Below, piece after piece: positions 1 to 39,210 of a stretch of DNA of 39,210 nucleotides. Both the position numbers and the translations under genes were made by a program. Source of the DNA: Nanoarchaeum sp. (lineage in GTDB: Archaea; Nanobdellota; Nanobdellia; SCGC-AAA011-G17; PNOQ01); the NCBI GenBank assembly GCA_013824915.1, contig PNOQ01000048.1, positions 1 through 39,210 on the forward strand, written 5' to 3'. Below the pieces are notes generated by a model that was not told where the DNA came from, searched no databases, and saw only the letters and a list, made by a program, of their open reading frames with translations. The number at the start of each line of letters is the position of its first letter. Position 1 is the first letter of the stretch.

Positions 1-2
1 TC

Positions 3-28
3 GTGCATAGGCGAGTTACATCAAATTG
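3..28 (+). other. 23S rRNA processing stem, 5' strand
   Basis: These 26 bases pair with 2937-2962 with a single G-U wobble (11 with 2954), enclosing the 23S rRNA. Archaeal pre-23S is normally excised from such a stem by the splicing endonuclease at a bulge-helix-bulge. Inside the stem, 30-33 (ttcc) could pair with 2924-2927 (ggaa), but the bulges are not the canonical 3+3 nt, so the exact cut sites are unclear. Confidence 0.85.
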
Positions 29-35
29 GTTCCTA

Positions 36-2925
36 CAAACTATTAGGTGGATGACTTGGCTCGGATTGCTGAGGAAGACTGTGGCAAGCAGCATTATGCT
101 TGGGCTAGGCGCACGCAGCCATTGAACCCAAGATCGTTGAATTGGACTTCCAGTCTTATAGACAATCTGCAAAGATAGGGAACGCGGGAAATTGAAACGT
201 CTTAGTACCCGCAGGAAAAGAAATCAATCGAGATACGGCTATTATCAGCGAGAAAACGTCGTACAGGGCAAACCGAATCTTTTATCGAAAGATAAGAGAA
301 ATGTGGTGTTAAGGCTAATCTTCTGTCCTCGCTAATCAACTCAAACTTCTTTGGAATAAGAGATCATAGAGGGTGACAATCCCGTAGAGATAAATTGGCA
401 AGACTTGATTAGTTCTAGAGTAGGGCGCATTGGAAATTGCGTCTGAATTCGTGGGGCATCAACCCATAACCCTAAATACAAACCGAGACCGATAGAGAAT
501 TAGTACCGTGAGGGAAAGTTGAAAAGTACCTATAACAGGGAGTTAAAAGACCTGAAACCTAATAGTGATAGTATGATGCTGCTCTTCGGAGTTGCATCGT
601 ACGTTTAGAATAACGGGCCAGGGAGTGTATTTGAGTGGCAAGGATAAATGTGTTAAACATGCATCCGTAGCGAAAGCGATTTCCCGCAGGTAACGAGGGG
701 AGAGGTGCTAATCCGCCTTAAGTCACTTGAGTACGACCCGAAACCAGATGATCTATCCTTGGACAAGGCGAAGCGGAGGTAAAACTTCGTGGAGGCCTGA
801 AGAGGTGCTACGTGCAAGTGTTCTTCTGATCTGAGGATAGGGGTGAAAAGCCAATCGAATCTGGTGATAGCTGGTTCCTGCCGAAATAGGCCGTAGTCTA
901 GTCCTTGTGGAGATAGTATAGATGGTAGAGCCACGGATTTGAGATTTTGGGGGAGAAATTCCTCGGTCTCTTGTTCAACTCCAAAAGTCTATACATCGTA
1001 GAAGCAGGGAAACGCTGGTAGGCGGTAAGCGACTATCAGGAGAGGGGAACAACCCAGACTACAGTTAAGGTCCCTAAATATTGATTAAGTGTGAAAGGGT
1101 GAAGGGTGTATAATACCTAATACAGATGGGAGGTAAGCTTAGAAGCAGCTACCCTTTAAAGAAAGCGTAACAGCTCACCATTCTAGGTATTATGCCCCGA
1201 AGATGGACGGGGCTAAATCAATTACCGATACTGTAGTTCTCCGAAAGGAGTTAAGGTAGGCAGGTGTCCCGCTTGACTAGAAGCTTTCTCGCGAGAGGAA
1301 GTGGATCGAGTTGGGAATAAAAATCCTGGCAGTAGTAGGACCAGACCATAGTGAGAATCTATGGCGCCGGAAGGGCAAGGGTTTCTTGGCAATGCAGTTC
1401 AGCTAAGAGTAAGTCGATCCTAACCAGACTCGTAAATGAGTAATGGGAAAGGGCAAACGGTTAAGATTCCGTTACTGACTTGGTACTCGGCAACGAAAGC
1501 TTTGCGTTTGACGGTTTGGGCTAGACCAACATATCATGTCTGGTGTGTTAACTGAAATAAGTCCAGTGAGTATCTTAATGATGAGATCTGGATTAAATTT
1601 AGGAATAATAGGTCGTATGATCTATTTGGTCGAGGCCTTGACCCCGTGAAAAGAAAGCAAAGATGAATCCAAGTTATTCGTACCCAGAACCGGCACAGGT
1701 GCCCCTAGGTGAGGAACCTAAGGTGTGTGGGAGCAATCTTTCTAAGGGAATTCGGCAAATTAGTCCCGTATCCTCGGTATGAGGGATCCCTGCGATCGTG
1801 TTTGTATAAATGCGATTACAGGGCTCAGTGACAAGGGAGGTCCGACTGTTTAACAAAAACGTAACTGACTGCGAGCCCGCAAGGGTGTGTATAGTCAGTG
1901 ACGTCTGCCCAGTGCTAGTACTTCAAAGTTCGTTTCAACGAGCCTAAGAGCTAGTAAACGGCGGGAATAACTATAATTCTCTTAAGGTAGCGTAATGCCT
2001 TGTCGTTTTATTGACGACGTGCATGAAAGGCGTAACGAGATCTCCGCTGTCCCTAGAAAGAACCCCCCGAACACATTATACCGGTGCAAAGACCGGTGAC
2101 CCCTGGCGGGAAGCAAAGACCCCGTAGAACTTCACTACAGCTTATTGTTGTGATGTGAGCTCTGTTGTGCAGTATAGGTGGAAGTCGCTAAAGCTTAGAC
2201 GCTAGTTTAAGTGTAGACAACAAGTGAGATACCACCCTTCAGAACTTACATTGCTTACTCTAGAAATAAAGGACATCAATAGGTGGGTAGTTTCGCTGGG
2301 GCGGCAGCCAGTTGAAAGGATATCAACAGGGCCCTAAGGTTGACTCAATCGGGTTAGAAATCCGATGTAGAGTGCAAGAGCAAAAGTCAGCTTGACTGAG
2401 TCCTCAATTCTAAGAGACTCAGAGACGAAAGTCCGGTCTAGCGAACCCTCGTACCTTCTTGATGAGGGTCGAGGCAGACAGAAAAGCTATCTCGGGGATA
2501 ACTGAGTGGTAGCGCCTAAGAGCTCAAATTGACGGCGCTGTTTGCTACGACGATGTCGGCTCGGCTCAACCTGGGCGTGCAGAAGCGCCCAAGGGTGGGG
2601 GTGTTCACCCATTAAAGAGTCTCGTGAGCTGGGTTCAGAACGCCGTGAGGCAGTTTGTTCGATATCTGGCAGGGGTGTTCAAGTGTCTGAGAGGAAGGAT
2701 CTTTTAGTACGAGAGGAACAAAGGTTCGTGGCCACTGGTCAATCGGTTGTCTGACAAGGCAGGCCGAGCAGCTACGCCATAAACGATAAGAGCTGAAAGC
2801 ATCTAAGCTCGAAGCGTGCCTCAAAATGAGACACAACAGGCGCTCGAAAAAGACGAGGTTGATAGGAGCGGTGTGTAAGCATAAAGGTTTACGATATGTT
2901 CAGCATGCGCTTACTAATAGCCTGG
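36..2925 (+). rRNA. rrl: 23S ribosomal RNA (nearly complete or complete)
   Basis: Universal LSU landmarks are visible in order: the 5' start ending in ggtggatgacttggctc, the sarcin-ricin loop agtacgagaggaac near 2706, and the peptidyl-transferase segments near 2495-2560 and 2640-2660. Helix 1 closes as 40-46 (ctattag) with 2914-2920 (ctaatag), which sets the approximate ends. The length of about 2.89 kb is normal for archaea. In helix 93 the usual UCGUGAGA reads CCGUGAGG, a base-pair-preserving change. At the E. coli 2453/2500 positions the usual A and U are T2503 and A2550, which also keep pairing. 16S should lie upstream of the window. Neither 5S nor a tRNA follows. Confidence 0.97.
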
Positions 2926-2936
2926 AAATATATAAT

Positions 2937-2962
2937 CAATTTGATGTAACTCGTCTATGCAC
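2937..2962 (+). other. 23S rRNA processing stem, 3' strand
   Basis: Complement of 3-28; closes the pre-23S processing stem, with one wobble pair. The pairing shows that the precursor transcript extends at least to 2962. Confidence 0.85.
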
Positions 2963-2967
2963 ATTCT

Positions 2968-3006
2968 TTAGTTCTTTTTTAGAACTAATTTCCTCTTCTT
3001 TTTTTA
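2968..3006 (+). terminator. rRNA operon terminator (hairpin plus T-tracts)
   Basis: An 8-bp perfect inverted repeat, ttagttct (2968-2975) with agaactaa (2981-2988), surrounds five T residues and is followed by a pyrimidine-rich tract ending in eight T. Archaeal termination depends mainly on T-tracts, so this is a good end point for the rRNA transcript before rsmA. Confidence 0.6.
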
Positions 3007-3012
3007 GAATGA

Positions 3013-3020
3013 TTTATAAA
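3013..3020 (+). promoter_or_regulatory. TATA box of rsmA (leaderless)
   Basis: tttataaa is centred 27 nt before the rsmA ATG at 3043, so transcription should begin at or next to the start codon. The same geometry recurs before many monocistronic or first genes in this window. Confidence 0.6.
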
Positions 3021-3042
3021 ACAGTACATTACATTTATTTTA

Positions 3043-3777
3043 ATGGAAAAAGATCAACATTTTTTAACGAATTTAGAAGTAATAAATAAATCAATAGAAT
3101 CTGCTAAGATTAATGATGTAGATTTTATTCTAGAAATTGGTCCTGGACAAGGAATATTAACAAAAGAATTAGCAAAAAAAGCAAAAAAAATCGTTGCTGT
3201 TGAGATTGATAAAACATTAGAAAAATATCTTTGTAACTTGCCTAAAAATGTACAAATAATATATGCAAATATATTAGAAAACATTGATAAATTATATTTT
3301 AACAAAATAATTGCTAACATACCTTATTCTATTTCAGAACCATTACTAAAAAAATTAATAAAAAAAGATTTTGAATTAGCCATATTATTAATAGGTGAAA
3401 AATTTTACAAATTATTAAACGGAAAAGATAAATTAAATATTATTTCCAAAACATTTTTTGAAATAGAAAAAATAATGGACGTTCCTAAAGAAAACTTTAC
3501 TCCTAAACCAAGAGTTAATTCCGTTATAATAAAAATTACAAAAAGAAAAGATGGGTTGAATAATGAAGAGAAGATAATAAAAGAAATATTATTACAAGAC
3601 GATAAAAAACTAAAAAATGCTTTAATCTACGCTTTTGTTAGAGCTGAAAATTTAACTAAAAAACAAGCAAAAGAAAAAATAGACAAAATGAAGATTCCTG
3701 CCGAATCCTTAGAAAAAAATGTTAATCAACTTTCTAATATTCAGTTCAATAAATTAATGAAATCAATAACTTTATAA
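3043..3777 (+). CDS. rsmA: 16S rRNA dimethyladenosine transferase, RsmA/KsgA/Dim1 family
   Basis: SAM-dependent enzyme that dimethylates two adjacent adenines near the 3' end of 16S rRNA during small-subunit maturation. The 244-residue protein starts with the family DQHFL signature (4-8), then SAM motif I EIGPGQG (31-37), the acidic ribose-binding strand VAVEID (51-56) and the catalytic NIPYSIS motif (92-98). The C-terminal part (about 165-244) is the helical RNA-binding domain. The length is at the short end of the family. The start is set by a TATA box 27 nt upstream, giving a leaderless mRNA. It sits directly after the rRNA operon and 23 nt before the RNase P RNA, a sensible RNA-maturation neighbourhood. 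Confidence 0.95.
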   Translation: MEKDQHFLTNLEVINKSIESAKINDVDFILEIGPGQGILTKELAKKAKKIVAVEIDKTLEKYLCNLPKNVQIIYANILENIDKLYFNKIIANIPYSISEPLLKKLIKKDFELAILLIGEKFYKLLNGKDKLNIISKTFFEIEKIMDVPKENFTPKPRVNSVIIKITKRKDGLNNEEKIIKEILLQDDKKLKNALIYAFVRAENLTKKQAKEKIDKMKIPAESLEKNVNQLSNIQFNKLMKSITL

Positions 3778-3800
3778 ACCATTATTCTGCAAAAAGTTAT

Positions 3801-4103
3801 GTAGGTAAGTGACCTGGCTATCCTGTAAATTGGGAGGAAAGTCCACACACTATATATCGATTGCTTATTCAAGCCGGAGAAATCCGGGGCAACCGCTCAG
3901 AAACGACACGTCCTTACATTGCTATAACCAATGATGTTGCGAAGCTTCTGGTGACAGAAGTGAGTTAACCAGCTGAGAAGATGTAAGGGAACGATGAAAC
4001 GGCGCGTCCCTATCAGTGCAAGTCCATTGAGACGCTTAGTTGAATGCTGGGAAGTCTGTTCGCAAAACGAAGACTTAACAAAATGTGGCTTACGCTTGCC
4101 TAC
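3801..4103 (+). ncRNA. rnpB: RNase P RNA (archaeal type A)
   Basis: Catalytic RNA of the tRNA 5'-end processing ribozyme. Helix P1 closes perfectly between gtaggtaagtg (3801-3811) and cgcttgcctac (4093-4103), with wobble pairs. The conserved CR-I block gggaggaaagtcc begins near 3832. The ggtgacagaag segment, gatgaaacggc, and the 3' conserved acaaaatgtggcttac block near 4078 are all present in order, so the RNA looks complete. The last 14 nt overlap the end of the reverse-strand gene at 4090-4536. The local base composition is clearly more GC-rich than the surrounding genes, as expected for structured RNA in an AT-rich genome. Confidence 0.95.
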
Positions 4104-4536
4104 ACTTTCTTTTTAAATATATTGCTGTAAACTGTTCCATTCTTAATGATGGATCAATAAATAGTTCATCTCCTTTATAATAAAAGTGAGGCATACAATA
4201 TGGTCGATTTAATTCCATAGCTGATTTATCTTCAACAAGTTTACCATCTTTCCAATAAACTGAACCTATCTCTTCAAGAGGAGCTATTGCTCCAGGATAT
4301 CTACCCTTAAACCAAATTTTTATTTTTTTCTCGCCCACTTCTTCAATAATTTTACAAAAATAATATGAATCAGGATGTATCCCATGAAATTCTATAACAT
4401 CTCCTAAAGATAATTCTTTTAAATCTATTCTTGTTGGTTGTTCTGCATTAATATCATCAGATACGATTGGTGGTGATTGTTCTCCATCATAACAAGGAAC
4501 AAAGTTTGTTTTTTCAGTATAATCTGGTTTTGCCAT
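4090..4536 (-). CDS. hypothetical protein, 148 aa
   Basis: I do not recognise the family. The protein is soluble, with a polar N-terminus (1-40) and a region from about 38 to 105 that looks like a small beta barrel: alternating hydrophobic strands such as LGDVIEFHGI, KKIKIWFKGR and GSVYWKDGKLV. It has no signal peptide or membrane segment. A TTTAAAAA box about 25 nt upstream of the ATG supports a leaderless start. The last 14 nt run antisense across the P1 helix of the RNase P RNA, so the C-terminal residues KCRQA are dictated by the RNA sequence. The preceding gene on the same strand (4602-4913) has its own promoter. Confidence 0.7.
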   Translation of the reverse strand: MAKPDYTEKTNFVPCYDGEQSPPIVSDDINAEQPTRIDLKELSLGDVIEFHGIHPDSYYFCKIIEEVGEKKIKIWFKGRYPGAIAPLEEIGSVYWKDGKLVEDKSAMELNRPYCMPHFYYKGDELFIDPSLRMEQFTAIYLKRKCRQA

Positions 4537-4601
4537 AAATCTTGCAAAGTAGAATTCTTTTTAAACGTTTCTTTATAACATATTTAACAAAAACAAACTT
4601 C

Positions 4602-4913
4602 TTAATTAGGCATGAGAGGATATATTTCGTGAATTAAATTAATTAATTTTCTCGCAGTACCAGTACCATATTCTAAAATTTCTGCCTTCACAGCATTCCC
4701 CCAAAAATTCTTATAAATTCTAACTCTATCTCCTACCATGATATGATCTAGCTGATCATTTCCTGGAGTATACCTTGGGAACCAAAAATTTATGGTTTTG
4801 CCACTATCTAATCTCAAAGTACAGTCATATGGAACAGTAAGGCCAGGTATTCTATTCATATTTTCTAATACACCCCTATACTCTGTATAAACCAATCTTT
4901 CTAATAAATTCAT
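4602..4913 (-). CDS. hypothetical protein, 103 aa
   Basis: Unknown family. The N-terminus is helical (1-20), followed by a beta-rich core (25-85) with strands such as CTLRLDSG and DRVRIYKNFW, which could form a small OB/SH3-like barrel; this is only an impression from strand pattern. No cysteine pair or signal peptide is seen. TTTTATAAG lies about 25 nt before the ATG on the reverse strand, giving a leaderless transcript. It is next to the similarly sized, beta-rich 4090-4536 gene, but I see no convincing sequence relationship between them. Confidence 0.65.
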   Translation of the reverse strand: MNLLERLVYTEYRGVLENMNRIPGLTVPYDCTLRLDSGKTINFWFPRYTPGNDQLDHIMVGDRVRIYKNFWGNAVKAEILEYGTGTARKLINLIHEIYPLMPN

Positions 4914-4991
4914 AGTCTCGAAGAATATGATTAACTTATAAAACTTTCTTTAAACACAAACTTTATAAATCAAATATTTATCTAAAACACT

Positions 4992-5162
4992 ATGGCAGAC
5001 AATAAAGTTCAATTACCTTCCGGAATGGGCGGGTTAGTAAGATACTCAGACGAATCACAAAGTAGAAATCAAATGAAACCTGGTGTAGTGATATTATTCA
5101 TAGTTTTAATTCTAGTTGCAGAACTAATTTTGCACACATATGGAAAAGGTTTGTTAGGTTAA
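4992..5162 (+). CDS. secG: Preprotein translocase subunit Sec61-beta (SecG, archaeal)
   Basis: Small tail-anchored subunit of the SecYEG/Sec61 protein-conducting channel. The 56-residue protein has the family layout: a polar N-terminus with LPSGMGGLVRYSDE (8-21), a basic/proline hinge QMKPG, and a single membrane helix (about 32-47) near the C-terminus. The length matches archaeal Sec61-beta. The TATA box tttataaat (about 4964-4972) is 24 nt before the ATG, so the mRNA is leaderless. The stop codon is one nt before the nac start, so the two genes should be co-transcribed, linking nascent-chain handling with membrane targeting. Confidence 0.92.
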   Translation: MADNKVQLPSGMGGLVRYSDESQSRNQMKPGVVILFIVLILVAELILHTYGKGLLG

Positions 5163-5163
5163 A

Positions 5164-5487
5164 ATGATGCCTGGAATGAATCCTAAACAAATGAATAAGA
5201 TGATGCAAAGAATGGGCATCAGGCAAGAAGAAATAGACGCAGAAGAAGTTATTATCAAAACAAAAGATAAAAATATAATTATTAGAAATCCATCCGTAAC
5301 AAAAGTTGATATGATGGGTCAAAAAACATTCCAAATAATGGGTGAGATTTCTGAAGAATCTAGTATTTCTGAGGAAGATGTTGAAACTGTAGCTGAACAA
5401 GCAAGCGTTTCTAAAGAAAAAGCACGAGAAGCTTTAAAAAAACATCATGGTGATCTCGCAGAAGCAATAATTTCTTTGAAAAAATAG
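5164..5487 (+). CDS. nac: Nascent polypeptide-associated complex protein (NAC-alpha)
   Basis: Ribosome-associated homodimeric chaperone that contacts nascent chains at the tunnel exit. The protein is 107 aa. A Met-rich basic N-terminus with PKQMNKMMQRMG (7-18) is the expected ribosome-binding segment. The NAC beta-sandwich follows (about 28-62, with IIIRNPSVTKVDMMGQKTF within it), then a UBA helical bundle (70-107: EDVETVAEQASVSKEKAREA). This order and length match archaeal NAC. It directly follows secG with a 1-nt gap. Two adjacent ATG codons are possible starts; I chose the first. The TATA box of the next gene overlaps its stop region. Confidence 0.95.
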   Translation: MMPGMNPKQMNKMMQRMGIRQEEIDAEEVIIKTKDKNIIIRNPSVTKVDMMGQKTFQIMGEISEESSISEEDVETVAEQASVSKEKAREALKKHHGDLAEAIISLKK

Positions 5488-5517
5488 TTTTAAATATTTT
5501 CCTTAACACTCTTTCTT

Positions 5518-6015
5518 ATGGAGACTTTCAAAAATTTAGTTCTAGAAACAAATAAACACTACAGATTGGCAGATCATATAGCAAATGTTACCTATCCATT
5601 AATCAAAGATTCGAGATTACTATTAAGTATGTTAGACAATTTAGACAAATGTGTTAAATGCGCACTAGATGCTTTTTTATATTACGAAAAAATAAATGAT
5701 AGAATTAGCGTTTTTCCAGAAGACTTACCTATAAAGCTACAAGTTTTCTCAAAAACAGCTGCAATTAGACACAATGTTAATGGTTTTCAAATATTAGTTA
5801 GAGAAATAACTGAAACACTAACTAAACATAAAGAATCACCCGTAGAATTTATAAAGGATAACCGACTATACATGTATAACAGGGAGTATAAAGCGAGAAC
5901 ATTAGATATAAAAGACGTAAAATTATACTTGCTAAAGGCAAAGCCTTTTATAGTTCAGCTGAATAATATATACAGACAGCATGAGTATGATAGAAGAAGC
6001 CAGGGAAGAGATTAA
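5518..6015 (+). CDS. helical hypothetical protein A of a MinD-linked operon
   Basis: I do not recognise a named family. The 165-residue protein is almost entirely helical and soluble. Its N-terminal half (11-60) resembles the N-terminal half of the next gene: both have a K/R-x-A-D-H-[IL] stretch, an aromatic/basic patch, then a long helix ending in FLYYEK here and LEFFKNQ in the next protein. HEPN-like four-helix bundles have this look, but no R-x4-6-H catalytic motif is clear. TATA ttttaaata lies about 25 nt before the ATG and overlaps the nac stop. It overlaps the next gene by 35 nt, followed by a MinD-like ATPase, so the three form one operon. Confidence 0.8.
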   Translation: METFKNLVLETNKHYRLADHIANVTYPLIKDSRLLLSMLDNLDKCVKCALDAFLYYEKINDRISVFPEDLPIKLQVFSKTAAIRHNVNGFQILVREITETLTKHKESPVEFIKDNRLYMYNREYKARTLDIKDVKLYLLKAKPFIVQLNNIYRQHEYDRRSQGRD

Positions 6016-6424
6016 GAGAGCGGACCATCTAATTTATGTTAGTCTGAAGTACACCAGAACCTGTGACATTATTCTTAATATTTTTAAAAGACTGATTGCA
6101 GCTCATGAGTTTGCAATCGATTCTTCTTTAGAATTTTTTAAAAATCAAAAAAAATCAAAAGTCATTGTCCCCGATTCCAAAACCTCAAAAGCCGAACTTC
6201 TTCTCAAATTAAAAAAAGAATACAAACCACACATTAACGCTTATTTCTTAATGAAAAAAATTGAAAATTCAGACTTCGGTAGACGTGAAGAATACAGAAA
6301 ACACGTTACTATGATTTCAAGAATAGAACCTGACAAAAATTTTGAAATAGACGTTCCAAAAGTTATGGAATTTTTTGAAAAAACTAAGGAATTTGTTTCT
6401 TTAGTTGAGGAGGATATATTATGA
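5981..6424 (+). CDS. helical hypothetical protein B of a MinD-linked operon
   Basis: 147-residue, mostly helical, strongly basic and acidic protein that looks like a divergent paralogue of the preceding gene (compare REEIKRADHLIYVSLKYTRT here with NKHYRLADHIANVTYPLIKD there). Two ATG codons six nt apart (5981 and 5987) are possible starts; both lie inside the upstream gene, so translation is probably coupled. Its stop overlaps the start of the MinD-like gene in an ATGA arrangement. No signal peptide, membrane helix or metal motif is seen. The pairing suggests that A and B form a heterodimer acting with the ATPase, which is inference only. Confidence 0.75.
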   Translation: MSMIEEAREEIKRADHLIYVSLKYTRTCDIILNIFKRLIAAHEFAIDSSLEFFKNQKKSKVIVPDSKTSKAELLLKLKKEYKPHINAYFLMKKIENSDFGRREEYRKHVTMISRIEPDKNFEIDVPKVMEFFEKTKEFVSLVEEDIL

Positions 6425-7188
6425 CTCATTACATAGGTATATTATCTGGTAAAGGTGGAGTTGCAAAAACAACAACAGCAGTTAATCTATCAGCAGCTTT
6501 AAATTATCTTGGCAGAGATGTTATATTAGTAGATGCTAATTTATCCACTCCTAATGTAGGTTTACATCTTGGTGCTCCAGTAGTTCCAATAAATATTCAT
6601 CATGTTCTAAAAGGTAGAAATAAAATTGTCGAAGCAATGTATTTACATCCTTCCGGAATAAAAATAATACCTGGTGGTTTATCTTTACCTGACTTAAAAG
6701 ATATTAGGCCTGAAAGATTAAAACAAGTACTTCCTCAATTAGATGGTCTTGCAGATGTTGTAATCATTGATGGTGCAGCAGGTTTAGGAAGAGAAGCAAT
6801 ATCTTTAATGGATTCTGTGAAAGAATTAATAATAGTTACAAACCCAGAATTACCTGCGGTAGCCGATGCATTAAAAACAATAAAAATGGCCGAAAACATG
6901 GGCAAAAATATTCGTGGAGTCGTAGTTTCAAAAACAGGTTCAGAAGGAGATATTCCATTTGGTAATTTACAAACTATCTTAGACAAACAAATAATTGCAG
7001 TTATACCTCACGATAAAGCAGTAAGAAAAAGTTTATTATTAAAAGATCCAGTAGTGTTTACTCATCCAAGAAGTAAAAGCGCAATAGCTTACAAAAAACT
7101 AGCAGCTGAATTAATTGGTGTAGAATTTAACGAAAAATCTGAAAGCAAATTCTCTGAATTTTTAAGAAATATAAAAATAAAAAATTAA
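6421..7188 (+). CDS. minD: MinD/ParA-family deviant Walker ATPase
   Basis: P-loop ATPase of the SIMIBI class that positions cellular components by ATP-dependent dimerisation. In 255 aa it has the deviant Walker A KGGVAKTTT (11-19, signature Lys11 and catalytic Lys16), a switch I region VDANLSTPNVGL (38-49; the usual VDAD reads VDAN), Walker B VVIIDGAAG (113-121) and the MinD-type TNPELPAVADALKT segment (140-153). The C-terminus SEFLRNIKIKN could be a short amphipathic membrane-targeting helix as in MinD. Translation is coupled to the helical protein B gene through ATGA. Archaea carry several MinD homologues, so the cargo is uncertain. Its stop overlaps the stop of the convergent gene. Confidence 0.88.
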   Translation: MTHYIGILSGKGGVAKTTTAVNLSAALNYLGRDVILVDANLSTPNVGLHLGAPVVPINIHHVLKGRNKIVEAMYLHPSGIKIIPGGLSLPDLKDIRPERLKQVLPQLDGLADVVIIDGAAGLGREAISLMDSVKELIIVTNPELPAVADALKTIKMAENMGKNIRGVVVSKTGSEGDIPFGNLQTILDKQIIAVIPHDKAVRKSLLLKDPVVFTHPRSKSAIAYKKLAAELIGVEFNEKSESKFSEFLRNIKIKN

Positions 7189-8213
7189 AAGGAAATTCCT
7201 TTTACTTGTGCGTAAACTTCTGGATTAGCGTGTTCTCTTAATCTCAATTCACCAAGGAACTTTTTAGTTTGGTATAATATCTTACCAAGATAATGTTCTC
7301 CTTTTGAGTCCCATTTCTTACCTGCACTTACACCAACACCGTTACCCAAGTTATAACCTACTTCAACAAGATCATCTCTTTGACCATTTTGGTTAGAGAC
7401 TATTGTTTCCAAAGCAAATCCACTTGTTGACTTTCCAGCAATTCCTGAAAAGTATGGATATGTTTCAGGAAGATATGCGTCTATAGTCAAAACTTCACCA
7501 ATTGTTTTGGTTCCGTCTGGGCCTGCTACACTTCCCGGGTTTTGAGCAATCATGTTTCTAACGTAGTAATCACCGTTTTCCAAGTTGTGTATGCTGTATA
7601 CAATATCTCCGATATTTCCAGCTCTGAAACCTACTGCAGGTCTTAATCTACCATCGTAATCTCTACCTACACTTACACCAGCATCTGCATTTTTTATTGA
7701 AGCATATTCTGCATGTGTGTTTTCTCCATTTGGATTTGAAAAGTGAGCTAGTCCATAATCTAATGTAAGTTCACTTGACACTTTTTGATTACCTAATGCA
7801 AAAACACCATAGCTATCGAAACCATCTTGATCAAATGTAAGCCAAGCTGGTGCGATATAGTGTGAGTTTCCTTCGCTGTCAGATAGAGTAAAGTCTAAAC
7901 CTGTTTGAGTTTTATGATTTTCACCAGAGTCTACTCCTCTTAACCAAAAACCTGTTGGTACATTCCCAGAGACTATATTGTCTGTATAAACTATGTGACC
8001 ACCAGTTTCATCAGTTCCATTTGCTCTATCGATGTTATATCCGTTAAAGCTTATTGGGCCAGATTGAGCTCCTACTCTTGTAGTAACTAACTCATCCTGT
8101 ACACGAATATTTGCATTACCTGTGCTCTGAGCAAATCCAGGAGTACTAGCAACTAACATTCCAGTTAACCCCACAATTCCAGATATTACCTTATTTTTTA
8201 ATGTAGTTTTCAT
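7185..8213 (-). CDS. secreted beta-strand-rich protein with Sec signal peptide
   Basis: 342 aa. The N-terminus is a classical signal peptide: basic KTTLKNK, a hydrophobic core (9-22) and a likely cleavage after FAQ (27-29). The mature part is almost all amphipathic beta strands with Gly/Asn turns (for example VGVSAGKKWD, ELRLREH, EVYAQVKGISF) and ends in Phe, the pattern of an outer-membrane beta barrel. I know no named archaeal family for it. Its expression signals differ from its neighbours: AGGAG lies about 6 nt before the ATG and the TATA-like GTATATATTAC (near 8265) is about 50 nt upstream, so it has a short leader and Shine-Dalgarno start. Its stop overlaps the minD stop. Possible bacterial origin or surface decoration. 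Confidence 0.85.
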   Translation of the reverse strand: MKTTLKNKVISGIVGLTGMLVASTPGFAQSTGNANIRVQDELVTTRVGAQSGPISFNGYNIDRANGTDETGGHIVYTDNIVSGNVPTGFWLRGVDSGENHKTQTGLDFTLSDSEGNSHYIAPAWLTFDQDGFDSYGVFALGNQKVSSELTLDYGLAHFSNPNGENTHAEYASIKNADAGVSVGRDYDGRLRPAVGFRAGNIGDIVYSIHNLENGDYYVRNMIAQNPGSVAGPDGTKTIGEVLTIDAYLPETYPYFSGIAGKSTSGFALETIVSNQNGQRDDLVEVGYNLGNGVGVSAGKKWDSKGEHYLGKILYQTKKFLGELRLREHANPEVYAQVKGISF

Positions 8214-8350
8214 CTTGTTCTCCTGTCCGATTTTTGGTCTAAGACGTGACCTTACTAGTAATATATACTGGACTATCTATATTAAATCTTCTACGTAAAA
8301 TTACTCCAAAATAGAAATATTTATATATTAAATGTTAATAATATACTAAT

Positions 8351-9328
8351 ATGACCTATAAATTAGACCTAAAAGATAAAAAGATACTTTACGAGCTTTC
8401 AATCAATTGTAGGCAATCATTCAACGAGTTAGCAAAAAAAACAAGATTAAATAAAAATTCAATTGCGTATAGAATTAATAATTTACAAAAAGTTGGAATA
8501 ATAAAAAAATTTCACGCTTTAATTGATGTCACAAAATTAGGATACCTTGTTTTCAAATTATCATTAAACTTTCAAAACACAACCCCCCAAAAAGAAAAAC
8601 AAATAATAGATTTTTTAAAATCTAAAGACATGGTCTCATGGTTAGCTTCAATAGAAGGGAATTACAATGTAGAAGCGATAATAATTTCAAAATCTATGGT
8701 TGAAATAAATTTGTTATGGGATGAATTAATGAAAAATTATGCGAATTATTTACCTAACAGAAAACTAACATTAATATCTAAGGCATTTTATTTTTCAAAT
8801 TCATATTTTTTAGAAAAAACAAATAAACATAAGACAGAATTCATATCGAAGCCAGAACCTGTAGAAGTAGATGATACAGATTTAAGAATATTACAAATCT
8901 TATGTGGTGATGGACGAGCAAGAGTAATAGATATTGCTTCAAAATTAAATTTAACTGCAAAAACAATAATAACTAGGATAAAAGAATTAGAATCAAAAAA
9001 AATAATAGTCGGCTATAAACCTACTATAGACGTAAAAAATTTAGATTATACTCTTTTTAACATGGTTTTCATGTTACATAATATATCAGAAGAAAAAAGA
9101 AATGGATTAAAATATTATATTTCTGAACATCCCAACATAATTTATTATTATGAGAAAATTGGTAGCGATGAAGATATAGACATAGAACTTCAAGTTTCTG
9201 GTTTCTTAGAATTAAAATCAATATTAAACGATATTAAATCAAAATTTTCAGATATAATAAGAGAATATAGAATAATGGAAATATCTGAGAAACAGAAATC
9301 GAGATTTATTCCATTATTCAAAGACTAA
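8351..9328 (+). CDS. Lrp/AsnC-family transcriptional regulator, tandem two-unit protein
   Basis: 325-residue DNA-binding protein made of two consecutive Lrp/AsnC units. Unit 1: winged helix (about 5-55; DLKDKKILYELSINCRQSF, then FNELAKKTRLNKNSIAYRI) followed by a RAM-like alpha/beta domain (60-150). Unit 2: winged helix (175-225; DDTDLRILQILCGDGRARV, then IDIASKLNLTAKTIITRI) followed by a second alpha/beta domain. Classic Lrp has one unit and dimerises; the fused form presumably builds a dimer within one chain. Leaderless promoter tttatatatta is centred 26 nt before the ATG. It is divergent from the secreted beta protein across a 137-nt gap, making that gene a candidate target. Confidence 0.88.
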   Translation: MTYKLDLKDKKILYELSINCRQSFNELAKKTRLNKNSIAYRINNLQKVGIIKKFHALIDVTKLGYLVFKLSLNFQNTTPQKEKQIIDFLKSKDMVSWLASIEGNYNVEAIIISKSMVEINLLWDELMKNYANYLPNRKLTLISKAFYFSNSYFLEKTNKHKTEFISKPEPVEVDDTDLRILQILCGDGRARVIDIASKLNLTAKTIITRIKELESKKIIVGYKPTIDVKNLDYTLFNMVFMLHNISEEKRNGLKYYISEHPNIIYYYEKIGSDEDIDIELQVSGFLELKSILNDIKSKFSDIIREYRIMEISEKQKSRFIPLFKD

Positions 9329-9360
9329 ACCTTTAAAAACACACTTCCTTTCGGTTTTTT

Positions 9361-9936
9361 ATGGAACCAAATCTTAAAACTAAACTCACACATCATTTTG
9401 TTGATACAACTGGTAATCTAGTTGCATCTACTCCAATCTTAGCAGGTTTAGACTTATTAGTTGGTGTTCCAGAAGATATTTCACTAAAATCAAGATATTT
9501 AGGAATTACAACAGGCTTTTTAGGTGTACAATATTTAACAAGAATAATAAGAAACTATTCTAGAAAAAGACAAGGTATAACTACAAAATCCAAAGAAAGT
9601 ACACAACATAGTCATGATAGACTTAATGCTTCAATGATAGCACTAGTTTCCTCTCCATTTTCATATTTAATAGCAGAACAATTTTCTAATCAAGATGTAT
9701 CAAATTTAGAAATACTTGTAGGTACATTGACAAGAGCAGGTTTTGGTTATCTCGCGGGCGGTATAGCAACTTATTCCGAACATGGATTCCGTGACTTATT
9801 ATGCGAAAAAAAACACGAACGTATACCTGAAGAAGTTTATACTTTAAGAAAATCAGAAAGAATATCTTTAGCTGCAATGTTCACAGCGGGTTCAATAGCT
9901 CTGACTTATGCTATGTATTATTTACATCCTAATTAG
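9361..9936 (+). CDS. multi-spanning membrane protein, possibly AlaE-like
   Basis: 191-residue integral membrane protein with about five hydrophobic segments (17-35, 45-60, 91-108, 116-135, 167-186). The layout DTxxN...., then SLKSRYLGITTGFLG...RIIRN, then SSPFSYLIAE...GYLAGG loosely parallels the internal repeat of the L-alanine exporter AlaE family (DT..., SR.. N.., PY...RD, then SP.Y...GYG), which is common in DPANN annotations. The match is weak and from memory. TATA ctttaaaaac is 26 nt upstream of the ATG, so the transcript is leaderless and separate from the regulator before it. Confidence 0.7.
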   Translation: MEPNLKTKLTHHFVDTTGNLVASTPILAGLDLLVGVPEDISLKSRYLGITTGFLGVQYLTRIIRNYSRKRQGITTKSKESTQHSHDRLNASMIALVSSPFSYLIAEQFSNQDVSNLEILVGTLTRAGFGYLAGGIATYSEHGFRDLLCEKKHERIPEEVYTLRKSERISLAAMFTAGSIALTYAMYYLHPN

Positions 9937-9975
9937 AAAACATAATAAACAACAGCGTATCAACCACTTTATACG

Positions 9976-10188
9976 ATGGGAAATAAATTAGCAATATTGT
10001 TCGGAACATGTACTATAATCTTTATGTTATTTGGTATATTTAGTCAGTTCACTGAAATAAGAACAATGGCCATTTTATTAACAACTATATTTGCTATGCT
10101 ATTATTTCATTCAGCAGAACAGTATGTAAAACGATCAATAAGCCATCAAGTAGAATATGCTTTAAAAAAAGACCATAAATTCGAATAA
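9976..10188 (+). CDS. small two-helix membrane protein, 70 aa
   Basis: Short protein with two adjacent hydrophobic helices (about 5-23 and 30-46) and a polar, basic C-terminal tail (47-70). The family is unknown. It follows the AlaE-like gene by 39 nt. A TATA-like cataataaac about 25 nt upstream is weak, so it could be co-transcribed with that gene. It ends about 40 nt before the first tRNA-His gene, within whose promoter region the stop codon lies. Confidence 0.6.
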   Translation: MGNKLAILFGTCTIIFMLFGIFSQFTEIRTMAILLTTIFAMLLFHSAEQYVKRSISHQVEYALKKDHKFE

Positions 10189-10196
10189 ACAATACT

Positions 10197-10206
10197 TTTA
10201 TATATA
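10197..10206 (+). promoter_or_regulatory. TATA box of tRNA-His 1
   Basis: tttatatata is centred about 30 nt before the 5' end of the tRNA at 10231, fitting a short precursor leader to be removed by RNase P. Confidence 0.6.
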
Positions 10207-10230
10207 ATTTATTTTAGAACTTTATCATAT

Positions 10231-10302
10231 GAGGATAATAGTTCATCGGTAGAATGTTCGACTGTGGCTCGAACGAGGCGGGTTCGACTCCCGCTTATCC
10301 TC
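10231..10302 (+). tRNA. trnH: tRNA-His (GTG), copy 1, no encoded CCA
   Basis: Cloverleaf: G-1 encoded at 10231, acceptor aggataa/ttatcct, D stem gttc/gaat, anticodon stem ttcga/tcgaa with loop ctgtggc (anticodon GTG), short variable segment cgag, T arm gcggg-ttcgact-cccgc, discriminator C73 at 10302. G-1 and C73 are the universal histidine identity pair. CCA is not encoded. Bases 10236-10277 are identical to 14114-14155 in the second tRNA-His, while acceptor and T stems differ. The last 8 nt overlap the stop end of the convergent Nudix-like gene. Confidence 0.95.
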
Positions 10303-10699
10303 CTTCTTCAAAAAATCTTAATAACATTTCTTTGTGCCCAAAAGCCAATTCTAAATCTTTAATTTCTTCAATTGAAAACCATTTATACTCCGAGATATAT
10401 TTGGTATTAATAGTAATATTTCCTTTTATCTGTCCATAAAAATATAAACAAATTGTTGGCTTTTCCTCTTCGTTATAAGAATATGTAAAAAATTTAGGAT
10501 TTACAAACTCACAATTTAAATCACAGTTTACTTCCTCTTTACTCGCTTGTAATGGGTCTGAACTATACTTTTCTTTCATAATATTTAATCCACCAATAAT
10601 ACTCCAATACTCTTTGAAAGGTTCTCTCGCTCGTTTTACTAGCAAGACTTTATTATCTTTTACAATGATTGACACTACAACAATTTGTGGCGCTTCCAT
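10295..10699 (-). CDS. Nudix hydrolase-like protein with degenerate Nudix box
   Basis: 134 aa with the Nudix fold layout: strand VVVSIIVKDNKVLLVKRA (7-24), an EYWSIIGGL loop (30-38), the Nudix box region (37-60) and strands to about 115. Nudix enzymes cleave nucleoside diphosphates linked to another moiety. Here the consensus GX5EX7REUXEEXGU reads G...E...QAS-KEEVN: the paired glutamates of KEE are kept, but the conserved Arg-Glu is Gln-Ala. Catalysis may therefore be altered or lost. The TATA box TTATATAAAA on the reverse strand is about 27 nt before the ATG (leaderless). Its final codons EEGG-stop are antisense to the acceptor stem of tRNA-His 1. Confidence 0.8.
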   Translation of the reverse strand: MEAPQIVVVSIIVKDNKVLLVKRAREPFKEYWSIIGGLNIMKEKYSSDPLQASKEEVNCDLNCEFVNPKFFTYSYNEEEKPTICLYFYGQIKGNITINTKYISEYKWFSIEEIKDLELAFGHKEMLLRFFEEGG

Positions 10700-10769
10700 A
10701 GAATTACAAAAGATGTAAGTTTTATATAACTTATGTTATCAAAAAATAAAAAGAATTAATTATTATTTT

Positions 10770-11075
10770 TTATAATTGTAACTGCTCAGAATATCTAAAT
10801 TTATATTTGATTGGTTTTCCTCTCTCTCCTTGCTCAAGCATAACTCCGGAGATTACCATACGGTGTTTATCCTTTATGGGGCTTTCACCTAATCTCATAC
10901 TAATATCTTCAAAATAAAATTGTCTGTCAACCATATCATCATTATATGGATTTGCTAACTCCCACAAATTTTCTCCAAGAACTTGCGCTGGCTGTAAATA
11001 TAACCTTTGCATAAGGTCCATAAACTCTCTTCTATCTAATGTTACATTTGTCCTTAATTTTTGTATTAAACTCAT
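10770..11075 (-). CDS. hypothetical protein with shared MSLIQ[KR]LRTNVT N-terminus
   Basis: 101 aa, soluble, family unknown. Its first 12 residues MSLIQKLRTNVT are the same (K/R apart) as those of the lipoprotein two genes upstream, and the DNA identity extends into the leader (11041-11084 versus 11820-11863, one mismatch in 44). The remainder (13-101) is unrelated to that lipoprotein. Third and last gene of a reverse operon. GAGAGGG about 7 nt before the ATG serves as Shine-Dalgarno. Confidence 0.7.
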   Translation of the reverse strand: MSLIQKLRTNVTLDRREFMDLMQRLYLQPAQVLGENLWELANPYNDDMVDRQFYFEDISMRLGESPIKDKHRMVISGVMLEQGERGKPIKYKFRYSEQLQL

Positions 11076-11084
11076 TTTTTATTC
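11041..11084 (-). repeat. 44-nt leader/N-terminus repeat, copy 1
   Basis: Contains the first 12 codons plus the A-rich spacer before the ATG of the 10770-11075 gene. Matches 11820-11863 at 43 of 44 positions. Confidence 0.85.
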
Positions 11085-11387
11085 CCTCTCTTTAACTTTC
11101 TTTTTCATTTTATCAATTATTCCAAATGTGTAACAATCAGTTTTTTTAGGAAGTATACTCATTATTACATCCGCAATGTCAACAAAATCCTCAACTTTAT
11201 AATTGTAACGGCCACACCTAATTCCCAACTCATTTACTGTGATTTTTCTATAATTAATTCCTTCTTCAGGAGCAGGATTGTCAGCTAAGAATTCTAAATC
11301 CTGAGCAACCCTCCCTAGACCAGGTCCTATTAAATCAAGTAATTGGGGGATAGTTTCATAAGCACTAAATTGAATAGATACATACAT
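11079..11387 (-). CDS. hypothetical protein, 102 aa
   Basis: Unknown family; alpha/beta in appearance with no membrane segment or signal peptide. Middle gene of the reverse operon, with 2-3 nt gaps to both neighbours. GGAGAG about 8-9 nt before the ATG lies at the end of the upstream lipoprotein gene, so initiation is by Shine-Dalgarno within a polycistronic mRNA. The highly basic tail KMKKKVKERE (92-101) is notable. Its link to a lipoprotein gene suggests a cell-envelope context, but nothing in the sequence names its role. Confidence 0.7.
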   Translation of the reverse strand: MYVSIQFSAYETIPQLLDLIGPGLGRVAQDLEFLADNPAPEEGINYRKITVNELGIRCGRYNYKVEDFVDIADVIMSILPKKTDCYTFGIIDKMKKKVKERE

Positions 11388-11389
11388 TT

Positions 11390-11854
11390 TTAATTCTCTC
11401 CTGTTTCTGCATTATTCGTTCTTGGTGAATAATCTTGTATTTCGATGTGAGATCTTTGTTCGGATAATTGATTTCCTGTTTGATCCTCTATCCAGTACAT
11501 ACTTTCTCGTAATTCTAAGTTTACTGTGTCCCCTACTGAAACTGAATTGTATAAATTTGGTGAATTTATCGCCAAAGCGGTATTGGGAAATTCTGGAATA
11601 TCTGCTAACCAAACATAATGATCATCTACAAAAGTCTCACCTTTAGGATTTGTTTTTTTCAAACCAAGTCTTCTCAAATTATAATCTGGAAAAACTTCTT
11701 TTGTTGAAACTACACCGTATGATGGGTAAGGCTCTCCCCGACTATGATTATCAACTGTTTTTGGTTCGCCTGAACATCCAGCTAAACTAGCTAACATCCC
11801 TAATCCTAAAACAGGTCCGGTTACATTTGTCCTTAATCTTTGTATTAAACTCAT
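11390..11854 (-). CDS. putative lipoprotein with LAGC lipobox
   Basis: 154 aa. The N-terminus has basic residues (R6, R8), a hydrophobic stretch (13-24) and LAGC (24-27) followed by SGE, a typical lipobox with Cys27 as lipidation/cleavage site. The mature part (28-154) is polar with probable beta strands and contains no recognised domain. The first 12 residues repeat in the 10770-11075 protein, where no signal peptide follows, so the cassette is shared but the export function is not. First gene of the operon; AAGGAGA lies 8-9 nt before the ATG. The divergent partner is the radical SAM gene. Confidence 0.75.
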   Translation of the reverse strand: MSLIQRLRTNVTGPVLGLGMLASLAGCSGEPKTVDNHSRGEPYPSYGVVSTKEVFPDYNLRRLGLKKTNPKGETFVDDHYVWLADIPEFPNTALAINSPNLYNSVSVGDTVNLELRESMYWIEDQTGNQLSEQRSHIEIQDYSPRTNNAETGEN

Positions 11855-11863
11855 TTTTTATTC
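11820..11863 (-). repeat. 44-nt leader/N-terminus repeat, copy 2
   Basis: Carries the start codon, the first 12 codons and the A-rich spacer of the lipoprotein gene. It pairs with copy 1 at 11041-11084. Confidence 0.85.
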
Positions 11864-11916
11864 TCCTTATTTATAGTATAAAATCTTAATAGATATTCCA
11901 TTTATAAATCTTTCTG

Positions 11917-11933
11917 TTTGTAACCACTGGGCA
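11917..11933 (+). promoter_or_regulatory. candidate regulatory site in divergent region (copy 1)
   Basis: tttgtaaccactgggca matches tttgtaatcactgtgca at 25910-25926 at 15 of 17 positions. Both lie between two divergent genes and about 30-40 nt upstream of the TATA box of the rightward gene. The core CCA-C-TGG / CAC-T-GTG is weakly palindromic. Confidence 0.3.
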
Positions 11934-11974
11934 GAAGCGAAAGACTTAAAAATAGTTTATAATTGCGTATTAAT

Positions 11975-12862
11975 ATGGAATCATCTAGAAGATTGGAAGA
12001 AAGACTAAAACATTTTAATGAAGAACAACTTAAATTAATTTTTAGAAATGCGGCTGCGATACAATTAACAGATGGATGCAATAGTTGTTGTCCTGACTGT
12101 GGTCTTGGTGCTAAAAATGGTGTTAGAGATTTTATAAGATTTGATTTTTTAAAAACATTATTTTCCGATTATGGGAGTGAATTAGAAAAGAGCGAATGTC
12201 CTTTGTATTATGCTTCAGAGCCGTTTGATTACCAAGATGGATCAAAAGGTTACCAAGATGTTCATAATTTATTTATAAAATGCACAGGATATAGTCCGTT
12301 TGTTAGTACATCTCTCCCCAAGGGTCATGAAGAAGAAATATTAAGATTTGTATTAGGATATAATCGACCGAATGAACAAGAAAAAAATAGATTTTTTACT
12401 AGGTTTATTGGAAGACTAAGTCTAACAACTGCTAATTATGAAAGAGTTAATGAAGTATTCCAAAGAATTGCTTCTGAACTCGGATGTGAAGACAAAACAT
12501 TAGATGAATGGGTTGTAAGATATAATAAGGATAGAAAAGATGAAATAAAGCGATATGGGTGTACAGATAGTATTGAAATTTTTGATTTTTATAATGAAGA
12601 TACTTGTGGAGAGTTGCATTCAAAGAGATTAGGAGAGAGACATAAAGACAATTTAGGTAAAAACGGAATTATTTGCAAACATGGAACTTTAATCACACCT
12701 GAAAATGTGTATAATCTTCAGGCCGTTCGGCCTTCAAGAAAACATTTACTCGGGCAGATTTTAACTCCGATCGATCCTGAACATTTCGAGATTATTCCTT
12801 CAGCAAAACTAGGAAGAAGTTATAGCTTATTTTTGTTAAAAGGTAGAAAAAGATTAAAATAA
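11975..12862 (+). CDS. radical SAM protein
   Basis: 295 aa from the ATG at 11975, chosen because cttaaaaat lies about 26 nt upstream (leaderless); an in-frame TTG exists 12 nt earlier. The motif C35-x3-C39-x2-C42 (CNSCCPDC) is the [4Fe-4S]/SAM-binding signature, in the context IQLTDGCNSCCPDCGLGA. It is followed by a helix and by the strand LYYASEPFDYQDG, which occupies the place of the GGEP-like strand. The rest of a partial TIM barrel is present (PFVSTSLPKGHEEEILRFV). The C-terminal third is unusual, with Cys residues in YGCTD, EDTCGE and IICKHG that could bind an auxiliary cluster. The substrate is unknown; it stands alone between the lipoprotein operon and a CPBP protease. Confidence 0.8.
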   Translation: MESSRRLEERLKHFNEEQLKLIFRNAAAIQLTDGCNSCCPDCGLGAKNGVRDFIRFDFLKTLFSDYGSELEKSECPLYYASEPFDYQDGSKGYQDVHNLFIKCTGYSPFVSTSLPKGHEEEILRFVLGYNRPNEQEKNRFFTRFIGRLSLTTANYERVNEVFQRIASELGCEDKTLDEWVVRYNKDRKDEIKRYGCTDSIEIFDFYNEDTCGELHSKRLGERHKDNLGKNGIICKHGTLITPENVYNLQAVRPSRKHLLGQILTPIDPEHFEIIPSAKLGRSYSLFLLKGRKRLK

Positions 12863-12941
12863 GTTACTCAAAATTTATTTTTGATATAAACTCTTAATAC
12901 ACAACAAAAAATATATAAAACAACTAATCAATTTATTCAAA

Positions 12942-13544
12942 ATGATATTCGCTTTACTCGTTCCGTATATATCTATGCTCATTGGTTTGTATTTATTCAA
13001 AAATGCTTGGTTAGCTTTCTTAATATATCATATTCTTATTATCTCAGTATTAGCCTATAACAAAAAATTAAAATCATGGAAACTTATGTTTAAAGGATTT
13101 AATTTAAAATTAACAATCTATTCAATTGTATTTGGTTTACTTGGTGGTGTTATTCTTTACTTTCTAGCTCCATATGCAGATTTAAAATCTAATATCACTC
13201 CAATTTTAATTTCACTAGGATTATCAGGAACCTTATGGTTAACATTCGTAATTTATCATTCATTAGTCAATCCTTGGTTTGAAGAATCTTATTGGAGGGG
13301 ATATCTAGGAAGCTCAAAAAAAGGATTAATAGCTACAGATTTTATATTCTCAGGCTATCATTTGCTAGTTCTTGCTATTTTCTTAAACTGGTACTGGTTA
13401 ATCTTAGCATTTATTCTTTTAACACTCGCAGCCTGGTTCTGGAGACAACTAGCCAGAAAAAATAAAGGACTATTAATTCCAATACTTTCTCATATGGCGG
13501 CTGACGCAAGTATAATGATAGTTGTTTATTTATTATCAAATTAG
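12942..13544 (+). CDS. CPBP-family intramembrane metalloprotease (CAAX/Abi)
   Basis: 200-residue multi-spanning membrane protein of the CPBP/Rce1 family. All three active-site motifs are visible: EESYWR (EExxxR, 114-119), FSGYH (FxxxH, 136-140) and HMAAD (HxxxD, 184-188), each next to or within hydrophobic helices. Family members cleave CAAX-type proteins, process peptides or give immunity to bacteriocins. Leaderless start: atatataaaac about 27 nt before the ATG. It lies between a radical SAM gene and a SpeD-like gene, but each gene has its own TATA box, so a joint pathway (for example peptide maturation) is only a possibility. Confidence 0.88.
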   Translation: MIFALLVPYISMLIGLYLFKNAWLAFLIYHILIISVLAYNKKLKSWKLMFKGFNLKLTIYSIVFGLLGGVILYFLAPYADLKSNITPILISLGLSGTLWLTFVIYHSLVNPWFEESYWRGYLGSSKKGLIATDFIFSGYHLLVLAIFLNWYWLILAFILLTLAAWFWRQLARKNKGLLIPILSHMAADASIMIVVYLLSN

Positions 13545-13580
13545 TAATATTTATAAAACCAAAAATTTAAACAAAAAACT

Positions 13581-13934
13581 ATGGAATGGAAAAATCTTGC
13601 ACCTAATATTTTGCGACAAAGACTAATTATTGAAGGATTCCCATCAAAAGAGATTACTGATAAACAAATAAAAGATTATTTAATTAATCTATCTCGTGAA
13701 TTAAACATGAAGGCTTTATCTGAACCAACAGCTCATCTCTCTGAGAAATTTGGTTGGGCAGGCTGGATACATTGGGAAAGTTCAGGTTGTCACTTTTACG
13801 CATGGGACAAACCAAAACCATTTTTTAGCGCGGACATATATACTTGTAAATCTTTTTCTGTAGAAAAAGCGGCTGATTTTACAAAGAACTTTTTTAAAAC
13901 CTCGAAATTGGTTTGGAAAGAAGTTAAGGTTTAA
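13581..13934 (+). CDS. SpeD-like (S-adenosylmethionine decarboxylase fold) protein
   Basis: 117 aa, the length of prokaryotic AdoMet decarboxylase proenzymes. WIHWESSGCHFYAW (62-75) followed by FFSADIYTCKSFSVEKAADF (81-100) parallels the SpeD core, where ESH carries the serine that becomes the pyruvoyl group and DIYTC carries the active-site Cys. Here ESH is ESS (66-68), a His lies four residues later (H71) and the Cys is C89. SpeD relatives are known to have changed into pyruvoyl-dependent arginine or ornithine decarboxylases, so the substrate is open. TATA atttataaaa is about 28 nt upstream of the ATG (leaderless). No other polyamine gene is nearby. Confidence 0.75.
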   Translation: MEWKNLAPNILRQRLIIEGFPSKEITDKQIKDYLINLSRELNMKALSEPTAHLSEKFGWAGWIHWESSGCHFYAWDKPKPFFSADIYTCKSFSVEKAADFTKNFFKTSKLVWKEVKV

Positions 13935-13996
13935 CTTCCATTTTATTATTTAGTTAAATTAGTAAGCTTTATATATCATTTAATCAAAACAAAACT

Positions 13997-14059
13997 ATGA
14001 CACAAATAACAATAGAGGATAAGGCATCTACACAAGGTGCTGGTTGTATTCATTGTTAG
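13997..14059 (+). CDS. candidate leaderless 20-residue micro-ORF upstream of tRNA-His 2
   Basis: An ATG at 13997 opens a 20-codon frame ending in GAGCIHC and two tandem TAG codons. TATA-like ctttatatatc is centred about 27 nt upstream, the same geometry as confirmed leaderless genes here, and no other gene uses that promoter. The promoter could instead begin a transcript that runs into tRNA-His and hisS, making this a leader peptide with a late His codon. The peptide is too short to judge by itself. Confidence 0.35.
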   Translation: MTQITIEDKASTQGAGCIHC

Positions 14060-14108
14060 TAGTGCAAACTTTATTTCTTCAAAATTAAAAACTATTAGCT
14101 TTAGCTAT

Positions 14109-14183
14109 GGCGGTAATAGTTCATCGGTAGAATGTTCGACTGTGGCTCGAACGAGCTGGGTTCAACTCCCAGTTACCGCCCCA
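14109..14183 (+). tRNA. trnH: tRNA-His (GTG), copy 2, with encoded CCA
   Basis: Cloverleaf: G-1 at 14109, acceptor gcggtaa/ttaccgc, D stem gttc/gaat, anticodon loop ctgtggc (GTG), variable cgag, T arm ctggg-ttcaact-cccag, C73 at 14180, then CCA at 14181-14183. The region 14114-14155 is identical to copy 1, but acceptor and T stems differ with compensated pairs. hisS begins 40 nt after the CCA and has a Shine-Dalgarno, so tRNA and synthetase are probably on one precursor. Confidence 0.95.
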
Positions 14184-14210
14184 TTCAAAAATTATTTAAA
14201 GGCAAGAATC

Positions 14211-14215
14211 GGAGG
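14211..14215 (+). promoter_or_regulatory. Shine-Dalgarno of hisS
   Basis: ggagg is 8 nt before the hisS ATG. Most first genes here are leaderless, so the strong ribosome-binding site indicates that hisS is read from an upstream start, most simply the tRNA-His 2 promoter. Confidence 0.7.
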
Positions 14216-14223
14216 AATACAAG

Positions 14224-15498
14224 ATGGAATTACAATTAGCAAAAGGAATGCGTGATTTTTCACCGGAAGAAAAGTTATTGCGTAATGGAGTTGTAAGTAA
14301 ATTAACTGAATTGTTTGAATTATATGGTTATAATCCGCTAGAAACACCAATAGTAGAACGTTATGATGTATTATCAGCAAAATTTGCAGCTGGTGAAGAA
14401 TCAGATTCATTAAAAGAAACATTCAAACTAAATGATCAAGGCAAACGTGACTTAGGATTAAGATTTGATTTAACCGTTCCATTTGCTCGTTATATAGCGA
14501 TGAATCCAGAAATAAAAATGCCTTTTAAGCGTTATCAAATTGGTGAAGTCTTCAGAGATGGCCCAATAAAATTAGGAAGATATAGAGAATTCTGGCAATG
14601 TGACGTAGACGTAGTTGGTACTAAATCTATGATAGCGGAAGCAGAACAAATAAAATTAGCTTTGGACTTTTTTGCTAGAGCTAGTTTAGATGCATACATA
14701 GAAGTAAACAATAGAAAATTATTGCAGTCTTTATTATTAGATTGTGGAGTTAACGAATCAAAGTTATTAGACGTAATTATAATTGTTGATAAAATAAAAA
14801 AATTATCTGAAAATGAACTAAAAGTTGAATTAAATAAATTAGTTGACAAAAAAACAACCGACAAAATAATTGCAACTTTCGAAATAACTTCTTTAAAAGA
14901 ATTAGAAAAATTAGTTAAAGATGATATTGGCAAACAAGGAATACAAGAATTAAATGAATTCTTCAGTTATTTTTCAAAAGAAGAATTAAAAAATGTAAAA
15001 CTTAATACAACATTAGCTCGTGGCTTTGGTTATTATACTGGAACAGTATTTGAAGGATTCTTAAGAAAATCACAAATAACATCTTCAATTTGTGGTGGTG
15101 GTCGTTATGATAATATGATTGGTAAGTATGTTGGTAAAAATACAGAATATCCAGCAGTTGGAATAAGTTTTGGTTTAGATGTTATATCAGAAGCAATTAA
15201 GTTAAACAAAATAAAAACCAAAAAAACAAAAACTAAAATTTACGTCATCCCAATTAATACAACGCAAAAATCATTGGAAATTGTAGCTGAGTTAAGAAAA
15301 GCAAATATTTCAACTGATTTAGATATTATTGGCAGAGGAATAACAAAAAATTTAGATTATGCTAACAAACTAGAAATACCCTACGTTTTGTTTATTGGTG
15401 AAAAAGAATTAAAGCTAAATAAATTCAAATTGAAAGATATGGTTTCTGGTAAAGAAGAATTGTTAACTTTAAATCAATTAATCAAGAAGCTTTCTTAA
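14224..15498 (+). CDS. hisS: Histidyl-tRNA synthetase
   Basis: Class II aminoacyl-tRNA synthetase charging tRNA-His. 424 aa, the standard length. N-terminal GMRD (8-11), motif 1 region (35-55), the family-specific LRFDLTVPFARY (79-90), motif 2 FRDGPIKLGRYREFWQ (110-125), HisA motif LARGFGYYTG (264-273) and CGGGRYD (290-296) near motif 3 are all intact. The anticodon-binding domain spans about 335-424. It follows tRNA-His 2 closely and has a GGAGG site, so the synthetase and its substrate tRNA are likely co-expressed. The 40-nt linker between them is T/A-rich (ttatttaaa), and an independent promoter within it is possible but less likely. Confidence 0.97.
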   Translation: MELQLAKGMRDFSPEEKLLRNGVVSKLTELFELYGYNPLETPIVERYDVLSAKFAAGEESDSLKETFKLNDQGKRDLGLRFDLTVPFARYIAMNPEIKMPFKRYQIGEVFRDGPIKLGRYREFWQCDVDVVGTKSMIAEAEQIKLALDFFARASLDAYIEVNNRKLLQSLLLDCGVNESKLLDVIIIVDKIKKLSENELKVELNKLVDKKTTDKIIATFEITSLKELEKLVKDDIGKQGIQELNEFFSYFSKEELKNVKLNTTLARGFGYYTGTVFEGFLRKSQITSSICGGGRYDNMIGKYVGKNTEYPAVGISFGLDVISEAIKLNKIKTKKTKTKIYVIPINTTQKSLEIVAELRKANISTDLDIIGRGITKNLDYANKLEIPYVLFIGEKELKLNKFKLKDMVSGKEELLTLNQLIKKLS

Positions 15499-15504
15499 TA
15501 AAAT

Positions 15505-16155
15505 TTATTTTCTGTATTTTATTCCTAAATAAGTCATTACAAATACTTCTGCAATAAATGCAGCTATTGCAGCTCCAACAATAGGTATAAAATCTAATAA
15601 AGACTGAATTATTATCATTATCACAGAAGCTAATATCAATGCGCCAATAAATCTTCCTTTAAATGCATTTATAAAAACCTCTTGACTAAATGCTTCGTTG
15701 AATCTCATTTTTTCAGAATATTTTAAAAGTGCTGAAGCAGAAAACAAACCCAATATAATAAACAACACAATCCCCACTACAAACAATGATATATTAACAC
15801 TTGCAAATACTTGCTCATAAATACTTTCAAAACTTTGTTCGTTGATTATAGCATTTGAAATTATACCTAACGAATTTATCATTGCAATAAACAAAATTAT
15901 TAGGGCAGGTAAAATATATAAAAACTGTATAACGAATGACAAAAATCCAGTAACAAACAATCTACCAAATTTTTCCCATTTAGGCAACACAAAATTATGT
16001 TTCATCGCTCTTTGTGCACACCTCAAACCGTAGCCTGTAACAAATAAATTTATTATTGGAATAAGACTAAACAATACACCAATTATAAATATTTTAAAAT
16101 TTGTAAATGGTCTTTCAAGTGAAGTTAACAAATAACTTTTTGGTTTTTTGCTCAT
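15505..16155 (-). CDS. DUF4013-like membrane protein
   Basis: 216 aa with about five membrane segments: 22-42, 66-95, 122-145, 165-188 and 190-208. The pattern (ERPFTNFKIFIIGVL, then GYGLRCAQRAMKH...LPKWEKFGRLFVTG) fits the archaeal/bacterial DUF4013 family, whose function is unknown. The reverse-strand TATA CTTTTATATTATAA is upstream of the ATG. It converges on hisS with a 6-nt gap. A second reverse-strand operon (scpA to the 29-aa ORF) ends just upstream of it. Confidence 0.8.
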   Translation of the reverse strand: MSKKPKSYLLTSLERPFTNFKIFIIGVLFSLIPIINLFVTGYGLRCAQRAMKHNFVLPKWEKFGRLFVTGFLSFVIQFLYILPALIILFIAMINSLGIISNAIINEQSFESIYEQVFASVNISLFVVGIVLFIILGLFSASALLKYSEKMRFNEAFSQEVFINAFKGRFIGALILASVIMIIIQSLLDFIPIVGAAIAAFIAEVFVMTYLGIKYRK

Positions 16156-16200
16156 TCTAATTCATTAAGGGACAATCATTATAATATAAAAGCTTTTTGT

Positions 16201-16290
16201 TTATTTCTTAAACATCCTTCTAATAACATCTACCAAAGTTTTAAAAAAATCAAAAACAAAAATAAAAAATTCTTTGATTCTATTTTTCAT
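16201..16290 (-). CDS. possible 29-residue amphipathic peptide
   Basis: An ATG at 16290 overlaps the stop region of the small membrane protein gene (16280-16546) in a different frame, which suggests translational coupling. The 29-codon frame encodes a helix with FFIFVFDFFKTLVDVI between basic ends (KNRIK and RRMFKK), consistent with a membrane-surface peptide. There is no homology support and it could be a chance ORF; the position at the end of the scpA operon is its main argument. Confidence 0.35.
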   Translation of the reverse strand: MKNRIKEFFIFVFDFFKTLVDVIRRMFKK

Positions 16291-16546
16291 GGTCTGCTAT
16301 ATCTAATTTTATACCGCCGATATACTTGGCCAATAAATTATATAATAATGCTATTACAAAAGTTCCTACAAACCAAGTCACACCTTGTAACAAAACTAAC
16401 AAAAGTATGTCAGTTAAGCCCAAAAGAGCAGCTTGTGCATCACCAACTAATTTTAAAACAATGTACAACAATAGCGTCCCTATCAAACCAAGTATTCCTA
16501 CTATTTTAGCAGCTGAAAACGCATTAATTTTCTTTATTGCTTTCAT
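16280..16546 (-). CDS. small two-TM membrane protein, 88 aa
   Basis: Two hydrophobic segments (about 13-33 and 46-75) followed by AKYIGGIKLDI near the C-terminus. This arrangement, with an N-terminal KKINAFSAAKI and a terminal GGI.L.I, is common in short uncharacterised DPANN membrane proteins (DUF3566-like in appearance). The ATG lies inside the end of scpA (23-nt overlap), so translation should be coupled to scpA. A structural link of this protein with the ScpA/SMC system is unproven. Confidence 0.75.
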   Translation of the reverse strand: MKAIKKINAFSAAKIVGILGLIGTLLLYIVLKLVGDAQAALLGLTDILLLVLLQGVTWFVGTFVIALLYNLLAKYIGGIKLDIADHEK

Positions 16547-17273
16547 CTTGTATCAACTCCTGATTTAGACTTATATAAATCTTTTCAAATGCAATTTCCT
16601 GTTTTATATCTATTTTTCTATCGTTTTCTAAATGTAACAAAGGAATAAAAGTTAAAACTTTATCTCGTTTACTTCCACCAGTTAGCAAATCTTCAAAACT
16701 GATTTCTACACTATTTTTTTTAAACCAATCATTGATTTTACCATAAATAATCTTAATTCTATCCCCAACATTTAACTTTCTTTCAGGTAATTTAATCGCT
16801 TCAGGTACAACTTCAAATCTTTCTCTTCTAACATTTCTTTTTTCATCTACTTCTAAAGCCTTTTCTAAAGCATTAATTAAATCTTGTAATTGTACTCTTC
16901 TCTTTCTAGTCTGCGGAGTCTTAATTGTTAGTTTAATATTTGGTCCATCAATCTTATTTGTTACTTGTTGTGCCAACTGTTCTACATCTTCTTCATCACT
17001 ATAAAATAATTGACTGTCAAAATCTGCTATTTTCTCAGCTAATAGATTATTACATTTTAGTTTTAACAAAATTGCGGCAGCCAAAACCACTTTTCCAGAA
17101 ATAAAAAAATTAACTTCCTTTAATTGTTTGATAATATCTAAATATCTTTTTGCTAATAAACTCAAATCTACATCCCATGGATCCATTTGCTCAGTTCTAA
17201 CTAAGTCATAAATAAGTTCCTGCCACGTGATTTCATCCTTTTTCAGCAACATATCTAGAATTTGGTCTTGCAT
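16524..17273 (-). CDS. scpA: Segregation and condensation protein A (ScpA kleisin)
   Basis: Kleisin subunit that bridges SMC ATPase heads in the chromosome condensation complex. 249 aa with the ScpA pattern: N-terminal helical SMC neck-binding domain (ITWQELIYDLVRTEQMDPWD at 15-34, then VDLSLLAKRYLDIIKQLKEV), the hydrophobic helix VVLAAAILLKLKCNNLL (62-78), an acidic/charged linker, and a C-terminal winged helix (about 190-240, with KVLTFIPLLHLENDRKIDIKQ). No scpB or smc is in this window. Reverse-strand TATA CTTTATTAATT is about 27 nt before the ATG. It heads an operon with the small membrane protein at 16280-16546. Confidence 0.9.
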   Translation of the reverse strand: MQDQILDMLLKKDEITWQELIYDLVRTEQMDPWDVDLSLLAKRYLDIIKQLKEVNFFISGKVVLAAAILLKLKCNNLLAEKIADFDSQLFYSDEEDVEQLAQQVTNKIDGPNIKLTIKTPQTRKRRVQLQDLINALEKALEVDEKRNVRRERFEVVPEAIKLPERKLNVGDRIKIIYGKINDWFKKNSVEISFEDLLTGGSKRDKVLTFIPLLHLENDRKIDIKQEIAFEKIYISLNQELIQDESNKEN

Positions 17274-17364
17274 GGCCTTATTTTATCTTGATAATTAATA
17301 AAGATTTCCATATAACAGTACCTAAAACAGTAACAAATTTAAACCTCAATTATTATATTTTTGT

Positions 17365-20300
17365 ATGGATTCTGGGAAAAGGGGGGAATATATCACATTA
17401 GTGATAGTTTTACTATTTTTATTTAGTATTCTAACTTTCTACCAAGGTAAAGTTTTGATAATATCTTCTGATTTTATGCTAGGGACCGGTCATGTCTTCA
17501 AATTAACAGATAGCCTTATAGAAAACGCTAAAACTTACAATCCATTATTAACAATTATTGACAAAGAAGAACCAAAAGAAGAACCAGTAGTAATCACAAA
17601 AGAAGAAGAAACATTATATTCGCCATTAACTTCACAAAATACTTATATTTCAATTTTAAATCCTTACCAAGATCAAATTATACTTGCTCAATCAGATTTT
17701 ACACAAGGAGCAGATTATACTTGGAGGTTAAACAATGAAATAGTAGAAACTGACAAAACTCATACTACTTTTTTAGCTCACTTCGATAATAATTTATCTT
17801 CATCAGATGGAGAGCAACCTTTAAGCTCTGTAAATCCTATATTCGAAGAAGGAAAATTTGAAGAAGGATTGTCTGGTAAATCTACTTACTCCACAACTAA
17901 TAATCTAAACGTAGATGAAGGAACAGTGGAATTTTGGTTAACTCTAAAAAAACCAATAACCGATGTAGTTTTTAATTCTAGCACTGGAGATCCAAACTTT
18001 TTAATGCATGATCAATCGTTTAGATTTTCAATAAATAACGTTCAAACGCAAATTGGATTTATTGCATATGAAGGAGATTGGAATAATTCAGCACAACTAA
18101 ACACGGGCTCTAGGACAGTTGACGTAAACCAACCAATTCATTTTGCATTTACTTACTCAAAATCAAACAATAATTCAGACGCTTACATGAACGGTTTTAA
18201 AATAGGCTCAGGAAGATATGACTTTAATTTTCCATTAAGTAGCAGCTTTACAATTGGAAATCCTAATGCAGTAATAGATGAATTCAGAGTTTACAACAAA
18301 GTTTTATCTGTAGAAGAGATAAGATTTGATTATACAAGAGGAATTACTTTCTCAGATAATGATATTTATTTTAATAAAACATTAGCAAAAGGAAATACTA
18401 TCTTAATATCTATGAATGAAGGATTTGTTTCTGATCAAAAACAAATTTTAGGCAAAAAAATAAATGTTACTTCTCCGCATGGATTCATAATAAATAATAC
18501 TGATGAAATAAACTTTAATTTCAAAACTTCATCATCATTAATCTGCGCTTATGGTGAGCATCCTGATTTATACTCAGAACTAACCTCTTTAGAAAGTTCT
18601 TCTACTACTACTCACACACTAACAATTCCAGTAACTTCCACATTAGATTACTATCCAGTTTACATTAAATGTGGCTCTGATGATTACGCTGTCTATGAAA
18701 GAATAAGAGTTCTACCTGAGATAAACAATAATTTTCCTAAGTTATCTACATTAGTGTGGGGTAATAATATTAATGTTTCTGAAGAAGAAAAACTAGAGTT
18801 TTATTCAAGATTCGATAGTTTAAGTATTTCAAAATCTAATCAAGTCCAACCTAATACACTAAGGCAAATAAGAGAATTAAATCCAGACATAATAATTCTT
18901 CCATATGTAATGGCAATTGGTTATCAGAATTTTACCAATAATTATCCTTTCTCAGATTTGATTGACAGATTAACTCCTAATATGTATCTAACAGATTTAA
19001 CTGGCGCACCAACCGCGAATCCAAGTTTCCCAAATAATGTAATAGGTAATTTATACACTGAAAATAATTTTTCAGAAACATTATCTTATCACACAAGCGA
19101 AGAAATGATTCAAGAAGGAATATGGGATGGTATATGGTATGATGTTGTAGGCTCATCACTATGGTTTTTAGTCGACTTCAGGACAGGTAATTACGTTATT
19201 CAACCTGATTTTGATATGGATAGTATTGAAGAAGATTTAGATAATTCAGCAGATTTAACAAAAGCAACCCAAATTTGGATTGATGGTATGGATAAATTAA
19301 TGGAATTAACTCGAGAAAAATCCGGAAATGATATGATTATTGTAGGTAATGGTGTAGATTATAATCACAATAATTACAATGGTAATTTATGGGAAAGAAA
19401 ATTAGAATGGTGGGAAGGTGCAGGCGATGATAATGGTGCATTAGAAACATTCATGAGATACAATGCAACTTATTCTTCAAGAAGTTTCCCCTACTTTCAA
19501 GAACAAACAAAAGCTCCGCATTTTAATTCAAACTTATTCATGAACAATTATAATTCAACAACAAATCCAACTGAACATTACAAAAGACACAGATTAGGTT
19601 TTACTGCAAGTATAATCTCAGAAATATATTATGATCCTGAAATAGCAGTAGGTTCTTCAGCCGATTTATTATGGTACGATGAATATATGGTAAATATTTA
19701 TACTTCCAAGCCAACAAATAATACTTTAGTTGATTCTGGTTATCTTGGTGAACCAATTTCAACAACAACAGAATTTGAAACTTTAGCTTGGAAAAAAGAA
19801 TTTGAAAACGGAATAGTTTATTTAAACGGAAAAGATACTTCATTAACAATTCAATTAGACAAAATATATAGATACGTAAATGGAACACAAGATAGTACAA
19901 TAAACAAAGGCGGTCTCACAACTAATTCAATAACTCTACAAGCAAATGATGGAATAATATTACTAAGAGCATTATGTTCTAATAATCCTTCAAGTGATCC
20001 AAATTGTATTGCTCTTTGTGGCGATAGTGTTTGTAGCGCAAATGAAACTTGCAGTTCTTGTTCTCAAGATTGTGGAACTTGCTCAAATGATGATAATGGA
20101 GACAATGGTGATACTGGTGATGATAGTGGTGATAGTACTACCAGTTCTGGTTCATCATACTGTGGGGATAATAGATGTAATTCCAATGAGAATTGCAATA
20201 CTTGTACTAGAGACTGTGGTTCATGTTCATCAGAAGATTCCAATACAATTTATTTAATACCTGGAGTTAATAATTTCATACAAACTTCTGGTGGCGAATA

Positions 20301-20622
20301 CGATTTAGTAATAAATGATAAACATTATACTATTACAATACAAAACATAAATCAAAATACTTTAGACATAGTTTACAATGATGATGTAAGAACTATAAAT
20401 TTTAACGGTTATGTTTTATTTACTTTAGATGACCAACCTTTAAAATTAATATACTCTTCAAATACTAACAATCAAGCAGGATTAATATTAGTTTTAGAAA
20501 AAATACCGGTTTATGGTACATATAATCCATATGAATTCACTTACTTCTGGATATACTTCATAATTTATCTTGTAGTAATATTATTATTTATTATTTTTAG
20601 AAAACATAAAGGTCATATATAA
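17365..20622 (+). CDS. large surface protein: LamG-like domain, glycoside-hydrolase-like barrel, Cys-rich repeats
   Basis: 1085 aa. N-terminal membrane helix (about 9-27) as signal anchor; concanavalin/LamG-like jelly roll (about 130-320: FLAHFDNNLSSSDGEQPLS, EGTVEFWLTL, DEFRVYNKVLSVEEI); a region (about 455-830) resembling putative glycosidases of the GHL15 type (LSTLVWGNN, NPDIIILPYVMAIGYQNF, WDGIWYDVVG); two Cys-rich repeats (about 885-905 and 930-950) of the CGD..C..NE.C..C..DCG.C kind separated by a Gly/Asp/Asn/Ser linker; and a C-terminal membrane helix (1055-1077). It likely acts on or binds glycans outside the cell. The Cys repeats are typical of DPANN surface proteins. Leaderless: atttaaacc is about 25 nt upstream of the ATG. 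Confidence 0.85.
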   Translation: MDSGKRGEYITLVIVLLFLFSILTFYQGKVLIISSDFMLGTGHVFKLTDSLIENAKTYNPLLTIIDKEEPKEEPVVITKEEETLYSPLTSQNTYISILNPYQDQIILAQSDFTQGADYTWRLNNEIVETDKTHTTFLAHFDNNLSSSDGEQPLSSVNPIFEEGKFEEGLSGKSTYSTTNNLNVDEGTVEFWLTLKKPITDVVFNSSTGDPNFLMHDQSFRFSINNVQTQIGFIAYEGDWNNSAQLNTGSRTVDVNQPIHFAFTYSKSNNNSDAYMNGFKIGSGRYDFNFPLSSSFTIGNPNAVIDEFRVYNKVLSVEEIRFDYTRGITFSDNDIYFNKTLAKGNTILISMNEGFVSDQKQILGKKINVTSPHGFIINNTDEINFNFKTSSSLICAYGEHPDLYSELTSLESSSTTTHTLTIPVTSTLDYYPVYIKCGSDDYAVYERIRVLPEINNNFPKLSTLVWGNNINVSEEEKLEFYSRFDSLSISKSNQVQPNTLRQIRELNPDIIILPYVMAIGYQNFTNNYPFSDLIDRLTPNMYLTDLTGAPTANPSFPNNVIGNLYTENNFSETLSYHTSEEMIQEGIWDGIWYDVVGSSLWFLVDFRTGNYVIQPDFDMDSIEEDLDNSADLTKATQIWIDGMDKLMELTREKSGNDMIIVGNGVDYNHNNYNGNLWERKLEWWEGAGDDNGALETFMRYNATYSSRSFPYFQEQTKAPHFNSNLFMNNYNSTTNPTEHYKRHRLGFTASIISEIYYDPEIAVGSSADLLWYDEYMVNIYTSKPTNNTLVDSGYLGEPISTTTEFETLAWKKEFENGIVYLNGKDTSLTIQLDKIYRYVNGTQDSTINKGGLTTNSITLQANDGIILLRALCSNNPSSDPNCIALCGDSVCSANETCSSCSQDCGTCSNDDNGDNGDTGDDSGDSTTSSGSSYCGDNRCNSNENCNTCTRDCGSCSSEDSNTIYLIPGVNNFIQTSGGEYDLVINDKHYTITIQNINQNTLDIVYNDDVRTINFNGYVLFTLDDQPLKLIYSSNTNNQAGLILVLEKIPVYGTYNPYEFTYFWIYFIIYLVVILLFIIFRKHKGHI

Positions 20623-20666
20623 CTTAAAACAGAAACATTTATAAAAATTTGTTCTTTCCCAATAAA

Positions 20667-21203
20667 ATGGACATGAAAGAATTTAAAGAATATTTTGAAG
20701 CTGTTAATCTAGGTAGATTACACTATCCTGGCGAAGAAGCTCCAGTAGACTTAAATAAGTTGTATAAATTAGTTACTGGTTATCGTATTGGTGAAGAAAC
20801 AAAAGTAGATCATATTTTTGGAATTTTATTACATGGTGAAGCTTTAATTCATCCGCATCATGGAAGAGTTCACAACCCAGATTTTTTAGTTTTAACTAAT
20901 TCTGGAGAATCTAAATCAGATTCTATCGGGCCCGATTATGATTTTCCTAAATGCGGAAAAACTTACGAAGTTCCAAAATTAACAAGCGCAGGAATTTATT
21001 TATTCACAAAAAATGTTTTTAATACTACAACTAAATTGTATAGACCAGATGACATAGTTACTCAAGCAATGACACAAGGTGCACTTGTAGTTTATGATAA
21101 TAGAATTAATGATTTCGCGCATCAAACAAATATTGGTCTTCCAAAAAGACAAGTTGTTTGGAGTCGTGATAGAACTGGTAATTTAGAAGGAAAAATAAAT
21201 TAA
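20667..21203 (+). CDS. hypothetical protein, possibly nucleotidyltransferase-like
   Basis: 178 aa from the ATG at 20667. A TTG 18 nt earlier is in frame, but tttataaaa is about 25 nt before this ATG, giving a leaderless start. The stretch VDHIFGILLHGEALIHPHHG, then PDFLVLTNSG (about 47-80), resembles the GS...D-x-D strand-helix-strand of nucleotidyltransferase folds, but the second Asp is not in place. The later part PDDIVTQAMTQGALVVYDN is alpha/beta. I would not assign a function. It converges with the 21200-21487 gene with a 4-nt overlap. Confidence 0.7.
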   Translation: MDMKEFKEYFEAVNLGRLHYPGEEAPVDLNKLYKLVTGYRIGEETKVDHIFGILLHGEALIHPHHGRVHNPDFLVLTNSGESKSDSIGPDYDFPKCGKTYEVPKLTSAGIYLFTKNVFNTTTKLYRPDDIVTQAMTQGALVVYDNRINDFAHQTNIGLPKRQVVWSRDRTGNLEGKIN

Positions 21204-21487
21204 TCTTCTGTTAAATCTTCTAAAGTTTCGCCTCTAGCTAAGTCAGATTCAACACATTGTTCAAATAATTCTAATCTAATTTTAAATAAACCATAATCTT
21301 CATTATCCGTTATTTCAGCTAACAATTTTTTACCTATCTCAACATAATCATGAAATTGTTGTACGGTCCAATAAGCCATTCTACCTTGAGTTCTAAAACT
21401 ATAATTACCATAATTATCGCCTAGATTTTTTGTAGGAATCATTTCAGATCTTACAAATTCTTCGTTTATTTCAATGTTTTCTACCAT
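21200..21487 (-). CDS. hypothetical protein, 95 aa
   Basis: Small acidic, mainly helical soluble protein; family unknown. Features: the N-terminal ENIEINEEFVRSEMIPT, a Gly/Asn/Tyr-rich loop NLGDNYGNYS (22-31), and two helices (42-62 and 68-88) with an acidic tail. TTTAAAAAC is on the reverse strand, but 35 nt from the ATG, so a short leader is possible. The stop overlaps that of the convergent gene by 4 nt. Confidence 0.6.
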   Translation of the reverse strand: MVENIEINEEFVRSEMIPTKNLGDNYGNYSFRTQGRMAYWTVQQFHDYVEIGKKLLAEITDNEDYGLFKIRLELFEQCVESDLARGETLEDLTED

Positions 21488-21566
21488 TTTTGAGAAAAAC
21501 TTTAACCTTTAACGGTTTTTAAACCTTTTCATTAAGCTTATATAACCTAAAAGATTCACTTTTTGA

Positions 21567-22097
21567 ATGAGAACTTTCATTAATCCAGACCAAAACATAG
21601 TTCAAATTGATTCTAAAGTTTATATTATTCCTAGTGCTTCAGATTTTATAGAACAAAACAGACAAGGTGGATTAATTTGCAAAGAAGTAATGAGGCTTGC
21701 TATTGAAAAAAGACCTGAAACAGAAGAATGTTATCCTACTTGTCCAGTTTATCATCATTCTAAAGATTTATTCAAAACCGTAAGTTCCTCCCAACTTTGT
21801 GATTATCAAGGAAAAGTTGATTTAATCCAAGTTGTTACTAGAAAACCCACAAGATTACTTCCTACGTTCAGATTTAATCCTAGATTAGAATATATGGTCG
21901 CATTAGATAGCTGTGTAATAATGGATTCATTCTTTGAGATATTACAACAAAGAGGAATACTTGACGAATTTTTAATTCAAGAAGCTATACCGGAAAAATA
22001 TGCAACTGTATCCGAAGTTTATGGCAACCTTGCATTAGAACTAAGGTTAAGCAAAGAATATGATATACTTAAAAAACGTCAAAATTCTATCGGGTAA
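21567..22097 (+). CDS. hypothetical protein, 176 aa
   Basis: Unknown family; soluble alpha/beta protein with five cysteines, two of them in EECYPTCPVYHH (about 53-64), a possible metal or disulfide site. The C-terminal half has long helices (IMDSFFEILQQRGILDEFLI). No signal peptide is seen, so a cytosolic metal site is more likely than disulfides. TATA-like cttatataac is about 25 nt before the ATG. The last 19 nt overlap the convergent gene 22079-22402. Confidence 0.65.
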   Translation: MRTFINPDQNIVQIDSKVYIIPSASDFIEQNRQGGLICKEVMRLAIEKRPETEECYPTCPVYHHSKDLFKTVSSSQLCDYQGKVDLIQVVTRKPTRLLPTFRFNPRLEYMVALDSCVIMDSFFEILQQRGILDEFLIQEAIPEKYATVSEVYGNLALELRLSKEYDILKKRQNSIG

Positions 22098-22402
22098 GGA
22101 TTTGGAAATGGTCTATCATAACAGTTTCTAGTTTTTTCAGAACTATCTTTAAATCTGTCCCTAATTTTTTTATAAGCATTATTCGCATGGCTTGAGTTAG
22201 CTATAGCAGATTTTATTCTGTCTTCATAATAATCATGATCTTCTATCAAATGAATTCCATGTAACGTTCTAATCCAATCGTTAACGTGTAGACTCAACAA
22301 CATTTCCTCTAATTCTTTTCTGCTCATGCCCTCTAGGTCTAAGATTTTATCTTCTATATCATCCAATTCTTCGCAGTCCGGGTAACTAAATAACTTTGTC
22401 AT
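22079..22402 (-). CDS. hypothetical helical protein, 107 aa
   Basis: Highly charged helical protein (EELDDIEDKILDLEGMSRKE early, then DDWIR-like and YKKIRDRFKD segments). No domain recognised. Leaderless reverse-strand promoter GTTTATAAATATAAC near 22422. It is divergent from the tandem pair at 22466-23609 across 63 nt and convergent with the gene to its left. Confidence 0.6.
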   Translation of the reverse strand: MTKLFSYPDCEELDDIEDKILDLEGMSRKELEEMLLSLHVNDWIRTLHGIHLIEDHDYYEDRIKSAIANSSHANNAYKKIRDRFKDSSEKTRNCYDRPFPNPYPIEF

Positions 22403-22465
22403 AAATTAATAAAAATAGTTATATTTATAAACTTTTGGATTATTACTATACATAAGTAGTATACA

Positions 22466-23041
22466 ATGGTAAACCAAGAAGAAATATTGGATTATATGAA
22501 TTTGTATGAAGATTGTTTAGACTTAGATACACCATCTCTAATTGAACTACATAAATCACGAAGAATCTTTACGAATAAACAAGAAAGGTTAGAATTTTTT
22601 GTAACCCAAGAAGTTTTAGAAGAAAGAAAGTATAATCTTATCCAAAAATTAGAAGATGAATTAAACCAAAATCCAAATCAAATAAATCTTAGATCATTAA
22701 AATTACATCATTTACTTGCAAGACTATATTTTAGAAACGAAGCTGATTACGATTTAGCTGAAACACATAAAAACGATGCATTTAGCATTTATGAAATATT
22801 AATAACTAAAGATACTTATAGCCCACAAACTATTCTTCACTGGGGAGAAATTTTAATGGCTCCTGATAAAAAAATAATTAATACATGCAAAATTGATCCA
22901 CACCAATCCGCTGCATATCGGTTGTTTGACAATTCATTAAAGAATTCTTACTGGTTATCCAATGACTCACAAGGAAATCAAGTTATAGTCACACATTACA
23001 ATAAACCAATAATAACAGGATTTAAAATAAATGGCAATTGA
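22466..23041 (+). CDS. hypothetical helical-repeat protein, tandem paralogue 1
   Basis: 191 aa, mainly helical, family unknown. The segment LRSLKLHHLLARLYFRNEAD (about 72-91) followed by ETHKNDAFSIYEIL reads like a TPR-type helix pair. It aligns with LRSIKVNHLLWRLYSRTGAD in the next gene, and both proteins end in a KPI-x-TGFK motif, so the two are tandem duplicates at modest identity. The stop overlaps the next start by 11 nt, so they are translationally coupled. The TATA-like sequence (tactatacat near 22448) is weak. Confidence 0.7.
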   Translation: MVNQEEILDYMNLYEDCLDLDTPSLIELHKSRRIFTNKQERLEFFVTQEVLEERKYNLIQKLEDELNQNPNQINLRSLKLHHLLARLYFRNEADYDLAETHKNDAFSIYEILITKDTYSPQTILHWGEILMAPDKKIINTCKIDPHQSAAYRLFDNSLKNSYWLSNDSQGNQVIVTHYNKPIITGFKINGN

Positions 23042-23609
23042 TTATATTCCAAACGAAGAATCCGAAGAACTTTATCATAAATATTCAACCAAAACTACTC
23101 CTTATTTATGTCACATGGCCGCTGGTCTTGAAGATACTGAATTGGATGCACAACAACAATTACATTTTGATACAATAAAAAATATATTAGACAAGCGAAA
23201 AATAAAATTGATTTCAAGGTTATTAGATGAACCTACTGATATACCTACTCTTCGATCGATAAAAGTAAATCATTTACTTTGGAGATTATATTCTCGAACT
23301 GGGGCCGATCAAGATTTAGTAAATACATATTTTGATAAAACATTAGATACATACGATGAATTATCTCAGACGTGTAGTATAGATGAATCAAATTATTTAG
23401 AACAACTTATTTCAGATATGGGTCTTGAAGAATTTGATGAAGAAAATCCGTCTGAACTTACAAAAACACTGATTAGTTATCTACGTGAAAATGCAGACAT
23501 TATTAGGCAAGGATTAGCTAATAGAAGTTATCCTATGGTTCAATCAAAACAAGATAATACTTTATTTTTTTATCTGAAACCCATACAAACTGGTTTTAAA
23601 AAGAAGTAG
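23031..23609 (+). CDS. hypothetical helical-repeat protein, tandem paralogue 2
   Basis: 192 aa, paralogue of the preceding gene with the same order: an acidic N-terminal helical stretch, a K-R-K basic patch (ILDKRKIKLISRLLDEP), the LRSIKVNHLLWRLYSRTGAD block (about 72-91), a long helical section, and KPIQTGFK at the C-terminus. The charged pattern and absence of membrane segments suggest an adaptor role, possibly as a heterodimer with its twin; this is inference. Its end overlaps the convergent gene 23596-23916 by 14 nt. Confidence 0.7.
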   Translation: MAIDYIPNEESEELYHKYSTKTTPYLCHMAAGLEDTELDAQQQLHFDTIKNILDKRKIKLISRLLDEPTDIPTLRSIKVNHLLWRLYSRTGADQDLVNTYFDKTLDTYDELSQTCSIDESNYLEQLISDMGLEEFDEENPSELTKTLISYLRENADIIRQGLANRSYPMVQSKQDNTLFFYLKPIQTGFKKK

Positions 23610-23916
23610 CTTCAACTTTTTCTTTTAAATTATTTAATTCCCTTTCTAAAATTTTCTTATCAAAATATGCAATACCGCCCCACGCTTTAGCCACAGCCCA
23701 ACCTAATGAACCTGCTAATGCTAAATTATCTAAATCTGTTAAGTTTTCTCTGTCAATTTCTACTCCAGCCATATGTCCTGCCGCCCTTATACCCAAATAA
23801 TAGATTGCAGGTCTACAGTATTTTCCTAAATTTTCAAAGAATTTAACATCCCTACCATTTGCATCTAAACAATTAGATAATTCTACAATCCTATCAATAT
23901 ATTCGTTACTTGTCAT
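23596..23916 (-). CDS. hypothetical protein, 106 aa
   Basis: Small helical protein with a moderately hydrophobic centre (YLGIRAAGHMAGVEI, LALAGSLGWAVAKAWGGIAYF) between charged helices; not clearly membrane-spanning. Family unknown. It lies 13 nt downstream of the dockerin-like surface protein gene on the same strand and has no convincing TATA box of its own, so it is probably the second gene of that transcript. Confidence 0.6.
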   Translation of the reverse strand: MTSNEYIDRIVELSNCLDANGRDVKFFENLGKYCRPAIYYLGIRAAGHMAGVEIDRENLTDLDNLALAGSLGWAVAKAWGGIAYFDKKILERELNNLKEKVEATSF

Positions 23917-23929
23917 TTTTAAAATTAAA

Positions 23930-25165
23930 TTAATTCTTTTTCTTTAATTTCTTTGCAATAAGCAATATTAGAACTGCTATAACAATAAATGCTAAAATAT
24001 AAGACAATGTTGAATTCAAACCAACTGCACTACCTAAACCAGTAACTGCACCAGTAATAGCACCTAAAACACCATTGTTTTCAGTTTGTGTTTCACCATT
24101 TGTATTATCGCCTAATTCATTATTGTCAGGAGCTTCTTCATTATTATTTTCTTGTATACTTTCATTTGAATTATTAGCTACAATTGTTCTTCCAGTAAAT
24201 CTTCCTCTACTAGAACTATCATCATTTGAAGAAGCGCTAGTTATTGTAAATGATTTTACACTTGATTCGAAAACATGTGATTCTGCTTCTGTTTTAGTTC
24301 CTATTTGATCTCTGCACCAGTTTTCATTTTCTGAATTCAGTGAGAGAATTACTAAATCGGATAAATCAAATATTCCGTCTCCTTCAGCAGGATATACATC
24401 TAATCTTTCATCTAAAACTAAACCTTCTTGTTGTACTCTTAAAGTTTCTTGGAATCTTCCGAATGTTGTTGAATCTGCACTTGAATTTTGTGTAAATATA
24501 ATCAAATCAGATAAATCAATTACACCATCTTCATATAAGTCTAAATCAGAATCAATTTCACTATGAGTTCTCAAATAATCCCATTCTTGTACTCTTCCTA
24601 ACATTACGCCACAATAAGTAAATCTTCCATCACCAATAACACTTGTGTCATAAGAATCTTCACCTTGAGCTAAAACATTTACTTGTACAGTATAATCTCC
24701 TGTGTTAACACTTGAAGAAGTGTGCCATACAATATTATAAGTTATTTTTTGATCTTGACCATAACCATAGCCATATCCGTAGCCGTAACCATATCCATAG
24801 CCAAAGTAATAACCATAACCATTATCTAGAGCAAATCTATGACCTTCACCATAACTTGGAAAATCAACACTAACATCTAAATCTAAATTACATCCATCAT
24901 AACTTCCATCGTTGTAAACTCTACATGTTTCTTGAAAGCTATTTGGACCATTGAAAACAACATCAGCATATCTAACAGGTAAATATTGATCTGGGCTGTT
25001 TAAATTAGTAGTAATGGTAAAAGAAACATCTTCACCTGGATTTGCGTTGTTTGGATTACTTATTTCTATACTTACAGCTTGCGCAGGGCCCATTAATACT
25101 AATAACCCTATTATCATAGCCGTAAAAATTACGCTTAATCCTTTGTTAAATGCTTTCTTATCCAT
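23930..25165 (-). CDS. surface protein with Gly-Tyr tract, dockerin-like repeats and C-terminal anchor
   Basis: 411 aa. Signal peptide 1-30 (cleavage likely after AQA). An immunoglobulin/CARDB-like beta domain (about 31-170) is interrupted by a Gly-Tyr dipeptide tract (116-136). Two dockerin/EF-hand-like loops follow: DLDLYEDGVIDLSDLIIF (207-224) and DVYPAEGDGIFDLSDLVIL (256-274), each with the alternating Asp pattern for calcium. Then comes an Asn/Glu-rich low-complexity stalk (about 310-360), a C-terminal membrane helix (about 385-404) and KKLKKKN, giving a stop-transfer anchor. It may bind a cohesin-like partner or act as adhesin. Leaderless: TTTATAAATC is about 27 nt upstream and lies in the intergenic gap after the sigma-like gene. 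Confidence 0.85.
   Translation of the reverse strand: MDKKAFNKGLSVIFTAMIIGLLVLMGPAQAVSIEISNPNNANPGEDVSFTITTNLNSPDQYLPVRYADVVFNGPNSFQETCRVYNDGSYDGCNLDLDVSVDFPSYGEGHRFALDNGYGYYFGYGYGYGYGYGYGYGQDQKITYNIVWHTSSSVNTGDYTVQVNVLAQGEDSYDTSVIGDGRFTYCGVMLGRVQEWDYLRTHSEIDSDLDLYEDGVIDLSDLIIFTQNSSADSTTFGRFQETLRVQQEGLVLDERLDVYPAEGDGIFDLSDLVILSLNSENENWCRDQIGTKTEAESHVFESSVKSFTITSASSNDDSSSRGRFTGRTIVANNSNESIQENNNEEAPDNNELGDNTNGETQTENNGVLGAITGAVTGLGSAVGLNSTLSYILAFIVIAVLILLIAKKLKKKN
24758..24820 (-). repeat. in-frame Gly-Tyr coding tract
   Basis: About 21 codons alternating GGT/GGC/GGA with TAT/TAC inside a predicted beta domain. Codons vary, so this is selected at protein level and is not a pure microsatellite. 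Confidence 0.8.
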
Positions 25166-25199
25166 AGTTTTTTAATTGAATATCGATTTATAAATATAT

Positions 25200-25871
25200 C
25201 TATACTCCTTGTACGGCAGTTAGATAGTTCAAACCTCGGCCTAATAGCTGTTGTCTTAGTTGTTTTAATCCTTTGTCTTTTAAGTATTCAACTCCTTGTC
25301 TTGTTATACCTAATTCAGCACCTATTGTTTCTAAGGTTTGGTCTTCATAAAATACTTTTTTGATTACATAAGCACGTCTAATTGGTAAGCTGTCTATAAT
25401 TTCAAGTAATTCGCTTCTAAAAGCCATATATTCTGGGTTTTCAGCGTTTACATCTGTTAAAATATCATTTAAATATAAAGTTTCATCTTCACTTTCTGAA
25501 ACCACTTGATCTAATTGTTCAGCATGTCCAGTTGAGTTTATAGCAGCACGTCTTTCTTCTCTTTTTAGATGTACATTCATTCTAGGACCAATCTCTCTAA
25601 GACTGTAAGCATCAAGACTACCTCTCTCTGGATTAAATGTACCCATAGTTTTTAATAAAAACATATTACCTTCTTGAACTAAATCATCATAACCAACTAC
25701 TATCCCAGCATGAGCTGATGCAGCACGGTCTACTTTAGCTAAATTATGATTAACTAAAACATTTCTTGCTTGTACATCTCCTTGAAATGATCTTCTGCCA
25801 ATATATGTTTCTTCTAACTTAGTTAGGGGTTTGTAATTAGCAATTGCTTTTCTATAAGTTGAATTTTCCAT
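25200..25871 (-). CDS. sigma-70 family RNA polymerase sigma-factor-like protein
   Basis: 223 aa. Region 1.2: PLTKLEETYIGRRSFQGDVQ (15-34). Region 2: ARNVLVNHNLAKVDRAASAH (35-54), then the polymerase clamp-binding core YDDLVQEGNMFLLKTMGTFN (61-80) with PERGSLDAY (81-89) and the basic REIGPRMNVHLKRE. Region 3 is missing or reduced to an acidic linker (120-150). Region 4: SLPIRRAYVIKKVFYEDQ (161-178) plus a helix-turn-helix TLETIGAELGITRQGVEYLK (179-198) and KGLKQLR. In bacteria such proteins direct core polymerase to promoters. Here the surroundings are archaeal, and the gene itself has a TATA box (TTTATAAAA) about 25 nt before the ATG. Tryptophans of the -10 recognition helix are absent. It may have been co-opted as a DNA-binding regulator or for interaction with bacteria. 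Confidence 0.88.
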   Translation of the reverse strand: MENSTYRKAIANYKPLTKLEETYIGRRSFQGDVQARNVLVNHNLAKVDRAASAHAGIVVGYDDLVQEGNMFLLKTMGTFNPERGSLDAYSLREIGPRMNVHLKREERRAAINSTGHAEQLDQVVSESEDETLYLNDILTDVNAENPEYMAFRSELLEIIDSLPIRRAYVIKKVFYEDQTLETIGAELGITRQGVEYLKDKGLKQLRQQLLGRGLNYLTAVQGV

Positions 25872-25909
25872 AAGCTTTCAAACTTTCAATCTTTTATAAA
25901 CCTTCCGAT

Positions 25910-25926
25910 TTTGTAATCACTGTGCA
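25910..25926 (+). promoter_or_regulatory. candidate regulatory site in divergent region (copy 2)
   Basis: tttgtaatcactgtgca; matches 11917-11933 at 15 of 17 bases. It lies between the divergent sigma-like gene and the 25976 operon, about 20 nt upstream of the rightward TATA box (25946-25953). Confidence 0.3.
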
Positions 25927-25975
25927 ATGAACCTAAAACAAAAGATTTATAAACCTCTTGCCTATAAATTTCTTT

Positions 25976-26290
25976 ATGGAACTTACAATATTAACAAAAT
26001 TAGGAATCGCACCAATATTATCAGAAGCGCATTTAGAAAGAATTTTCGAAAGACAAGAAGCTAGTGAGTTGGTATGGCATTATGATTTAGACTATAGAGA
26101 AATAACTACAGATAATGTAGCTAACTTACCTACAAGAGAATTAGATTTACGTGTAAGAGCAATGAATAATTTGGCAAACAAAGATCCTAATTATTTACTA
26201 ACAGATGAATTCGTTGAAAGATTTGAACTTTACAGACTTACTGTTGACGAAAGATACGCAGCTGAAAAAGGATATATCCTAAAAAAATGA
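25976..26290 (+). CDS. hypothetical protein, first gene of a four-gene operon
   Basis: 104 aa, starting at the ATG at 25976 because tttataaa (25946-25953) is 26 nt upstream; an in-frame TTG further up is rejected. Soluble, helical, with ELTILTKLGIAPILSEAHLE at the start and VDERYAAEKGYILKK at the end. Family unknown. The stop overlaps the next ATG (ATGA). The operon 25976-28165 has gaps of -4, +2 and -4 nt. It is divergent from the sigma-like gene. Confidence 0.7.
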   Translation: MELTILTKLGIAPILSEAHLERIFERQEASELVWHYDLDYREITTDNVANLPTRELDLRVRAMNNLANKDPNYLLTDEFVERFELYRLTVDERYAAEKGYILKK

Positions 26291-26514
26291 AAATTACAGT
26301 TGAAGTACATCGAGAAGATTGGAAACCTACACCAATGCATTTAGGTAATCTTGTACACTACTCCTGGGCACAAGGAACTAGGCATAGATATGTTGTAATC
26401 GAAACTTTTGATGAACTCATAGGCCCAATAGAAAGAGCAGGTTGTGTGAACAAAACATTAAAAGAAGTTTTTAATAAAAATTTAAACTCCTTAATAAAAC
26501 AATATGAATTATAA
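26287..26514 (+). CDS. hypothetical protein, 75 aa
   Basis: Second gene of the operon, started by the ATGA overlap. A short alpha/beta protein (KITVEVHREDW, HRYVVIETFDELIGPIERA) followed by a helical, basic C-terminus. No signal peptide or domain recognised. The tight coupling to both neighbours supports that it is translated. Confidence 0.65.
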   Translation: MKITVEVHREDWKPTPMHLGNLVHYSWAQGTRHRYVVIETFDELIGPIERAGCVNKTLKEVFNKNLNSLIKQYEL

Positions 26515-26516
26515 AA

Positions 26517-27119
26517 ATGACAAACATACTACAAACATTGGACGAAGAAATCTTAAGATATTATACTAATCTAGGAATGAAAATTCCAGAAAAAACATTG
26601 TACAGGACTACTGCAGTGGCGTCTCTTATTGGGGGGGCTGTCGGTGGATATACATCTGTTCTTGGTTCTAATGCTGTGTTATTGCCTCTTGCTCTTGGAG
26701 TTGCTAAACCGACAGCACATAATGTAACATGGAGTATTGCAGCATTAAACGGTTATTCGGATGAAGAAACCGACGGAGAAACAGCAAGTATAGATCCATT
26801 CCTTAAATTATGTAAAACAATGACTATTAATACAAGACTACCTATCTTAGCAGGAAGTATCGCTTTAGGAGTAGTATCATACAATTTATTCAATCAAGAA
26901 ACTCCAAATTTAGAAAAAGCAATTCTTTTAGGAGTTGCAGGTGTATCTTATTTCGCGTTAGCATCAGCAATGTATCTTAACGATAGAAAACCAAAATTAT
27001 TACAAAGAGATTCATTGTTAACACAAGCATATCACAAAGTAAAAGATGCTTTAACACCTCAACCTACACCAGTACCAGTTCCAGTTAGAAATTATTCAAC
27101 TTTGGAGAGTGCACTATGA
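26517..27119 (+). CDS. membrane protein with proline-rich tail
   Basis: 200 aa; four hydrophobic segments (about 32-52, 53-70, 108-124, 133-150) separated by a short acidic loop with DEETDGETASIDP (about 82-94), then a C-terminal linker PQPTPVPVPVR before a short tail. The 16-30 region PEKTLYRTTAVASLIGGAVG is Gly/Ala-rich and may be a packing helix. Family unknown. Third gene of the operon, 2 nt after the previous stop, with an ATGA overlap to the next gene. Confidence 0.7.
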   Translation: MTNILQTLDEEILRYYTNLGMKIPEKTLYRTTAVASLIGGAVGGYTSVLGSNAVLLPLALGVAKPTAHNVTWSIAALNGYSDEETDGETASIDPFLKLCKTMTINTRLPILAGSIALGVVSYNLFNQETPNLEKAILLGVAGVSYFALASAMYLNDRKPKLLQRDSLLTQAYHKVKDALTPQPTPVPVPVRNYSTLESAL

Positions 27120-28165
27120 ACCCAAATGATACAGCACAAGTACAAGAATACGTAGACAGTATTAGAAGACCAGATAGTGAATTTTTTATTAGAGTTCGAT
27201 ATTTATACAAAAATCCAGACCCGGCAGTAAGATTAACAGTCGCAGACTTATTAGCTAATTCAAATGATCCAGAAGCAAGAAAATATTTGCGTGAACTAAT
27301 GTTTGACCCAAATCGTATAGTTCGACAAAGAGCAGAAAGGTTTTTTTGGGATGATGGTTTTAATTTAGATGAATTACTTAAAGATGATCGAACTAAATTT
27401 GAAATTAAAACAGAAGATAAATCCGAATCTCAACCAAATAATCAAAGAGTGTATGGACAACAAATTAATCCTAGACGTAGAAACCGTCGTAACAAAATGA
27501 AAACTCCGAAAAAAGGTTTAGGTTTACAAGTTCCAAATGATCTTTCAGATTTTCTAATTGTTGAAGGCACAGAATATTTAGTAACTAAAGACTTTCTTTT
27601 CCCTCATAGGAATTGGACTGAGAGTCATTTCGCACTTTCTGAAAAGGGATTATATATGCCTAGAATTGATATATTCTTAGAACATTATAAACAATTTATT
27701 GCAGCCATAAATGGCCAAGGAAATTTATACGACGGTAATAGAATTAGAATAAATGATAGAGATTTAGAAGAACTTAAAAAATACAGACTAAATCATTATT
27801 TTCATCTTGATGCTATTTTTTATAATGACCTATTAATAACTGACCATAGAATTGTAAACGGAGAAATAGTTGGTAAACATAAACCACTAATAACATGTCT
27901 TGATGTCGAAGGCATGGCAGATTTTTCTATTTTAAACTCACAAGGATTACCAATCCAACTTGCAGAGCCCGCAATATATGACCCTCCAAAAGCTATGAGA
28001 TATACTGCCCCATATATTGGTGATGAGGATGAAGAAACTATTAAACCCACTGTAGGTTTGTTTTGTTCATTTGAAGATCTAAATAGTTTGTTTTGTACCG
28101 CTTCCTCAAAATCATCATTTTTAGCACAAGGCGTTCTAGGTTGTAGAAACATTAACAACACTTAA
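27116..28165 (+). CDS. hypothetical protein with N-terminal HEAT-like repeats
   Basis: 349 aa. Residues 20-80 carry two HEAT-type helical hairpins (YKNPDPAVRLTVADLLANSN and ARKYLRELMFDPNRIVRQRA). A basic linker follows (NPRRRNRRNKMKTPKKG, about 117-133), then a C-terminal alpha/beta region with no recognised domain. The basic linker could bind nucleic acid or membranes. Last gene of the operon. Its stop is followed by a TATA-like acttaaaaac for the next leaderless gene. Confidence 0.7.
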   Translation: MNPNDTAQVQEYVDSIRRPDSEFFIRVRYLYKNPDPAVRLTVADLLANSNDPEARKYLRELMFDPNRIVRQRAERFFWDDGFNLDELLKDDRTKFEIKTEDKSESQPNNQRVYGQQINPRRRNRRNKMKTPKKGLGLQVPNDLSDFLIVEGTEYLVTKDFLFPHRNWTESHFALSEKGLYMPRIDIFLEHYKQFIAAINGQGNLYDGNRIRINDRDLEELKKYRLNHYFHLDAIFYNDLLITDHRIVNGEIVGKHKPLITCLDVEGMADFSILNSQGLPIQLAEPAIYDPPKAMRYTAPYIGDEDEETIKPTVGLFCSFEDLNSLFCTASSKSSFLAQGVLGCRNINNT

Positions 28166-28189
28166 AAACAGAAGTTAATTTCAAAAATC

Positions 28190-28426
28190 ATGGTATTCAC
28201 CTATGAACTAAAAATAGTGCCAAAAAATGAATTTTATCCTATCTCTGGTTATCGTGCTTATCCATTAGGATGTTCTACTCCGGAAGGAACTTTTATAGAC
28301 TATGTTGTAATGGAAAAAAGATTTGGCAAACCTAATTCTGAACAACAGTCACTATTAAATATAATAAAAATAGCTTCAATTACAAAAGAAAATCCTACTT
28401 GTGATATTTCTATAACTTTCAAGTAA
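28190..28426 (+). CDS. hypothetical protein, 78 aa
   Basis: Small beta/alpha protein (FTYELKIVPKNEFYPISGYR, then TFIDYVVMEKRFG). Family unknown. Leaderless start supported by acttaaaaac about 24 nt before the ATG. It ends one nt before the start codon of the broken HEGxH-family gene, so the two were probably one transcript. No cysteine pair, membrane segment or basic DNA-binding patch is visible. Confidence 0.55.
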   Translation: MVFTYELKIVPKNEFYPISGYRAYPLGCSTPEGTFIDYVVMEKRFGKPNSEQQSLLNIIKIASITKENPTCDISITFK

Positions 28427-28427
28427 A

Positions 28428-29019
28428 ATGGTAATAGAGTTTGAACAAGCAGTTAGAGAACCCAAACTAAGACAAAAGTATGTAGAAAGAGTTGATTTAG
28501 AAGGTTTTGCTCAATATGTTAAACGTGTTAAATATATTTCTAATAAAAGTCGAGCATATTCAAAAGAGTTGTATGAAACTTGTTTGATGTGTACAATATG
28601 CCCATTCGATTTAATACTATGTGGTACTAATTATCTTAAATCAAAAATTTATGTTTTTGAATCAAGTTTTGATTCAGAGTTAATTCAACAAGAAAGTGAT
28701 TTTACTAGTGCATTAGTTGATCATGAAGGAAAACATGCTACAATATTATGAAGGAAGTTGTGTTTTATCTTTATCAGAGATTCGTCAAAGATTATTAGAT
28801 TGTGAAAATCGTTTAGATGAAATAGAATCAATAGATCTTGAAAGAATTATATTAAAAGCGAAAATGGAATTCGAAGCTTACGAACATCAATTCCACAGAA
28901 TAGAATCTGGGAATAGGACTGTTAGCTCAAATTTTACAAATTATATAATAACTAAACTCTCTGATTATTCAATGGAACTTCTACTGGCAAATCGTAAACA
29001 AGAACAGTTAAAAGTTTAA
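28428..29019 (+). pseudogene. frameshifted copy of the HEGxH metallopeptidase-like family
   Basis: Frame 1 (28428-28751) encodes the family N-terminus (FEQAVREPKLRQKYVERVDL) and the HEGKHA motif (99-104), then stops after TIL. The next frame (within 28717-29019) continues the family: QYYEGSC, and near its end EFEAYEHQ matching EIEAYTRQ in the intact copies. Intact members read HEGTHAKQ or HEGKHTEQ, so the simplest repair is a 2-nt deletion (or 1-nt insertion) near 28740, giving HEGKHAxQYY. Similar copies sit at 35518, 36105 and 36683. Two separate proteins, programmed frameshifting or an assembly error are alternatives. Confidence 0.75.
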
Positions 29020-29037
29020 TCTTCTAAATTTTATGTT

Positions 29038-29085
29038 CTATTTTGTACTAAAACTTACAAAATCTGTAAACAAATGTACCAAATA
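29038..29085 (+). repeat. 48-nt operator-like direct repeat, copy 1
   Basis: Contains the inverted repeat ATTTTGTA-N8-TACAAAAT followed by ctgtaaa and gtaccaaata. Matches copy 2 at 44 of 48 positions. The start-to-start distance is 72 nt. Confidence 0.8.
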
Positions 29086-29109
29086 CACAAGAAATATAAA
29101 TTAACCTTC

Positions 29110-29157
29110 CTATTTTGTACTAAAACTTACAAAATCTGTAAAAAATAATACCAAATA
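29110..29157 (+). repeat. 48-nt operator-like direct repeat, copy 2
   Basis: Same inverted repeat ATTTTGTA-N8-TACAAAAT. It ends about 5 nt before the TATA box of fic, overlapping or touching the expected TFB recognition element, which fits a regulator-binding site. Confidence 0.8.
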
Positions 29158-29162
29158 GAAAC

Positions 29163-29171
29163 TTTTATAAA
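29163..29171 (+). promoter_or_regulatory. TATA box of the Fic gene
   Basis: ttttataaa is about 26 nt before the ATG at 29193, giving a leaderless transcript under control of the adjacent 48-nt repeats. Confidence 0.65.
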
Positions 29172-29192
29172 CTTTAAAAAATAAAGTATAAT

Positions 29193-30449
29193 ATGGTCAC
29201 TAAGTATGATGTCTTTGAAATAATTTACAAGAATAGAACCACGATTAAACCTTCAGAGGTAGTTAAAAAACTAAACAAAGACGAACGAGAATATCATATA
29301 ATCCACAGATATATACGAGAACTCACAAAAGAAAAGCTGTTAATAAAAAATAAATTAGGTTTTCAAATAGAACTCTCAAAAAAATCAGAGCTATTATACA
29401 ATTTAATTCTGTACTGTATAAAAAATGGAATAAACTATAATCTTATTTTGGACAAAAATTTTGCACAATTTATCAATCAAGCGTTTCAAAAAGAAGATAT
29501 TAATTCTAATACTATAACTCTAAACCCCAGAACATTTAAAAAATATATTGATATCTTAGATAAATATGGTCTGGTTTTAATAATTTCTGAAAAACCACTA
29601 AGAGTTAAAATATTTTATAACATTCTTCTTAATAATTTGTTGATATACTTTGGGTATAATCATTTAAACACATTGGAAAGTTCAAAAAATTACATTTCTG
29701 AAATCAAGAAAGAGCTAGAGATTTATAGAAGACTGAGAAAAAAAGATGAACCTACATATAAAAAAATAGTAAGCTCATTCGAGATTTCCTTTGTTTACCA
29801 TAGTCTTTCATTAGAAGGGAATCCTATAACTCTGCCAGACACGATTAAAATTCTTCAAGATAAACTAATCCCAAATAATCTAAAAATAATGGATGTAGAA
29901 GAAATAAAAAATTATCAAAAAGCGATGGCCCAAATGTTAAAAGACACATACGAAAGAAAACCCCTCAGTTTACAATTAATTTTAACTTATCATAAAATTG
30001 CAATGCAACATAATTCTTCTCTTGCAGGAAGCATAAGAACTATTCCTGTACATATTAAAGGAAATCTTGATTTTAAAACAACTTCTCCAGAGAAAATTAA
30101 AGAAGAACTTGAAAACTTATTTAAAAAATATAACGAATTTATCAGAAGAAAAAATATTCCTTTGGAAGAAATATTAAACTTTGCAGTTTATTTCCATAAT
30201 GAATTTCAACACATTCATCCATTTGAAGACGGAAATAGTAGAACTACTAGATTGATTACATTCCATCTTTTACAATCCTTGGATATTCCTATACTTGATA
30301 TCCCATTTGGTTTACTAGATGAATATTTGAACTGCACAAAAGGATCTAAAAAAAGAGAAGATGAAAAGCTATATCAGAATCTCCAAAAGATAATATTATT
30401 TAATCTTAAAAAAATAAACAAAAAGTTTAATCTTTCAACTTCCTTTTGA
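29193..30449 (+). CDS. fic: Fic-family protein (putative AMPylase) with HTH-like N-terminus
   Basis: 418 aa. The N-terminal 1-60 looks like a winged helix (VFEIIYKNRTTIKPSEVVKK, then YHIIHRYIRELTKEKLLIK); the middle part is helical. The Fic domain spans about 195-405. The inhibitory-helix motif S-x3-E-G-N is at 204-210 (SLSLEGN), as in class II Fic proteins that self-inhibit. The catalytic loop is HPFEDGNSRTTR (342-353): His, acidic residue, GN and both Arg are kept, but the usual GNGR is GNSR. Fic enzymes transfer AMP or other groups to Ser/Thr/Tyr. No separate antitoxin is adjacent. Leaderless, with two 48-nt repeats just upstream, suggesting autoregulation. It overlaps the convergent gene by 23 nt. 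Confidence 0.9.
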   Translation: MVTKYDVFEIIYKNRTTIKPSEVVKKLNKDEREYHIIHRYIRELTKEKLLIKNKLGFQIELSKKSELLYNLILYCIKNGINYNLILDKNFAQFINQAFQKEDINSNTITLNPRTFKKYIDILDKYGLVLIISEKPLRVKIFYNILLNNLLIYFGYNHLNTLESSKNYISEIKKELEIYRRLRKKDEPTYKKIVSSFEISFVYHSLSLEGNPITLPDTIKILQDKLIPNNLKIMDVEEIKNYQKAMAQMLKDTYERKPLSLQLILTYHKIAMQHNSSLAGSIRTIPVHIKGNLDFKTTSPEKIKEELENLFKKYNEFIRRKNIPLEEILNFAVYFHNEFQHIHPFEDGNSRTTRLITFHLLQSLDIPILDIPFGLLDEYLNCTKGSKKREDEKLYQNLQKIILFNLKKINKKFNLSTSF

Positions 30450-30969
30450 TAGAACGTAATCTTAATTGTGAATTTATAAGATATGCCATAAAACCAACAA
30501 ATGGAGTTATACCTACTGCTAAAGCTAATCTTTTTATTGCATCTGCTTCTTCTCTAATCTCTACAATGGATTTATAATAATTTCTTACTTCATCATTATT
30601 AGCTTCCACATAAGCAATTGCTCTTTCTAAACTTGCAGCATTTTCTTTCATTGATTCTAAAACTGAATTATTAGAATTTTCTACATTTTCTTTTAACGTT
30701 GATTCTAAACCTAAACTGTCACATTCAACAATACCATCATTCGCAAGTTGATTATATCTTGATGTTATATCATTTAATCTTGTTTTTAATTCAAAATATT
30801 CTTCTACTGTCGGTGTTACATTTACTAAACTTTCAGCATTTTTTGCACGCTCATCAAACCAGAAATAAGTTGCAACTCCCAAAATACACACTGTAACTGC
30901 AACCTTGGCAAATCTATCAACTCTTCTATCATATATCGCTTCTCTTTGTTTGTATTCTTCTTTATTCAT
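30427..30969 (-). CDS. two-TM hairpin protein with coiled coil (family member 5)
   Basis: 180 aa: basic N-terminus, membrane helix (about 22-38), a helical/coiled-coil stretch (50-150; VEEYFELKTRLNDITSRYNQ, then LERAIAYVEANNDEVRNYYK), a second membrane helix (about 148-165) and a basic tail (RLRSIKRKLKD). The central region probably lies outside the cell. The same layout occurs in 31216-31719, 32671-33210 and 34946-35455. Last gene of the reverse operon that starts at 33210; 1 nt after the previous stop. Confidence 0.75.
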   Translation of the reverse strand: MNKEEYKQREAIYDRRVDRFAKVAVTVCILGVATYFWFDERAKNAESLVNVTPTVEEYFELKTRLNDITSRYNQLANDGIVECDSLGLESTLKENVENSNNSVLESMKENAASLERAIAYVEANNDEVRNYYKSIVEIREEADAIKRLALAVGITPFVGFMAYLINSQLRLRSIKRKLKD

Positions 30970-30970
30970 T

Positions 30971-31207
30971 TTATTGTGAGTTTAATCTACGTGAATAAGC
31001 ACCAAGACCAAAAACGGGCGCAAACATCCCACCTACACAAACAACATCTATTAATGCATGATTTACGTTATATTCAAAAAGTTGTTCGTGTGAATAACTT
31101 TTTGGTGGTTCTCTTGAATTATTATAAACAAAACCTGCAAATGAAGCTGCGATACATGCAGTTGCAACAACAGTTGCTATATTTTTTTTAGTATTATTTG
31201 AAATCAT
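30971..31207 (-). CDS. short two-TM protein (reduced hairpin-family member)
   Basis: 78 aa from the ATG at 31207, where GAGAATAAAA precedes the start and the upstream gene stop is 8 nt away; the longer frame from 31261 would overlap that gene. It begins MISN like the upstream gene and has a membrane helix (about 9-27), a short loop with a YSHEQLFEYN stretch, and a second helix (about 50-68). It looks like a hairpin-family member that lost its coiled coil. Part of the same operon. Confidence 0.65.
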   Translation of the reverse strand: MISNNTKKNIATVVATACIAASFAGFVYNNSREPPKSYSHEQLFEYNVNHALIDVVCVGGMFAPVFGLGAYSRRLNSQ

Positions 31208-31215
31208 TTTTATTC

Positions 31216-31719
31216 TCAAGATCTTTCTTCTTTTTTTATTTTTTTTACAAGATGAGCACAATAACCTACTCCGCCAAGAATACTTCCAATAAAAACTATT
31301 GCGCTTGCATTCACTCCTTTTTGTGCGTCTTCTTTAACTTCTACTAAACGAGCAAAATATCCTTCTACGTTAAGTACTTCTTTCATAATCTCAGATTGTG
31401 CAGTTAAATCATTTGAATAACTTTGCAATTCATCTAAAACAGCAGTATTATCCAATCCTTTAAAAAAATCATCTATGTTATGTACTCCTGACAAACTCTC
31501 AGGAAATTCAGATTGATTCTCAATTTCATTTTTTAAATGCTCAATTTTTCTTACTAATTCTTGTTTTTGAGTATATTCTCTCACTAACGGAGTTGCTTCA
31601 ACATAATTTCCAGGGCGAAACACTCTACTTTGATAAGTTAATCCAGTACACAACGAAGCAGTTGCAAACACTACTGTGGCTCCAACTGTTAATCCTAATT
31701 TATTTAAGTTTGAAATCAT
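31216..31719 (-). CDS. two-TM hairpin protein with coiled coil (family member 3)
   Basis: 167 aa. Membrane helix 1 (about 8-27); then VFRPGNYVEATPLVREYTQK (33-52), resembling the NYPE..VEAS.. segment of the 32671 and 34946 proteins; a coiled-coil region (50-135) and helix 2 (about 138-158) with a basic end KKIKKEERS. GGAGGG is about 5 nt before the ATG, which overlaps the upstream stop (ATGA). These signals show translation within an operon. Confidence 0.75.
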   Translation of the reverse strand: MISNLNKLGLTVGATVVFATASLCTGLTYQSRVFRPGNYVEATPLVREYTQKQELVRKIEHLKNEIENQSEFPESLSGVHNIDDFFKGLDNTAVLDELQSYSNDLTAQSEIMKEVLNVEGYFARLVEVKEDAQKGVNASAIVFIGSILGGVGYCAHLVKKIKKEERS

Positions 31720-32384
31720 TTTCCCTCCAATGGGTCGTGAACAATACCAAATGTATGCATTGGTTTATTTCCATAACCTGTGCAATCGATAGTATACTTG
31801 CCCCTGTATTTGCCTTGCTTAATAGTACAAGGTCTTAATAGATATGAATGTTCGCCTCTACATAAAGCACGTACTAAATGTTTTCCACCTTCTCTATCTA
31901 ACATTTTTGCTAGATTAGTTGCAATTGATTCAGAATTGGTTAACTTAGCAATTAATGGATGTCTAGAAATTTCAAAAGCTGATTGCTTCCCAGTTAAAAA
32001 ACGATAGTCTAACGTTCTATTTCTTCCATTAGTCTGATGTAATCTTGTTAATTCATTTAAATCTTGAGTTAAAAGTTCATCAGTGCTAAGCAAATCTAAG
32101 GACTTTCGTTCTTCAGTTATATGTATCAAACTTCCACCATAAAACACTGTAGTGGATGAACTAAATCCTTCTGCACGTTGAAGAAGATACTCTATACTAT
32201 CAGAAAAATCACTGTTACTAACTTTCGCATCATATAATATTCTTACAAGTTGACCAAAACTCGAAGTTTGTAAACCTTCGTATTGAATTTGTGCTTGGCA
32301 TCTATCATGACTTCCCACAAAAGTAGGATATGCAAATTCCAATCCATCACATGTTCTAAGGACCGCTCGTTGTATTCTTTCCAT
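31716..32384 (-). CDS. hypothetical protein, 222 aa
   Basis: Soluble protein, family unknown. The only Cys positions are scattered (CDGLEF, SHDRCQ, RALCRG, RPCTIK, IDCTG); a zinc site is possible but not clear. It contains HITEERKSLDLLSTDELLTQ and a beta-rich C-terminus (GKYRGKYTIDCTG). GAGGGATAAATAAAAATG precedes the start. Fully embedded in the hairpin-protein operon with short gaps and an ATGA overlap, so it is likely functionally linked to those membrane proteins. Confidence 0.7.
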   Translation of the reverse strand: MERIQRAVLRTCDGLEFAYPTFVGSHDRCQAQIQYEGLQTSSFGQLVRILYDAKVSNSDFSDSIEYLLQRAEGFSSSTTVFYGGSLIHITEERKSLDLLSTDELLTQDLNELTRLHQTNGRNRTLDYRFLTGKQSAFEISRHPLIAKLTNSESIATNLAKMLDREGGKHLVRALCRGEHSYLLRPCTIKQGKYRGKYTIDCTGYGNKPMHTFGIVHDPLEGK

Positions 32385-32386
32385 TT

Positions 32387-32668
32387 TTATTTATCCCTCA
32401 TACGATCAGTTATATCTTGAACCAAAGAATAATCTCTAGAATCAATAGTACAACTGTCTTTAGGATCCTTAACTCCAAAGGTATTAATGAGATCATTCAA
32501 CCTATAAGTATTAGTAACATTGACCAAAATTGTATGTGCAGATTCCAACTTATATAAATGATCGCCCGATTCTACTGTAGGTGAAACTATTCCAGTTGTA
32601 ACAAATCTACCTGTATTGTGCACAAGTGCTACACGTTTATTAAAATATTTCATTAAGTCAACTGTCAT
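32387..32668 (-). CDS. hypothetical protein, possibly Sm-like fold
   Basis: 93 aa. The N-terminal half (VDLMKYFNKRVALVHNTGRF, then TTGIVSPTVESGDHLYKLES) has the strand pattern of a small Sm/SH3-like barrel; the C-terminal part is acidic/helical. No membrane segment. Second gene of the reverse operon, 2 nt after the first gene's stop, with GGAG in the ribosome-binding position and the A-rich TAAATAAAAATG spacer common to this operon. Confidence 0.6.
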   Translation of the reverse strand: MTVDLMKYFNKRVALVHNTGRFVTTGIVSPTVESGDHLYKLESAHTILVNVTNTYRLNDLINTFGVKDPKDSCTIDSRDYSLVQDITDRMRDK

Positions 32669-32670
32669 TT

Positions 32671-33210
32671 TTATTTATCTCCTAATTTCGCTTTGTCTTG
32701 TTTTAATTGTTTAGAACGTTTCGCTCCGTTTATGCCATCTGCCAAAGAAAAACCAACAAGCACAGCCGATAAAAGTCCTACTATTACACTTCCTGCGTAT
32801 CTATAAAACCCATCAGTCCGAATTCTTATAAGCTCATCATTATACTGTTTTATTTCTGGCATTGCATTTAATTCTTTTGCTCTTTCTTCTAGAACAATTT
32901 TATATTGTTGTAACGTATCTAATTCTGCTTGAGTACTTTCAAAATTTCTGTTTAATAATGATTCCAACCCGGGTAATTCATAATCAACATCATACCCTAC
33001 TCTTTGGCTTTCTAATTGTTTACTTTTTTGTGTTACAATTTCTAACGTTTTGTTTACACTATTAAATTCTTGAATTACTAAAGAAGCTTCAACATGCTGT
33101 TCAGGATAATTCATTTCGTGAATTGAAGGAGTAATATTATTCCCAGACAAATATAACCCAGCTATTCCTAACACAACTCCACCAATAGCCTTGACTTTAT
33201 AATTTACCAT
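32671..33210 (-). CDS. two-TM hairpin protein with coiled coil (family member 1)
   Basis: 179 aa from the ATG at 33210; the in-frame extension to 33315 is rejected because TTTATAAAC (33235-33243) lies between. Membrane helix 1 (about 6-24), NYPEQHVEASLVIQEFNSV (34-52), coiled coil (50-90), the family hallmark LPGLESLLNRNFEST (about 79-93), a second helical stretch, membrane helix 2 (about 138-160) and a basic tail. The 34946 protein shares NYPE..VE.S, LPGLESFL..TF and AELDTLxQYK, so these two are close paralogues. First gene of the operon running to 30427. Confidence 0.8.
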   Translation of the reverse strand: MVNYKVKAIGGVVLGIAGLYLSGNNITPSIHEMNYPEQHVEASLVIQEFNSVNKTLEIVTQKSKQLESQRVGYDVDYELPGLESLLNRNFESTQAELDTLQQYKIVLEERAKELNAMPEIKQYNDELIRIRTDGFYRYAGSVIVGLLSAVLVGFSLADGINGAKRSKQLKQDKAKLGDK

Positions 33211-33262
33211 TTCACCACTGGGAACGATAAAACGTTTATAAAGGTTACCTTTTGAGTAGTAA

Positions 33263-33739
33263 TTATCTTCCTCTAAAATTATTAAAATATCTAACCCAAG
33301 GTTCAAAACTATCAAACCTTTCTATTACTACTTCTTGTGCTGGATCCCAAACCCCAGAACATGTTACTCTAACTTCTAACGCTCCATGTTTACTTGGTCT
33401 AAACGCATGATTCCAATAATGAGGAACAGAAATTTCTTTTCCAGGACCAAAATACTCCGCTTCATGACCGTGATTAATAAAAATCCCTTTTCCACTTAAC
33501 ACTTCGATATTTTCATGTACGTCTTTGTGATAATGAAAATCCGTTGGTCTTGGGAATATAATATCTATCGATAGTTCTTCAGAATTTACATCTCTGAAAA
33601 GTAATCCAGAATTTGGATCTAAAACATATCCCTCTTCCTCTGCATTTCTGACTATCATATTTAACAAAGCAGGATCACTATTAATTTGATACCATCTTTT
33701 TACTGCCCCTTCTACAATTCTATCTACAACATTAACCAT
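33263..33739 (-). CDS. cupin-domain protein
   Basis: 158 aa from the ATG at 33739, selected because TTTTTAAAC is about 25 nt upstream; an in-frame extension to 33805 overlaps that promoter. A single cupin beta barrel covers about 58-125: FHYHKDVHENIEVLSGKG (68-85) gives the HxH...E metal ligands, and SVPHYWNHAFRPSKHG (104-119) the second His. N-terminal 1-50 is helical and capped by a beta hairpin. Cupins of this size bind sugars or small acids or act as isomerases/dioxygenases; the substrate cannot be read from the sequence. It faces away from the RNA candidate at 33838. Confidence 0.8.
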   Translation of the reverse strand: MVNVVDRIVEGAVKRWYQINSDPALLNMIVRNAEEEGYVLDPNSGLLFRDVNSEELSIDIIFPRPTDFHYHKDVHENIEVLSGKGIFINHGHEAEYFGPGKEISVPHYWNHAFRPSKHGALEVRVTCSGVWDPAQEVVIERFDSFEPWVRYFNNFRGR

Positions 33740-33809
33740 AAATTCAGGAACTAAGTAGTGTTTAAAAACGTTTTTAAAATTTATTTTTAGAAAATAATAA
33801 CTCAAAATT

Positions 33810-33824
33810 ATAATTGTTCACACC
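33810..33824 (+). repeat. 15-nt motif ataattgttcacacc, copy 1
   Basis: Identical 15-mer at 34615-34629. Copy 1 lies about 7 nt upstream of a TATA-like ctataaat before the structured RNA candidate; copy 2 about 19 nt upstream of the TATA box of 34677. Confidence 0.5.
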
Positions 33825-33837
33825 GCTATACTATAAA

Positions 33838-33927
33838 TTTAGATTATTGTTAAATGAGAAGGAAATCGCTAAAAGCCGGGCGGTTCGAGAGTATCGGTTT
33901 TCGAGTGGGAGCAGATAGTTAATCTAA
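33838..33927 (+). ncRNA. candidate structured small RNA
   Basis: A 9-bp perfect terminal stem, tttagatta (33838-33846) with taatctaaa (33919-33927), encloses a segment far more GC-rich than the intergenic and coding DNA around it. Inside, aaaagccg and cggtttt can pair with one bulged G, extended by tcgct with gagtg across a 2-nt bulge. The upstream ctataaat (33831-33838) is a possible TATA box. This could be a small guide RNA; I find no convincing C/D boxes, and an ACA downstream (33932) is only loosely placed for an H/ACA RNA. A 22-codon ORF starts at 33854, but its codons are atypically GC-rich for this genome. Confidence 0.45.
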
Positions 33928-33968
33928 AATATACAAATTATTTTAAAGTAATAAGATTTTATTTCAAA

Positions 33969-34550
33969 ATGAAAATAATATTAGCTACAACTTCTTCTTA
34001 TAGACAAGAAGCCTTCAAGTCACTTAATTTAGACTTTACTTCAGAAGGAAGTGATGTTGAAGAATATTTTGATGGGAGACCAGAAAGTCCAGAAGACTTG
34101 GTAAAAGAATTATCAAAATTAAAAGCAGAAGCAGTTAGGGAAAAACATACCCAAGGAATAGTAATTGGTTTTGATTCTGTTGGATACTTTAAAGAGGAGG
34201 TATTAGAAAAACCAAAATCAAGGAAAGAAGCTTATGATAGGTTAAAAGCTTTATCTGGAAATAACCACCAATTTTATACAGGTATTTTTATGATCAATTT
34301 AGGAAGTGGAAAAACATTATCAAGAGCAGTAAAAACTGAGGTTCATATGAGGGCATTGGGTGACAAAGAGATAAATAAGTATCTTGATGAAGACCTAAAT
34401 TTTAGGACTTATGCTTTAGGTTACGACCCGTTAGGAAATTATAGCTCATCATTTGTTAAAAGAATTGAAGGAAGTTATAATAACTTAATAAGAGGAATAC
34501 CTTTGGAAGAAATTGTAGAAATGTTACACGAAATAGGATTTTCTTGGTAA
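33969..34550 (+). CDS. maf: Maf-family nucleotide pyrophosphatase
   Basis: House-cleaning enzyme that hydrolyses non-canonical or modified nucleoside triphosphates to monophosphates. 193 aa, normal length. Motifs: ATTSSYRQEAF (6-16) for substrate binding; the usual GaDT is GFDSVG (67-72); EKPKSRKEAYDRLKALSG (80-97) and FYTGI (102-106) follow; near the end EGSYNNLIRGIPLEE matches the family GS..N..GLPLE segment. The enzyme is probably active, since D69 and K81 are kept. Leaderless: ttttaaag is about 25 nt before the ATG. It stands alone between the RNA candidate and a small membrane protein. Confidence 0.9.
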   Translation: MKIILATTSSYRQEAFKSLNLDFTSEGSDVEEYFDGRPESPEDLVKELSKLKAEAVREKHTQGIVIGFDSVGYFKEEVLEKPKSRKEAYDRLKALSGNNHQFYTGIFMINLGSGKTLSRAVKTEVHMRALGDKEINKYLDEDLNFRTYALGYDPLGNYSSSFVKRIEGSYNNLIRGIPLEEIVEMLHEIGFSW

Positions 34551-34614
34551 GAGCATTAAATGTAATAGATTCATTATAAGACCGCATGTTTTCTAAAAAG
34601 TTTACCTTTCATAC

Positions 34615-34629
34615 ATAATTGTTCACACC
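34615..34629 (+). repeat. 15-nt motif ataattgttcacacc, copy 2
   Basis: Exact copy of 33810-33824, upstream of the TATA box (tatttaaat, 34648-34656) of the 34677 gene. The two copies are about 0.8 kb apart in the same orientation. Confidence 0.5.
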
Positions 34630-34676
34630 AATTAATTCTAAGTTAATTATTTAAATCAAGGATTCTTTTCTATAAA

Positions 34677-34940
34677 ATGAAATACGCTAAATACTGCAAA
34701 GACAATCCCCATAACTACTGGTTTAAACGTAAACTGTATGGTTGGGGTTGGGTTCCTGTAAAATGGCAAGGCTGGGCAGTAACGCTAATATTAATTATTA
34801 TTCTTACTTTTATAGCTGAAACTTTTTTGATTAAAGGAAAATTAATAGAATATTTTATTTCTTTGATACTTGCTATAGCTATTCTAATTTATATAGCGTA
34901 TAAAAAAGGCGAAAAACCCAAATGGAGTTGGGGAGAATAA
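34677..34940 (+). CDS. small two-TM membrane protein, 87 aa
   Basis: Pattern YWFKRKLYGWGWVPVKWQGW (14-33) followed by two membrane helices (about 34-50 and 58-72) and KKGEKPKWSWG at the end. This is a widespread uncharacterised small membrane protein type seen in many small-genome bacteria and archaea, with conserved aromatic ends at the membrane boundary. tatttaaat is about 25 nt before the ATG; leaderless. It faces the convergent 34946 gene 5 nt away. Confidence 0.8.
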   Translation: MKYAKYCKDNPHNYWFKRKLYGWGWVPVKWQGWAVTLILIIILTFIAETFLIKGKLIEYFISLILAIAILIYIAYKKGEKPKWSWGE

Positions 34941-34945
34941 AAATT

Positions 34946-35455
34946 CTATCTACTCAATGATGTTCTTTTATTGATACCATACATTAAATAACCGACAAAT
35001 ACACCAACAGAAAGACCAAATCCTACCATGCCCACATAAGATCCTCTTCGTCCTTCATCTTCAACTTTTTTAATATTCGCAGAATACGCTCTAACTGCAG
35101 GCAATGTATTTAAATAGTCTACTTCTTTGTGTAATTCTATTTTATACTGTCCTAAAGTGTCTAATTCTGCTGGGCTAATACTATCAAACGTTCTACTCAA
35201 AAATGATTCCAATCCTGGCAAACTATAACTAACTTGAGACGTGTTTCTTTCACTAATAGCTTGATTATACTTTTGAGTTACAGTTTCTAATGCTCTTTCT
35301 GCATTCTCAGCTATATCAACAAATGGACTAGATTCAACATATTTTTCAGGATAATTACTCTTATCTATGGAATTCACCATATGTTTCGTAGAGAAAAATA
35401 ATCCTGTAGCTGCAGCCAATCCAACCATTGCTAGTTTAGTTCTGTATTTTACCAT
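34946..35455 (-). CDS. two-TM hairpin protein with coiled coil (family member 2, isolated copy)
   Basis: 169 aa, close paralogue of the 32671-33210 protein. Membrane helix 1 (about 8-22), SNYPEKYVESSPFVD (33-47), coiled coil, LPGLESFLSRTFDS (79-92), AELDTLGQYK (96-105), membrane helix 2 (about 140-160). GGAG is about 9 nt before the ATG and the TATA box at 35488-35495 is shared with the divergent zincin-like gene, so it has a short leader. Placed outside the main operon but still in the same block of paralogues. Confidence 0.8.
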   Translation of the reverse strand: MVKYRTKLAMVGLAAATGLFFSTKHMVNSIDKSNYPEKYVESSPFVDIAENAERALETVTQKYNQAISERNTSQVSYSLPGLESFLSRTFDSISPAELDTLGQYKIELHKEVDYLNTLPAVRAYSANIKKVEDEGRRGSYVGMVGFGLSVGVFVGYLMYGINKRTSLSR

Positions 35456-35487
35456 TTTTAATCACTCCACAGGTGATACAGAATAGT

Positions 35488-35495
35488 TTATAAAG
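35488..35495. promoter_or_regulatory. palindromic TATA box between divergent genes
   Basis: tttataaa reads the same on both strands. It lies about 26 nt before the rightward ATG (35518, leaderless) and about 36 nt before the leftward ATG (35455, with Shine-Dalgarno). One element may serve both genes. Confidence 0.5.
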
Positions 35496-35517
35496 TTTAC
35501 TGTTATTTCAAATTTGC

Positions 35518-36111
35518 ATGGTAACTTTCGAAGAAGCAAGAAGAGAACCTAAACTAAGACAGTCATATATTGAACAAGTCGATTTAGGTGAATTTGCTCC
35601 TTATATTCAAGATGTTTGTTATGTGTCTTCTCGCAATGTCAATAAATCTGATAAAGGATTTGTCATGTATATTCTTGGAAGTCGAAGAGCTGTATTAGGT
35701 ATTCCTGGAACAAAACCAACAATTTATGTTCTTCCATGTGCGTTTAAAAGAAATAGCAAGGTTATAACCACAGAAGATGATTTTATCAGTGTGCTTAAAT
35801 ATCATGAAGGAACTCACGCAAAACAAAATTTTAAAGGTACCCCTACCGAGCTTGGTGCAACTGCTAGATATATTAAACAATACGGACTAGTTGAATGTAT
35901 ATTTTTTATGAATAGGCAATTTTACGAAGATGGACTCCTTTTATTTTCATCAAGAGAACAGGAAATCGAAGCATATACAAGGCAATTAACTGCTCATTCT
36001 TCCGGTGAAGCACCAATAAGCCCGACACTTGAATCTTTTGTAAAAGGTAGATTTAAAAGATATTTAGGTGTTCCACAAACTATACCTCTAGAAATTTATG
36101 CACCATGGTAA
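35518..36111 (+). CDS. putative HExxH metallopeptidase-like protein, tandem copy 1
   Basis: 197 aa; family unnamed to me. N-terminal block FEEARREPKLRQSYIEQVDL, a beta region, then KYHEGTHAKQNF (94-105) with HEGTH (96-100) fitting the zinc-binding HExxH. EIEAYTRQ (149-156) offers a downstream Glu as third ligand, as in gluzincins. The HEXXHxxQ...EAxxxQ spacing resembles several short zincin families. No signal peptide, so it is cytosolic as read. The stop overlaps the next ATG by 7 nt (ccATGGTAA), the same junction as between copies 2 and 3. Leaderless promoter tttataaa is 26 nt upstream. Confidence 0.75.
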   Translation: MVTFEEARREPKLRQSYIEQVDLGEFAPYIQDVCYVSSRNVNKSDKGFVMYILGSRRAVLGIPGTKPTIYVLPCAFKRNSKVITTEDDFISVLKYHEGTHAKQNFKGTPTELGATARYIKQYGLVECIFFMNRQFYEDGLLLFSSREQEIEAYTRQLTAHSSGEAPISPTLESFVKGRFKRYLGVPQTIPLEIYAPW

Positions 36112-36689
36112 CTTTCGAACAAGCAAGAAGAGAACCTGAACTAAGACAATCCTATACTGAACAAGTCGATTTAGGTGAATTTGCAAAATATGTAAAAGAT
36201 GTTATATATACACCACCTCGTTCTGAAACTAGTCAGACAACTTTTATGAGCACATGTAGAAATCGAATAAATGCTATTTTTAATATTCCTACTACAAAAT
36301 CAACAATTTTGGTTTTTCCATTTGCTTTTGAAAACAGTAAGATAACCACAGAAAGCGATTTTATTAACTGTCTTAAATATCATGAAGGAACTCACGCAAA
36401 ACAAAATTTTAAAGCTAGCCCTACTGAGTTTGGTGCATCTGCTCGATATATTAAACAATATGGATTAACCGATTTTATACACCATATAGATCGTGAATTT
36501 GACAAAGATGTGCCTCTTAAATTTTCAAAGAGGGAAAAAGAAATTGAAGCATACGCAAGACAATTAACCGCGCATTCTTCTGGTGAAGCACCAATAAGCC
36601 AGTCATATGAATTATCTGTAAGGGGAATGTTAGCTTATTATTCAGGTATTCCTCAAATTAGAATTTTGGAAATTTTTTCACCATGGTAA
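36105..36689 (+). CDS. putative HExxH metallopeptidase-like protein, tandem copy 2
   Basis: 194 aa, highly similar to copy 1 over the N-terminal 25 and the HEGTHAKQNFK region (HEGTH 93-97; EIEAYARQ 146-153), but divergent over residues 35-75, where insert and loop residues differ. It ends in FSPW like copy 1 (YAPW). Start codon within the stop of copy 1, so translation is coupled. The closely matching DNA around the motif indicates recent duplication, with faster change in the variable segment, which might bind targets. Confidence 0.75.
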   Translation: MVTFEQARREPELRQSYTEQVDLGEFAKYVKDVIYTPPRSETSQTTFMSTCRNRINAIFNIPTTKSTILVFPFAFENSKITTESDFINCLKYHEGTHAKQNFKASPTEFGASARYIKQYGLTDFIHHIDREFDKDVPLKFSKREKEIEAYARQLTAHSSGEAPISQSYELSVRGMLAYYSGIPQIRILEIFSPW

Positions 36690-37333
36690 CTTTCGAACAA
36701 GCAAGAAGAGAACCTAAACTAAGACAATCCTATTTAGAACAAATTGATTTTCGAGAGTTTACTCCTTATGTTGAAACTATTTTGTATTTAGAAAAATATG
36801 ATCCAAAAAAAGATAATTCAAAACATCTTGGATACTTCGAATCCGATTTCTCTCATTACGACTCAATTTCGGCGCGTACAGAAGTTTCTGACGAAATGGC
36901 TAGTGATTTAGTTGGGCGTAAAAGCAGAATAACAGTTTATGGCGCACTTTTTGATTTCGCTAAAACAGAAGATGACTTTCTTTCTGGTGTTGTATATCAT
37001 GAAGGAAAACACACAGAACAATTATTTTTTGGGAGTTTTACACCAAGTACTAAATTAATACCTGCTTATATGTCAAGATACCCTAAACCATTATGGAAAC
37101 ATATATTTATTTGTAATGAAGCACGTAACCAAGTAATTAAAATGGACAGGGACGCTTATAATTTTCAATTAAAAATGGCAAAAGAAGTTCAAACTAATGT
37201 ATCTAGAAAAATATTGCGAGATATAAAACGTTCATGTAAATATTGGAATTCCCAAAAACTAATTCCCTTTGATAACTTTCCTGCTGGACTAGAAACGCTT
37301 TTAAATCTATATCCTAAAAACCAACTTTTATAA
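36683..37333 (+). CDS. putative HExxH metallopeptidase-like protein, divergent tandem copy 3
   Basis: 216 aa. The N-terminal block FEQARREPKLRQSYLEQIDF is nearly as in copies 1 and 2, but the rest is divergent: HEGKH (106-110) retained, the downstream motif is DRDAYNFQ (155-162) in place of EIEAYTRQ, so the Glu ligand may be Asp, and the C-terminus has a different basic helical extension. Start codon overlaps the stop of copy 2 by 7 nt. The stop codon lies within the TATA box of the next gene. Confidence 0.75.
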   Translation: MVTFEQARREPKLRQSYLEQIDFREFTPYVETILYLEKYDPKKDNSKHLGYFESDFSHYDSISARTEVSDEMASDLVGRKSRITVYGALFDFAKTEDDFLSGVVYHEGKHTEQLFFGSFTPSTKLIPAYMSRYPKPLWKHIFICNEARNQVIKMDRDAYNFQLKMAKEVQTNVSRKILRDIKRSCKYWNSQKLIPFDNFPAGLETLLNLYPKNQLL

Positions 37334-37357
37334 ATCAATTAATTTTCACGAATTTAT

Positions 37358-38119
37358 ATGGCGCCCTCATATGACCCCACACTAAGAAGTAGAATCCCTG
37401 GTTCAAATCAGAGTGAAGGATTCGTATTAAACAGTAATTTTCAAGAATGGGAAAACTTCATAACAAAAATTCACGAGATTGATATTATTCCAGATAAAAC
37501 AACAGAAAGCGAAGATTATTCTTTAGACAAAACTCTCTTGAGATTATGCCAGGAGCATGAACTAAAACATAGAACTCCTACAACTCACGAAAATACATTA
37601 ATGTTAGTTCATCCATTTTATTTACATTTATATCACATGAGCTCCATTAGTTATCATCCAGACAAATTAAACGAAGCAGATAATTATCTAACCACTCTTT
37701 TAGGTTTATTAGAACAAAACAAGAGAGAAAAACGTGTAAATGTAGTAGTGCTCGAAATGGCCAACGCTTATGCCGCACTAACTAGTCTTCTTACAGAACA
37801 AGGAATTGTAGACCGAGTCTTATTTACTCTTCCGGATAATGGACTTCTTTTTCATCCAGACGAATTTAATGATTTTCAAGATAGCAATATCTTCTTCGGC
37901 GGAGGATATAATGGGGCTTGTTTATCTACTTCAATTAGGGAAATAAAAAACATTTTAATGTTAAAACATATAAAAGCAATACAAGATTTAGTTATCAATC
38001 CTCCTACAACTAAAAAATTAAATTCAGGTAGAATCTACGAAGTAAGAAGAAGCGATGTCATTACTTTAGAAGAAGCTTCGCAATTATTTGGATTAGAAGT
38101 AGATAATCTTTTAAATTAA
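37358..38119 (+). CDS. hypothetical alpha/beta protein, 253 aa
   Basis: Soluble alpha/beta protein without a named family that I can support. Segments TLMLVHPFYLHLYHMSSISY (81-100), RVNVVVLEMANAYAALTSLL and VDRVLFTLPDNGLLFHPDEF are strand-helix units, and NIFFGGGYNGACLSTSIREI (about 176-195) has a Gly-rich loop plus Cys, which could bind a ligand. Similar proteins occur as uncharacterised genes in DPANN genomes, from memory. TATA tttataaat (37327-37335) is about 25 nt upstream of the ATG and overlaps the preceding stop codon. Confidence 0.7.
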   Translation: MAPSYDPTLRSRIPGSNQSEGFVLNSNFQEWENFITKIHEIDIIPDKTTESEDYSLDKTLLRLCQEHELKHRTPTTHENTLMLVHPFYLHLYHMSSISYHPDKLNEADNYLTTLLGLLEQNKREKRVNVVVLEMANAYAALTSLLTEQGIVDRVLFTLPDNGLLFHPDEFNDFQDSNIFFGGGYNGACLSTSIREIKNILMLKHIKAIQDLVINPPTTKKLNSGRIYEVRRSDVITLEEASQLFGLEVDNLLN

Positions 38120-38137
38120 CACTTATTCCTACTTTTT

Positions 38138-38641
38138 ATGATAAATGTAATGCAATCTCTAGAAATTACAAGAAACTCATTTGAGAATAATATAGATGAT
38201 GCAACTTTAACTAAGATTATGCACTTATATTCATCTGCAATAGGCGTTAAATTTGCACAAGATTATCCATTCTCACATTTGCACCAAGGAAAAGTATATT
38301 TCAAAATGCCTTCTGAAAGTTTTAGAATCTTTAAATCTAGATTTGATATTGAAAAAACAAAATTTTATGAAGAAATGGTTGATACATTTGAACAAAATCC
38401 GTATGATCTTCGTGTCAATGCAGTTTCCGACCCAGCAGTGTTAGTAAGAATACCCAATCCAAACTGGATACCCTCGGGAGATATTGTTAGAATCATTCCA
38501 GATTATCTAGCTTTCAATCCTGCGGTAGCTTTAAGATTAAGAGAACTCCCTGGAAGAAAATCTTTAAATAATTTAGAAACGGCAATAGACCAAGATAGAT
38601 TTTTACAAGAGATTATGCACATTCATGCTATAAATAGATAA
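38138..38641 (+). CDS. hypothetical protein, tandem paralogue 1 of an end array
   Basis: 167 aa, unknown family. Shared blocks with the next gene: YPFSHLHQGKVYFKMP (43-58; YPFTHLHQGEVYFLVP there), DIEKTKFYEEM, PDYLAFNPA and a C-terminal helix IMHIHAINR. HLHQG could bind a metal, but with too few ligands to claim it. Leaderless with ttttaaatt 25 nt before the ATG; that box lies in the end of the previous gene. Confidence 0.7.
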   Translation: MINVMQSLEITRNSFENNIDDATLTKIMHLYSSAIGVKFAQDYPFSHLHQGKVYFKMPSESFRIFKSRFDIEKTKFYEEMVDTFEQNPYDLRVNAVSDPAVLVRIPNPNWIPSGDIVRIIPDYLAFNPAVALRLRELPGRKSLNNLETAIDQDRFLQEIMHIHAINR

Positions 38642-38680
38642 CTAGAAACTCTTTTAAATTAACACTTATTCTTGATTTTT

Positions 38681-39190
38681 ATGGGAAATATAATGCAAAC
38701 CATAGAAGATTTAGAAAAAACGTTTGGTGAGCACATAGACGCGGCAACTATAAATACACTTATACACGCTGAATTCTTTCGAAAAACAGTTCCAACTCCA
38801 TATCCATTTACACACTTACATCAAGGAGAAGTATATTTCTTGGTGCCTTATAATGTTTTTAAACACGCTAAAACACAAGCTGATATCGAAAAAACAGATT
38901 TTTACAAACAAATGACTGAGACTTTCGAAAGATCTCCATATAACTTTAATATTCGTGCAAATTCTACACCTGCCGTATTTGTAAGAGCAGACCAAGGAAG
39001 ACCATGCGATTTTTCTAAAAGAGATCTTATTAGAATTACTCCAAATTATTTAGCTTTTAATCCAAGTTCGGCTCAACAACTAAAACACTATGAAGGAAGA
39101 TACGGATTAATTAATTTAGAAAAAGCAATATCCCAAGATATATTTTTAGAAACAATTATGCGTATTCATTCTGTAAATAGATACGATTGA
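38681..39190 (+). CDS. hypothetical protein, tandem paralogue 2 of an end array
   Basis: 169 aa from the ATG at 38681. An in-frame TTG 9 nt earlier is rejected because ttttaaatt (38652-38660) is 25 nt upstream of this ATG, in the same spacing as in the previous gene. It shares YPFTHLHQGEVYFLVP, DIEKTDFYKQM, PNYLAFNP and a final IMRIHSVNRYD block with paralogue 1. The promoter sequences are also duplicated (cttttaaattaacacttattc), so gene and promoter were copied as a unit. Confidence 0.7.
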   Translation: MGNIMQTIEDLEKTFGEHIDAATINTLIHAEFFRKTVPTPYPFTHLHQGEVYFLVPYNVFKHAKTQADIEKTDFYKQMTETFERSPYNFNIRANSTPAVFVRADQGRPCDFSKRDLIRITPNYLAFNPSSAQQLKHYEGRYGLINLEKAISQDIFLETIMRIHSVNRYD

Positions 39191-39194
39191 AACT

Positions 39195-39210
39195 AACTAG
39201 AAACGCTTTT
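39195..39210 (+). repeat. start of a further promoter-unit copy at window end
   Basis: aactagaaacgctttt matches the sequence before paralogue 2 (38640-38655, one difference). The window ends within it, so a third paralogue probably follows. Confidence 0.5.

Follow-up and report, generated by a model that had tools for sequence, protein, structure and literature searches.

A diverged sigma-70-type gene resident in an archaeal genome, with a possible role as a DNA-binding regulator

The window, by which we mean the whole 39,210-nucleotide stretch of DNA analysed, carries on its minus strand at 25200..25871 a sigma-70-like gene with an intact open reading frame of 223 amino acids. The coordinates agree with those of an earlier note on this DNA, from which the strand was absent. 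With Pfam profiles, sigma region 2 (Sigma70_r2, PF04542) was matched at residues 39-107 (25551..25757, minus strand) with 29.2 bits (E 8e-7, cut-off 24), and sigma region 4 with its helix-turn-helix (Sigma70_r4, PF04545) at residues 159-207 (25251..25397, minus strand) with 39.4 bits (E 4e-10, cut-off 24.1). Both regions, which had been proposed by eye, were thus significant and over the curated cut-offs, and the NCBIfam model of the sigma70-ECF superfamily (TIGR02937) was also matched (61.1 bits, cut-off 42.9). However, the description of the protein as a full-length sigma factor had to be dropped, as regions 3.0-3.1 are missing and region 1.2 had no Pfam match at E <= 0.1. Helices resembling region 1.2 were placed at residues 5-38 (25758..25859, minus strand) by pairwise alignments with RpoS, which begin at residue 5-12. 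The alignment also located an intact region 2.2 clamp-docking motif, DDLVQEGN, at residues 62-69 (25665..25688, minus strand), and an acidic linker resembling the sigma 3.2 finger at residues 120-140 (25452..25514, minus strand), N-terminal of which regions 3.0-3.1 are absent.

An AlphaFold model of the protein had a mean pLDDT of 86, with residues 120-129 below 50. When this model was searched with Foldseek, sigma-S and sigma-A chains were retrieved with a probability of 1.0 (E 1.7e-8); the TM score reached only some 0.4, as the window sigma has its two domains in a different arrangement. The best solved relatives in the PDB were RpoS chains. The sigma identity of the gene is real and far beyond chance. 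PHROG 351 was the top profile for the protein (86 bits), and in one search the highest-scoring individual sequence came from a viral contig (66.7 bits). An origin from a virus or plasmid was not adopted, as the identities over most of the length were about 31% or below and the surroundings of the sigma gene showed no recognisable viral hallmark gene. Membership of the MZA defence system was rejected as well, since the MzaA NCBIfam model gave 31 bits against a cut-off of 800 and the part in common was the region-2 motif only.

Residues were numbered and aligned by E. coli RpoD. The motifs YDDLVQEGN and FNPERGS, highlighted in the earlier note, were both present, and D403, L404, Q406, E407, G408 and N409 of region 2.2 were all kept letter for letter. 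The loss of region 3 was correct for regions 3.0-3.1, with a gap at RpoD positions 450-458 and no Pfam match for region 3, but the acidic stretch LDQVVSESEDETLYLNDILTD, which resembles the 3.2 finger (residues 120-140), remains. Likewise, the aromatic residues that act on the -10 element were lost in part: W433 is replaced by R, W434 by E and F427 by L, whereas F419 and Y430 are kept. Q437 is replaced by P. The remark that this aromatic loss counts against normal promoter melting was right. Of the four main -35 contacts tested in region 4.2, only R584 survives, with E585 changed to Q, R588 to E and Q589 to Y, so that DNA binding by the window sigma, if there is any, would be of an altered kind only. 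The identity, the fold and the missing residues of the protein are shown; judged by its residues, the protein looks able to dock on a polymerase clamp but not to melt DNA or to read a standard -35 element.

Transcription with sigma factors in bacteria and with TBP and TFB in archaea is a textbook divide between the two domains. The gene lies in a genome (G000) of 0.83 Mb in 57 contigs, with a completeness of 90% and a contamination of 1.5%, in which both TBP and TFB are encoded. The size of the genome, its kin and the literature suggest a DPANN archaeon of the Woesearchaeota/Pacearchaeota kind. Archaeal versions of both the 23S rRNA and the RNase P RNA are encoded on the window contig, the base composition of which is even outside the rRNA. 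A search for PF04997 gave a single match in this genome, the archaeal Rpo1', and exactly one per genome in the 30 related genomes searched, this one included; no second large polymerase subunit and no bacterial core polymerase was found by this search in the 90% complete genome. Most window genes that have a gap upstream show a TATA-type hexamer about 28-30 bases before the start codon. The sigma gene is one of them, and its TATA box TTTATAAA (25893..25900, minus strand) starts 29 bases upstream of the ATG, at the leaderless distance that had been noticed earlier. The composition of the gene is native (GC 0.33 and GC3 0.14, compared with medians of 0.316 and 0.181). The -35/-10 consensus occurred at chance around the gene (99 found versus 94.7 +/- 9.3 expected from shuffled sequence), and transcription of the gene is probably best explained by an ordinary promoter of the TBP/TFB kind. 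The contig thus proved archaeal, as the earlier note had said on several counts, and not bacterial or chimeric; with the significant profile matches, a bacterial-type sigma-70 gene is resident in an archaeal genome. Two further observations were made on the contig. A 342-amino-acid frame at 7185-8213 (minus strand), porin-like to the eye and without a Pfam match, has a signal-peptide-like start (STPGFAQ), a GGAG upstream of its start codon and no TATA at -30. Two tRNA-His (GTG) genes were found at 10232-10303 and 14110-14183, the second immediately upstream of the histidyl-tRNA synthetase gene.

Divergently from the sigma gene lies a gene for a protein of 104 amino acids and unknown function (25976..26290, plus strand) with its own TATA box, and a gene for a HEAT-repeat protein lies at 27116..28165 on the same strand; a surface protein of 1085 amino acids with a laminin-G-like domain is encoded at 17365..20622 (plus strand), and its homologue in the same-genus genome G001 is 60% identical. 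In G001 the sigma gene is flanked by homologues of this surface protein on one side and of the HEAT-repeat protein on the other. Homologues of ScpA, the surface protein and the HEAT-repeat protein lie close to sigma genes elsewhere in the family, in two other genomes. Regulation of the neighbouring genes for surface proteins by the sigma protein is a weak suggestion, as the neighbours have ordinary TATA promoters and -35/-10 sites are at chance level. No anti-sigma domain was found in the subset of flanking proteins scanned. Elsewhere in the window, a Fic-domain protein (29193-30449; Pfam 60 bits) matched the defence-linked models PDC-S04 and SoFic and has a distant relative near a pair of sigma genes on another contig, C10. 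Four paralogues beginning MVTFEQARREP... (35518-37333 and 28428-28751) share an HEGxH-like motif, had no Pfam match in the two that were scanned and are possibly small metallopeptidases. Several small proteins encoded at 30427-35455 have a helical middle between membrane-spanning ends, and at least two of them are paralogues (32671-33210 and 34946-35455, 40% identical).

The pair of sigma genes on C10 (G000:C10:18357-20024; L001 1366-3033) is arranged in tandem and encodes proteins of 282 and 270 amino acids, fuller than the window gene. The 282-amino-acid protein, the first of the pair (C10:18357-19205), keeps the FASYASSW and TRERVR-type motifs and would be the better candidate for functional work. 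C10 belongs to the same lineage as the window contig: identities of 75-88% link several genes beside this pair with genes that lie around the sigma gene in a same-genus genome. The sigma proteins themselves are only 41% identical; therefore, the sigma evolves fast. Sigma region 2 was present in 50 of the 103 genomes of the order and in 128 of the 371 genomes sampled from the phylum, and no close orthologue of the window sigma was found among those 103. The surprise value given to the gene in the earlier note was therefore overstated, as sigma-70 genes are frequent in the phylum and a 2021 paper had already described them (PMC8204110). Other orders of the class have very large sigmas, up to a 1741-amino-acid frame, with regions 1.2, 2, 3 and 4 over cut-off. 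That frame (L208, G201:C5, 2315-7540) carries a complete sigma-70 at its C terminus behind a long N-terminal part without a Pfam match; a 740-amino-acid sigma (L221, G136:C3, 5780-8002) likewise has an N-terminal part without a Pfam match, and a weak extra helix-turn-helix match behind region 4.

In a quick tree, the family-f1 sigmas from three genomes formed a clade with a support of 98, and this sigma family has therefore been inherited for some time. The archaeal sigmas were clustered (12 changes versus 29.7 in shuffles), a result that does not establish a single archaeal group. The window sigma had a branch of 1.92 changes per column, no supported neighbour and no stable place, and the tree resolved no donor lineage for it. 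Homologues were either less than 60% identical or exact duplicates, leaving no pairs close enough for dN/dS. The sigma genes of a Bacteroidales MAG (L098) group with the archaeal ones; it was rejected as archaeal and counted as bacterial because TFB is absent. In five genomes (G044, G054, G060, G049 and G023; L067, L069, L072, L073 and L074) the sigma genes stand near genes for ribosomal protein S10/EF-1A or peptidyl-tRNA hydrolase, and such conserved places in some families suggest a long residence. A TATA-like hexamer starting at -36 to -24 was found for 36 of 64 archaeal sigma genes, compared with 6/64 and 10/64 in control windows, and therefore many of these genes are evidently read by TBP/TFB. 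The window gene is best explained as a fast-evolving third paralogue in a sigma-70 family that came from bacteria and is now native to a DPANN-type archaeal phylum.

We compared the residues that contact the clamp with those that contact the -35 element over the family. In the archaeal relatives the -35 triad (E585, R588, Q589) was kept in 156 of 177 cells (88%) and the clamp triad (Q406, E407, N409) in 113 of 185 (61%), a contrast with p = 2e-9, a value not to be taken literally since the sequences are related. All six residues were nearly invariant in 33 bacterial sigmas found by HMM score, a set that leans to primary sigmas. Q406 was kept in 29 of 62 relatives and replaced by S in 16, and the melting residues W433, W434 and Q437 were kept in 39, 43 and 41 of 61, respectively. 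That the -35 triad is better kept than the clamp triad points to the reading of DNA as the common function. The window sigma reverses the pattern of its relatives, with the clamp motif intact and the -35 contacts replaced. On the side of the polymerase, R275, E295 and A302 of E. coli beta' correspond to I, L and H in the clamp of the archaeal Rpo1'. In E. coli, any one of the substitutions R275Q, E295K and A302D impairs the formation of the holoenzyme (PMC8321222). The archaeal I, L and H are present in both sigma-bearing and sigma-free genomes, and no difference was found between the two groups in the clamp coiled coil.

For the whole family we favour sigma-derived DNA-binding regulators that act in the archaeal cell, because the DNA contacts are among the best-kept traits, the clamp contacts are loosened and a bacterial polymerase is absent. 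For the window protein our leading reading, held tentatively and at somewhat less than an even chance, is that it is a diverged member of this kind and does not serve a bacterial polymerase in initiation. Both the sigma-2 and the sigma-4 fold are retained in the protein together with the short acidic linker, whereas sigma-3, the aromatic pair for melting and most -35 contacts have been lost. We infer that it binds DNA and acts inside the archaeal cell, where it would read DNA through an altered sigma-4 helix-turn-helix while sigma-2 might touch the polymerase clamp. With a changed recognition helix it would read another site, or would mainly interfere with its paralogues or with the polymerase. 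Against this, the replacement of the -35 contacts means that DNA binding via region 4 is not assured, and the analysis yielded neither a target site nor a regulated gene.

The same losses suit a duplicated, no longer functional paralogue that is drifting while its frame is still unbroken, and so do the very long branch, the lack of a stable tree position and the two fuller paralogues in the same genome. We regard such a leftover as unlikely, though as the strongest competitor, since the frame of 223 codons is intact and is preceded by a TATA box of its own at a suitable distance, the scores of both domains still exceed the curated cut-offs, and DDLVQEGN is unchanged where fewer than half of the relatives keep Q406. 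The intact docking motif next to lost DNA contacts is also the strongest point for a protein that blocks a polymerase, perhaps that of a bacterial partner; delivered there, it would dock on the polymerase and, unable to melt DNA or to read -35 elements, would block it. The cell has no bacterial polymerase of its own to be served, and murein transglycosylase domains, one of them in a 2057-amino-acid frame, are encoded in the genome; proteins of this type have been taken as a hint of bacterial hosts (PMC8204110). However, no secretion signal was seen in the window sigma, and across the relatives it is the contacts to the bacterial clamp that are conserved less well, the opposite of what an effector predicts. 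The co-occurrence of transglycosylases was rejected as a sign of bacterial hosts, as sigma and transglycosylase were not associated over 103 genomes (31/50 versus 29/53, p = 0.55). We consider delivery to a partner improbable.

Quite improbable, too, is a chimeric holoenzyme in which sigma proteins and the archaeal polymerase initiate together at bacterial-type promoters. The many relatives that keep the whole sigma machinery, and the change of Q406 to S, as if a clamp contact had been re-tuned, speak for it; the clamp coiled coil that is alike with and without sigma genes, the chance level of -35/-10 sites among TATA promoters and the absence of melting residues from the window protein speak against it. 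We also weighed, as rather improbable, the broader alternative that the archaeal sigmas act on the polymerase of a bacterial partner, the window protein being a cross-domain blocker, or that the fuller paralogues are used in a chimeric holoenzyme with the window protein as its antagonist in the cell. An artefact of assembly or binning, for which the fragmentation into 57 contigs, the incompleteness and the low contamination could be cited, has a negligible chance. Contamination or a chimera is countered by the archaeal RNAs on the contig of the sigma gene itself, the even base composition outside the rRNA, the archaeal promoters throughout, the single Rpo1', TBP and the homologues of window-contig genes in two related genomes, and mis-binning was also excluded in other genomes by a published check (PMC8204110).

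Roughly one in three of the genomes sampled from the phylum thus has sigma genes that were kept and multiplied, under archaeal promoters and without a bacterial polymerase, which implies that the sigma can do without its polymerase, can partner a foreign one or works in a different cell. With the bacterial clamp residues absent from Rpo1', and with a contrast between DNA and clamp contacts that is reversed in the window sigma, the question becomes one of simple binding experiments.

Among known systems, RpoS (group 2) gave the top single matches to the window sigma (NCBIfam 76.5 bits, PDB 64 bits) and shares with it the clamp motif and the order of regions 2 and 4 behind a 1.2-like stretch. 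However, the window sigma is far under the RpoS cut-off of 378.7 bits, region 3 is absent, and the melting and -35 residues are changed. ECF sigmas (group 4) are similar in that sigma-2 and sigma-4 are joined by a linker and TIGR02937 is over its cut-off, whereas the window sigma keeps a 1.2-like N terminus, an acidic linker like region 3.2 and a clamp motif of the RpoD type, and no anti-sigma gene was recognised among the window neighbours scanned. Complete bacterial-like sigma factors were reportedly found in archaeal single-cell genomes by Rinke and colleagues in Nature in 2013; in comparison with those, the window sigma is incomplete. The closest likeness is to the sigma-70 genes of DPANN archaea (fam00359), most of them in Woesearchaeota, for which mis-binning was ruled out and anti-sigma factors were lacking (Castelle et al. 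2021, PMC8204110). There, as here, a bacterial-type sigma-70 resides in a small archaeal genome with archaeal factors and without a bacterial polymerase. Compared by description, the window member differs in that sigma-3 is gone, as are the W-W pair and most -35 contacts; most of the relatives examined keep these features. As far as we found, the test of TATA promoters at sigma genes, the comparison of the Rpo1' clamp and the contrast between -35 and clamp residues are new additions to what has been described for this family.
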